Source: Embleya scabrispora DSM 41855 (GTDB taxonomy: Bacteria > Actinomycetota > Actinomycetes > Streptomycetales > Streptomycetaceae). From it: a stretch of 44,768 nt of DNA. A program made the translations under genes and the position numbers. Numbering within the stretch: the first letter of the stretch is position 1; the number at the start of each line of letters is the position of its first letter. Positions 1 to 44,768 of this stretch are shown here, piece by piece. The notes below the pieces were generated by a model, which saw only the letters and a program-made list of their open reading frames with translations, was not told where the DNA came from and did no database searches. The DNA lies in contig NZ_KB889681.1 in NCBI RefSeq assembly GCF_000372745.1, forward strand, positions 1 through 44,768. Direction: 5' to 3'.

Positions 1-798
1 GCCCTTGGGGAGCAGGAAGAACAGGGCCATGACCGGGACGAGGTAGAGCAGCCAGACGGTGACCTGGAGGACCGTGGGGTCGGGTTGGAAGTTGAGGATG
101 CCCTTGAGCAGGGTGCCGTACCAGCTGTCCGGGGGGATGGTGTCGCTGATGTCGAAGGCGCGGTCGGTCAGGCCCGGGAGGAAGTCGGCCTCCTGGAGGT
201 CGTGGACGCCGTAGGCGAGTACGCCGGCGGCGACGACGACCAGGCCGGCGCCGGTCCACAGGAAGAATTTGGCCAGGTTGATCCGGACGGCGCCGGCGTA
301 GAAGAGGTAGCCCAGGACGACGGCGGTGGCCAGGCCGAGGGCGACGCCGATCATCGGGTCGGTGTTCTCGCCGGTGGAGCGGGCGGTGCCCCACACGATC
401 ACCGCGGTCTCCAGGCCCTCGCGGCCCACCGACAGGAACGCGGTCAGCACCAGCGCGCCGGTGCCCATCGCCAGCGCCTGGTCCAACCGACCCTGGAGCT
501 GCGCCTTCAACGCGTGCGAGGTCCGCCGCATCCAGAAGATCATCCAGGTGACCAACACCACGGCGAGCACCGACAGCGAGCCGCCGAACAGCTCCTTCTG
601 CTCGAAGGTCATCTCGGCCGAGGTCAGTTCCAGGCCGGCCTCCAGGCCGACGCTCACCGCGATGGCGCCGCCGATCCCGAGCCAGACGGCGGGCAACGCG
701 TCCCGGCGCTCGCTCTTGACGAGATAGGCGATCAGGATGCTGACCACGAGGGCCGCCTCCAGGCCCTCGCGCAGACCTATCAGGTAGTTGGCGAACAC
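1..798 (-). CDS. efeU: FTR1/EfeU-type high-affinity iron permease (C-terminus outside window)
   Basis: Membrane permease that moves iron into the cell, normally working with EfeO and EfeB; those genes would lie beyond the left edge and are not seen. The 266 visible residues contain both FTR1 signature motifs, REGLE at residues 10-14 and again at 126-130, within hydrophobic helices; the last visible residues form a further helix ending in PKG. The GTG at 798 is the start because an in-frame TGA lies five codons upstream and a GGGG stretch precedes it. FTR1/EfeU proteins run about 270-290 residues, so only a short tail is missing. An iron-box-like sequence 38 bp upstream suggests iron-dependent repression. 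Confidence 0.93.
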   Translation of the reverse strand, partial: MFANYLIGLREGLEAALVVSILIAYLVKSERRDALPAVWLGIGGAIAVSVGLEAGLELTSAEMTFEQKELFGGSLSVLAVVLVTWMIFWMRRTSHALKAQLQGRLDQALAMGTGALVLTAFLSVGREGLETAVIVWGTARSTGENTDPMIGVALGLATAVVLGYLFYAGAVRINLAKFFLWTGAGLVVVAAGVLAYGVHDLQEADFLPGLTDRAFDISDTIPPDSWYGTLLKGILNFQPDPTVLQVTVWLLYLVPVMALFFLLPKG

Positions 799-835
799 AG
801 GTGACCCCGCTCAGGAATTCGAACAAATCTCGGAT

Positions 836-854
836 TTAGGCGAGCCTCACCAAA
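836..854 (-). promoter_or_regulatory. Iron box (IdeR/DmdR1-like operator) upstream of the iron permease
   Basis: TTAGGCGAGCCTCACCAAA matches the 19-bp actinobacterial iron box consensus (TTAGGTTAGSCTAACCTAA) at about 14-15 positions, and it lies 38 bp upstream of the FTR1 start codon. In this family Fe(II)-loaded IdeR/DmdR1 binds such sites and represses iron uptake genes. The match is seen directly; binding is inferred. Confidence 0.75.
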
Positions 855-1072
855 GCACTCGTCCGGACGGGCCGTCAACATGGCGTGCGTCATGCCCCGA
901 TACGGCGGACCGGCGCGTTTCGCTTCCCGCGACACGGGCCACGCGGTGAGGCGAGACGGAGGCTTTCGAAGCACCCGTCTGGCAAGCCGAGCATCGGTGT
1001 TGTTATGGATATGTCGCACATTCGTGATCATTCGGCGGCAGTGTGGGGCGTCTGGGCGGGCAGCGGGTCGAC

Positions 1073-1276
1073 ATGACGCAGCACGATCCATCCCGAAAGT
1101 CGGGTGCCGACGAATTGGCCGCCCTGGTGTGGCAGGCCCGTCGGTGGAGCGAGTCGGCGCCGGATGCGGCGCCCGGGCCGCCGTTGCCCGACCGGTCCGG
1201 GCGTTCCTTCCGCGCCCGGGTGCGTCGCCTGGTGGCCAACCGCCCCGAACCGGACCCGCCGCGCGCCGATTCGTGA
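1073..1276 (+). CDS. Small hypothetical protein, 67 aa
   Basis: An ORF with actinomycete-like G/C-rich third codon positions, giving an Arg/Pro-rich cytosolic protein of 67 residues with a predicted helix (ELAALVWQARRW) near residues 14-25. No family was recognised. An upstream in-frame GTG at 1043 is possible, but the ATG at 1073 gives the more compact product; neither has a strong ribosome binding site. It lies between the divergent iron permease promoter and the acetyltransferase. The codon bias argues for a real gene; the weak start argues against. Confidence 0.4.
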   Translation: MTQHDPSRKSGADELAALVWQARRWSESAPDAAPGPPLPDRSGRSFRARVRRLVANRPEPDPPRADS

Positions 1277-1436
1277 CGAGGCGAGCCGCGATCGGCGCAC
1301 CGACGGCGTGCGCGGTCGGCGGCACGAGTACTGTCGGTCGCCTTGACGTATCGCACCCATCGCGTCTCCGGAGCACCGGCTTCGCCTGCCGCCGCCCGGT
1401 GCCGGTGACGGTGCCGACGACGGACGGAGTCGGTTC

Positions 1437-1976
1437 ATGAGCGGCGACCAGCTGTCATTGCGGCCGGTGGCGGAAGCGGACATATCCGTTCTCGAACGGT
1501 TCCTGATCGATCCCGAGGCGGTCGGACCGTTCGCCTGGTACGGCTGGTCGGATCCGGGCGGTTGGCGTCGCCAATGGGCGGAGAACGGCCTGATCGGCGA
1601 CGACCGGGGGCTGTTGCTGGTGGTCCGCGGCAGCGAGGTGCCGGGCTTCGTGGCCTGGCGCAAGATCGCCACCTCGCGCACCGCGTACTGCTGGAACGTC
1701 GGGATCAACCTGTTTCCCGAGGCGCGCGGCCAAGGGATCGGCACCCGGGCCCAACTCCTGCTGGTGCGCTACCTGTTCGCACACACCCAGGTGGCCCGGA
1801 TCGAGGCCGGTACCGAGCTGGACAACCTCGCCGAACAACGCGCCCTGGAAAAGGTCGGCTTCACCCGCGAGGGCGTGGCACGTGCCTACACCTTCCGCGA
1901 CGGTCGGTGGCGCGACGTGGTGTTCTACAGCATGCTGCGCGACGAGCTCGCACCGGCGACCGAGGAATTCGTGTAA
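1437..1976 (+). CDS. GNAT family N-acetyltransferase
   Basis: Predicted cytosolic acetyl-CoA-dependent N-acetyltransferase of the RimJ/RimL-like branch. The 179 residues cover the whole GNAT fold: an N-terminal LRPVAEADI strand-helix, the pyrophosphate-binding loop RGQGIGT at residues 97-103, and the late motif with ALEKVGFTREGVARAY typical of RimJ/RimL proteins. The ATG has GGAG seven bases upstream. The acceptor could be a protein N-terminus, an antibiotic or a small amine; nothing nearby decides this. Family assignment is firm, substrate unknown. Confidence 0.92.
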   Translation: MSGDQLSLRPVAEADISVLERFLIDPEAVGPFAWYGWSDPGGWRRQWAENGLIGDDRGLLLVVRGSEVPGFVAWRKIATSRTAYCWNVGINLFPEARGQGIGTRAQLLLVRYLFAHTQVARIEAGTELDNLAEQRALEKVGFTREGVARAYTFRDGRWRDVVFYSMLRDELAPATEEFV

Positions 1977-2289
1977 CGCGGCTCGCGCGCCGCCCGTCTA
2001 CCCGCCGGCCCCGGCCCGCGCTTGGTGGGATGGCACCGAAAGCGCGGTCGTCCTTGGTCCGTGCCCACGAAGTCCACCGCGTTCGCGCCCGGCTAGCGTC
2101 GGGGCTGCGCCGCGAAACACTTCGACACCACCGACGAGCGCCGACATCCTCCCTTGCGGTCACCCCGCGCCACGGGAGGGTCGGTTTCGGCGTCGATCGG
2201 AGACTCGCCGCCCCGGCTCTCGCCGGGCGTTCCCGGTACCGGACGACCGGGGCGGCGACCGGGACGGGCCGACCAGGATGGAGCAAGCC
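1977..2289. other. 313-bp gap before the fusion hydrolase
   Basis: No gene with a credible ribosome binding site was found here. The open frames that cross it continue out of the acetyltransferase region or lie in the reverse complement and have no family resemblance. The fusion hydrolase promoter presumably lies here, but no clear -35/-10 pair stands out. Confidence 0.4.
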
Positions 2290-5200
2290 ATGACACGACG
2301 TCTGCGTCTGGACGACCTGAACGCGATCACGGTGCCGACCGAGCCGGCCGTGTCGCCCGACGGCACCCGGGTGGTCTACACCCTGGTCGGCGTCGACGCG
2401 GCGAAGGACCGCAACGTGCGCTCGCTGTGGTGGGTTCCGACCTCGGGCGGCGAGCCGCAGCGGCTCACCGAAGGCCCCTCGGACAGCACCGCGGTGTGGT
2501 CGCCGGACGGGACCCGGGTGGCGTTCCTGCGCGCCGTCGACGGCCCGCCGCAACTGTGGGTGCTGCCGATCGAGGGCGGCGACGCGCGTCAGGTGACCCG
2601 CCTGCCGATGGGCGCCGGCCGCGCGCTGTGGAGCCCCGACGGCACCCGCTTGGCGTTCGGCGCCGTGATCGACACGTACGCGACGGCGGACGAGGACGAG
2701 TCCGCCCGGGCCGCCCGGGCGAAGGCGCCGTTGGTCATCGACCGCGTGGACTACCAGGTGGACGGCGCGGGCATGCTGGGCAGCCTGCGCCGGCACGTGC
2801 ACGTGGTGGACGTGGCCTCCGGCGAGGTCACCCGGGTGACCGAGGGCGCCTGGCACGCGAGCGACCCGGCCTGGTCACCGGACGGGACGCGGCTGGCCTA
2901 CGCCGCCGGCCCGGACGCGGACGCGGACCTGACCATGCGCTCGGCGGCATACGTCGTCGACCTCGCCACCCCCGCCGCGCCCGCCGAACGGGTCGGCTCG
3001 GCGGACGGCATGGCCGGTTGGGTGGACTGGACCCCGGACGGCCGGTCGCTGCTGGTGCTGGGCGCCGAGTACACCAGCGCCGCGCATAACCGGGTGTTGC
3101 GGGTGCCGCTCGCCGGCGGCTCCACCGTCGACCTGACCGGAGCCCTGGACCGCAACGTGATGCCGGGCGGCTCCGGCTACCCGGGTGGCCTGCCGCAGCC
3201 GACGTCCGACGGCCGCGAACTCCTGTTCTGCCTCCGCGAGGCCGGTAACACCCACCTGTACGCACTCGACCTCGAAAGCGGCGACGCGCGCCTGGTGGTC
3301 GGCGACACCGGACGGTCCGTCTCGGGCCTGTCCGTCTCCCGCAGCTCCGGCGCCGTCGCGATCGTGCTGACGACCACCACCTCGTACGGCGAGATCGCCG
3401 TGATCGACCCGGCCGACGGCACCGAGCGGGTGCTCACCGGGCACGGCACGCAGGCCCTGCCGGACGTGGAGCTGTTCACCCCGATCGACCGCCGGTTCAC
3501 CACCTCCGACGGAACCGTGGTGCACGGACGGCTGCTGCGCGACCCGCAGGTGACCGGCCCCACCCCGCTGCTGCTGGACATCCACGGCGGACCGCACAAC
3601 GCGTGGACCGGTACGGCCGACTCGGTGCACCTCTACCACCAGGAACTGGCCGCCCGCGGCTGGACGATCCTGACCCTCAACCCCCGGGCCAGCGACGGCT
3701 ACGGCGAGGACTTCTACGCCGCCACGGTCGGCAACTGGGGCACGATGGACGCTCCGGACTTCCTGGAGCCGCTGGACGAACTGGTCGCCGAGGGCATCGC
3801 CGACGCGCAGCGGCTGGCCGTCACCGGCTACAGCTACGGCGGCTACATGACCTGCTACCTCACCAGCCGCGACCAGCGCTTCGCGGCGGCCGTCGCGGGC
3901 GGCGTGGTCAGCGACCTGAACAGCCTGGCCGGCACCTCCGACATGGGCTCCTACATGGGCTGGGCCGAGTTCGGCGGCACCCCGTGGGACGACGTCGACC
4001 TGTACGCGCGATCGAACCCGTTCACCAAGGTCGGCGACGTGCGCACACCCACGCTGCTCCTACAGGGCGCCGCCGACGTGCGGTGTCCGCTCGGCCAGGC
4101 CCAGCAGTGGTTCGGCGCGCTGCGCGAACGTGACGTGCCCGCCCGGATGGTGCTCTACCCCGACGGGTCGCACCTGTTCATCCTCGACGGCCCGCCCTCG
4201 CACCGGCTGGACTGGAACCGCCGGATCGTCGACTGGGTCGAGCAGTACGCCGGATCCGCCGGCCGCACCCGACCCGCCCCGCTGGACGCCGCGCACTGGC
4301 AGCGCCGGCTGTCCACGTTGGCCGAGCGTCACCGGATCCCCGGGGCGACGCTGGGCATCCTGCGCCTGGACGAGCACGCGTCGGACGACCTGGTCGAGGC
4401 CGCGTACGGCGTGCTCAATCTGAACACCGGGGTCCCGGTGACCACGGACTCGGTGTTCCAGATCGGCTCGATCAGCAAGGTGTGGACCACGACGCTGGTC
4501 ATGCAACTGGTCGAGGACGGTCTGCTGGACCTGGACCAGCCGCTGAGCGAGGTTCTGCCCGAACTGCGGCTGTCCGACCCGGAGCTCGCCAAGCAGATCA
4601 CCATGCGCCACCTGCTCACCCACACGAGCGGCATCGAGGGCGACCGGTTCATCGACACCGGGCGCGGCGACGACTGTCTGGCCAAGTACGTGGCGACGCT
4701 GGAGGACGCGGCGCAGGTGTTCCCGCCCGGCGGTGCCTGGTCGTACTGCAACTCCGGCTTCAACCTGGCCGGACGGGTGATCGAACACCTCACCGGCAAG
4801 ACCTGGGACCAGGTGCTGCGCGAGCGGCTGAGCGGGCCGCTGGGCCTGGAGCGCACCATCACGCTGCCCGAGGAGGCCCTGCTGTTGCGCGCGGCGGTGG
4901 GCCACGTGTCCCAGGACGGCGGCGACCCGCAGGTCGCGCCGGTGTGGATGTTGCCCCGCTCGGCCGGACCCGCCGGCCTGATCGGTTCCACCTCGGCGGA
5001 GCTGTTGCGGTTCGCCCGACTGCACCTGGCCGACGGCGCGACCGCCGACGGGAGCCGACTCCTGGGTGCCGAACATGCCCTCGCGATGCGCGAGAAGCAC
5101 GTCGACATGCCCGACCTCGCGGCCATGGACGCGTCGTGGGGACTGGGCTGGCACCGCTACGCGTGGGACGGCCACGAGGTGGTCGGCCACGACGGCGGCA

Positions 5201-5661
5201 CCATCGGACAGTACGCGTTCCTCCGGGTTCTGCCCGAACAGGGCCTGGCGGTGGCGCTGTTGACCAACGGCGGAGACGCACCGGAGCTGTACGAGGACCT
5301 GTTCCGGGAGATCTTCGCCGAGGTCGCGCAGGTCGCGCTGCCCGCCCCGTTCGCGCCGCCCGCGCAACCTCCGGCCGTCGACCCGGAGCGCTACGTCGGC
5401 GTGTACGAACGCGCCATGCAGCGCTTCGAGGTGCGGGTCGGCGCCGAGGGCGAGGGCTTGGTGCTGCGGATCGAACTGACCGGGGAAATAGCGGAAAGCC
5501 TGCCGGACGCGGTGCGGGAATTGCCGCTGGTCGCGGTCGCCGAGGACGTGTTCGCGATGCGGGAGCCCGGATCGGTGATCTGGCGCCCGGTGAGCTTCGG
5601 AACCTTCGAGGGGGGCGGACGCTACCTGTTCAGCGGCCAGGTCACCCCGCGGGTGAACTGA
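2290..5661 (+). CDS. S9 family peptidase fused to a beta-lactamase/PBP-like serine hydrolase
   Basis: One uninterrupted 1,123-residue protein with two serine hydrolase modules. Residues 1 to about 390 form a WD40/PD40-like propeller with repeats such as WSPDGTRVAF. Residues about 400-655 are an S9 (acylaminoacyl-peptidase-like) alpha/beta hydrolase with nucleophile Ser515 in GYSYGGY, Asp596 and His628. After a linker of roughly 20 residues comes a class C beta-lactamase/D-aminopeptidase-like domain with SxxK (Ser727-Lys730), YxN (Tyr819-Asn821) and HxG (His967-Gly969), then a C-terminal beta domain (about 1025-1123) as in esterase-type members. All catalytic residues of both modules are present. 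No signal peptide was seen, so it is likely cytosolic. The ATG at 2290 is chosen for GGAG six bases upstream; an in-frame ATG four codons earlier is less well placed. Substrate unknown; oligopeptides are likely for the S9 part. Confidence 0.93.
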   Translation: MTRRLRLDDLNAITVPTEPAVSPDGTRVVYTLVGVDAAKDRNVRSLWWVPTSGGEPQRLTEGPSDSTAVWSPDGTRVAFLRAVDGPPQLWVLPIEGGDARQVTRLPMGAGRALWSPDGTRLAFGAVIDTYATADEDESARAARAKAPLVIDRVDYQVDGAGMLGSLRRHVHVVDVASGEVTRVTEGAWHASDPAWSPDGTRLAYAAGPDADADLTMRSAAYVVDLATPAAPAERVGSADGMAGWVDWTPDGRSLLVLGAEYTSAAHNRVLRVPLAGGSTVDLTGALDRNVMPGGSGYPGGLPQPTSDGRELLFCLREAGNTHLYALDLESGDARLVVGDTGRSVSGLSVSRSSGAVAIVLTTTTSYGEIAVIDPADGTERVLTGHGTQALPDVELFTPIDRRFTTSDGTVVHGRLLRDPQVTGPTPLLLDIHGGPHNAWTGTADSVHLYHQELAARGWTILTLNPRASDGYGEDFYAATVGNWGTMDAPDFLEPLDELVAEGIADAQRLAVTGYSYGGYMTCYLTSRDQRFAAAVAGGVVSDLNSLAGTSDMGSYMGWAEFGGTPWDDVDLYARSNPFTKVGDVRTPTLLLQGAADVRCPLGQAQQWFGALRERDVPARMVLYPDGSHLFILDGPPSHRLDWNRRIVDWVEQYAGSAGRTRPAPLDAAHWQRRLSTLAERHRIPGATLGILRLDEHASDDLVEAAYGVLNLNTGVPVTTDSVFQIGSISKVWTTTLVMQLVEDGLLDLDQPLSEVLPELRLSDPELAKQITMRHLLTHTSGIEGDRFIDTGRGDDCLAKYVATLEDAAQVFPPGGAWSYCNSGFNLAGRVIEHLTGKTWDQVLRERLSGPLGLERTITLPEEALLLRAAVGHVSQDGGDPQVAPVWMLPRSAGPAGLIGSTSAELLRFARLHLADGATADGSRLLGAEHALAMREKHVDMPDLAAMDASWGLGWHRYAWDGHEVVGHDGGTIGQYAFLRVLPEQGLAVALLTNGGDAPELYEDLFREIFAEVAQVALPAPFAPPAQPPAVDPERYVGVYERAMQRFEVRVGAEGEGLVLRIELTGEIAESLPDAVRELPLVAVAEDVFAMREPGSVIWRPVSFGTFEGGGRYLFSGQVTPRVN

Positions 5662-5678
5662 CACCCGCTCCCACCCAC

Positions 5679-5701
5679 CCCGCCTCCGTCGCGGAGGCGG
5701 G
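5679..5701 (+). terminator. GC-rich hairpin after the fusion hydrolase
   Basis: A perfect 10-bp stem, CCCGCCTCCG with CGGAGGCGGG around a TCG loop, begins 18 bp after the stop codon. It has no T-tract, which is common for actinomycete terminators. Confidence 0.5.
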
Positions 5702-5754
5702 CCCGATCACCGCGTTCCCCCCGTGACGCGGTGCCGGCCGGTCCCTCGTCTCGA

Positions 5755-5783
5755 CCCCCGTGCGAGACGGGGGACCGTCTTTT
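5755..5783 (+). terminator. Intrinsic terminator candidate
   Basis: A 7-bp stem CCCCCGT / ACGGGGG with a 5-nt loop, followed after six bases by TTTT. It lies between the fusion hydrolase and the convergent membrane protein gene. Confidence 0.5.
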
Positions 5784-5858
5784 CGTGGTGCGACGCCTTC
5801 GCGCGGCGCCGGCTGACCGCCCCGGTCGGCGCATGCGGCGCGGAGGCTCGGGCGGTGC

Positions 5859-7073
5859 TCAGACCGCGTGCGGGTCGGCGCCGGCGGGGACCGGTGACCC
5901 GGCGTCGTCGATCCGTCGATAGTGGTCGGCCACCCGGAGCAGCCAGGCGATCTCCTCCCGGGGGGTACCGCCGCCGGCGGTGCGGCTGAGCGCGGGCGGC
6001 ATCTTCGGAACCGGGGTGCCCTCGGACTTGGCCCGGGCCACCGCGTGCAGCCAGATCGCCTCGACCTGCGCGCGTTGCCGGTCGTCCCCGGGTTGCCGGT
6101 CGGTCGGTCCGGCAAGGGTGGTCTCGTTCGAGGCGAAGGGGGCATCGTCGCGCAGCGCGAGGGTGGCGTCGCGGATCTCGAACGCGCGATGTGCCACGTC
6201 GAGCGTCCGGTCGCCGAGGGTGAACAGATCACGGACCCGGCCGACGGGCGTGCCGAACACCACGTGCGGCACGGTGTCGACCAGGTCGGACCAGAGCGGG
6301 TACAACTTCCACATCGCGTGTTGATCGCGGAAGTAGCGCAAGACGGTGCGGGTGGGCGGGATCGACAGCCCGAGCACGATCAGGATCATGGCCAGTGCCG
6401 GCAGGAGTTCGGAGACCGGGTCGAACAGGGGGACCGGCTTGCCGGCCTCGTCCATCTCGGTGGCGTCGCCCATCACCGCCACATAGCCGACTCGGTAGAG
6501 GGCGTAGGCGAACCCGGTCGCGGTGCCCGCGGCGAGGAACCGGATGCCGGTGCGGAGCAGACCCGCGGGAACATTGCGCCGGTTCGACCAGAACAGCCTG
6601 GCCGACACGGCCGTGGAGGTGGCCAGGAAGAGGTAGAAGACCGCGAGATAGAGCTGCACGGCCGGATCGCCGTAGTGCGCGTCGATCCCGGTGGAGCCGC
6701 GATGATCGTGCGGCAGGAAGAAGACGAACAGCACCGTCATGACCACGGCGGCCACCGTGGTGACGGCGTAACGCAGTCGGGGGTGGCCCACCCGCCCACC
6801 GGGCCGACCGTGGATGGCGTAGACGAAGTTCACCATGAAGCACGTCGCCGTCAGCGCGGCGAGATGCTTGATCAGCTGCGTCACGTCGATTACGCCGGTC
6901 AGCGACTCCAGGCGCCGGGCGACGAAGGCCGGCCGCATGCTCAGCGCGACGGCGACGGCCGCCGATGTGGCCCACAGCGCCCTGGAGGCGGGCGTACCTC
7001 GGACCGAGGGGGCGCGCCAGAGCACGACGATCCAGAGCAGGATCGGTATCAGCATCACGAACAGGGCGCGCAT
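5859..7073 (-). CDS. MAB_1171c-like seven-helix membrane protein
   Basis: A 404-residue integral membrane protein with about seven hydrophobic segments in the first 250 residues (the first is LFVMLIPILLWIVVLW), then a soluble C-terminal region of roughly 150 residues. Sequence and context resemble the MAB_1171c family of putative transporters encoded beside ImmA/IrrE-type peptidases in actinomycetes; transport is only a database label. The ATG at 7073 follows GAAGGA, and the stop codon of the upstream peptidase overlaps it (TGATG), so the two are probably translationally coupled. A much longer reading frame extends upstream to 7436, but it only reads through the peptidase in another frame. 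A sensor or effector controlled by the XRE/peptidase pair is plausible. Confidence 0.82.
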   Translation of the reverse strand: MRALFVMLIPILLWIVVLWRAPSVRGTPASRALWATSAAVAVALSMRPAFVARRLESLTGVIDVTQLIKHLAALTATCFMVNFVYAIHGRPGGRVGHPRLRYAVTTVAAVVMTVLFVFFLPHDHRGSTGIDAHYGDPAVQLYLAVFYLFLATSTAVSARLFWSNRRNVPAGLLRTGIRFLAAGTATGFAYALYRVGYVAVMGDATEMDEAGKPVPLFDPVSELLPALAMILIVLGLSIPPTRTVLRYFRDQHAMWKLYPLWSDLVDTVPHVVFGTPVGRVRDLFTLGDRTLDVAHRAFEIRDATLALRDDAPFASNETTLAGPTDRQPGDDRQRAQVEAIWLHAVARAKSEGTPVPKMPPALSRTAGGGTPREEIAWLLRVADHYRRIDDAGSPVPAGADPHAV

Positions 7074-7597
7074 CAGTTCCTTCTCCAACGTCGGCGTGTG
7101 CGGACCGGGTGGACCAGGCTGTCGGCCAGCCGCCGGGACGCGGGCGTGCTCGGGGCATCCGTTCCGGTCAGGTCCGCGAGCAACAGCGCGATCATCTCCG
7201 CCTCCTGCTCCTGGACGGTGGTGTAGCTCGTGCGCCCCGAACCCATCGCGTGCGCCACGAACTCCGGGGCCAAGTCGGGCAACAGCGCGGTCAGATGGGT
7301 CAGTTCCAGGACGCCGGTGTGTTCGCACAGGACGTGGCCGAGTTCGTGCAGTTTGATCAGGTCCTGGTGGGCGGGGCTGGTGTGTTGTTCGTAGAAGACC
7401 ACGTCGACACTGGGCAGGGCGATCCACAGCCCGCACGGGACGTCGGCGCCGAGCACCGGCAGCGGCTCCAGCACGATCGGCCTGCCCCGATGCTGCTCCA
7501 GCAGCGCCCGGAACGCCTCGACGGTGAACGGGGAGGGAAGCGTCAGCCGGGCGAGGATGTCCTCACAGCGTTTGCGTAGGCCCCGGGGTAGTGGCAT
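7073..7597 (-). CDS. ImmA/IrrE-like metallopeptidase domain protein
   Basis: A 174-residue protein with the zinc peptidase motif HELGH at residues 84-88 and downstream acidic residues (Glu130, Glu132, Glu134) that could give the third metal ligand. ImmA/IrrE relatives typically cleave a partner XRE-type repressor, and an XRE gene lies directly upstream here. The likely role is inactivation of that regulator after a signal. The start is uncertain: the ATG at 7597 gives MPLPRGLRKR, whereas an in-frame ATG at 7645 adds 16 residues; neither has a strong ribosome binding site. The stop overlaps the start of the membrane protein by one base. Confidence 0.85.
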   Translation of the reverse strand: MPLPRGLRKRCEDILARLTLPSPFTVEAFRALLEQHRGRPIVLEPLPVLGADVPCGLWIALPSVDVVFYEQHTSPAHQDLIKLHELGHVLCEHTGVLELTHLTALLPDLAPEFVAHAMGSGRTSYTTVQEQEAEMIALLLADLTGTDAPSTPASRRLADSLVHPVRTRRRWRRN

Positions 7598-7682
7598 GGC
7601 GGTTCGGGCTGTCCTTTGGCGATGACTCGGGACGAGGTACGGCATCGTCGGGGCGCGGTGGTCGGGCGGTGTGCTCCGGGGA

Positions 7683-8207
7683 TCAGCCCTCGCCCGTGGG
7701 ACCCGCTTTCCGCTCGGACGAGGCGTCCTCCTCCAGTGCCTTGAGTCGGTCCGCGAGGGCGGCCAGCATGTGCAGGCTGCCGTCGGACAACCCCGAGGCC
7801 CGCTGAACCAGGCCGACGACCTCGGCGTTGCCCAGTGCCTGACGCAGGCCGCCGATGTCGTCGAGCCGGTCGAACTGGGCGTTGACGGACTCGGTTTGCG
7901 CGTTGTCCAGGAAGTAGCGCGCGCCCTCGCGGATGCCGAAGCCGCGACCCAGCCAGTCGAGGGTGTCCACAGTGGGGTTCGGCGGCTGTCCCTTCTGGGT
8001 CACGCCGAGGTGCAGGTTGCGGACGGTGTCCTTGGAGATGACGTCACGGCCGGCGAGCGCGTTGATCCGGTCGGCGAGTTCGCGATAGGTCGGCGCGCGG
8101 CCGGCCGACTTGGTCGCCTCGCGTGCGATGAGACCGTCCAGCTTGTCGGCGATCTCGCGCGCGTGACCAACGGGGCGACGTGCGTCGCCCTCGGACCCCG
8201 CAACCAT
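7683..8207 (-). CDS. XRE-type transcriptional regulator
   Basis: A 174-residue protein with an N-terminal helix-turn-helix region (about residues 38-70, including YRELADRINALAGRDVISKD) and a helical C-terminal half for oligomerisation. The length and the position ahead of an ImmA/IrrE-type peptidase match the regulator of such modules. The ATG at 8207 has GGGAGG about eight bases upstream. A perfect 16-bp palindrome lies 51-66 bp upstream of the start and a near-copy lies 190 bp further out, so autoregulation is likely (inference). Confidence 0.85.
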   Translation of the reverse strand: MVAGSEGDARRPVGHAREIADKLDGLIAREATKSAGRAPTYRELADRINALAGRDVISKDTVRNLHLGVTQKGQPPNPTVDTLDWLGRGFGIREGARYFLDNAQTESVNAQFDRLDDIGGLRQALGNAEVVGLVQRASGLSDGSLHMLAALADRLKALEEDASSERKAGPTGEG

Positions 8208-8257
8208 GTCTACCGCCTCCCGTCACGTCCCCATACGTTAGCGCGACATACCAAATG

Positions 8258-8273
8258 GGCGATTTAAATCGCC
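8258..8273. promoter_or_regulatory. Proximal palindromic operator candidate (XRE module)
   Basis: GGCGATTTAAATCGCC is a perfect 16-bp palindrome with an AT-rich centre in otherwise GC-rich DNA, 51 bp upstream of the XRE start codon. Its near-copy at 8448-8463 differs by one base. It is probably the XRE protein's own operator. Confidence 0.7.
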
Positions 8274-8447
8274 GTCACGGCATCGGCTTCCCGGGGCTCG
8301 ACGCAATCCCTTCCGAGTTGCCCGGGAATGTCTGCCGATGGGCCGACGACCTGCGTTGTAGCGGAATTTGTTACTCCGTCAGAAGATCTACGACAAGTCT
8401 TCCAAGCCCTTGGATTACCGCCTCGATTCACCTAGCCTGACGGTGTT

Positions 8448-8463
8448 GGCGATTTTAATCGCC
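8448..8463. promoter_or_regulatory. Distal palindromic operator candidate (XRE module)
   Basis: GGCGATTTTAATCGCC has the same arms as the proximal site and one central base change; flanking T and A extend the arms by one base. Centres are 190 bp apart, close to 18 helical turns. It lies 53 bp upstream of the small plus-strand ORF at 8516, so it may control rightward transcription or support looping. Confidence 0.65.
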
Positions 8464-8515
8464 AGCGCCGAGGAGCTTGCTCGGCCGGGGGATGTACGTC
8501 AGCCAGGGGGCTGCT

Positions 8516-8680
8516 GTGCCGAACGTCTATCGAGCCACCGAGCACGCCGAGCCTCGCGAGTGTGTCGAGCACCGCGAGCACGACGACCACGCCGAGTCCG
8601 CCGACCACGCCGGGTTCGCCGCAGCGCGACTCCTGTGCGGTGACGCCGATCGTCTTCCGGTCGCCACCTTCGCGGCCTGA
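8516..8680 (+). CDS. Small His/Glu-rich hypothetical protein, 54 aa
   Basis: A GTG start preceded by AGGGGG five bases upstream opens a 54-residue frame with strongly G/C-ending codons. The middle is rich in His, Glu and Asp (EHAEPRECVEHREHDDHAE), which could bind metal. No family recognised. It begins about 50 bp after the distal palindrome of the XRE module, so it could be a co-regulated small protein. Support is the codon bias and ribosome binding site only. Confidence 0.4.
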   Translation: MPNVYRATEHAEPRECVEHREHDDHAESADHAGFAAARLLCGDADRLPVATFAA

Positions 8681-8834
8681 TTCCGCACCGCCCGTACCAG
8701 GCGCGAGGCGCTTGTCTCGCGCACCGGTCGACGAGCGGTCACCTTCTGCCGTCCCGGCCACCGTGTCGGCGTCCAACGCCGTGCCGACCGGGGATTCGGG
8801 CCGTCCGAACCCACACCCGACCAGGAGTACAGCC

Positions 8835-9710
8835 ATGTTCCGTCCGCTTCCACCGAGCCGATCGACCGCGATCCAGGCGACCCTTCTTGCCGCCGTTTGT
8901 GCCCTGGCCGTCGGCTGTGCGAAGTCCTCCCACAAGGCGAACTCCGCGCCGCAGAAACCGACTTCCGCCAAGGAGCGGACGCTCGACCCGATCCGACCGA
9001 CACCCGCCGGACCCACCGAGCCCGCATCGGCCGCACCCGCTGTCGGCCCCACGCCGAGCACGCCGACCTCGCCGGACGGCGCGAACCCGCCTTCCGGCCC
9101 GGCCGATGTGCCGCCCCCCAGGGCCGGCGGCGGATCCGGACCGGCGCCGGTCACCGCGGCCCTGCGACCCGAGTCCCTCGTCCGGCTGCCCGGCCAGGCA
9201 TCCTTCGGCTGGACCCCGGACGGTCCGCCGAGCACCCGCGAGGTGAACGCCGGGCCGATCGCGATCAACGAGTGCGCGACCGTGGCCGGAGCCGCGAACT
9301 GGCAGCAGCAGGGTTACACCAACGCGGCCGAAAGCGCTGCCGGCCAACAGATCTTCACCTTCCGCAGCGAGGCGGAGGCCGAGGCCGCCTATCAGCGGGT
9401 GGTCGCCGATCTGACCCGCTGTCAGGACGTGTCCCGGTCGGTGCAAGCCACGGCCCGCGTCGCCGTCGACGCCGTGGTCACCCGAACCGCGACCATCGAC
9501 GCGGGCACGGCCTGGTCCCGGCACTGGACCGGCGCGGGCGGTATGGCAGCGGACGGCGAACAGACCAACCACCTCTACGTCGTCAAGCGCGGCCCGGCCC
9601 TGACGCTCATGCAGTTCGACGAGCGCGCCGACCGGCCGATGCCCACCTACGACACCGGCAACGACCCCACGACTCTCGGCGCGTTGGCGACCCAGGCCGC
9701 CGAGCGCTGA
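8835..9710 (+). CDS. Lipoprotein with PknH-like sensor domain
   Basis: A 291-residue exported lipoprotein: basic N-terminus, hydrophobic stretch and lipobox LAVGC with acylated Cys28. A Pro/Thr/Ser/Ala-rich linker runs from about 30 to 110. The folded domain (about 115-291), with GPIAINECATVAG and FRSEAEAEAAYQRVVADLTRC, resembles the extracellular PknH-type sensor domain of actinobacterial lipoproteins and kinases; two Cys in it (one in NECA, one in LTRC) could pair as in that family. AGGAG lies seven bases before the ATG. The upstream extension of the frame has no signal sequence and is not coding. It lies 68 bp ahead of a secreted peptidase and may share its transcript. Confidence 0.85.
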   Translation: MFRPLPPSRSTAIQATLLAAVCALAVGCAKSSHKANSAPQKPTSAKERTLDPIRPTPAGPTEPASAAPAVGPTPSTPTSPDGANPPSGPADVPPPRAGGGSGPAPVTAALRPESLVRLPGQASFGWTPDGPPSTREVNAGPIAINECATVAGAANWQQQGYTNAAESAAGQQIFTFRSEAEAEAAYQRVVADLTRCQDVSRSVQATARVAVDAVVTRTATIDAGTAWSRHWTGAGGMAADGEQTNHLYVVKRGPALTLMQFDERADRPMPTYDTGNDPTTLGALATQAAER

Positions 9711-9778
9711 GCACTTCCGGACTCTTCCGGAGCGCTTTTTCCGCCTCCCGAACCACCCTGTCGATCAAGAGAGAGATC

Positions 9779-11437
9779 ATGCCTCGAAACCGAACGCTCA
9801 GCCGCGGGCTGAGCATCGTCATCGCCACCGGCGTGGCCGTCACCATCCTCGGCGCCCAACCCGCCCTGGCCGACAGCATCCAGGCCGACGGCGCGTCCGT
9901 CACCTCCACCGGGTCCCTCGGTAACGGCGCCGCGCCCGGCGGTACCGTGACCCGTGGTCAGACCCTGGCCCGGGCCCAGGACTGGGTCGACGCGCGCGTA
10001 CCTTACAGCACGAACGGCCTCCAATCGCCCTACAGTTGGTGGCGCGACGACGCCACCGGCGGCCGTTATCGGCAGGACTGCTCGGGCTTCGTCTCGATGG
10101 CCTGGCAGTTGTCGTACAGCCGCACGACCTACGACCTGCCCGATGTCGCAACCCAGATATCCAAATGGGACCTGCAGCCCGGCGACATCCTCAACAGCAA
10201 CCCGCATGTGATCCTCTTCGCGGGCTGGAACAACAAGGCTGCCGGCACCTTCTCCTACTACCAGGAGAGCAGCCGCTCGCGACCGACGAACTACGAGAGC
10301 GGCAGCCTGAACGCATCCACCCTGGCCGGGCACCCCACCAGTACCTACAGCGCGTACCGGTACAACAAGATCGCCGACGACGCCCCCGACCCCGGGCCGG
10401 CGATTGCGACGGCGTCGCGGGCGAGTGCGTACAACCCGTCGACGCAGACGTCGGAGATCTTCGCGGTCGGTGCGGACGGGTCGATGCTGCACGACTCGAA
10501 CACGGCGGGTGCGGGTTGGTCGGGGTGGACGACGTTGGGTCCGGGTGCCAAGTTCAAGGGTGCTCCGGTGGCCGCGTTCAACCCCTCCACCAATGCGATG
10601 GAGTTGTTCGCGTTGGGGACGGACAACGCGGTGTGGCACGCGTATTACTTCCAGGGCGGCTGGTCGGACTGGTCGGTGATGGGTGCGACCTCGAAGTTCG
10701 CGGAGACGCCGACGGCGGTCTTCAACCCCGCGACGAGCGCGTTCGAGCTGTTTGGTCGTGGCACGGACAACTCGATATGGCATGCGTACAACCAGAACGG
10801 CACCGGCTGGTCCGACTGGTCCGTGATGAATGCCTCCGCCAAGTTCAAGGGTGCGCCGACGGCGGCGTACAACCCGGATACGCAGGCGTTGGAGTTGTTC
10901 GCGCTGGGGACGGACAACGCGGTCTACCACGCGTATTTCCAAAGCGCCACGGGTTGGTCGGAATGGTCGTCGATGAACGTCGGCTTCAAGTTCAAGGGCA
11001 CGCCGTCGGTGGCGTACAACCCGGCGACTCATGCGTTGGAGTTGTTCGCGTTGGGCACGGACGGCAGCGTGTGGCACAACTACATTCAGAACGGGACGGC
11101 CTGGGAGGGCTGGTCGGTGATGGATGCGGGGTCGAAGTTCACGGCGATTCCCACGGCGGTGTTCAATCCGGATACCCAGGCGATGGAGTTGTTCGGGTTG
11201 GGGACGGACAACGCGGTGTGGCACAACGTGTTCCAGGAGTCGACCGGTTGGGTCGGGTGGAGCGTGATGGGGTTGGACTTCAAGTTCAAGACGGCGCCCG
11301 CGGCGGTATTCGACACCGGTACGAACAGCCTGGAGTTGTTCGACCTCGGGACTGACAACACGATCTGGCACGCGACCTATCACGCCGGGTGGAGTTCGTG
11401 GACCCAACTCGGGGCCGGACCCTACGCGATCCTCTGA
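9779..11437 (+). CDS. Secreted NlpC/P60-like peptidase with seven-repeat PLL-like propeller
   Basis: A 552-residue exported protein. Signal peptide 1-31 (PALA before Asp32). Residues about 58-205 form an NlpC/P60-like cysteine peptidase domain with Cys101 in QDCSGFVSMAW and His143 in NPHVILFAGW, so cell-wall peptide hydrolysis is the likely activity. Residues about 213-552 hold seven repeats of 47-53 residues, each with a pattern like AVFNPxTxxxELFxLGTDNxxWH followed by WSxWSVM, which fits a seven-bladed propeller of the Photorhabdus-lectin (PLL) type and suggests glycan binding. In the repeats codons end mostly in G, against C in the peptidase part, and the units are similar in DNA sequence, suggesting recent duplication. 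The ATG follows a purine-rich GAGAGAG stretch. Confidence 0.88.
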   Translation: MPRNRTLSRGLSIVIATGVAVTILGAQPALADSIQADGASVTSTGSLGNGAAPGGTVTRGQTLARAQDWVDARVPYSTNGLQSPYSWWRDDATGGRYRQDCSGFVSMAWQLSYSRTTYDLPDVATQISKWDLQPGDILNSNPHVILFAGWNNKAAGTFSYYQESSRSRPTNYESGSLNASTLAGHPTSTYSAYRYNKIADDAPDPGPAIATASRASAYNPSTQTSEIFAVGADGSMLHDSNTAGAGWSGWTTLGPGAKFKGAPVAAFNPSTNAMELFALGTDNAVWHAYYFQGGWSDWSVMGATSKFAETPTAVFNPATSAFELFGRGTDNSIWHAYNQNGTGWSDWSVMNASAKFKGAPTAAYNPDTQALELFALGTDNAVYHAYFQSATGWSEWSSMNVGFKFKGTPSVAYNPATHALELFALGTDGSVWHNYIQNGTAWEGWSVMDAGSKFTAIPTAVFNPDTQAMELFGLGTDNAVWHNVFQESTGWVGWSVMGLDFKFKTAPAAVFDTGTNSLELFDLGTDNTIWHATYHAGWSSWTQLGAGPYAIL

Positions 11438-11488
11438 TCCTCTCGGCACGGTTGCGTCCGCCGCGCGAACTCGTGCGACCCGGATGAG

Positions 11489-11557
11489 CATCGGGTTGTC
11501 CCCGATGTGAGCCTTCACCCGATCGGCCCTCCACCCGGTGCGGCCGGTCGGGTGAAG
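11489..11557 (+). terminator. Paired hairpins after the secreted peptidase
   Basis: Two consecutive stem-loops: CATCGGG/CCCGATG with a TTGTC loop (11489-11507), then a 14-bp stem with one mismatch, CTTCACCCGATCGG with CCGGTCGGGTGAAG (11513-11557). No T-tract. They probably terminate the secreted peptidase transcript. Confidence 0.5.
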
Positions 11558-11664
11558 GCGCGTGGCGTCGCGCGGCGGATAATCCGGTATGGACTGATTC
11601 GGGGCAACATGGGGCGCGCGACGCGATCGGCGTACCGTACCCGGCGCGGTGAGGGAGCATGGCG

Positions 11665-13014
11665 ATGGATGAGCTGACCACGCGGGTCGACGGCATGCTC
11701 GACAGCCTCTGCGAGGACCTGCGGCGGCTCACCCGGATCCCCTCGATCGCGTTTCCCGGCTATCCGCCCGAGCCGGTGCGGCAGGCCCACGACCTGCTGG
11801 TCGAGCTGTTGCGCGAGGCCGGTGTGCGGGACGTCGCCGCACTGCGGCTGCCGGACACCGCGCCGGTGATCACCGGCCACATCCCACCGCCGCACCCGGA
11901 TGCGCCGACCGTGCTGCTGTACGGGCACTACGACGTACAGCCCGCCGGCGACGAGTCGTTGTGGTCGACGCGGCCGTTCGAGCCGACCGATGTCGACGGT
12001 GCGATCCACGGACGTGGGACGGCCGACGACAAGTCGAACCTGATCGTGCACCTGGGCGCGCTGCGTGCCTTCGACGGGCGGCCCCCGGTGGGGATCCGGA
12101 TCGTATTCGAGGGACAGGAGGAGTACGGCAGCGAGTTCGACGACTACCCGCAGGAGCATCCTGACGAGTTCGCGTGCGACGCGATGGTGATCGCCGACAT
12201 GGGCAACATCCGCCCGGGTACCGGCACGCTGACGGTGGCGCTGCGCGGGGTGGTCGAGGTGATCGTCGAGGTGCACACCCTCGAAGAGGCCAAGCACAGC
12301 GGCAACTTCGGCGGCGCGGCACCCGACGCGCTGTTGGTCCTGCTGCACGCCCTGGCCGCGCTGCACGACGCGAACGGTGACGTGGCCGTGCCGGGTCTGC
12401 GCCGCGAGCAGTGGTCGGGCGGCGGCTGGAACGAGGAGGAGTTCCGCCGGCTGGCCGGGATCCGCGAGGGCATGCCGCTGATCGGTACCGGAAATCTGGG
12501 CTCGCGCCTGTGGTCGGGGCCGGCGATCACGGTCACCGGCCTGGACGCGCCCTCGGTCGAACGGGCCGCGTCCGCCGTGGTGCCGGCCGCCCGCGCGAAG
12601 CTGAACATGCGCTGCCACCCGGCCCAGGACCCGGTGCAGGCGCAGCGTCTGCTGATCGAATTCCTGGTCGGGCTACGGCCGTTCGGGGTGCCACTGCGAG
12701 TGACCCAGGCCGGCGCTCCGGGGTCGGGGTTCGCGGCGGCCACCGACGGGGTAGCCTATCGGGCCGCGCACGAGGCGCTGCGCACGGCGTGGGGCGCGGA
12801 GCCGGTACACGCGGCCGCGGGCGGATCGATTCCCTTGGTCAACAGCCTGGTGGCGGCGCAACCGAACGCGGAGATCCTGCTGTTTGGGGCGCAGGACAGC
12901 ATGTGCAACCTGCATGGGCCCAACGAGCGGGTGTTGGTGAGCGAACTGCGCGACGCGGTGGTGGCGGAGGCCGTGTTCTTCGCGGCGTACGCGGACCGTT
13001 TCGGGGGCGATTAG
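11665..13014 (+). CDS. M20 family dipeptidase
   Basis: A 449-residue cytosolic zinc dipeptidase of the M20 family (CNDP/PepV-like). Metal-binding and catalytic motifs are in place: GHYDVQP (His88, Asp90), GTADDK (bridging Asp in 121-122), EGQEEYGS (Glu152 general base, Glu153), and a C-terminal PNERV segment. The dimerisation domain occupies roughly 200-320. The start is set at the second ATG (11665) because AGGGAG lies about seven bases before it; the ATG at 11659 is too close to that site. It is followed by a YfcC-type transporter on the same strand, which suggests a peptide or amino-acid use pair. Confidence 0.9.
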   Translation: MDELTTRVDGMLDSLCEDLRRLTRIPSIAFPGYPPEPVRQAHDLLVELLREAGVRDVAALRLPDTAPVITGHIPPPHPDAPTVLLYGHYDVQPAGDESLWSTRPFEPTDVDGAIHGRGTADDKSNLIVHLGALRAFDGRPPVGIRIVFEGQEEYGSEFDDYPQEHPDEFACDAMVIADMGNIRPGTGTLTVALRGVVEVIVEVHTLEEAKHSGNFGGAAPDALLVLLHALAALHDANGDVAVPGLRREQWSGGGWNEEEFRRLAGIREGMPLIGTGNLGSRLWSGPAITVTGLDAPSVERAASAVVPAARAKLNMRCHPAQDPVQAQRLLIEFLVGLRPFGVPLRVTQAGAPGSGFAAATDGVAYRAAHEALRTAWGAEPVHAAAGGSIPLVNSLVAAQPNAEILLFGAQDSMCNLHGPNERVLVSELRDAVVAEAVFFAAYADRFGGD

Positions 13015-13022
13015 CGCCTTCG

Positions 13023-13052
13023 GCGAACGCCGTGCCGGGCACGAGCGTTCGC
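13023..13052 (+). terminator. Hairpin between dipeptidase and transporter
   Basis: Outer arms GCGAACGC and GCGTTCGC enclose inner arms CGTGC and GCACG. It lies 9 bp after the dipeptidase stop with no T-tract; it may be a terminator or an mRNA-stabilising element between the two genes. Confidence 0.4.
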
Positions 13053-13157
13053 TGCGGGATCGACGGGCGCCGCGGATGTCCGTAGACGCGGGCGGTGCGC
13101 GATCCGGCGGCCCGCCCACCCACCCCGGATTCATCAGTCAGCCGCAAGGAGCAGCGC

Positions 13158-14696
13158 GTGAGCACCGACCAGGCGTCGACCCGGACCGAGGACGAAGCGC
13201 CGCCGCCCAAGCGCGGCTTCCGCTTTCCGAGCGCGCTGACGGTGCTGGCGATCGTGACCATCGCGGTGTGGGCCCTGACGTTCGCGATTCCGGCCGGCGA
13301 GTACCGGCTCGACGAGGACGGCAAGCCGGTCGCGGGGACCTACCACCAGACCGAGTCGCCGGAGGACTTCGTCCAGCGGCTCAACGACCTGTTCCTGTCG
13401 CCGGTCAACGGCCTGTACGGGCTCAAGGACGCGCAGAGCGGGCAGGTCGCGCCGGACAACACGGGCGATCTGTACGGCAGCGCGGCGGTGTTCCTGTTCG
13501 TGCTGGCCATCGGGGCGTTCATCACCGTGGTGTTCGCCACCGGCGCGCTGGACCGCGGCATCGCCCGCCTCGCGCATCGGTTGCGAACGCGTGGGGCGGT
13601 GCTGATCGTGGCGATCATGACCGTGTTCGCCATCCTTGGCTCGGTCGAGGGTTTCGCCGAGGAGACGCTCGGGTTCTACGGCCTGGTCGTGCCGTTGATG
13701 CTGGCGCTGGGCTACGACCGGATGGTGGCCACCGGCACCATCATCCTGGGCGCGGGTGTGGGGGTGTTGTGCTCGACGGTCAACCCGTTCGCGACCGGTG
13801 TCGCCTCCTCGGCGGCGGACATCTCGTTGGGTGACGGCATCGTGTTGCGGTTGCTGATGCTGATCGTATTGACCACGGTGACCATCCTGTATGTGGTGCG
13901 GTATGCCCATCGGGTCAAGGCCGATCCGTCCCGTTCGCTGGTGGGTTTCCTGCCGGGGGACCGCGAAAAGGCGGAAGCGGCGGCCACCGGCGGCGAGCCG
14001 CCGCCGTTGACGCGCATCCATCGGATCGTGTTGGTCGTGGTGACCATCACCTTCGTGTTCATGATCTTCGCGATCATTCCGTGGGCCCAGGTGCTCAGCG
14101 GTGACGCCGACGCCGATCCGTACGACTGGGAACTGGGCTGGTCATTCCCCGAGTTGGCGGCGATGTTCATCCTGGCGGCGGTGATCGTCGGGGTATTGGC
14201 CCGGCTGGGGGAGAAGAAGCTCGCGGAGACGATCATTCAGGGCGCGGCCGACTTCATCTCGCCGGCGCTGATCATCATGCTGGCCCGCGGGGTCACCGTC
14301 ATCATGAACAACACCCAGGTCACCGACACGGTCCTGCACTCGATGGAGGGCGCGGTCTCGGACGCCTCCTCGGCGCTGTTCGGCATCCTGATCTTCGTGG
14401 TGAACCTGCCCTTGGCCTTCCTGATCCCCTCGACCTCGGGGCATGCGACGCTGGCCATGCCGATTCTGGCGCCACTGGCCGACTTCGCCGACGTGCCACG
14501 CTCGTTGGTGGTGACCGCGTGGCAGTCGGCGTCCGGGTGGATGAACCTGTGGGTGCCGACGACGGCGGTCATCATGGGCGGCGTGTCCCTGGCCAAGGTC
14601 GGCTACAACCAGTACCTCCGCTTCGCGGCACCCCTGCTGGCCATCCTGTTCGTTCTGATCTGCGCCTTCGTCGCGCTGGGCTCGGGCTTGTCCTGA
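13158..14696 (+). CDS. YfcC family transporter (DcuC/AbgT-like superfamily)
   Basis: A 512-residue inner-membrane protein with about 12 hydrophobic helices and the family hallmarks SVEGFAEETLGFYGL near the first half and PSTSGHATLAMPILAPLADF in the second half. YfcC proteins belong to the ion-transporter superfamily; members have been linked to dicarboxylate, amino-acid or peptide transport, but the substrate here is unknown. The GTG start has AAGGAG seven bases upstream. It lies 143 bp downstream of the M20 dipeptidase, and similar transporters often sit beside M20 peptidases, so a dipeptide or amino-acid substrate is a reasonable guess. The periplasmic loop after helix 1 contains GEYRLDEDGKPVAGTYHQ. 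Confidence 0.87.
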   Translation: MSTDQASTRTEDEAPPPKRGFRFPSALTVLAIVTIAVWALTFAIPAGEYRLDEDGKPVAGTYHQTESPEDFVQRLNDLFLSPVNGLYGLKDAQSGQVAPDNTGDLYGSAAVFLFVLAIGAFITVVFATGALDRGIARLAHRLRTRGAVLIVAIMTVFAILGSVEGFAEETLGFYGLVVPLMLALGYDRMVATGTIILGAGVGVLCSTVNPFATGVASSAADISLGDGIVLRLLMLIVLTTVTILYVVRYAHRVKADPSRSLVGFLPGDREKAEAAATGGEPPPLTRIHRIVLVVVTITFVFMIFAIIPWAQVLSGDADADPYDWELGWSFPELAAMFILAAVIVGVLARLGEKKLAETIIQGAADFISPALIIMLARGVTVIMNNTQVTDTVLHSMEGAVSDASSALFGILIFVVNLPLAFLIPSTSGHATLAMPILAPLADFADVPRSLVVTAWQSASGWMNLWVPTTAVIMGGVSLAKVGYNQYLRFAAPLLAILFVLICAFVALGSGLS

Positions 14697-14963
14697 CCCG
14701 ACGGCGACGGCGACGGCAGCGGACTCGGCTCCCGACGAGGCGGCCGGGTGAGGGCCCGTGTGCCGTTTCCCGTAGCACGGGCCAGGTGCCGCAGCCAGTG
14801 GCATTCGTAGCGCGGCCAGTGGCTTTTCGGAGCGGGGATGGGCAACTTTGGCGGGCTTACTCCTGCGCTCGGTCGTTGCGATCGTTGACTCGATCCGGCG
14901 CACCCCGCGTTGGACTGCCCTGCACGGGCACTCGTTCAACCTCGATAAGGGGACCGACTCCTC

Positions 14964-15263
14964 ATGAGAACCCGTCGAATTGCCACCTCCTTGGCACTTG
15001 CCGCCGCATCGGCACCCTTGCTCGTCCTGGCCGTCGGAACTCCGGCGAGCGCCCTGGATTCGCCCTTGCTCAAGACAAAGTGCGACGCGCAATGGAATGC
15101 CACCTATTGGGCTGTCGGCGCTCCTCTCGCCAAGACCAGGTACTACCAGTGCATGCATGGGGACATGCAGGTGAACAGCTTTCCGTCCGTTCCCGAGCTG
15201 ACTCCCGTGACCATCGACCCCATTGGGGGAACTCCCGTCGTCATTCGGCCCTTTCGTCCGTAG
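14964..15263 (+). CDS. Small secreted protein with one cysteine pair
   Basis: A 99-residue exported protein. Signal peptide 1-30 with TPASA before the cleavage site. The mature part of about 69 residues carries only Cys40 and Cys63, which could form a disulfide, and a Pro/Ile/Val-rich C-terminus. No family recognised. AAGGGG lies upstream but 11 bases away, so translation initiation may be modest. A 267-bp gap precedes it, holding a TTGACT that could be a -35 at about 14884, without a clear -10. It could be a small surface, spore-coat or competition protein; the sequence does not tell. Confidence 0.72.
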   Translation: MRTRRIATSLALAAASAPLLVLAVGTPASALDSPLLKTKCDAQWNATYWAVGAPLAKTRYYQCMHGDMQVNSFPSVPELTPVTIDPIGGTPVVIRPFRP

Positions 15264-15309
15264 GTTCCCGTCGCCGGGCAACATCCCCGGCTGACCGGCC
15301 TCCGAACAT

Positions 15310-15346
15310 CGCCCTGCGGGTCCCGAACCCGGACACCCGCAGGGCG
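15310..15346. terminator. Bidirectional terminator
   Basis: A perfect 12-bp stem CGCCCTGCGGGT / ACCCGCAGGGCG with a 13-nt loop. It lies between the plus-strand secreted protein gene and the convergent DUF397 gene, and could stop both. Confidence 0.65.
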
Positions 15347-15411
15347 ACAGGCAGTCGCGCCAGTCCTATTACAGGAGGCAGAGCCGGCCGGACCCATGGC
15401 GGACTGGTGGC

Positions 15412-15615
15412 TCAGGTGCGCAGCGACGCGGTGAGAGCGGTCCATGCGGTTGCGCTGATTATGAGATGGCCCACGTTGGGGTCCTTGCTGTCACGGACGG
15501 GGACGGGGACGGTGCCGGGGGCGTGCCCGACTTCCACGCACTGACCGCCTTCCGAGTTGCTGTGACTGGACTTTCGCCAGGCGCAGGGCTTGGGCAGAGC
15601 TTGGGAAGCGTGCAC
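15412..15615 (-). CDS. DUF397 domain protein (WhiJ-associated type)
   Basis: A 67-residue protein with the DUF397 pattern WRKSSHSNSEGGQCVEV near residues 13-27 and the closing LIISATAWTALTASLR. DUF397 proteins are small partners of DUF5753-containing XRE regulators of the WhiJ type in Streptomyces and relatives, where such pairs affect development and antibiotic production. GTG start with GGAGG nine bases upstream. It overlaps the 3' end of the XRE gene by 125 bases in a different frame, an unusually long overlap. Confidence 0.9.
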   Translation of the reverse strand: MHASQALPKPCAWRKSSHSNSEGGQCVEVGHAPGTVPVPVRDSKDPNVGHLIISATAWTALTASLRT

Positions 15616-16438
15616 GGTCTAGGCCCTCCATAGCTTCTCGGATCATGTCCATGGACATCCCTACCGGTAGGGCTCGTGCCCGTTGGCGATCGTAGGTTAC
15701 GGCGTACTGCCCGACTTCGCCCGGATCCTCGATCAGACGCCCGACGTCCGCTCCTTCGGTGTAGGCGACTTCGCGCTTGTCGTGCGTCGTGAGCACTGTC
15801 AACGAGCCGCCCATCCCTTCATGTTCGGCCTCCTCGAACGGGAGAATCTGCACGCTGATGCGGTCGTTGTGCTCAGTGGCCAGTAGGTGAGCCAGTTGAT
15901 GTCTCATGGTGTCCGGCCCACCGATCGGTCGACGAATGACAGCTTCGTCGAGGACTACCCAGAGATATGGTGCGTCCGGACCATTGAGTCTTTCCTGCCG
16001 ACCCAATCGGCTGAGAACGCGTTCTTCGAGATGAGCCTCGTCCCGAAGTGAGCGACCCATCCGCAACACCGCCCGTGCGTAGTCCTCCGTCTGGAGTAGG
16101 CCAGGCACGACTTGGACTAGGTACATGCGCATTTCGCGTGCAGAGCTTTCGAGATCCATGAAGGGCTGCGACCACGCAGGAAACGTTCGGCTGGTGACGT
16201 GCTTCCACAGTTCGGCGAGAAGTCCACCCGTTTTGAGCGTGGCATCCAAAGCTTTTGCGTTCGCCAGTGTCGGAGGGTGCCCGGTTCCTCGCTCGATCTG
16301 GTTCAACCGGGTGGCGCTCAGGCCATACATGGTGCGCCCGAGTTCGGCCTGACGGTATCCGGCGGCCTCTCGGAGCGTTGCGACCATGCGCCCGAACAGT
16401 TCTACGACTGACGCGTAGTCCTGGGCCTCGTCGTTCAT
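15491..16438 (-). CDS. WhiJ-like XRE regulator with DUF5753 domain
   Basis: A 315-residue regulator: helix-turn-helix at about residues 12-65 (YRQAELGRTMYGLSATRLNQ) and a DUF5753 domain (about 90-270) with VPGLLQTEDYARAVL and VQILPFEEAEHEGMGGSLTVL. ATG start with a GGGGGG stretch just upstream. It pairs with the DUF397 gene downstream. Typical members are about 270-290 residues and end shortly after MIREAMEG; here the frame continues about 40 more residues as a basic Arg/Pro-rich tail (RARPRHRPRPRP) read from within the DUF397 gene. A TAG in another frame just after GAGGGCC raises the chance that a small indel removed the ancestral stop. GC content is visibly lower than in neighbours. Confidence 0.9.
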   Translation of the reverse strand: MNDEAQDYASVVELFGRMVATLREAAGYRQAELGRTMYGLSATRLNQIERGTGHPPTLANAKALDATLKTGGLLAELWKHVTSRTFPAWSQPFMDLESSAREMRMYLVQVVPGLLQTEDYARAVLRMGRSLRDEAHLEERVLSRLGRQERLNGPDAPYLWVVLDEAVIRRPIGGPDTMRHQLAHLLATEHNDRISVQILPFEEAEHEGMGGSLTVLTTHDKREVAYTEGADVGRLIEDPGEVGQYAVTYDRQRARALPVGMSMDMIREAMEGLDRARFPSSAQALRLAKVQSQQLGRRSVRGSRARPRHRPRPRP

Positions 16439-16556
16439 ACATCCCCCCTTTACGGCGGGTCTCGTAAACGCTAGCGGCTATCGCAGCCTAGGCGCCCGGT
16501 CGATGCTTGTTCACAGAGTGGCCGAATGAGTACTGACGGCAACCGAGAGGACAGGT

Positions 16557-16826
16557 ATGCCTACCCCCGAGAGCTACCCCAGCGACCCCCGCGACTGGAC
16601 CACGGACCACGTGGCCCGCTTCTGGAAGGCCAACGGCAAACGCACGGTTCGCTGCGAACTGTCGGGGCGCATCGGCACGTTCGCGGCCGTCATCAACCTT
16701 CAGGCGTTCGTCCGACTCCCGGGCGGCACCGAGTTCCGGACGCGCTGCGCGAACCTCCGGGTGTTGGAGGACGAGGCCGCAGCGCCCGTACCCGCCTCGG
16801 AGAGCAGCGATGTACCGCGAGGGTGA
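16557..16826 (+). CDS. Small hypothetical protein, 89 aa
   Basis: An 89-residue soluble protein with a helical N-terminus (DWTTDHVARFWKANGKRTVRC) and a beta-rich middle (GRIGTFAAVINLQAFVRLPGG). Not recognised. AGGACAGGT precedes the ATG. It is the first of three small plus-strand genes divergent from the WhiJ-like pair, separated from it by 118 bp. Its end overlaps the next gene by 17 bases, so they are co-transcribed. Its proximity to an XRE/DUF397 locus suggests, but does not show, a regulatory link. Confidence 0.65.
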   Translation: MPTPESYPSDPRDWTTDHVARFWKANGKRTVRCELSGRIGTFAAVINLQAFVRLPGGTEFRTRCANLRVLEDEAAAPVPASESSDVPRG

Positions 16827-17010
16827 CTGGGTCGAACCGGCCGACGAGGCCGTGCGCCGGGTGCGTCACCCCGGGCAGATTCTGATGGCGCAACCCCTCC
16901 CCGACGGGCAGCAGACGCTCACGGTGCAGCCCCCGGGCGGCCGGGTCGCCTGGGCCATGCCGTCCGACAGCGTTCGCCCGGCCGAGCGGCCGACCCGGCC
17001 CACCCCCTGA
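16810..17010 (+). CDS. Small hypothetical protein, 66 aa
   Basis: A 66-residue protein beginning MYREGDWVEPADEAV, with a short beta-rich core (QTLTVQPPGGRVAWAMPSD) and a Pro/Arg tail. No family recognised. GGAG lies seven bases upstream of the ATG, inside the preceding gene, and the two overlap by 17 bases. Codons mostly end in G or C. Confidence 0.6.
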   Translation: MYREGDWVEPADEAVRRVRHPGQILMAQPLPDGQQTLTVQPPGGRVAWAMPSDSVRPAERPTRPTP

Positions 17011-17090
17011 ACCGCCGCACCGCGGTCACTGGCCTGGCTGTGGTGCGGCACCACCCCTCCCGCGCACAAGACGGAATCGGAGGTACGTCG

Positions 17091-17384
17091 ATGGGCGCCG
17101 GCGACACACTCGGTCGGGTCGGTAGCAAGGTGAAGCACAAGGACGAGCGTCTGCGAAAGACGCATCCCCCCGGGCTGATCGAGCACATCGACGCGGACAC
17201 CGACCAGGTTCGCGTCCAGCCCTTCGACCCGGCCCGCCCCGCGTGGACCGCCGAACTCGCGCTCCTGGAACCGGACGATGCCATTTGGTATCCGGGTGAC
17301 GGGGAACGACCGGCCGACTCCATGGCGTTTCCCATTCCCCCGGGCGCACGAGCCCCGCGCGAGTACGGGTGCTATCGCCTTTGA
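17091..17384 (+). CDS. Small hypothetical protein, 97 aa
   Basis: A 97-residue soluble protein with a basic N-terminus (SKVKHKDERLRKTHPPG) and an acidic, aromatic second half (LLEPDDAIWYPGDGERPAD). Not recognised. The ATG has GGAGG seven bases upstream, which is among the best ribosome binding sites in this stretch, so the gene is likely real. Third gene of the small cluster, 80 bp after the previous one, and ended by a hairpin. Confidence 0.65.
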   Translation: MGAGDTLGRVGSKVKHKDERLRKTHPPGLIEHIDADTDQVRVQPFDPARPAWTAELALLEPDDAIWYPGDGERPADSMAFPIPPGARAPREYGCYRL

Positions 17385-17397
17385 GTACCGGCGACGG

Positions 17398-17431
17398 ATG
17401 CCTCCAACCTCGCACGTGGGGCTGGAGGCAT
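17398..17431. terminator. Hairpin between convergent small genes
   Basis: A 9-bp perfect stem ATGCCTCCA / TGGAGGCAT with a 16-nt loop, between the 97-aa gene and the convergent toxin-like gene. T-rich bases follow the right arm (TTCT). Confidence 0.55.
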
Positions 17432-17445
17432 TCTCGCGGTTTGCG

Positions 17446-17679
17446 TCAGATGATCTGAACCACCGTGATCACCAGCTCGCTTGCCGTGATTTGATAGACC
17501 ACGAACACTGATCCGCACGTTGCTTCGCGCCTGTCCTTGCTGTATGTGGCGCTGGAGCCGGACCCGTATGGGTCCTGAGCGATGCGCGCGATCCCGCTGT
17601 CAAGGTCGCGCCGCTGAGCCGGACTCAGGTCGCGGCGGGCCTGCTCGCAATCGTGACTCCACCGTACGGAGTACGTCAT
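17446..17679 (-). CDS. RelE/ParE-like toxin
   Basis: A 77-residue protein with the RelE/ParE fold pattern: MTYSVRWSHDCEQARRDL, a helical hairpin with IARIAQDPYGSGS, a basic DRREAT strand, then VFVVYQITASELVITVVQI closing strands. RelE relatives are ribosome-dependent mRNA nucleases, ParE relatives inhibit gyrase; this short version could be either. The ATG has GGGGGAGG about five bases upstream. It starts inside the upstream partner gene, with an 80-base overlap, which suggests tight co-expression as in a type II toxin-antitoxin pair. Confidence 0.75.
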   Translation of the reverse strand: MTYSVRWSHDCEQARRDLSPAQRRDLDSGIARIAQDPYGSGSSATYSKDRREATCGSVFVVYQITASELVITVVQII

Positions 17680-17995
17680 CGCGGTCCTCCCCCATGATTA
17701 TGCGTGCTTCGGCTTCCTCGTGGATCTCTTGCACCCAGTCGTGGACGCGCTCCACGGCTTCTTGCATGTCGGTGGTGGATCGTGACCACCGGACCATCGT
17801 TGCGAGCATGTCTCGCGCCGGGGTGTTCTCGATCGCCTTCATGAAGTCTCCGCGCTGGTCTTCGGGCAGGGACTCACGGATGCCCGCGATCGTCGCCGGG
17901 ATGACGTACCACCGGCCCTCGAGCCGCGTTACGAACAGCCGGCCGCCCTCGTCGTCGGGCTTCTCGGAACCAGGCTTCTCGGTGTGCTCGTCCAT
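17600..17995 (-). CDS. Putative antitoxin partner of the RelE-like toxin
   Basis: A 131-residue acidic protein, upstream of and overlapping the toxin gene by 80 bases. The N-terminus is charged (MDEHTEKPGSEKPDDEG), the centre reads RLFVTRLEGRWYVIPATI, and residues about 80-115 form a long acidic helix (MQEAVERVHDWVQEIHEEAE). No helix-turn-helix or known antitoxin domain was recognised. The role is inferred only from gene order. The ATG at 17995 is preferred over 18001 because GAAGGA lies five bases before it. About the last 25 residues are read from the toxin's 5' end in another frame and are Pro/Arg/Gly/Ser-rich, so they may be functionally unimportant. Confidence 0.65.
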   Translation of the reverse strand: MDEHTEKPGSEKPDDEGGRLFVTRLEGRWYVIPATIAGIRESLPEDQRGDFMKAIENTPARDMLATMVRWSRSTTDMQEAVERVHDWVQEIHEEAEARIIMGEDRDDVLRTVESRLRAGPPRPESGSAARP

Positions 17996-18210
17996 AGGCA
18001 TCCTTCGGTGCGTCACGGTCTGGCTACAGTCAGTGTGCATCGAATCGGGTGGATTCGGGAAGCGGCATGCGCTTGCCATCCCCGGAACCGAGGACCTGCG
18101 TGGTGACGTTCCGTTCCACCTCGTCGAAGGAGGAGTGGGGCCGGTTGCGGATGGGGGGCGTTACCCTTCGTTCGATCGTGAAGATCACGAACCACGGGGG
18201 TGGCGAACGC

Positions 18211-20166
18211 ATGCGATCACGATGGCGTAGTTGGACGGCCGTACTGGCCATGACACTTACCGCGGGCTTCGCGGCGGCGCCTGCCGCACGCGCGCATACG
18301 ACGGATCCCAGTGACCCGCAGGCGAGTGCGGCGACGCGGGATGTGCGGGACTGGTTGACCCATCTGTCCAATCGGGCGCACAACCGGGTGGTGGCGGGGC
18401 AGTTCGCCGGATACAGCGGGAAGACGTTCTCACTGACTCAGGTGGAGGAGCTGAAGGCGCAGACCGGTGCGTACCCGGGGCTGGTGGGCTGTGACTACGG
18501 GCACGACGGCAACGCGATCGACCACACCTGCAACGCGACACTGAAGGATTGGTCGGCGGCAGGCGGTCTGGTCACCGTCAGTGCGCATCTGCCCAACCCC
18601 GATCAGCCCGACTGGAGTGGGTTGTTCACCAAGTTGCCCACCTTCGATCGGCTCACCGACCGCGGCAGCGGCACCGGACAGCGGTGGCACGCGGAACTCG
18701 ATCGGGTCGCCGAGGGGCTGCGCGAACTCGCCGACGCGAACGTGCCGGTGCTGTTCCGGCCGCTGCACGAGATGAACGGCGACTCGTTCTGGTGGAGTGC
18801 GCAGAACCCGCAGACCTTCGCCGAGGTGTGGCGGGACATGTACACCTACCTGACCGACGTCAAGGGCCTGCACAACCTGCTGTGGGTGTACGCACCGGAT
18901 TGCGGCTACGGCAACCGCTCGGGCTTCTACCCGGGCGGCGCTTATGCCGACGTGGTCGGCCTCGACTGCTACGTCCGCGAGCCCGCGGCGGTCCAGGGCT
19001 ACGACGAACTGGTGGCGCTGGGCAAGCCGTTCGCCTTCGCCGAGATCGGTCCGCGCAGCGGCTCCGGCGGCACGATCGAGACCCCGCTCGACTACGGGAA
19101 GTGGATCGACGCGATCCGCACCCGATTCCCGGCCACCGCCTACTTCATGGCGTGGAACGACCAGTGGCGGCCGACCGCCAACATCGGCGCGGGTCGGCTG
19201 ATGAACGACCCCTGGACGATCGTGCGCGGCGAAGTCGCCACCGCGGCGCGCACCGAGGGTGTACCCGCGCCGGTCGGTACGCCCGTCCCGCTCGCCGATT
19301 TCGAGTCCGACACCCAGGGTTGGGGCGGCTATCGCGTGCTCGCCGGGCCGTGGTCGGTGACCGAGTGGTCCGCGCAGGGCGGCCGATCCCTCAAGGCGGA
19401 CATCGACCTCGCCGCGCCCGAGGCGTACCTCAACCGGGTCGCGCCGCTGGACCTGAGCGCATACCGGGCACTGACCGCGACCGTGCGCACCGCCGAGTGG
19501 GGCAACCACGCGACCGGTACCACCGCCAAGTTCTACGTGCGCACCGGCGCCGGGATGGCCTGGTACGACGGCGGAGCGATCCGGATCGGCCCGAACGGCG
19601 CCGTGCTGCGCCTGGACCTGAGTCGGATCGCCGATCTGCGGGACGTGCGCGAGATCGGCGTGCTGTTCACCTCCGCACCCGGCGCGAGCGGACGAACGGC
19701 GGTGTACGTGGACGACGTCGCCGCCATCGCGCCGCCCGCGGCGTTGGCGGGCTTCGAGTCCGGGACGGACGGCTGGACCGGATACCTGACCGCGACCGCG
19801 CCGGTGAGCACCGCCGACTGGGCGAGCGAGGGCGTCCGTTCGTTGCGCGCCGAGGTCGACCCGGCCGCGCCCGAGGCGTACCTGAACCGGCGCGCGAACC
19901 TGGACCTGACGGGCCGTCGGGTCCTCAGCGCGGCGGTCCGGGCCGCCGCCGGCAGCGGCACCGCCAAGCTCTACGTCAAGACCACGGCGTCGAACACGTG
20001 GTACGACGCGGGCGCGGTCCCGGTCGGCCCGGACCCCAGGACGCTCACGCTCAACCTGTCCGGCGTCGGATCGCCCCAGGACGTCCGCGAGATCGGCGTG
20101 CAATTCGAGCGCCGCGGCGGCCCGGGCCAGGGCTCCGTGTTCGTCGACGACGTCACGGTGCGCTGA
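18211..20166 (+). CDS. Secreted GH26 beta-mannanase with two carbohydrate-binding modules
   Basis: A 651-residue extracellular glycoside hydrolase. Signal peptide 1-28 (ARA before His29). Residues about 45-345 are a GH26 barrel: acid/base Glu187 in RPLHEMNG and nucleophile Glu278 in FAEIG, the family's two catalytic glutamates; mannan is the usual substrate, hydrolysed at internal beta-1,4 bonds. Two similar C-terminal modules (about 365-510 and 525-651), beginning LADFESDTQGW and LAGFESGTDGW and each containing SLxAxxDxAAPEAYLNR, look like CBM23-type mannan-binding modules created by duplication. The ATG at 18211 begins a clear signal peptide; GGGGG lies about ten bases upstream. No sugar-specific operator was recognised in front. 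Confidence 0.92.
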   Translation: MRSRWRSWTAVLAMTLTAGFAAAPAARAHTTDPSDPQASAATRDVRDWLTHLSNRAHNRVVAGQFAGYSGKTFSLTQVEELKAQTGAYPGLVGCDYGHDGNAIDHTCNATLKDWSAAGGLVTVSAHLPNPDQPDWSGLFTKLPTFDRLTDRGSGTGQRWHAELDRVAEGLRELADANVPVLFRPLHEMNGDSFWWSAQNPQTFAEVWRDMYTYLTDVKGLHNLLWVYAPDCGYGNRSGFYPGGAYADVVGLDCYVREPAAVQGYDELVALGKPFAFAEIGPRSGSGGTIETPLDYGKWIDAIRTRFPATAYFMAWNDQWRPTANIGAGRLMNDPWTIVRGEVATAARTEGVPAPVGTPVPLADFESDTQGWGGYRVLAGPWSVTEWSAQGGRSLKADIDLAAPEAYLNRVAPLDLSAYRALTATVRTAEWGNHATGTTAKFYVRTGAGMAWYDGGAIRIGPNGAVLRLDLSRIADLRDVREIGVLFTSAPGASGRTAVYVDDVAAIAPPAALAGFESGTDGWTGYLTATAPVSTADWASEGVRSLRAEVDPAAPEAYLNRRANLDLTGRRVLSAAVRAAAGSGTAKLYVKTTASNTWYDAGAVPVGPDPRTLTLNLSGVGSPQDVREIGVQFERRGGPGQGSVFVDDVTVR

Positions 20167-20397
20167 CCGGGGCGCCGAGCGGCACACCCGGCTCGGAGCC
20201 GGCCGGGGTGTCGCCCGCCGAGGCGTCGCCGGCCGGCCCGAGGGCGCGGAACGCCTCGGCCCGTAGCCGCCGTGCCGGTGAAGATGGCCGACGTGGTCCT
20301 GCCGTTCCTGGCGGCGCAGCCGTAACCGCACCCGGCCGCCGAGGTCGGCGAGCCGAAGTGGCCCGCACGCCGTGGGGGCCGCGTGGCCCTGGGCGAA

Positions 20398-20832
20398 TCA
20401 GGACTGGGTGACACCTCCGTCACGGGCAACGTGGAGCTGTACGTGGTAGTCGACTCCGCAATTCGCGCCGCGGCGGATCCTTCGAGGGGTGATCGTGAGC
20501 TGCGAGATCAACGGGAGTTCGGCGGAAGAGGTGCTCACCTGCACCGTGGTCTCCACGGGCTGTGCCGACAGGCGCACGTCGAAGACGCTGCCGACCCGGC
20601 CGGCGCCCTCCTGGGCGGCCCGCAACATCACCAACGATTCGTCACATGCCCCTGCGCGACAGAATCGCACGGAGATGCCGGTGACTCGATCGGCCAAGTC
20701 CGGAGCGACCTCAACTTCCACCGGCGCCTGGGCCGAGGCACTGCAAACAGGTTCCGGGTCCGACGCCGCACACCCTCCCACAATGGTCGCCACGCCGAAA
20801 GCCGCCGCGGCCCTCGATAAGCCTCTGTGCAC
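20398..20832 (-). CDS. Predicted lipoprotein, 144 aa
   Basis: A 144-residue exported lipoprotein with lipobox IVGGC (acylated Cys21), followed by a mostly beta-rich domain (QAPVEVEVAPDLADRVTGIS ... PLISQLTITPRRIRRG) and five more Cys. The function is not recognised. The GTG at 20832 is chosen because GGAAGG lies eight bases upstream and it begins directly with a signal sequence; the longer frame to 20970 has no such features. About 290 bp of non-coding sequence separate it from the KAS-like gene on the same strand. Confidence 0.65.
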   Translation of the reverse strand: MHRGLSRAAAAFGVATIVGGCAASDPEPVCSASAQAPVEVEVAPDLADRVTGISVRFCRAGACDESLVMLRAAQEGAGRVGSVFDVRLSAQPVETTVQVSTSSAELPLISQLTITPRRIRRGANCGVDYHVQLHVARDGGVTQS

Positions 20833-21124
20833 GATTCGAACCTTCCACTGCGCCGGTTCCAGTCGCACTGCCCGCCTTGAAGGCACATGGCCTTGCGGTG
20901 AAAGCGGTGCACTGCGTTCCCGTTGTCGGATTTCGACAGCGTGATCGTTGGGAGAGCTCGATCCTGCCATTCCGACGCCGATGAGGCGATCGCCGCCGGA
21001 ACGCCGTCTCCTACCCGGGAGTACCGACCACGACTGCGTGCGTCACCGGAGCGAGGCCGTCCCGGGCGGTCGGCGGTGCCTTCGGCGATGCTTCGGCGCT
21101 GATGACAGGGCCGCCCGGGAAGGC

Positions 21125-22060
21125 TCAGATCTCCACCACGGCGGCGGCAAGCGCTCCGTCGCCGCCGAGGGAGGTCACGAGTACGCGGGTGCCGGTCGGG
21201 TGGTCGGACTCGAAGACCATCCGGGCGGCGATGAGCAGGCCGGCGGCCCGGGAGTGGCCCGTTTCCGGACCGATGTCGGTGACCTGGTGGCGCTGGAGGC
21301 CGAAGTGGCGGCGGAAGGCGCGGTTCGTCTCGGCGGACGGCGTGTGCAGCGCGACGTGGTCGATCGTCGACCACGCGATCCCGGCCTGACGCAACGTCTG
21401 CGCGATCACCGCCGAGATCGCGATCGGCGCGTCCTGTAGGCATTCGCCGAGGTGCTCCCGCCAGGAAACACTGACCCGGTCGACCATCGTGGCCACCGCG
21501 GACCGCCCCGGCTCGTGCCGACGCACCGCGACACCCGCCGCCGCGATTCGCGGGCGCGCCTCCGGCGCCGCGCGAGTCGGGCGCGCTCCGGGTATGCGGA
21601 TGCCCGGGTGCGGATCAGCGCTCGCGCGGTGGTCGCGCACGGACACGGCCAACAGGCGATGACGAGCCAACCCCTTTTCCAACACCAAGGCCGCCGCCGC
21701 GGGCCGTCCCTCGTGCGAAGGCGCCAGTACCAGGCCGCGCCGCGCTGCCGGATCGACCGTGAGGTGCGCCGCGAGGGTGCCCACTGCGGACAGCGGATGG
21801 TCGCCGCAGTGCACGGCGTGGTAGGCGTGGATCCGGCCGACGCCGAGTCGATCCAGGACCAGCCGCCCGGACAGCGCGATCGGCGCGCCGGCGGCGGCCC
21901 GGTCGCACAACAGGCAGTACTGCTCGTCCAGATCGCAGCCGCTGAGCTCGCCCCGCGTCAACGTGTCGCGCAGCGCGGCCTCGTCGACCAGGAGGGACGG
22001 CATCGGCGAGGCGGCCGTGCAACTCCCCACGGCGGCGATGCCCAAACCGGTCACCTTCAT
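21125..22060 (-). CDS. Orphan beta-ketoacyl synthase III (FabH)-like protein
   Basis: A 311-residue thiolase-fold protein. Cys85 (HAVHCGDHPLSAVGTLAAHL) sits where KAS III enzymes have the acyl-accepting cysteine, and His239 (DHVALHTPSAETNRAF) matches the catalytic histidine. The position of the third residue (Asn in FabH, GNT motif) appears to be His269 in ETGHSRAAGLL. This gives a Cys-His-His set as in KAS I/II, so it may be an acyltransferase or a diverged synthase. The N-terminal part is shorter than in FabH. ATG start with AAGGAG eight bases upstream. No acyl carrier protein or other polyketide or fatty-acid genes lie nearby. Confidence 0.75.
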   Translation of the reverse strand: MKVTGLGIAAVGSCTAASPMPSLLVDEAALRDTLTRGELSGCDLDEQYCLLCDRAAAGAPIALSGRLVLDRLGVGRIHAYHAVHCGDHPLSAVGTLAAHLTVDPAARRGLVLAPSHEGRPAAAALVLEKGLARHRLLAVSVRDHRASADPHPGIRIPGARPTRAAPEARPRIAAAGVAVRRHEPGRSAVATMVDRVSVSWREHLGECLQDAPIAISAVIAQTLRQAGIAWSTIDHVALHTPSAETNRAFRRHFGLQRHQVTDIGPETGHSRAAGLLIAARMVFESDHPTGTRVLVTSLGGDGALAAAVVEI

Positions 22061-22755
22061 CGTGTGTTCTCCTTCGCGCTGCCGATGCCGAGACCCGGCA
22101 TCGGGACGGCCGCCGAGGACCGTCCACCCCGTCCCCGCTTCCGCCCGTGAGGTGGCGAGCTGCGGGCGGGTCCCGGAGGCCGTGCCACATGTCCGAACGT
22201 ACGCGCCGCCGACCCACCCGAACCCCGCCTTCACGAGCCCCTGACGCACCGGCCCACCGCCCCTACGCGGCTCTTACGCCCGGCGACATCCACGCGCGTC
22301 CCGCCACCACCTCGCCACCTCCTCCGCGCGAGATGCCACCGGCGCTCCCACCCGGCCCGCCGTACCGCACGGCCGGGACGTCGGGTGTGGGGCCGCAGGA
22401 CGCGGACGAGACGTGGCGGAGCGCGGGAGCCGGGTTGGGGGCGCGGCGTGGCGCGTGGGGGAACGGCGGTGCGCGGTGGCGGTGTGCGATGGCGTGACCT
22501 GGGCATGCGTGCGTCCCGCCGCATCCCTCCACCCCCTCCGTGTGATGCCGGCGCCGCACCACCCGCCACCCCGTCGCTGTCAAGGTCGCGTTCGGATTCC
22601 GCGCGAACGCGTATGTGCGGCATACGGGTTCCGCTCGCCGATCGTCGCGCCGCCTAGCGTCGAAGGCATGCGGGGGAGCAACGGCGACAACGGCACACCA
22701 CGGCGCTGGTGTGGACGGGGACCGGTACGGCGTTGTCGGCGGCGGAGCATCTGCG
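22061..22755. other. Gene-poor 695-bp stretch before the pseudogene
   Basis: No frame here has a credible ribosome binding site with a recognisable product; overlapping frames on both strands are Arg/Pro-rich and typical of non-coding GC-rich DNA. A small inverted repeat GTATG-TGCGG-CATAC lies at 22611-22625, next to another pair (CGCGTTCG / CGAACGCG). The missing 5' part of the pseudogene would be expected here, but I cannot recognise it. Confidence 0.45.
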
Positions 22756-23390
22756 GGTGACCAAGAGGACGCCTTCGATTCGGTGCTCGCGCTCACCCGG
22801 GCGAACGCGCCGGCGCAGGAGGCCAACGGCGACGAGAGCCGTTTCCTCGTCGACCGCGCCCGGGCGGTCGACGCCGAAAGCGCCTTCGTCGCGAAGTCCC
22901 GGGAACCGGCCGCGTTCGACGGCGTGGGGCCAACCGGCTACGCCGAGGCGTTGCGGGTCGCCGTGACCGGCTTCCCGGGCTTCGCGGCGGGCGTGGAACC
23001 GCCGTTCGGCGGGGAGTTCGGTCGGAGTTCCGCAACATCACCGTCACCGGCGAGCGGGCGGCGGCCGAGGAGGCGCTGCGCTGGTACGCCCGGTATCAGC
23101 AGTACGACCGGCAGATGCGGGAGATGGTTGCCCGAGGCGACATCCGCGGTGCCGTCGACTTCACCACGAGATATCGGGAGAACGCCTCCAACTGGTCCTT
23201 GGAGCGCCTGATCAAGGCGCTGCGCTGGACGCGGTCACGGCGATCAACCGCGCGCACATGGACGTCGAGGCCGAAGCCGGCCTCGACGAGCCGAGCGGCC
23301 GAGGTCTGCTCTCCGGCCTCCTCGCCCTGTCGGCAACAGCCCCGGTATGGCCGGGGGTTCGTCCGAGGCCGGCCGAATACCGCACGGGCG
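22756..23390 (+). pseudogene. Decayed membrane protein gene (extracellular domain and last helix), two frameshifts
   Basis: Three consecutive frames give pieces of one family of actinobacterial membrane proteins. Piece 1 (22756-23016): DAFDSVLALTRANAPAQEAN and GDESRFLVD. Piece 2 (23025-23220, another frame): EFRNITVTGERAAAEEALRW and AVDFTTRYRENASNWSLERL. Piece 3 (23222 onward, third frame): ALDAVTAINRAHMDVEAEAG, then a damaged final helix and GVRPRPAEYR. The first break coincides with a repeated GGAGTTC at an 11-bp step, the second with a doubled GCGCT, so short tandem duplications look like the causes. The N-terminal half and start codon are not recognisable. Confidence 0.75.
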
Positions 23391-23563
23391 GGGCAGCCGG
23401 CCGTGGGCCGTTGCGCCACCGCCCCGTCCGCTCCGGCCCCATCGCCGGAGCGGACGTGCGGTCGACGCCCGCCGCCGCGAACCCGGCGCCGCCGAGGCCG
23501 GCGGAGCCGCCCGTGCCTGTCGGTACGGCACCCGCACGACGCTGACGTCGACCGATCCGGTCC

Positions 23564-25264
23564 TCAGATCTGGCAGGCGATCTCGTCCGCGGCCCGCTCG
23601 CCGGAGGCCACCGCCGCGTTCAGAGTGGAGTTGTCCACGTCGGTGTGCTCGCCCGCGAAGTGGATCCTGCCCTCCTGGACGCCCTCGTAGCCGGCGATCG
23701 AGGTGTACTGGCCGACCCGGTAGTAGTGATAGGCGCCCAGCGACCAGGGGTCGAGCGACCAATGGTCCTCGTACGCCTTGCCGTTGTATGCCGCCGTGGT
23801 GCCCGGGAACAGATGCTCGATCTGTCCGTGGAACCATTGCACGTCGGCGGCCGGTGCCGGGCCGTGCGCCGCTCCGGTGAGGGTATTCCGGGCGACGTTG
23901 CCGCCGGGGAAGTTCACCAACAGGGCCGGCGCGCCGTTCTCGCCCAGATGCACCGAACCGTCCCAGGCGGTCTGATAGCCGTTGGGGCCGGTGTTGCTGA
24001 TGCCGTTGCCGCCGACCGCGGGCCAGGTCTTGCGGGTGAGCTGGGTGACGATCTTCGCGTTCTGCCCCATGCCCTGCTCGCGGATCGCCTTGAGCTTGAG
24101 CGCGGACAGGCTCGCACCGGACAGGTCGACGTCGCGCAGCGTGCTGAACGGCAGCGCCAGCACCACATGGTCGGCGGTGACCGAGACCGTGCTGCCGGCG
24201 TGGTCGAACGTACAGGTGTAGCTGCCGGTGGCGTTCTGCCGCAGTGCGACCAGTCGATGGCCCGGTTTGACGGCGCCGGTCGGGAGTTCCGCGACCATGC
24301 CGCTGACCAACTGGTCGTTCCCGCCGACGAGATGATACTTCTCGTCGAAGCCGCCGCCGCCGAAGACCTCGGAAGAGCCGAGGAAGCCGATCAGGCCCAT
24401 CGCCGAACAGTCGCCCGGCTCGCCGCCCGATTGCAGTTGCAGCGACTGGATCAGTTGGCCGAGCCGGGAGCTCGCCGGCAGCCCGATCTCCGCGAGGTAG
24501 TCCAGGGCGGACATCCGGTCGAGCCGACGCGCCTCGGCGGTGGAGTTGTTGTAGCGGGGTGTCCCCGCGGCGGCATAGGAGGCGCTGAACGCGCTGTAGG
24601 CGTGCGCGACCCAGTCGTCCTGCTGGACGGCGCCGTCGTACCCGGCGCCGTCGATCCACGCCTTGTAGTCCCCGGTGGCCAGCGCGCCGCCGGCGGCGAC
24701 CTCCTTGTTCAGTCCCAGTCGGCGGGAGAGGGCCAGGATCGCGGTATCGGTCGAGCTGATGAACGCCCCGCCGTGCTCGTGCACTTGACCGCCGGCGAAG
24801 TAGCCGCGCAGGGATCGACAGCGGCCGCCCAGGTGAGTGTCGGCGGCCTCGTACACGGTCGCGGCGACGGGGGTACGGCCCGTCCAGAGCCGGTGTGCAC
24901 AGCGCAGTCCGGCCAGACCCGCGCCGACCACGACGATGCGCGGTGCGCCGCTCGACGTGGCCGCCGAGGCGCGTGACGGTGCGAGCAGCCCACCCGGCAG
25001 TGCGGCGGCGGCGACGGCGAACGCGCCCGCGCCGCCGAGGAGTCGGCGTCGGCTGGGGCCGGCCGCGGCCTCGCGTTCCTCGGCGCGACGGGCCCGTTCG
25101 AGCCGGACCGCCTCGGCCTGCTCGCCGGCCACCTCGGCCACGGGCAAACCGCGTCGACGAGCCTCGGCGTGGGTGGCGAAGACGGCGCGCAGCGGTGCGG
25201 GCAGCCCGGCGCGGTCGACGGTTCGTGCGGGAGAGGTACGTGGGCCGGAAGGTTCCTTGGGCAT
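23564..25264 (-). CDS. Tat-exported flavin amine oxidase
   Basis: A 566-residue FAD enzyme of the monoamine oxidase family, oxidising an amine to an aldehyde or imine with release of H2O2. FAD-binding motif VVVGAGLAG (Gly114, Gly116, Gly119), GGRCRS after it, and the C-terminal FAGEHT flavin motif. Twin-arginine signal SRRRLLGG at 71-78 followed by an Ala/Leu-rich segment; the 70-residue charged region before it is unusually long for a Tat signal. ATG start with GAGGG about six bases upstream. A promoter with a TetR-type operator at 25399-25445 points at it, so it likely shares control with the amidohydrolase/ABC operon across the TetR gene. The substrate amine is unknown. Confidence 0.9.
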   Translation of the reverse strand: MPKEPSGPRTSPARTVDRAGLPAPLRAVFATHAEARRRGLPVAEVAGEQAEAVRLERARRAEEREAAAGPSRRRLLGGAGAFAVAAAALPGGLLAPSRASAATSSGAPRIVVVGAGLAGLRCAHRLWTGRTPVAATVYEAADTHLGGRCRSLRGYFAGGQVHEHGGAFISSTDTAILALSRRLGLNKEVAAGGALATGDYKAWIDGAGYDGAVQQDDWVAHAYSAFSASYAAAGTPRYNNSTAEARRLDRMSALDYLAEIGLPASSRLGQLIQSLQLQSGGEPGDCSAMGLIGFLGSSEVFGGGGFDEKYHLVGGNDQLVSGMVAELPTGAVKPGHRLVALRQNATGSYTCTFDHAGSTVSVTADHVVLALPFSTLRDVDLSGASLSALKLKAIREQGMGQNAKIVTQLTRKTWPAVGGNGISNTGPNGYQTAWDGSVHLGENGAPALLVNFPGGNVARNTLTGAAHGPAPAADVQWFHGQIEHLFPGTTAAYNGKAYEDHWSLDPWSLGAYHYYRVGQYTSIAGYEGVQEGRIHFAGEHTDVDNSTLNAAVASGERAADEIACQI

Positions 25265-25398
25265 GAAATCCCTCGTCTCGGGATCGTGGCGACAAGTGCC
25301 GAGCGGTGGCGTTCGCCCTGTCGGGCGAACACGGCCGGTTGCGGCAAGGGGACCCGGACCGGTCGGCGAGCGAAGCGCGACCTGTGCGATGGGACGAG

Positions 25399-25445
25399 AG
25401 TGAAGCGCCTGCGCATCACTGATGTCAACAGTGTTGCGCAGGCGC
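25399..25445 (-). promoter_or_regulatory. Promoter and TetR-type operator S1 for the amine oxidase
   Basis: An imperfect inverted repeat spans 25405-25445 with perfect outer arms GCGCCTGCGCA and TGCGCAGGCGC. Its core (25411-25439) matches operator S2 at 26242-26270 in 26 of 29 positions. On the minus strand it contains TTGACA (25428-25423), then 18 bp, then TTCACT (25404-25399), oriented toward the amine oxidase 135 bp away. Binding would cover the -35 box. Confidence 0.75.
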
Positions 25446-25511
25446 TGTGCGAAAAAGACCTTCGTTTATTGCCAGGGTGAGTCGGACCGGCCCGCTTGTG
25501 CGGCCGGGGTG

Positions 25512-26207
25512 TCAGCTCTTCCGGATCGCGGCCGCGCGTTGCTCGATCGCGGTGATCAGCGCCTCCACCCGGGTGTGGAAGATCTGGTCGTGCGAGACCT
25601 CGGCCAACTCGGCACCCAGCCGGGTGATGTGCGGGAATCCTCCCCTGTCCACCAGTCGATACTCGACCTTCCAGGCGGACTCGTCCGACGCCCGGACCTC
25701 GGGATCGAACAGCAGGTAGGCCGCGCGTTGGCCGACGTACGCCAGCAGCGAGTCGCCGACCATCCGGTAGTGCAGGGCCGCGTCGGCGCCGTCGAGGCCG
25801 GCTTCGGTGACCATTCCGAGGATGAGTTCGACGACGCGGAACTCGTTGGGGCGTCTGGTGGTCCGGCTGGCCATGGTCGAGGCGACCACCGGGTATTTCA
25901 GCGCGACGGCGAGCGAGCCGTCGGCCAGTGCGCGCAGTCGACCCCGCCAGTCGAGGCCGTCGGGGATGCTGTCCAGCACCTCGCCCAGCGTGCGGTCGGC
26001 GACGGACAGCAGCAGCTCGTCCTTGTCGCGGAAGTGCCGGTAGATCGCGGTCGGGTCGGTGCCCAGCTCCTCGCCGAGGCGGCGGATCGTGAACGCGTCC
26101 GAACTGCCCCGCGCCGCGATGCGCAGGCTCGCGTCGATGATCGCCTCGGGGGTCAGTTGGGTGCCGGTTCGCTTGCTGCGGACTGGGGTTGCGGGTGGTT
26201 TCGGCAT
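25512..26207 (-). CDS. TetR family transcriptional regulator
   Basis: A 231-residue regulator with an N-terminal TetR helix-turn-helix (about residues 20-66: AIIDASLRIAARG and FTIRRLGEELGTDPTAIYRHF) and a TetR_C-like ligand domain. It probably represses the flanking genes until a small ligand binds. The two related inverted repeats flank its gene: S1 between it and the amine oxidase, and S2 35 bp upstream of its own ATG, between it and the divergent amidohydrolase operon. This arrangement implies autoregulation and control of both neighbours (inference). Confidence 0.92.
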   Translation of the reverse strand: MPKPPATPVRSKRTGTQLTPEAIIDASLRIAARGSSDAFTIRRLGEELGTDPTAIYRHFRDKDELLLSVADRTLGEVLDSIPDGLDWRGRLRALADGSLAVALKYPVVASTMASRTTRRPNEFRVVELILGMVTEAGLDGADAALHYRMVGDSLLAYVGQRAAYLLFDPEVRASDESAWKVEYRLVDRGGFPHITRLGAELAEVSHDQIFHTRVEALITAIEQRAAAIRKS

Positions 26208-26241
26208 GGTGGGGCCAGTGTATCGATTCGACCGTCGGAAT

Positions 26242-26282
26242 GCGCATCACTGTTGACAACACTGTTGCGCTGCCGTTTCACT
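26242..26282 (+). promoter_or_regulatory. Promoter and TetR-type operator S2 for the amidohydrolase/ABC operon
   Basis: The inverted repeat at 26242-26270 (ends GCGCA and TGCGC) is 26/29 identical to S1. It holds TTGACA at 26253-26258, followed by an 18-bp spacer and TTCACT at 26277-26282, the same spacing and -10 as in the S1 promoter. The plus-strand promoter faces the amidohydrolase gene at 26436. The TetR gene starts 35 bp to the left. Confidence 0.75.
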
Positions 26283-26337
26283 CCTCACCACGGCCCACGC
26301 CCACCGCGTTCACCCGGCCGAGGTATGCACACGCGGG

Positions 26338-26392
26338 CACCGCACCGCTCCGTACACCGCACCGCTCCGTACACCGCACCGCACCGCACCGA
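26338..26392. repeat. 17-bp tandem repeat in the amidohydrolase leader
   Basis: Unit CACCGCACCGCTCCGTA is present twice exactly (26338-26354, 26355-26371), then a partial third copy that degenerates into CACCG repeats. It lies in the 5' untranslated region between the S2 promoter and the start codon. Confidence 0.8.
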
Positions 26393-26435
26393 ACAAGGCA
26401 CCGCGGAACACCGAACCGACCCAGAGGACGCGTTG

Positions 26436-28118
26436 ATGGGGACCACCCGGCCCAGGGCCGACACCGTTTTTGTAGGAGGCAGGGTCTTCACCGCGACCTC
26501 GCCCGCCCCGATCGACGCCGCGGTCGCGGTCCGGGACGGTCGGATCCTGACCGTTGCCGACGAGCACGCGGTGCGCGAACTCGTGCACGCCGACACCGAG
26601 GTGGTCGACCTCGCGGGCGGCCTGCTGATCCCCGGATTCCAGGACGCGCACGTACACCCGGCGGTCGCCGGGGTACAGATGGGACGCTGCGACCTGGCGG
26701 GCGAACGCTCCGTCGACGGCTACCTCGCGGTGATCGCCGGCTACGCCGACGCCCATCCCGACGCCGACTGGATCTGCGGCGGCGGCTGGTCCATGGACGT
26801 CTTCCCGGGCGGCATCCCCACCCGGGCCATGCTCGACGCGGTGGTGCCGGACCGACCCGTACTGCTCACCAACCGCGACGGCCACGGCGCGTGGGTCAAC
26901 AGCCTCGCGCTGACCCTGGCCGGCGTCGACCGGGACACCCCCGACCCGGCCGACGGCCGGATCGAGCGCGAGCCCGACGGCACCCCGGGCGGCATGCTCC
27001 AAGAGGGCGCCATGGACCTGGTCGGCGACCACGTACCGCCGGCCACCCCCGACGAGGCACTCGCCGGGCTGCTGGCCGCGCAGCGCCACCTGCACGGACT
27101 CGGCGTGACCGCGTGGCAGGACGCCATGATCGGCGTCTTCCCCGGCAACCCGGACAACTTCGACGTCTACCTGCGCGCCGCCGGCGACGGCTCGCTCACC
27201 GCCCGCGTGGTCGGCGCCCTGTGGTGGGACCGCGAACGCGGCCTGGAGCAGATCCCGGACATCGTCGAACGCCGGCGCACGGGTCGCGTCGGTCGCTTCG
27301 CCGCCACGACGGTGAAGATCATGCAGGACGGCATCGCGGAGAACTTCACCGCCGGGATGCTGGAGCCCTACCTGAACGGATGCGGCTGCGCCACCGCCAA
27401 CTCCGGCCTCAGCTTCGTCGATCCGAAGCTGTTGGCCGAGGCGGTCCGCGAACTGGACCGACTCGCGTTCCAGATCCACTTCCACGCGCTGGGCGACCGC
27501 GCGGTCCGCGAGGCCCTGGACGCGTTGGCCGCCGCCCGCGCGGCCAACGGGGGCAACGACAACCGGCACCACCTGGCCCACCTCCAGGTCGTGCACCCCG
27601 ACGACCTGCCGCGCTTCGCCGCCTTGGGCGCCGCCGCGAACATCCAGGCGCTCTGGGCGGCCCACGAACCGCAGATGGACGACCTGACCATCCCGTTCCT
27701 GGGACCCGAACGCGCCGCGCTGCAATACCCGTTCGGCGACCTGGCCCGAGCCGGCGCCCGGCTGGTCGCGGGCAGCGATTGGTCGGTGAGCAGCCCCGAC
27801 CCGCTGTGGGGCATCCATGTCGCGGTCAACCGGATCGTGCCGCACGACGCTCCCAACGCGCCCACCGACCGGGCTCCGCGCAAGCCGTTCCTGCCCGAAC
27901 AGGCGCTGACCCTGGCCCAGGCACTGACCGCCTACACCGCCGGCAGCGCGTGGGTGAACCACCTCGACGACGTCACCGGCACGGTCGAGGAGGGCAAGTA
28001 TGCCGACCTCGTCGTGCTGGACCGGGACCCGTTCGCGGGCGCGCCCCAGGAGATCGCCACCACCCGGGTCCGCCGCACCTACGTCGAGGGCCACCCGGTC
28101 TTCGTCGCGACCGACTGA
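26436..28118 (+). CDS. YtcJ-like metal-dependent amidohydrolase
   Basis: A 560-residue enzyme of the amidohydrolase superfamily (Amidohydro_3/YtcJ type), hydrolysing an amide, cyclic amide or related C-N bond. Metal-site motifs in order: DAHVHP (His72, His74), a central region with VKIMQDGIAENFT, QIHFHALGD, HHLAHLQVVHP and GSDWSVSSPDP; the C-terminal segment VEEGKYADLVVLDRDPF restores the small beta domain. ATG start with AGAGGA seven bases upstream. First gene of an operon with a complete ABC transporter, so the enzyme probably acts on the imported compound. Flanked on both sides by 17-bp tandem repeats; the stop codon lies in the first downstream unit. Confidence 0.9.
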   Translation: MGTTRPRADTVFVGGRVFTATSPAPIDAAVAVRDGRILTVADEHAVRELVHADTEVVDLAGGLLIPGFQDAHVHPAVAGVQMGRCDLAGERSVDGYLAVIAGYADAHPDADWICGGGWSMDVFPGGIPTRAMLDAVVPDRPVLLTNRDGHGAWVNSLALTLAGVDRDTPDPADGRIEREPDGTPGGMLQEGAMDLVGDHVPPATPDEALAGLLAAQRHLHGLGVTAWQDAMIGVFPGNPDNFDVYLRAAGDGSLTARVVGALWWDRERGLEQIPDIVERRRTGRVGRFAATTVKIMQDGIAENFTAGMLEPYLNGCGCATANSGLSFVDPKLLAEAVRELDRLAFQIHFHALGDRAVREALDALAAARAANGGNDNRHHLAHLQVVHPDDLPRFAALGAAANIQALWAAHEPQMDDLTIPFLGPERAALQYPFGDLARAGARLVAGSDWSVSSPDPLWGIHVAVNRIVPHDAPNAPTDRAPRKPFLPEQALTLAQALTAYTAGSAWVNHLDDVTGTVEEGKYADLVVLDRDPFAGAPQEIATTRVRRTYVEGHPVFVATD

Positions 28119-28200
28119 GCACCGCGACCGACTGAGCGTCGCGACCGATCGAGCACCGCGACCGATCGCGCACCGCGAACGACACCGCGACCGCTTGACC
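28107..28200. repeat. 17-bp tandem repeat after the amidohydrolase
   Basis: Four 17-bp units in a row (28107-28123, 28124-28140, 28141-28157, 28158-28174), consensus GCGACCGACTGAGCACC with a few changes, then two shortened units. The TGA of unit 1 is the amidohydrolase stop codon. Confidence 0.8.
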
Positions 28201-28280
28201 GCCGCCGCCGACCGCACGACCCATCGAGCACGGACCCCGCCCCGCCCGACCGCCACGCCCCCACCTCCCGGAGGAAGACG

Positions 28281-29936
28281 ATGCCCGCACCTCGTACCGG
28301 ACGCCCAAGACGCCTCCGCCGCATCGCCCTCGCCTGCGCCCTCGCCGCGACGTTGGCCGCGAGCGCGTGCAACGGCGGCAGCGGCAAGCCGGCCGCATCC
28401 GGCGACCACGCCTACGAGTTGACCGCCAAGACGGCGCCCGGCACGCCGATCGACTCGTTCACGTGGTCGCTGTTCGCCGAGCCCGCGTCGATCGACTACG
28501 CGTACGCCTTCGACTACCCGCCGAACCAGATCCTCGCCAACGTGTGCGAGAGCCTGCTGCGCTGGAACCCGGACCTGACCACCTCGCCCGGCCTGGCCAG
28601 TTCGTACACCAACCCGACGCCGACCTCGTGGGTCTACGAGATCCGTCCCGGCGTGCGTTTCCACGACGGCACCGCACTGACCGCGGACGACGTGGTCGCC
28701 TCGCTGCGCCGCAACCTCGATCCGGAGGTCGGCAGCTACTGGGCCTACCCGTACCGCAACGTGCAGTCGGTCGACAAGAGCGGCCCGATGCAGGTCACGG
28801 TCACCCTCAAGACGCCGGACTCCACCTTCAACAAGTACCTCGCCGCCAGCCCCGGCACGGTCGAGTCCGCGGCCACCCTGGCCAAGGCCGGCAAGGACTA
28901 CGGGAACCCGGCCAAGGGCGTCAACTGCACCGGCCCGTTCGCGTTCTCCTCCTGGACCGCCGGCCAGTCGATCGTGCTCAAGCGCTTCGACGACTACTGG
29001 AACCCCGACCTCAAGGCCAAGTCGGGACAGGTGAAGTTCGTCTTCCTGCCGGACGCCACCACCCGGGTCAACGCCTTCCAGACCGGCGAGGTGGACGGCG
29101 GCTGGATGGTCCCCGCCAACTCCTACGGGCAGTTGCGCAACACCCCGGCCGGCAAGCTCTACTTCGGCCGCAACACCACCGTCGCCGACGAGGTGGTCGG
29201 CAACCTCCAGGGCCCGCTCGGCGACGCCCGGGTCCGTCAGGCACTGCTGATGGCCATCGACCGCAAGGGCATCGTCGACGCCGGCGTGGGCGGCATCGGC
29301 CAAGTGGCGAACTCGCTGGTCACCGACGACGTCTGGGCCGGCGCCCCGGGCCCGGTCCGGGACGACCTGACCAAGGCGACGCCCGCATACCCGTACGACG
29401 TGGCCAAGGCGAAGGAACTGGCCGCCAAGGCCGGCGTCAACGGGCAGAAGATCGTGATCGCCACCAGCCCGCTGGACTCGCAGACCACGATCATCACCCA
29501 AGCCGTCGCCCAGGCCGCCACCGCGATCGGCCTGAAGCCGCAGATCGACACCATCTCGCCGGAGAAGTACTCCTCGCTGTTCACCGATCCCCAGGCGCGC
29601 AAGGGCATCGACCTGTTCCTGACCTTCTGGTACACCTCGATCACCGACCCGCTGGACATGTACGGCTCGCTGCAGACCGGCGCGTTCAGCAACTACGGCA
29701 GCTGGTCGCACCCGGAGTTCGACGCCGCGGTGAACCAGGCCCTGGGCGCCCCGGACCCCGCCGCGCAGTCCGCCGCGGCCGCGCAGGCCCAGCAGATCGC
29801 GCTGCGCGAACTGCCGTGGCTGCCGCTGTACACCTCGCCGGTGAGCGTTTTCCTCGGCAAGCGCATCACCGGCGTGCAGCCGTCCATCGCCTACCTCTAC
29901 TACCCGTGGGCCGCCGAGATCGGGGCGAAGAGTTGA
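28281..29936 (+). CDS. ABC transporter substrate-binding lipoprotein (family 5, Dpp/Opp type)
   Basis: A 551-residue extracytoplasmic solute-binding protein for peptides, nickel chelates or other family 5 solutes. Lipobox AASAC with acylated Cys30. Family landmarks: PASIDYAYAFDYPPNQILAN, YEIRPGVRFHDGTALTADDV (the SBP_bac_5 signature) and the C-terminal REL-PWLPLYTS region. GGAGG lies shortly before the ATG. Its stop codon overlaps the TTG start of the first permease gene. In this operon it would bind the substrate of the upstream amidohydrolase. Confidence 0.93.
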   Translation: MPAPRTGRPRRLRRIALACALAATLAASACNGGSGKPAASGDHAYELTAKTAPGTPIDSFTWSLFAEPASIDYAYAFDYPPNQILANVCESLLRWNPDLTTSPGLASSYTNPTPTSWVYEIRPGVRFHDGTALTADDVVASLRRNLDPEVGSYWAYPYRNVQSVDKSGPMQVTVTLKTPDSTFNKYLAASPGTVESAATLAKAGKDYGNPAKGVNCTGPFAFSSWTAGQSIVLKRFDDYWNPDLKAKSGQVKFVFLPDATTRVNAFQTGEVDGGWMVPANSYGQLRNTPAGKLYFGRNTTVADEVVGNLQGPLGDARVRQALLMAIDRKGIVDAGVGGIGQVANSLVTDDVWAGAPGPVRDDLTKATPAYPYDVAKAKELAAKAGVNGQKIVIATSPLDSQTTIITQAVAQAATAIGLKPQIDTISPEKYSSLFTDPQARKGIDLFLTFWYTSITDPLDMYGSLQTGAFSNYGSWSHPEFDAAVNQALGAPDPAAQSAAAAQAQQIALRELPWLPLYTSPVSVFLGKRITGVQPSIAYLYYPWAAEIGAKS

Positions 29937-30964
29937 CCCTCGCATCCTCGACCGAGGCAGCCGTGCCCGCCGCGACCCGCCGATCCGGCGGGCGCGGCGG
30001 GCGCGGCCCGGCGCTCGCCCTGGCCGCGCTGCGCCGCCTCGCCGGCATGGCGACGACCCTGCTGGTCACCTCCTTTCTGGTGTTCTCCTCGCTCTACCTG
30101 GCTCCCGGCGACCCGGTGAGCTTCCTGGTCAAGGGACGCAGTCCCAGCCCGCAGGAACTGGACACGATCCGCGAGCAGTACGGCTTCAACGACCCCTTCC
30201 CGGTGCGCTACTGGCACTGGCTGGAGGGCGTGTTGCAGGGCGACTTCGGCCGCTCGTACCTCTTCCACCAGGGTGTCGGCGACGTGGTCTGGTCCCGACT
30301 GCCCGCCTCGCTGCTGCTGATCGGCGTCTCGATGCTGCTGATCGCGGTGTTCGGGGTCGGCGCCGGAATCGTCGGAGCGCTGCGCCGGGGGACCTGGGCG
30401 GACTCGACCGTGCTGCTGATGGTCACCGTCGGTGCCGCGGTGCCCTCGTTCGTCGCGGCGATCCTGCTGCGCTCGGTGTTCGGCGTACAGCTGGGCTGGT
30501 TCCCGACATTCGGCAACGGCGAGGGCGCGCTGGACCGGCTGCACCACGTGGTGCTGCCGGCGATCGCCCTCTCGGTGACCTTCACCGCGCTGGTCACCCG
30601 GGTGACCCGGACCGCGATGCTCGACGAACTGCGCCGCGAGCACGTCGAGGTCGCGCTCAGTCGCGGTATCCCGCGGCGCAGCGTGATCAGGCGACACGTG
30701 TTGCGCAACGCGCTCGGGCCGATCGTGACCGTCTCGGCGCTGCTCGTCTCCGGGATGTTGGTGAGCACCGCGCTGGTGGAGACCGCGTTCGGGATGGCCG
30801 GCGTCGGCTCGCTGCTGGTGCAGGCGGTGAGCCAACAGGACTTCCAGGTGGTGCAGGCCATCGTGCTGCTCGTGGTGGCCGCGTTCGTGCTGATCAACGC
30901 ACTGGTGGACCTGCTGTATCCGCTGATCGACCCGCGGGTCGCGGCACAAGGGAGCGCCCGATGA
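29933..30964 (+). CDS. ABC transporter permease, DppB-like
   Basis: First membrane subunit of the Dpp/Opp-type importer, 343 residues, about six helices, with APGDPVSFLVKG after helix 1 and the EAA-type loop TAMLDELRREHVEVALSRGI that contacts the ATPases. The TTG at 29933 overlaps the binding-protein stop by four bases; an in-frame GTG at 29963 preceded by GAGG is an alternative start that would shorten the cytosolic N-terminus. It overlaps the next permease gene by four bases. Confidence 0.9.
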   Translation: MTLASSTEAAVPAATRRSGGRGGRGPALALAALRRLAGMATTLLVTSFLVFSSLYLAPGDPVSFLVKGRSPSPQELDTIREQYGFNDPFPVRYWHWLEGVLQGDFGRSYLFHQGVGDVVWSRLPASLLLIGVSMLLIAVFGVGAGIVGALRRGTWADSTVLLMVTVGAAVPSFVAAILLRSVFGVQLGWFPTFGNGEGALDRLHHVVLPAIALSVTFTALVTRVTRTAMLDELRREHVEVALSRGIPRRSVIRRHVLRNALGPIVTVSALLVSGMLVSTALVETAFGMAGVGSLLVQAVSQQDFQVVQAIVLLVVAAFVLINALVDLLYPLIDPRVAAQGSAR

Positions 30965-31839
30965 GCGCCGTCACGCTTGATTCCGCAGCCGCCCCGCCGC
31001 GCCGCGACCCGCTGCGCAGGCTCCGCCGGCTCGGCGGTTCGTGGCTGGTGAACACGTGCCTGGTGATCCTGGCGGTGTTCCTGGTGGTCGCCCTGGCCGC
31101 ACCGTGGCTGGCCCCGCAGGACCCTAGGTTCGGCGCGCTGTCGGAGACCTTCGCCGATCCGGGCGCCGCGCACTGGCTGGGCACCGACCAAGGCGGCCAC
31201 GACACCTTCTCGGCCCTGATCGAGGGCACCCGCACCAGCTTGTTCGGGCCGCTCGCGGTGGTCGTCTTCGCCACCGTCGCCGGCATCGCCGTGGGACTGT
31301 TCAGCGCGTGGCGCGGCGGTTGGGTCGACGCGGCCATCGGACGTGTGCTCGACATCCTGTTCGCCTTCCCGGCGCTGCTGCTGGCGATCCTCGCGGTCGC
31401 CCTGTTCGGCAAGGGCCTGACCGCGCCGGTACTGGCCATGGCCGTCGCCTACCTGCCCTACACCGCACGCCTGGTCCGCGGCCTGGCCGCCGCGGAGAAG
31501 TCCCGGCCCTACATCGCCGCCTACCGGGTCCAGGGCCACTCACCCGTGTTCGTCTCGGTCCGCGGCCTGCTGCCCAACATCACACCCACCGTGCTGGCCC
31601 AGGCCACGGTCAACTTCGGCTACGCGCTGCTCGACCTCGCGGCACTGTCCTTCCTGGGCCTGGGCGTACAACCGCCGACGCCCGACTGGGGCTCGATGAT
31701 CAACCAGGGGCAGTCGGCCGTTCTGCAGGAACGACCGCTGTCCGCGATCGTGCCGGCGCTCGCGATCGTGCTGGTGGTCGTCGCGTTCAACGTCGTCGGG
31801 GAACACCTCGCCGACCGGGTCGCGGGAAGGGACGCCTGA
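30961..31839 (+). CDS. ABC transporter permease, DppC-like
   Basis: Second membrane subunit, 292 residues, with a DppC-type N-terminal extension, about six helices, the HWLGTDQGGHDTFSALIEG segment typical of DppC/OppC and a cytosolic coupling loop (YIAAYRVQGHSPVFVSVRGL). ATGA overlap with the preceding permease gene and TGATG overlap with the following ATPase gene show one tightly coupled transcript. Confidence 0.92.
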   Translation: MSAVTLDSAAAPPRRDPLRRLRRLGGSWLVNTCLVILAVFLVVALAAPWLAPQDPRFGALSETFADPGAAHWLGTDQGGHDTFSALIEGTRTSLFGPLAVVVFATVAGIAVGLFSAWRGGWVDAAIGRVLDILFAFPALLLAILAVALFGKGLTAPVLAMAVAYLPYTARLVRGLAAAEKSRPYIAAYRVQGHSPVFVSVRGLLPNITPTVLAQATVNFGYALLDLAALSFLGLGVQPPTPDWGSMINQGQSAVLQERPLSAIVPALAIVLVVVAFNVVGEHLADRVAGRDA

Positions 31840-32840
31840 TGGCACTGCTCGACATCGACGCGCTGAGCGTCACACTCCCCGGGATGGCCCGGCCGATCCT
31901 GGACCGGATCGAACTGACCGTCGCCGCCGGCGAAACCGTGGCCCTGGTCGGCGAGTCCGGCTCCGGCAAGTCGGTCACCGCCCGCGCCGCGCTCGGCCTG
32001 TTCCCGGCCGGCGCCGACCTGGCCGGCCGGGTCCGGGTGGAGGACATCGACCTGGTCGGCGCCGACGCCGCGCGGCTGCGCGAGGTGCGGACCGGCATCG
32101 CGGCGATGATCTTCCAGGACCCCCGGGCCGGGATCAGCCCGGTGCGTCGGATCGGCGACTTCCTGACCGAGGCGCTGCGCCTGGTCGGCGGCTGGTCCCG
32201 AGCCCGGGCGGACGCCCGCGCGGCGGAACTGCTGGCCGCCGTCGGCCTGCCCGACCCGGAGCGCCACCTGCGCCAGTTCCCGCACGAGATGTCCGGCGGC
32301 ATGCTGCAACGCGTGATGATCGCCGCCGCCCTGTGCGGCGAACCCAGGCTGTTGTTGTGCGACGAGCCGACCACCGCCCTGGACGTGGCCACCCAGGCCG
32401 AGATCCTGGCCCTGCTGGGACGCCTGCGCCGCGAGCGCGACCTGGGCCTGCTGCTGATCACCCACGACATCGAACTCGCGGCCGCCTCGTGCGACCGGAT
32501 CTACGTGATGTACGCGGGACGGATCGTGGAGACGGCGACCGCGGACGAGCTGTTCGCCCGCCCCCGTCACCCCTACACCGCCGGACTGCTCGGCTCCTCC
32601 CCGCCGCAGGAAGGGCCGTTGACCCGGCTCGCCCCCATCCCGGGCGCGCCGATGAGCCTGCTGGAGTCCGCGACCGGGTGCGCGTTCGCGCCGCGCTGCC
32701 GGTTCGCCGAGCCGGGACGGTGCGATCAGGCGCCGCCCGTGCTCGAACCGCACGGCGCCGGTCGGGTCGCCTGCCATCGCGCGGACGAACTCGAGCCGCC
32801 CGTGCTCGCCCACCTCGCCCCGGACTCGGAGGACCGTTGA
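31839..32840 (+). CDS. ABC transporter ATP-binding protein, DppD-like
   Basis: Cytosolic ATPase of the importer, 333 residues. Walker A GESGSGKS at 38-45, Q-loop in MIFQDPRAG, signature MSGGM, Walker B LLLCDEP, H-loop THD. The C-terminal oligopeptide/dipeptide extension is present (GCAFAPRCRFAEPGRC), with the cysteine cluster seen in this subfamily. GGAAGGG lies before the ATG, which overlaps the permease stop. Confidence 0.93.
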   Translation: MALLDIDALSVTLPGMARPILDRIELTVAAGETVALVGESGSGKSVTARAALGLFPAGADLAGRVRVEDIDLVGADAARLREVRTGIAAMIFQDPRAGISPVRRIGDFLTEALRLVGGWSRARADARAAELLAAVGLPDPERHLRQFPHEMSGGMLQRVMIAAALCGEPRLLLCDEPTTALDVATQAEILALLGRLRRERDLGLLLITHDIELAAASCDRIYVMYAGRIVETATADELFARPRHPYTAGLLGSSPPQEGPLTRLAPIPGAPMSLLESATGCAFAPRCRFAEPGRCDQAPPVLEPHGAGRVACHRADELEPPVLAHLAPDSEDR

Positions 32841-33715
32841 CCACCGACGTCACACCCCATGACGGCACACCCCTGATCGAGGTCAGCGGCCTGCGCAAGA
32901 CCTATCGCACCGGCACCGGCGAGGTGGTCGCCGTCGAGGACCTGTCCTTCTCGCTGCCGGTCGGTGGCGCGCTGGGCCTGGTCGGCGAGTCCGGCTCGGG
33001 CAAGACCACCACGGCCCGGATGCTGCTCGGCCTGGAACGCCCCGACGCGGGCCGGATCATGGTGCGCGGTACGCCCCTGGCCGAGACCGTGCGCGGTCGG
33101 GCCGCCCGGTTGGCCCGGGCCAAGGCGGTCCAGATGGTCTTCCAGGATCCCTACCTGTCCCTGGACGGCCGGCTGTCCATCGGCGCGACGCTCGACGGCG
33201 TACTGCGACTGCACGGTGTGCGCGATCCGGCCGCCCGCAGCGCGCGGATCGGCGAACTGCTGGCCCAGGTCGGCCTCGGTCCCCGGGAGGCGGCGACCCG
33301 ACCGCGCGGACTCTCCGGCGGCCAGCGCCAACGCGCGGCCATCGCCCGGGCACTGGCGGTGGAGCCCGCGCTGCTGGTCCTGGACGAGGCGGTGTCGGCG
33401 CTGGACGTCTCGGTCCAGGCGCAGGTGCTCAATCTGCTCGCCGACATCCGCCGGGACACCGGCATCGGGCTGATCTTCGTCAGCCACGACCTGGCCGTGG
33501 TCCGCTACCTGTGCGACGAGGCGCTCGTGCTGCACCGGGGCCGCACCGTGGAGCACCGACCCGTCGGCGACCTGCTCACCGCGCCCGCCGACCCCTACAC
33601 CCGACTGCTGCTCGCCTCGATCCCGCGCCCCGGCTGGGACCCGGAGCACATCGCCCGACAACGCCGCGAACTGCCCGCGCCGGCAGCCGCGGGTGGTGTG
33701 GTCCCGAGCGAGTGA
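32837..33715 (+). CDS. ABC transporter ATP-binding protein, DppF-like
   Basis: Second ATPase, 292 residues. Walker A GESGSGKT, signature LSGGQRQRAAIARAL, Walker B LLVLDEA, H-loop SHD. It lacks the C-terminal cysteine cluster of its partner; DppF-like subunits vary here. The TTG start overlaps the DppD stop by four bases and has GGAGG upstream. Last gene of the operon; the stop is only 12 bp from the convergent corA stop, with no obvious terminator between them. Confidence 0.92.
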   Translation: MTTDVTPHDGTPLIEVSGLRKTYRTGTGEVVAVEDLSFSLPVGGALGLVGESGSGKTTTARMLLGLERPDAGRIMVRGTPLAETVRGRAARLARAKAVQMVFQDPYLSLDGRLSIGATLDGVLRLHGVRDPAARSARIGELLAQVGLGPREAATRPRGLSGGQRQRAAIARALAVEPALLVLDEAVSALDVSVQAQVLNLLADIRRDTGIGLIFVSHDLAVVRYLCDEALVLHRGRTVEHRPVGDLLTAPADPYTRLLLASIPRPGWDPEHIARQRRELPAPAAAGGVVPSE

Positions 33716-33727
33716 GCCGAACGCGGG

Positions 33728-34801
33728 TCACAGCCAGTCGTTGCGGCGGAACGCCCGGAACATCAGCACGCACGCGGTGACCATCACCATCAGGACGGTC
33801 GGGTACCCGTACGTCCACTTCAGCTCGGGCATGTGGTCGAAGTTCATCCCGTAGATTCCGACGATCAGTGTGGGGACGGCCAGGATCGCCGCGATGGCGG
33901 CGATCTTGCGCATGTCGGTGTTCTGCCGGACGGTCACCCCGGCCAGGCTGGCCGACAGTATGCCGTCCAGCAACTCGTCGAACGCGGCCAGGCGTTCGCG
34001 GACCAGCGCCAGGTGGTCGGCGACGTCGCGCAGGTAGGCGTCGAAGGTGGTGCCGACGCCGGGCAGGGTGCCCCCGACGAGCCGCTCCAGCGGCCGGGCC
34101 AGCGGCAGGACCGCCCGCTTGAATTCGATCAGCTCGCGCTTGAGCTGGTAGATCCGCTCCGCGTCGTTGCTCGGCCGGGGCGAGAACACGTCGACCTCCA
34201 ACCGCTCGAAGTCGTCCTCGACCTTGTCCGCCACGCGCAGGTAGTCGTCGACGACCCGGTCGGTGATCGCGTGCACGACCGCGGCCGGCCCGTGCGCCAG
34301 CATCGCCGGGTCGGCCTCCAGCGCCTGGCGCAGCTCGACCAGCGGCGGCGCACTGCCGTGCCTGACCACCACGACGAACTTCTCCCCGGCGAAGACCATG
34401 ATCTCGCCGGTGTCGACCACCTCGCTGGTCGCGGTCAGCGCGTCGTGCTCCACATAGACGATGGTCTTCAGGACCAGAAACAACGTGTCGTCGTAATACT
34501 CCAGCTTGGGTCGCTGATGGGCTTCGACCGCGTCCTCCACGGCCAATGGATGCAGGTCGAACGCGTCGGCGACGCCGGCCAGGTCCTCGGCGAGCGGGGC
34601 GTACAAGCCGATCCACACGAAGGTGTCCTCGCCCGCCTCGGCCGCGTCCAGCGCGTCGCTGAGCGCCACCCGGCCCGGGCGCCGCACGCCCTTGTCGTAC
34701 AGCGCGCAGTCCACCACCACGGGTGCGCGCGAAGCCCCGGTCTCGGGCGCCGATACCGCGCCGCCGTGCCGGAACCGCCTGGCCGTGCGCCACGAGCTCA
34801 T
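33728..34801 (-). CDS. corA: CorA-type magnesium/divalent cation channel
   Basis: A 357-residue membrane protein of the CorA/MIT family. A long cytosolic N-terminal domain with HPLAVEDAVEAHQRPKLEYY is followed by a coiled helix and two C-terminal helices; the first ends with the pore motif YGMN (GMN) and the short loop that follows, FDHMPELKW, is as in CorA. It takes up Mg2+, possibly Co2+ or Ni2+. Two ATGs are possible (34807 and 34801); the second is preferred because GGGAG lies seven bases before it. It converges on the ABC operon. Confidence 0.92.
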   Translation of the reverse strand: MSSWRTARRFRHGGAVSAPETGASRAPVVVDCALYDKGVRRPGRVALSDALDAAEAGEDTFVWIGLYAPLAEDLAGVADAFDLHPLAVEDAVEAHQRPKLEYYDDTLFLVLKTIVYVEHDALTATSEVVDTGEIMVFAGEKFVVVVRHGSAPPLVELRQALEADPAMLAHGPAAVVHAITDRVVDDYLRVADKVEDDFERLEVDVFSPRPSNDAERIYQLKRELIEFKRAVLPLARPLERLVGGTLPGVGTTFDAYLRDVADHLALVRERLAAFDELLDGILSASLAGVTVRQNTDMRKIAAIAAILAVPTLIVGIYGMNFDHMPELKWTYGYPTVLMVMVTACVLMFRAFRRNDWL

Positions 34802-34976
34802 GGTCATACTCCCGAATCGAGGGTGTCCCGCCGATGGTAGGCGGCGCCGGCGTCTGCGGTGCGGGCGCGGGCGGATCCGACCGCTCGCGGGTACGCGACC
34901 GCACTCGCCGACACGGGACCCCCGAGCACACCGGGTGAGGGCAGGGCACCCACGGGATCCACCCCGGGCGTGTTGC

Positions 34977-34982
34977 TAGATT
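34977..34982 (+). promoter_or_regulatory. Possible -10 element for the aminotransferase
   Basis: TAGATT preceded by TGC lies about 47 bp before the GTG start. No good -35 is seen 17-18 bp upstream, so this is a weak call. Confidence 0.3.
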
Positions 34983-35028
34983 GACCCTGCCGCAAGTGTC
35001 TGCGGCCTCCGCCTATTTTGGGGATTCC

Positions 35029-36300
35029 GTGCCGCTCAGCACCACCGTGTCCATTCCGGAAATCGACCTCGTGGCCGCTCGTGAGGAGTACGCCGCCCTG
35101 GCGGCGGAGGGCCTCCGTCTCGACCTCACCCGGGGCAAGCCCTCGCCGCAGCAGCTGGACCTGGTCGACGGCCTGCTCACGCTGCCCGGCGACGGGGACT
35201 TCAAGGCCGCCGACGGCACCGACTGCCGCAACTACGGCGGACTGAACGGCCTGCCCGAGCTGCGCGCGATCTTCGCCGAGCTGCTCCAGGTGCCCGCCGC
35301 GCAGCTGCTGGCCCTGGGCAACGCCAGCCTCACGCTGATGCACGACGTGATCGCCAACGCCCTGCTGTCCAAGGTGCCCGGTGCCGAGCGCCGCTGGGTG
35401 GACGAGCCCGAGGTGCTGTTCCTGTGCCCGGTGCCCGGCTACGACCGGCACTTCGGCGTGCTGGAGCGGTTCGGCATCGGCATGGTCCCGGTTCCGCTCA
35501 CCGGCGCGGGCCCGGACCTGGACCAGGTGGAGGCGCTGGTCGCCGCCGACCCGCGGATCAAGGGCATGTGGTGCGTGCCCAAGTACAGCAACCCCACCGG
35601 GGAGAGCTACAGCGACGAGACGGTGCGCCGCCTGGCCGCGATGCCGACGGCGGCGCCGGACTTCCGGCTCTTCTGGGACAACGCCTACGCCGTGCACCAC
35701 CTCACCGACACCCCGGTCGAGCTGCTGTCCGTCCTGGACGCGTGCGCCGAGGCGGGCAACCCCGACCGGGCGTTCGTCTTCGGTTCCACCTCGAAGATCA
35801 GCTACGCCGGCGCCGGCGTCGCCTTCTTCGGTGCGTCCGAGGCCAACGTCGCCTGGCTGACCGGCCTGCTGGCCAAGCAGACGATCGGCCCGGACAAGAT
35901 CAACCAGCTCCGGCACGTGCGCTTCTTCGGTGACACCGAGGGTGTGGTCGCGCACATGCGGCTGCACCGCGAGCTGCTCGCGCCGCGCTTCGAGGCGGTG
36001 TACGAGGTGCTGGAGCGCGAGCTCGGCCCGCTCGGTATCGCCACGTGGACCCGGCCCGAGGGCGGCTACTTCGTCAGCCTGCAGGTGCCGGACGGCTGCG
36101 CCGCCGAGGTGGTGCGGCTGGCCAAGGAGGTCGGCGTCGCGCTGACCCCGGCGGGCGCCGCGTTCCCGGGTGGCAACGACCCGCGCGACCACCAGATCCG
36201 CCTCGCGCCCAGCTACCCCACCGTCGACGAGGTCCGCCGCGCGATGCGGGCCGTCGCCGTGTGCGTGAAGCTGGCCGCGGCCGAGGCCGCCGCGGCCTGA
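35029..36300 (+). CDS. Aspartate aminotransferase, type Ic (PLP-dependent)
   Basis: A 423-residue cytosolic fold-type I aminotransferase of the Asp_aminotransf (Ic) family, about the usual length. It moves the amino group between aspartate and 2-oxoglutarate; activity with other acidic amino acids is possible. Landmarks: TRGKPSPQQLDLVDGLL near the N-terminus, KYSNPTGESYSDE, DNAYAVHH, the PLP lysine Lys256 in STSKISYAGAG, and substrate-binding Arg near IRLAPSYP. The GTG at 35029 is chosen because TGGGGA lies five bases upstream; an in-frame TTG at 34981 would add 16 residues but overlaps the likely -10 region. Monocistronic, ended by a strong terminator. Confidence 0.92.
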   Translation: MPLSTTVSIPEIDLVAAREEYAALAAEGLRLDLTRGKPSPQQLDLVDGLLTLPGDGDFKAADGTDCRNYGGLNGLPELRAIFAELLQVPAAQLLALGNASLTLMHDVIANALLSKVPGAERRWVDEPEVLFLCPVPGYDRHFGVLERFGIGMVPVPLTGAGPDLDQVEALVAADPRIKGMWCVPKYSNPTGESYSDETVRRLAAMPTAAPDFRLFWDNAYAVHHLTDTPVELLSVLDACAEAGNPDRAFVFGSTSKISYAGAGVAFFGASEANVAWLTGLLAKQTIGPDKINQLRHVRFFGDTEGVVAHMRLHRELLAPRFEAVYEVLERELGPLGIATWTRPEGGYFVSLQVPDGCAAEVVRLAKEVGVALTPAGAAFPGGNDPRDHQIRLAPSYPTVDEVRRAMRAVAVCVKLAAAEAAAA

Positions 36301-36312
36301 TCGACCCGACGA

Positions 36313-36354
36313 CCCCGTCGCGCCCACCCACACGGGTGGGCGCGACGGGGTTTT
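36313..36354 (+). terminator. Strong intrinsic terminator after the aminotransferase
   Basis: A perfect 17-bp stem, CCCCGTCGCGCCCACCC with GGGTGGGCGCGACGGGG around an ACAC loop, followed by TTTT, 12 bp after the stop codon. Confidence 0.95.
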
Positions 36355-36475
36355 CGCATGTGTTGGTGAGCGCCCGGCCCGGCGGCCCCTCCCGGTGCCC
36401 GGGGTCGAGCGCGCGGTGGCGATCGGGCGGTGGCGATGGCGGCCCGCGACCGAGCGTGGCCGATGGCGGCGATGC

Positions 36476-36504
36476 TTGACATCGTTTGGCTAACGGTGTT
36501 AGCT
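36476..36504 (+). promoter_or_regulatory. Promoter with palindromic operator for the alpha/beta hydrolase
   Basis: TTGACA at 36476-36481 and a weak -10 TTAGCT at 36499-36504 with 17-bp spacing. Inside lies GCTAAC-GGT-GTTAGC (36489-36503), a perfect 6-bp-arm inverted repeat of TetR-operator style overlapping the spacer and -10. The regulator is not identified in the window. Confidence 0.6.
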
Positions 36505-36550
36505 CCGTGATCACAGACATCAACGCATGGGACGCATGGGGGCAGTGATC

Positions 36551-37387
36551 ATGACGGAATTCCTGGAGATCGACGGTGGCCGGCTCGCCTACGACGTGAG
36601 CGGGCAGGGTCGGTTGATCGTGCTCTCACACGGCATGGGTGACAACAGATCGGTCTACCGCGACGTCGCCGAACGACTCGTGGCGTCGGGGTACCGGGTC
36701 GCCTGCGCGGACCTGCGCGGCCACGGCGAGTCCACCGTCGGCTGGGCCTCCTACACCCGCACCGACACCGCCGGCGACCTGCTCGCGCTGATCCGACACC
36801 TGGGCGGTCCGGCCGTGCTCGTGGGCCACTCCTTCTCCGGTGGTTCCGCCACCATCGCCGCCGCCCGCGAACCGGAACTGGTCGACGCGATCGTGGAGAT
36901 CAGCCCGTTCACCCGGGCCCAGAAGGTCGACGGCAAGGCGCTGTTGTCGAACGCCCGCTACCGCAAGGGGATGTCCCTGCTGATGGGTACCGCCCTGCTG
37001 CGCAGCGTCGGCGTGTGGAAGCGCTACCTCGCGCACGCCTACCCGGGGACCAAGCCCGCCGGATTCGCCGCACACGTGGCGGCCCTGGACATCGACTTGA
37101 GCCGGCCCGGTCGGATGGCCGTGGTCGCCAAGATGGGCATGTCGGCGCCCACCGACGCCGGTGCCGTGCTCGGCGACATCCGCTGCCCCGCGCTGGTGAT
37201 CGAGGGCTCGCTCGACCCCGACTGGTCCGACCCCGCGGCCGAGGGCGCGGCCATCGTCGCGGCCATGCCGACGGGCCTGGGCCGACTGGAGGTCGTCGAG
37301 GGCGCCGGCCACTACGCACACGGCCAATTCCCCGAGCGGGTGGCGGACATCATCGGGACATTCCTGGCGGCCGACGCCCGCGGCTGA
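36551..37387 (+). CDS. Alpha/beta hydrolase
   Basis: A 278-residue cytosolic hydrolase of the alpha/beta fold. Oxyanion region HGMGDN (28-33), nucleophile Ser94 in GHSFSGG, acid in EGSLDPDWSD and catalytic His in GAGHYAHGQFPERV; the cap domain lies at about 120-200. Ester hydrolysis is likely but thioesters or other bonds are possible. Three in-frame ATGs cluster at 36527-36551; the last is chosen because GGGGG lies eight bases before it and the product starts like family members (MTEFLEIDGGRLAY). The promoter carries a palindrome, so expression is probably inducible. Confidence 0.87.
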   Translation: MTEFLEIDGGRLAYDVSGQGRLIVLSHGMGDNRSVYRDVAERLVASGYRVACADLRGHGESTVGWASYTRTDTAGDLLALIRHLGGPAVLVGHSFSGGSATIAAAREPELVDAIVEISPFTRAQKVDGKALLSNARYRKGMSLLMGTALLRSVGVWKRYLAHAYPGTKPAGFAAHVAALDIDLSRPGRMAVVAKMGMSAPTDAGAVLGDIRCPALVIEGSLDPDWSDPAAEGAAIVAAMPTGLGRLEVVEGAGHYAHGQFPERVADIIGTFLAADARG

Positions 37388-37691
37388 CCCACCAACGGCC
37401 GCCCGCTGTCCGCTGCTCGCCGCCCACGCTCGCTGCCCGCCGTCCGCGCTTGCCGTCCGGCCGCTGACCGCCCGCCGTCCGCGCTTGCGCCCGCGCCCAC
37501 TGCTCGCCGTCCGCCGCCCGCGTGCGCCGATCGCCGACGGTCGTCCGCGAGCAACCGCAGACCGCCGGCGGCCGGTTGTCTCGCCACGGGCGGCCCGAAC
37601 TGCCGGTGCCCCGGGGCGGATCGCCCGAACGCGGCGCCCCGGCACGACGCCGGCCCACCTGCTCCGTCACCTGCCGCGTCAGCGACTCGCG
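37388..37691. other. Low-complexity GC-rich gap with a 19-bp direct repeat
   Basis: No gene is seen. The stretch is built from degenerate CGCCGTCCGC-like words; GCCCGCCGTCCGCGCTTGC occurs exactly twice (37435-37453 and 37470-37488), 35 bp apart. It separates the convergent hydrolase gene and the minus-strand catabolic operon and may act as a terminator region. Confidence 0.6.
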
Positions 37692-38351
37692 TCAGCGACC
37701 TCGCAGGCGGGTGATCGCCTCGGCCTTGGGGGTGTAGGCGCGAGGCAGGCGCAGGCCGGCGGTCAAGGCCGCCAACACCTCCTCCTCCGCCCGGTGATAG
37801 GTGAGCGCGTCGGCGAGCAGGGTGTCCGCGTCGGCGGCCGGCAGCGCCACCGCGCCGCCGTCGTCCAGCAGGATCGGGTCGCCGTCCGCCACCGGTGTGC
37901 CGGCGATCTCGATCGGGCCGCCGACCTCGGCGACATGGACGGCGCCCCCGGGACCGGCCGTCGCCTCCGCCAGCGCCCACAACCGCAGGCCCGACCGCGC
38001 CACCGCCGACACGTCCCGGACGCTGCCCTCGACCAGCGCGCCGACCGCGCCCCGGCCCAGTGCGGCGGCGGTCAGGATCTCGCCCCACACCGCACCGGGC
38101 GCCGCGTTCGCGCCGGCGATCACCACGACCCGGCCGGTCAGGTCCTCCGCGAGCAGCGCGTGCAGTGGCTTGAGGCCGTGCGCGCCCGGGCCGGCCGCGA
38201 TCCGGACCGTACGGGCCGCCCCGAGCACCGCGCCCTCCCCGCGCTGGAACGGCCGCAATGGGGGCGTCAACCAGCCGGTACGGCCCCGGAGTTGGAGCAG
38301 GTCGGCGAGTGCGGCGGTGGCGGGCTGCGAAGCGGGGACGACGTCGGTCAC
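37692..38351 (-). CDS. RraA-like aldolase/decarboxylase family protein
   Basis: A 219-residue protein of the RraA/HMG-CHA aldolase family. The fold signature is seen in GAVWGEILTAAALGRGAVGA and the active-site ending GSVRDV, with Arg112 and Asp113 as in class II pyruvate aldolases of this family; the usual Asp of the preceding DG is Glu108. Such enzymes split 4-hydroxy-2-oxo acids or decarboxylate oxaloacetate, while others inhibit RNase E. The operon context favours a catabolic aldolase. The ATG overlaps the stop of the ligase gene (ATGA), so it is co-translated as the last gene. Confidence 0.85.
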   Translation of the reverse strand: MTDVVPASQPATAALADLLQLRGRTGWLTPPLRPFQRGEGAVLGAARTVRIAAGPGAHGLKPLHALLAEDLTGRVVVIAGANAAPGAVWGEILTAAALGRGAVGALVEGSVRDVSAVARSGLRLWALAEATAGPGGAVHVAEVGGPIEIAGTPVADGDPILLDDGGAVALPAADADTLLADALTYHRAEEEVLAALTAGLRLPRAYTPKAEAITRLRGR

Positions 38352-39877
38352 GGTGCGATCCTCTCGGTCAGCAGAAACTTACGGATCTTGCCGACGGAGG
38401 TACGCGGCAACTCGGCCACCCGCTCGAAGCGCACCGGGCGCTTGGACTTGGCCAGCCGGTCGGCGCACCAGTCGGCGAGGTCGTCGAGCGCGGTCGGACC
38501 GGCCTCGGGCACCGCCACCACGAACGCGACCGGCACCTCGTCGCGCACGTCGTCCGGCGCACCGACCACCGCGGCCTCCAACACGGCCGGATGCTCGGCC
38601 AGGACCGCCTCGATCTCCACGACCGAGACGTTCTCGCCGGCGACCTTGAGCACGTCGCCGCGCCGCCCGGCGAAGTGGAAGTGGCCGTCCCGGTCCACCC
38701 GGGCGCGGTCGCCGGTGACGAACCAGCCGTCCCGATAGGCGGCGGCGGTCGCGGCCGGGTCGTCGAGGTAGCCCGCGAACAGGTTCACCCCGGGTTCGCC
38801 GCCGACCACGATCTCGCCGTCCGTCGCCGGCTCGCCGGTCGCCGCGTCGTGCACGGCCACGACACAGCCGGGGGTCGGCCGGCCCATCGACCCCGAAACG
38901 GGCGCGCCGGCGGGATTGCTCAGCACCGCCGGGATGGTCTCGGTCATCCCGTACAACTGGCGCGGCCGACAACCGCCGAGCAGGGTGGCGAACCGCTCGT
39001 ACTGGTCGTCGGTGACGTTCTGCGCGTACCAGCAGTGCCGCACCCGCAGACCCGGTGGCGCGGCCCGGTCGGCGGTGCGGGCCAGGATCATCCGGATCGG
39101 TGCGGCGAACAGGCTCAGATGGGTGACCTCGTGCCGGGCGGCCTGCGCCACGAACCGGCTCGCGGAGAACGCCGGAAGCAGTACGACGCTCGCGCCGACG
39201 GTGATCGCGGCGGCGAACGAGTAGTACTGCGCGTTCGCGTGGAACATCGGCAGTACCACGAACTGCCGGTCCGCTGGTCCGAGTTCGGCGGCGACAGCCA
39301 TCACGGCGCCGGCGAAGGCGTAGTTGGCCTGGGTGACCATCACGCACTTCGGCTCGGCGGTGGTGCCCGACGTGAACATCAACCCCGCCAAATCGGCGGG
39401 ACCGGGCGGGTAGGCACCGACGGGCGTGGGTCGACCGAGCAGGATCGCCAGGTCGGTGTCGTCCTCCGCGACCTCGACCACGGTCGTGCCGGTCTCGCTC
39501 GCCGCGGCTCGATAGTCGGCGGCGCGTTCGGGCGCGCAGAAGCCGAGTCGCGCACGGGTCCGACGCAGATGCGCGGCCAGTTCCGGGGTTCGGGCGGAGG
39601 GGTCGGAGCACACCATCGCCGCGCCGAGGCGAGCCAGGGCGAGCCACAGCGCGACGTACGCCGGGCAGTTGCGCAGTGCGATGCCGATCCGGTCGCCGGG
39701 CCCGACGCCGCGTGCGAGCAGCCCGCCGGCCACCCGGGCGACGAGCGCGTCGAACTCGGCGTAGGTCCAACGGGTCACGTGCCCGTCGGGCGCCTCCCAG
39801 ATCAGGAACGGCGCGTGCGGATGGGCAGCCACCGTATCGGACCACCGTGCCGCGAACGTGGGCGGGACGGACGTCAT
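38348..39877 (-). CDS. AMP-dependent acyl-CoA synthetase/ligase
   Basis: A 509-residue ANL-superfamily ligase that activates a carboxylic acid to acyl-AMP and then acyl-CoA. Motifs: phosphate loop TSGTTAEPK (169-177), aromatic/adenine-binding YGMTET, GWFVTGD, the hinge region GRRGDVLKVAGENVS, and catalytic Lys497 in SVGKIRK. ATG at 39877 with GGAGG about six bases upstream; the longer frame to 39940 lacks such a site. It lies between hyuB and the RraA-like gene, so its acid substrate may be a product of the HyuAB enzyme. The side-chain specificity cannot be read safely. Confidence 0.92.
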   Translation of the reverse strand: MTSVPPTFAARWSDTVAAHPHAPFLIWEAPDGHVTRWTYAEFDALVARVAGGLLARGVGPGDRIGIALRNCPAYVALWLALARLGAAMVCSDPSARTPELAAHLRRTRARLGFCAPERAADYRAAASETGTTVVEVAEDDTDLAILLGRPTPVGAYPPGPADLAGLMFTSGTTAEPKCVMVTQANYAFAGAVMAVAAELGPADRQFVVLPMFHANAQYYSFAAAITVGASVVLLPAFSASRFVAQAARHEVTHLSLFAAPIRMILARTADRAAPPGLRVRHCWYAQNVTDDQYERFATLLGGCRPRQLYGMTETIPAVLSNPAGAPVSGSMGRPTPGCVVAVHDAATGEPATDGEIVVGGEPGVNLFAGYLDDPAATAAAYRDGWFVTGDRARVDRDGHFHFAGRRGDVLKVAGENVSVVEIEAVLAEHPAVLEAAVVGAPDDVRDEVPVAFVVAVPEAGPTALDDLADWCADRLAKSKRPVRFERVAELPRTSVGKIRKFLLTERIAP

Positions 39878-39997
39878 GTCGACCTCCAGGACATCGACCG
39901 GGGGAGTGGAACGGACAGGCAACGAGCCGGACACAACCAAGAATCACAGGACATTCCCGCACGGGCGGCCCGCACGCGGGCAGACCCACGGCGGTGG

Positions 39998-40039
39998 GCC
40001 CGCCCGCAGGTGGCTGCGCAAGGCCACCCGCGGGCGGGC
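39998..40039 (-). terminator. Long hairpin between hyuB and the ligase gene
   Basis: A 17-bp stem with one mismatch: GCCCGCCCGCAGGTGGC and GCCACCCGCGGGCGGGC around an 8-nt loop, in the 260-bp gap inside the operon. No T-tract. It could be a partial terminator or processing site that sets different levels of upstream and downstream genes. Confidence 0.55.
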
Positions 40040-40137
40040 GCACGGTCGGCCGGGAGCCACGAACCGCCGGTCGACCCACGCCGACTCCCGTTCACGGGCC
40101 GACGGCCCACCGCCGGGTCACCCGCCGCGTGGCTCGA

Positions 40138-41727
40138 TCAGCCCGCGACCGCCCCCGCCGCCTCGGCGACCGGCGTACCGTACCCGCCTCCGCCCGGCAG
40201 CTCCAGCCGTACCACGTCGCCCGGTTGCAGGGTGATCCGCGCCTGCGTGCGTACCGGTTCGCCATTGACCAGGAAGCGTCCCGTCGCGCCCTCGCCGCCG
40301 CCGAAGATTCCGCGCGGGCCGCGTGCGAGTCTGCTGGCCACCGCGTTGAGCACCCACGGCGAGGGCGAGTCGACGGTGAACTCGATGGTCTGGCCCATCC
40401 CGCCCTCCTGCGCGCCCGCGCCACCCGAGCCGCGCCGAAGTTCCTTGCGCAGGAAGCGGATCGGTGCGGACGCCTCGACCACCTCCAGCGGCACGGCGGA
40501 CACTCCGGTCGGGTAGGACGTGGTGGACAGACCCGGCTTGCCGGCCCGCGCGCCGACGCCGCCCGCGTAGGTGAACATCGCGGTGATGAACGGCTTGCCC
40601 TCCGCGTCGTGCCCACTCACCTGCATGGTCCACACCGCCGCCGAACCCTCGGCCATCACCGCCTCCGGCAACGCCTGCGACATCGCGTTCAGCAGCGGCA
40701 TCGGCAGGAACATGCCGACCACGTGCCGCGCCGTGCACGGGGACGGGGACACCGCGTTGACGATGCTGCCCAGTGGCGCCTCGACCCGGATCGGGGCCAG
40801 CGAGCCGGCGTTGTTGGGCACGTCCGGGTTGAGCAGGCTGCGCAGGGTGAACGTGGTGTAGGCGTGCGTGTAGTTCTTGACCACGTTGATCCCGAACGGA
40901 CTCGCGCCGGACGAACCGGCGTAGTCGACCAGGATCTCGCCCGCCTCGGGGTCGATGGTCACCGCGACCTTGATGGTGATCTCCGAGCCGTCCGCGAGGT
41001 CGAGGATCGACGCGGCCTCGTAGGTGCCGCCGGGCAGCGCCCGGATCGCCCGGCGGGTGGCCTCCTCGGAGCGGCGGATCACCTCGTCACCCAGATCCTC
41101 GATGTCCTCCAGCGCGTACGCGTCCAGCAACGTCTTCAGCCGCGCCGCGCCCACCTCGCCGGAGGCCATCTGGGCGTGCAGGTCACCGGCCATGTGGGTG
41201 GGCTGGCGGACGTTGGCCAGTACGAAGTCCCAAACCGGTTCGTTGCGTTCGCCGCCGACCATGAGCTTGCTGATCGGGATCCACAGGCCCTCCTCGAACA
41301 CGTCCCGCGCGCCCGCGCCGATGCCGTAGCCGCCGACGTCGGTGTGGTGGATGGTCGAGCCGAAGAACGCGATCACCCGCCCGCCGCGCCAGACCGGCAC
41401 CAGGACGGTGACGTCGAGGAGTTGGCCGGCGGTCTGGTATGGGTCGTTGGTGACCAGGACGTCGCCGGGGGCCAGCGAGTCGACCGGATGCCGGTCCAGG
41501 ATGTTGCGACACGCGATGGCCAGCGAGTTGATGTGGCCCGGCGTACCGGTGACGGCCTGGGCGACCATCCGGCCGCGCCGGTCGAACAGCGCGTTGGCCA
41601 GGTCGCCGGCCTCGCGCACGATCGGACTGAACGCGGCCCGCTGGAGGGCCTTGGCCTGCTCGTTGACGGTGGCGACGAGGGAGCCCCACAGGACTTCCAG
41701 CTCGATCGCGTCGAAGGTGCGGGTCAC
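40138..41727 (-). CDS. Hydantoinase B/oxoprolinase-type subunit (HyuB)
   Basis: A 529-residue protein of the HyuB family, one subunit of ATP-dependent hydantoinases, caprolactamase and the ketone carboxylases (acetone, acetophenone). Family marks: VNEQAKALQRAAFSPIVREA, VTNDPYQTAGQLLDVTVL, the metal-binding HHTDVGGYG, and RGGGxG-like GGEGATGRFLVNG near the end. GTG start with GGAGG six bases upstream and a four-base GTGA overlap with hyuA. The reading frame stays open far upstream inside hyuA, but that part is not coding. The reaction cannot be told apart (amide opening versus carboxylation). Confidence 0.9.
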   Translation of the reverse strand: MTRTFDAIELEVLWGSLVATVNEQAKALQRAAFSPIVREAGDLANALFDRRGRMVAQAVTGTPGHINSLAIACRNILDRHPVDSLAPGDVLVTNDPYQTAGQLLDVTVLVPVWRGGRVIAFFGSTIHHTDVGGYGIGAGARDVFEEGLWIPISKLMVGGERNEPVWDFVLANVRQPTHMAGDLHAQMASGEVGAARLKTLLDAYALEDIEDLGDEVIRRSEEATRRAIRALPGGTYEAASILDLADGSEITIKVAVTIDPEAGEILVDYAGSSGASPFGINVVKNYTHAYTTFTLRSLLNPDVPNNAGSLAPIRVEAPLGSIVNAVSPSPCTARHVVGMFLPMPLLNAMSQALPEAVMAEGSAAVWTMQVSGHDAEGKPFITAMFTYAGGVGARAGKPGLSTTSYPTGVSAVPLEVVEASAPIRFLRKELRRGSGGAGAQEGGMGQTIEFTVDSPSPWVLNAVASRLARGPRGIFGGGEGATGRFLVNGEPVRTQARITLQPGDVVRLELPGGGGYGTPVAEAAGAVAG

Positions 41728-43829
41728 GCGGATCCCTCCTCGGAGGCCGTGGTTGCGGTGGCGATGATCGAGCCGTCGGGTGCGACCTCGCAGGACCAGC
41801 CGTCCGGGATGACCGACGTGGTCTCGCGCTCCTCGACCAGGGCCGGACCGAGGAAGCGGTGGCCGGCGCCCAGTTCGGCGCGGCGGTAGACCGGCACGTC
41901 GACGGCGGGCGCGCCGAGCCGGAAGCGGGCCGCGCGATACCGGTTCGGGGTGGGACTGCCGGTGCCGACCGGCACCGTGGGCACCTCGAAGCCGGGTGCG
42001 TCCGACCACGCGGCGACCCGCCAGGTGACCACCTCGACACCGACGTCGGGGATCCGCAGACCGTAGATCTTCTGGTACTCGGTGTGGAAGTGCTCGACGG
42101 TGTCGGCAAGCGAGGTGGGCCACGCGTCGCCCTCGCCGACCCACAGGGTGATCTCGTTGCCCTGACCCTCGTAACGGGCGTCCAGGCCGTAGCGGAAGCT
42201 CACGTCGCCCGCCTGCGCACCGGCGGCGGCGAGCACCCGGCGCGCCTCCTGCCGCATGTCCGCGAGCAGCGTGTCCCGGTCGGCGGACACGCTCTCGTCC
42301 AGCGTGCGGACCATGCTCCGGGCCAGGTCGATGCGGACCGGGCTGACCAGGGTACCGAACGCGGACAACACACTCGCGTTGACCGGGAAGATCACCCGGG
42401 GCGCCTCCAAAAGCGTGGCCACGCCGCACGCGTGCACCGGTCCGGCGCCGCCGAAGGCGATCAGCGCGACACCGCGCAGGTCGATGCCGCGCTCCACGGC
42501 GTGCATCCGGGCGGACGCGGCCATGTTCTGGTTGATCACCTCGTACACACCCACCGCGACGTGGTCCGCGTCGGAGCCCGCGCCCAGTCGCTCGGCAAGC
42601 GGGGCGAACGCGGCCCGGGCGGCGGGCAGATCGAGCGGCATCTCGCCGCCGAGGAAGTACTGCGGGTCGAGCAGGCCCAGGACCAGGTCGGCGTCGGTGG
42701 TCGCCGGGACGGTGCCGCCGCGGGCATAACCCACCGGGCCCGGGTCGGCGCCGGCGGAGTCCGGGCCGACCTTGAGCAGACCCAACTCGTCGACTCGGGC
42801 CAGGCTGCCGCCGCCCGCGCCGATCTCGACCAGGTCGACCGAGGGGATCGAGCACGGGTAGCCCGAGCCCTTCTTGAACCGATAGACCCGGGCCACCTCG
42901 AACGCGTTGGTCAACTCGGGCCGGTAGTCCTCGATCAGACAGGACTTGGCCGTGGTGCCGCCCATGTCGAAGCAGAACAGCCGCTCCTCGCCCAGGCGTC
43001 GGGCGTACCAGACGCCGGCCAGGGCGCCGGCGGCCGGACCGGACTCGACCAGCCGGATCGGTACCCGGCGGGCGTCGTCGGCGGAGACCACGCCGCCGTT
43101 GGAGAGCATCATCAGCACCGACGCGCCGAACCCCTCGGCGGTCAGCCAGGCTTGCAGCTCGGCCAGGTAGGGGCCGATCACCGGCATCGTGGCCGCGTTG
43201 CAGGCGGTGGTGACCATGCGCGGATACTCGCGGATCTGCGGGGTCACCTCGTGCGACGCGCACACCGGTACCGACAGTCGCTTGGCCAGCCCCTCGGCGA
43301 CCGCGCGCTCGTTGGCCGCGTTCGCGTACGAGTTGAGCAGGCACACCGCCACGGCCTCGACCTCGTCGGCGGCCAACCGGGCCGCCAGCGCGTCGAGTTC
43401 GGCTTCACTCGGTGCGGTACGGACCTCGCCGGTCGCGGTGGTGCGCTCGTCGATCTCGAAGACCAGCTCACGCGGGATGGGCGGGGCCGGGAACTCGATC
43501 TGGAGGTCGTACATGTCGTAGCGGTGCTCGTTGCGGATCTCCAGCGTGTCGCCGAAGCCCGAGGTGGTCACCAGCGCGGCCCGGCCGGTCTTGCCCTCGA
43601 TCAGGGCGTTGGTGATCAGTGTGGTCGCGTGCACGATGGGCCGGGTGATGTCGGCCGGCGTGATACCGGCCTTGGACAGCGCGGAGGTCACGCCCGCCCG
43701 GACCCCGCCGAGCGGGGCGGACGGGGTGGTCAGCGTCTTCTCGACCACCACGCGGCCGGTGTCGGCATCCAGCAGGACCACGTCGGTGAAGGTGCCACCG
43801 ATGTCTACGGCAAGGCGCCAGTCGGTCAC
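41724..43829 (-). CDS. Hydantoinase A/oxoprolinase-type ATPase subunit (HyuA)
   Basis: A 701-residue actin-like ATPase subunit partnered with HyuB. N-terminal DIGGTFTDVVLLD nucleotide-binding motif, HATTLITNALIEGKTGRAAL, the phosphate-2 motif FDMGGTTAKSCLI, and AFGGAGPVHACGVA; the usual length is 680-720. It uses ATP to activate a carbonyl or bicarbonate for the HyuB-catalysed step. GTG start with AGGAGG seven bases upstream. It follows the ferredoxin gene after 64 bp. In ketone carboxylases a small third subunit is often present; none is seen here. Confidence 0.91.
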   Translation of the reverse strand: MTDWRLAVDIGGTFTDVVLLDADTGRVVVEKTLTTPSAPLGGVRAGVTSALSKAGITPADITRPIVHATTLITNALIEGKTGRAALVTTSGFGDTLEIRNEHRYDMYDLQIEFPAPPIPRELVFEIDERTTATGEVRTAPSEAELDALAARLAADEVEAVAVCLLNSYANAANERAVAEGLAKRLSVPVCASHEVTPQIREYPRMVTTACNAATMPVIGPYLAELQAWLTAEGFGASVLMMLSNGGVVSADDARRVPIRLVESGPAAGALAGVWYARRLGEERLFCFDMGGTTAKSCLIEDYRPELTNAFEVARVYRFKKGSGYPCSIPSVDLVEIGAGGGSLARVDELGLLKVGPDSAGADPGPVGYARGGTVPATTDADLVLGLLDPQYFLGGEMPLDLPAARAAFAPLAERLGAGSDADHVAVGVYEVINQNMAASARMHAVERGIDLRGVALIAFGGAGPVHACGVATLLEAPRVIFPVNASVLSAFGTLVSPVRIDLARSMVRTLDESVSADRDTLLADMRQEARRVLAAAGAQAGDVSFRYGLDARYEGQGNEITLWVGEGDAWPTSLADTVEHFHTEYQKIYGLRIPDVGVEVVTWRVAAWSDAPGFEVPTVPVGTGSPTPNRYRAARFRLGAPAVDVPVYRRAELGAGHRFLGPALVEERETTSVIPDGWSCEVAPDGSIIATATTASEEGSA

Positions 43830-43893
43830 GTCAGGCCTCCTCTTCTTCTCGGTGTGTCCGGAGTGTCTTCTCGGTGGGTGGGGACATGGCGGG

Positions 43894-44199
43894 TCACCCG
43901 GTCGCGGGTCGGGTCGGCAATGCGGCCACGGCCGGCGGATCGGGCACCGGCTCGACGTCCTCGCGGCCCGCGGTGGCCTCGGTCGCCGCGTCCAGGTGCC
44001 ACAGCCAGTCGGTGGGCAGGTCGTCCACGTGGTAGATGGCCTCGACCGGGCACACCGGCTCGCAGGCGCCGCAGTCCACGCATTGTTCGGGATGGATGTA
44101 GAGCATGCGGTCGCCCTCGAAGATGCAGTCGACCGGGCATTCGGCCACGCAGGTGAGGTCCTTGACGTCCACGCAGTTCGCGCCGATGACGTAGGTCAC
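43894..44199 (-). CDS. 7Fe ferredoxin (FdxA type)
   Basis: A 101-residue electron carrier with [3Fe-4S] and [4Fe-4S] clusters. Cysteines at 9, 17, 21 and 25 in CVDVKDLTCVAECPVDC and at 40, 43, 46 and 50 in CVDCGACEPVCP follow the actinobacterial FdxA pattern. The last 30 residues are a low-complexity tail not needed for cluster binding. The GTG start overlaps the stop of the oxidoreductase beta-subunit gene by four bases (GTGA), so it is very likely the electron acceptor of that enzyme. Confidence 0.93.
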   Translation of the reverse strand: MTYVIGANCVDVKDLTCVAECPVDCIFEGDRMLYIHPEQCVDCGACEPVCPVEAIYHVDDLPTDWLWHLDAATEATAGREDVEPVPDPPAVAALPTRPATG

Positions 44200-44768
44200 G
44201 CGGGACCACCTCCGACCGGCTGCGGCTCGGGCACCGTCCAGGCGTCGCCGCCGAGCAGGTCGGCGACGCTGCCCGGCCCGCGCTCGGCGAGTGCCCGGCG
44301 GCCCTGCTCGACCACCAGGCGGTCGTACGCGGGCCGGCGCACGCTGCGGAACACCCCGATCGGGGTGGGCCCGCCGGCCTCCGGCAACCGGGACAGCGCG
44401 AACGCCGGCACCGGGTCGCTCGTCCGCGCGTCGTGCGTCACCGCGACGTCGTCCGGACCACCCGGCCGCAGCCCGCCGCCCGGATCGCGCACCACGGTGC
44501 GCGCGCCGTTCGGTCCGTAGCGCATCGGTTCGCCGTGTTCGAGCCGCAGCAGGAAGTCGTCCCGCACGCCCGGTGTCTTGAGCTGCTCGAACGCGCCGTC
44601 GTTGAAGATGTTGCAGTTCTGGTAGATCTCCACCAGCGCGGTGCCCTCGTGGGCCGCCGCCGCGCGCAGCACCGAGGTCAGGTGCTTGCGGTCGGAGTCG
44701 ATCGACCGGGCCACGAACGACGCCTCGGCGCCGATGGCCACCGACAGCGGGTTGAACGGGTGGTCGAG
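44196..44768 (-). CDS. korB: 2-oxoacid:ferredoxin oxidoreductase beta subunit, C-terminal part (N-terminus outside window)
   Basis: The C-terminal 190 residues of a KorB-type thiamine-diphosphate subunit; the gene continues past the right edge. The visible part begins LDHPFNPLSVAIGAEASFVA, contains the VEIYQNCNIFNDGAF segment and the actinobacterial C-terminal region with MRYGPNGARTVVRD and DDVAVTHDA. The enzyme oxidatively decarboxylates a 2-oxoacid (2-oxoglutarate in well-studied mycobacterial KorAB) to acyl-CoA and passes electrons to ferredoxin, here encoded directly downstream with an overlap. An alpha subunit gene is expected just outside. A different 2-oxoacid could be used in this operon. 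Confidence 0.92.
   Translation of the reverse strand, partial: LDHPFNPLSVAIGAEASFVARSIDSDRKHLTSVLRAAAAHEGTALVEIYQNCNIFNDGAFEQLKTPGVRDDFLLRLEHGEPMRYGPNGARTVVRDPGGGLRPGGPDDVAVTHDARTSDPVPAFALSRLPEAGGPTPIGVFRSVRRPAYDRLVVEQGRRALAERGPGSVADLLGGDAWTVPEPQPVGGGPA

Follow-up and report, generated by a model that had tools for sequence, protein, structure and literature searches.

The region at positions 25399–33715 of the window (the whole stretch analysed, 44,768 nt from Embleya scabrispora DSM 41855, GCF_000372745.1, contig NZ_KB889681.1) contains two 29-bp palindromes that, judged from their sequence, are very probably operators lying over the -35 boxes of a small TetR regulon. Operator 1 is on the side of an amine oxidase (AO) gene and operator 2 on that of an amidohydrolase (AH) gene, followed by the genes of a solute-binding protein (SBP) and the rest of an ABC importer. 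It is likely that the regulon serves the uptake and breakdown of one class of nitrogen compounds, the AO and the AH-importer unit being switched together through the two operators. The regulon is sharply defined, each of the 31 genomes with a match having between one and three strong sites, and joins uncharacterised members of three large families, namely YtcJ-like amidohydrolases, Tat-exported flavin amine oxidases and family 5 importers; because the switch is shared, identifying what induces one such TetR would give a lead on the substrate in all three families.

As originally predicted, the two matched inverted repeats flank the TetR gene, are each near-palindromic and agree in 26 of 29 positions (Table 1). 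Their pairing by chance was rejected, since 100 dinucleotide-shuffled versions of the window yielded no match at ≤3 mismatches; in the whole genome (11.4 Mb in 190 contigs, 98% complete) the inner 23 bp occur, at ≤3 mismatches, in these two places only. Both sites contain TTGACA, followed after 18 bp by TTCACT, on opposite strands; the usual -10 element is TAnnnT, which TTCACT matches weakly. The spacer of exactly 18 bp in the original prediction is usual for the AO promoter across relatives (11/14), whereas 17 bp is usual for the AH promoter (34/38). In 51 of 52 sites (38/38 on the AH side and 13/14 on the AO side), the odd central base of the palindrome makes TTGACA read in the direction of the target gene, and conservation on the AO side amounts to 1.64 bits per position within the site versus 0.39 in the 40 bp upstream. 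The conserved TACACT element adjoining operator 2 suggests that TetR may also be autoregulated through that promoter.

Table 1. Coordinates of genes, putative operators and promoter elements in the window
Feature	Position	Strand	Evidence
FAD amine oxidase (AO), predicted exported, 566 aa, Tat-like SRRRLLG at residues 71–77	23564–25264	-	Pfam PF01593, 128 bits; R72 and R73 invariant in 12/12
TTCACT, -10-like element of AO promoter	25399–25404	-	TTGACA with 17 or 18 bp and TTCACT in 13/14 AO promoters
Putative operator 1 (AO side), 29-bp near-palindrome over TTGACA (25428–25423, -)	25411–25439	.	13/13 relatives with linked AO
TetR-family regulator, 231 aa	25512–26207	-	Pfam TetR_N, TetR_C_1; 37 close orthologs
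TACACT, conserved -10-like element of TetR promoter, adjoining operator 2	26217–26222	-	Other-strand block CAGTGTA, 32–37 of 38 rows per position
Putative operator 2 (AH side), 29-bp near-palindrome over TTGACA (26253–26258, +)	26242–26270	.	37/37 orthologous loci
TTCACT, -10-like element of AH promoter	26277–26282	+	TTGACA with 17 or 18 bp and TTCACT in 36/38
Amidohydrolase (AH; YtcJ-like, Amidohydro_3), 560 aa, no export signal by eye	26436–28118	+	Pfam PF07969, 338 bits
Family 5 SBP, lipoprotein-like signal ending AASAC (by eye)	28281–29936	+	Pfam PF00496, 250 bits
ABC permease 1, TTG start inferred	29933–30964	+	Pfam
ABC permease 2	30961–31839	+	Pfam
ABC ATPase 1 (OppD-like)	31839–32840	+	Pfam, NCBIfam
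ABC ATPase 2 (OppF-like), TTG start inferred	32837–33715	+	Pfam, NCBIfam

The original prediction was to fall if the repeats were not conserved in relatives that keep the genes, and it passed: a site lies between TetR and AH in all 37 named orthologous loci (TetR identity 66–86%), and operator 1 lies behind TetR in each of the 13 loci with AO there, with one to five mismatches. Of the loci that could be judged and show no AO within view, 23 in all, none has operator 1, the best candidates there having 10–14 mismatches; L059, which ends inside TetR, was left out of this count. On the tree, AO linkage is explained by four changes, two of them forced by supported branches, so the split of 13 versus 23 represents few independent events. 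In 32 genomes, contig coordinates place every match at ≤1 mismatch either within the TetR locus or ahead of an AO gene; a backward-pattern control gave 0 matches. A scan starting from the motif encountered TetR, AH and AO sequence in 17 of 17 fetched loci at ≤1 mismatch (the window's own locus included, and at least seven of the others also belonging to the named set) and in 0 of 13 loci at two mismatches. At the level of sequence, these comparisons establish that the sites exist, are conserved and occur together with the target genes, and they establish the promoter polarity and the gene families.

The AO is an optional partner of the TetR-AH-importer core and is not essential to it, since many genomes with the core are without AO. 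The core was found again in more distant actinobacteria, and in a crude clustering of open reading frames from the 37 loci no cluster occurred in more than four, once the ABC genes, AO and their antisense or merged readings are set aside. In Streptomyces fildesensis (L041), TetR regulators of a strain of which are reportedly the subject of one study, the AO gene is without its middle and the operator is altered too, and in L119 AO sequence lies beside a rearranged operator of tandem 12-bp half-units with six mismatches. Kitasatospora has sites of 41 bp. In Yinghuangia seranimata, the AO is unlinked from the TetR locus and present in two copies, and the only genomic matches at ≤1 mismatch besides operator 2 are two sites about 80 and about 135 bp before these genes; two Y. 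soli copies are preceded by a weaker site (six mismatches). TTGACA-18 bp-TTCACT is kept at all four copies; measured against the symmetric consensus, both Y. soli sites and one of those in Y. seranimata match weakly, with six mismatches. The site was found before none of the six distant AO paralogs checked (31–37%); Yinghuangia has two further distant paralogs, at 35–37%. The nine scanned neighbours of the unlinked genes (glyoxalase, MerR, MFS, epimerase/hydrolase, symporter, esterase-like, DUF5954 and two without a match) have no common theme, and the fetched stretch around these genes contains no TetR homolog. With AO present, absent, decayed or relocated, and the operator matching each state, the regulon offers a clean case of gene gain and loss.

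The gene identities originally proposed hold by Pfam (Amino_oxidase, TetR_N with TetR_C_1, Amidohydro_3, SBP_bac_5, two BPD_transp_1 and two ABC_tran), and the FAD-binding motif GAGLAGLRCA within the Amino_oxidase domain of AO is invariant in 12 of 12 sequences. The proposed export of AO is supported by the twin-arginine motif, kept in all 12 aligned sequences. Open stretches up to 2.5 kb from the window AO contain no CxxCH heme motif, and the same holds for 12 of 16 AO loci, window included (open stretches of ≥60 codons); L031, L046, L053 and L055 each have one scattered CxxCH near AO, at differing places, and a cytochrome domain was absent among 18 scanned window proteins. A NicA2-type dehydrogenase using cytochrome c was rejected, the Tat motif being present and an adjacent cytochrome c gene not found; because the Tat motif is kept and no cytochrome c gene adjoins, the AO is probably an exported O2-using oxidase. 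Among tested family members that carry a Tat signal and have no cytochrome gene alongside, most react rapidly with O2 (PMC12224317). The structure model of AO was poor (mean pLDDT 51) and was set aside. An L-amino acid oxidase was also rejected, as the Arg that binds the substrate carboxylate, which we take to be Arg90 in the snake enzyme, was not found; Phe168, invariant in 12 of 12, faces the presumed Arg in a weak, local alignment of 13 bits. The top PDB matches of AO, 7khn and 5ttj, are labelled Amine oxidase and are presumably NicA2. The AO resembles the Tat-exported flavin amine oxidoreductases of the NicA2/Pnao type (Pseudomonas putida S16) in sequence family and Tat motif, but it is only weakly similar to them (E about 1e-18), has no CxxCH motif in a nearby open stretch and belongs to a different operon.

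In the AH, residues H72, H74, K294, H350, H382 and D448, which we take to be the metal ligands (the HxH, Lys, His, His, Asp pattern of the family), are invariant in 22 of 22 sequences; deaminases as well as other hydrolases share this fold. The structure model of AH is good (pLDDT 88), the nearest solved folds being the uncharacterised Pyrococcus proteins 3icj (24%) and 3igh (23%). Members of PF07969 include the N-substituted formamide deformylase NfdA and a newly described group of metal-dependent bile salt hydrolases (PMC13081902); the AH shares with these the Pfam family and has the full conserved His, Lys and Asp set, but the likeness seen to NfdA and other characterised Amidohydro_3 enzymes is at the family level only. 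The five importer genes form the set of Opp/Dpp/Nik transporters, with a family 5 binding protein, two permeases and two oligo_HPY-type ATPases, the tail of ATPase 2 scoring 26.8, just below the gathering score of 27.1; they differ from the named Opp, Dpp and Nik importers in that all listed NCBIfam matches (for the ATPases, the best 25 listed) fall under the curated cut-off. The overlap of genes originally described for the operon applies from SBP onward, whereas a gap of about 160 bp separates AH from SBP; with starts placed by eye, the overlaps join the SBP stop (29936) with the permease 1 TTG (29933), 30964 with the permease 2 ATG (30961), 31839 with the ATPase 1 ATG (31839) and 32840 with the ATPase 2 TTG (32837).

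In the absence of inducer, TetR would occupy both operators, each over its TTGACA box, and would shut the AH-importer operon and the AO gene, probably also limiting its own promoter beside operator 2; binding of the inducer would free all promoters at once. The compound would then enter through the oligopeptide/nickel-type importer and be cleaved in the cytosol by the binuclear-metal AH, and the AO would oxidise a related amine outside, with O2 as the probable acceptor. In this model we infer the repression, the induction, the compartments and the service of both branches to one compound, and the original prediction that one ligand induces import, internal amide hydrolysis and external amine oxidation is compatible with the data. 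The regulon belongs to a known general kind, that of local repression by TetR-family proteins of divergent catabolic operons, in that TetR (with TetR_N and TetR_C_1) adjoins and diverges from its target operon and a palindromic operator covers the promoter; it differs in that a second matched operator serves a separate exported flavoenzyme and also precedes its unlinked gene copies. More tentatively, and short of an even chance, the whole may be a two-compartment actinobacterial pathway without a description in the papers found (a literature search demanding five terms together returned none), in which the AO oxidises a nitrogen compound of the soil outside the cell, the dedicated Opp-type transporter takes up either the product or the parent amide for cleavage by the YtcJ-like hydrolase, a single TetR switches everything, the operator is an array of 12-bp half-palindromes whose one central base sets promoter direction, and an AO gene can be recruited at any position by carrying the operator along.

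A possible but rather doubtful alternative is that TetR governs both units and the two branches differ in purpose under one signal, the AO making, for example, external hydrogen peroxide and ammonia as a weapon or signal and the importer feeding the cell. The AO is dispensable: of the 35 loci where its presence could be judged, 22 are without it, and a search of 20 such genomes showed that 18 have no AO ortholog of ≥58% anywhere. It is also movable, as in Yinghuangia, and fast reaction with O2, as in most tested relatives of this kind (PMC12224317), would suit such a role. Nevertheless, the operator goes with the AO in at least three genomic settings, one next to TetR and two away from it, as would fit a substrate or product common to both branches.

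It is quite improbable that TetR acts as an activator or that another regulator binds the sites. The best NCBIfam match of TetR is MftR2, at 47 bits against a cut-off of 285, and so it is not a named regulator; its domains are above their gathering scores (PF00440, 41 bits; PF02909, 33 bits). The sites overlie the -35 box, a position from which TetR-family proteins usually repress, 31 of the 32 genomes with this TetR contain matches, and of 43 loci whose TetRs are more distant, 7 have CAACnnnGTTG units at 12-bp spacing before TetR, all of which speaks against these two readings. That operator 1 does no more than terminate TetR transcription and resembles operator 2 by accident is very improbable and was rejected: it is a strong inverted repeat 72 bp past the TetR stop (arms 25404–25424 and 25426–25446, 90% complementary), and L029 has an unrelated terminator-like palindrome after TetR (10 mismatches), but no T run follows operator 1 in the TetR direction, the site is missing behind TetR in the 23 loci with no AO in view, it precedes the unlinked Yinghuangia AO genes, and it is conserved in sequence beyond pairing alone.

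One TetR controlling both the amine oxidase gene (AO) and the operon of the YtcJ-like amidohydrolase (AH) and importer, as the original prediction proposed from shared operators, is strongly supported by the comparative data, namely the footprint of conservation, the unlinked AO sites of Yinghuangia and the polarity of TTGACA. The two predicted inverted repeats are real and near-identical, differing at 3 of 29 positions by direct reading and repeat finding; with their flanks, repeat finding gave 43-nt arms facing each other with 84% complementarity, no match with ≤3 mismatches was present in 100 shuffles of the window, and at that threshold the inner 23 bp occurs at just these two places in the 11.4-Mb genome. 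Pfam agreed with the gene identities assigned earlier; among the matches listed for the locus proteins, no NCBIfam match reached its curated cut-off, and their exact function is therefore not nameable.

Features of the window and their positions
Feature	Position	Strand	Description
S9/beta-lactamase protein	1882-5661	+	1259 aa
M20 peptidase, then DcuC-type carrier	11659-14696	+	
AO	23564-25264	-	amine oxidase, 566 aa
Operator 1	25411-25439		putative TetR site, AO side
TetR	25512-26207	-	regulator
TACACT block	26217-26222	TetR strand	second conserved block, just outside operator 2
Operator 2	26242-26270		putative TetR site, AH side
AH leader repeats	26337-26404		imperfect short direct repeats (GCACCGCACCGCTCCGTACACC)
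AH	26436-28118	+	Amidohydro_3
Importer	28281-33715	+	binding protein, two permeases, two ATPases

A TetR protein search of genome contigs returned 177 relatives; among the best 80 of these, 37 loci (L023-L059) carry a TetR of 66-86% identity, the next one falling to 44%, and belong to Streptomyces, Kitasatospora, Streptacidiphilus, Yinghuangia, Catenulispora and Nonomuraea. AH adjoins TetR in all 37, and importer genes are visible in 35, the exceptions being L042, where none was found in the 10-kb flank, and L053, whose 6.3-kb contig stops just past AH. AO lies behind TetR in 13 loci; among the remaining 24, L048 and L059 are on contigs that stop too soon for AO to be judged. Relatives that keep the genes also keep the repeats: the TetR-AH intergenic site is present in 37/37, with 0-6 mismatches to the symmetric consensus (a third half-unit lengthens it to ~41 bp in L023 and L024), and the linked AO site in 13/13. 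Between 40 nt before and 260 nt after the TetR match end, the 13 loci with AO have a best site at 1-5 mismatches, against 10-14 for 23 loci without it, the 24th, L059, ending inside the TetR gene and standing outside this comparison. The AO of L041 (Streptomyces fildesensis) is a remnant without its middle (10758-11393, matched at residues 113-246 and 511-566 only), and the operator there reads TTGGCA instead of TTGACA at the centre, so that gene and operator have apparently decayed jointly; the AO of L044 was matched as two pieces in different frames.

On the tree of TetR plus AH (38 rows, L048 and L059 scored as without AO), linked AO needs four changes, two of them forced by supported branches, too few to give significance in a sign test; the footprint, the unlinked cases and the polarity thus carry more of the argument than the count of 13 against 23 does. 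Uncorrected for small sample, the AO sites (n = 14) hold 1.64 bits of information per position, compared with 0.39 over 40 bp on their upstream side and 0.76 over 40 bp on their downstream side, and the AH sites (n = 38) hold 1.67, compared with 1.00 and 1.01 in the same flanks; for L023 and L024 the alignment used the 29 bp nearest AH within their longer array. At the odd centre of the palindrome, the asymmetric base writes TTGACA on the target-gene strand in 38/38 AH and 13/14 AO sites. The spacing of exactly 18 bp between TTGACA and TTCACT, noted for both promoters of the window, is the usual one for AO (18 bp in 11/14, 17 in two, not found in one) but not for AH, where it is 17 bp in 34/38 and 18 in two, the pair not being found in two. 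The TACACT block is likely the TetR -10, and TetR may well be autoregulated. The AH leader in the window appears longer than in many relatives.

The strongest single result of the analysis is that the operator follows the oxidase gene and not its surroundings. In Yinghuangia seranimata (L042, genome G421) no AO adjoins TetR; its two orthologs (65% and 61%) are on contigs other than that of TetR, and, besides operator 2, the only operator matches with ≤1 mismatch of the search pattern are ~80 bp and 135 bp before these two genes. Both AO copies of Y. soli follow a weaker site (6 mismatches), and TTGACA-18 bp-TTCACT is kept in 4/4 unlinked Yinghuangia AO promoters. The upstream regions of the Y. 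soli copies (L143, L144) are identical over 310 nt and lie near contig ends, possibly reflecting recent duplication, or an assembly repeat or one duplicated contig end. The AO search covered 20 of the 24 genomes without a linked AO in view: 12 had no match at E 1e-30, six had only distant paralogs (31-37%), and in the two Yinghuangia the search gave the unlinked orthologs along with two further distant paralogs. None of the six distant paralogs outside Yinghuangia is preceded by such a site.

Co-occurrence of the motif with the genes emerged from a scan that started from the motif and covered 394 genomes in the family, at least 95 of which have a match with ≤2 mismatches, a backward-pattern control giving a few matches too. 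Among the matches listed, 30 loci were examined: TetR, AH and AO sequence is present in 17/17 with ≤1 mismatch and in 0/13 with two, so the latter are mostly noise. These 17 include the locus itself and at least seven of the named set (L041, L031, L049, L023, L024, L032, L045), leaving at most nine further loci, with L119 as a partial exception, its AO promoter having one good half and then a tandem series of 12-bp half-units (6 mismatches). In the 32 of 37 genomes searched whole, reached via the named loci, matches with ≤1 mismatch occur in 31 (backward control 0), all of them, by coordinate comparison, inside the TetR locus or, for G421, ahead of an AO; in G417, which alone gave no match, the site has diverged further (4 mismatches).

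The 29-bp site consists of two CAACAnTGTTG-like units 12 bp apart with GCGC arms at the ends, and extra units (a third in L023 and L024, a tandem series in L119) also occur; several TetR dimers may bind side by side. Among 43 loci with looser TetR relatives (36-44%), a CAACnnnGTTG pair at 12 bp (≤2 mismatches over the pair) is found in seven (L060, L070, L073, L075, L082, L086, L093), five of them with divergent AH and importer genes. The distant TetR-AH loci L088, L092, L094 and L099 carry the variant palindrome GTCAATGnCATTGAC instead, which suggests a sister regulator class of shifted specificity. Since distant loci keep the TetR-AH-importer core and AO was found in 0/43, this core appears ancient and widespread and the oxidase an added gene, present among these loci in Streptomycetaceae and Catenulisporaceae; the tree does not separate gain from loss.

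Regarding the enzymes, the first 101 residues of AO contain a twin-arginine pair, an Ala-rich stretch and A-x-A, with R72, R73, A99 and A101 invariant in 12/12 sequences (aligned without L041 and L044). Its nearest solved relatives are the flavin amine oxidases 7khn and 5ttj (E ~1e-18), along with ancestral L-amino acid oxidases. L-amino acid oxidases use an Arg for the substrate carboxylate, and the invariant Phe168 of AO appears opposite this residue. A 2025 study (PMC12224317) reports a fast reaction with O2 for most of the Tat-bearing members it tested that have no cytochrome c gene next to them; the window shows no heme motif close to AO, and by that rule AO would be an exported oxidase. 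The conserved His, Lys and Asp set of AH is kept in 22/22; its structure model (pLDDT 88) best matches the uncharacterised 3icj and 3igh, then deaminases and other hydrolases, so that the predicted amide hydrolysis is a family guess. The same Pfam family includes NfdA and newly found bile salt hydrolases (PMC13081902).

TetR-controlled catabolic regulons are a known kind of system; what sets this one apart, as a variant worth testing, is the set of genes it combines and the presence of its operator with the oxidase gene even where that gene is unlinked. A narrow literature search, with all terms required together, found no paper on this combination. Elsewhere in the window, one chain combines a prolyl-oligopeptidase part, made up of Peptidase_S9 and beta-propeller repeats, with a Beta-lactamase (PF00144) part, and the M20 peptidase and DcuC-type carrier look like a separate uptake and hydrolysis pair.
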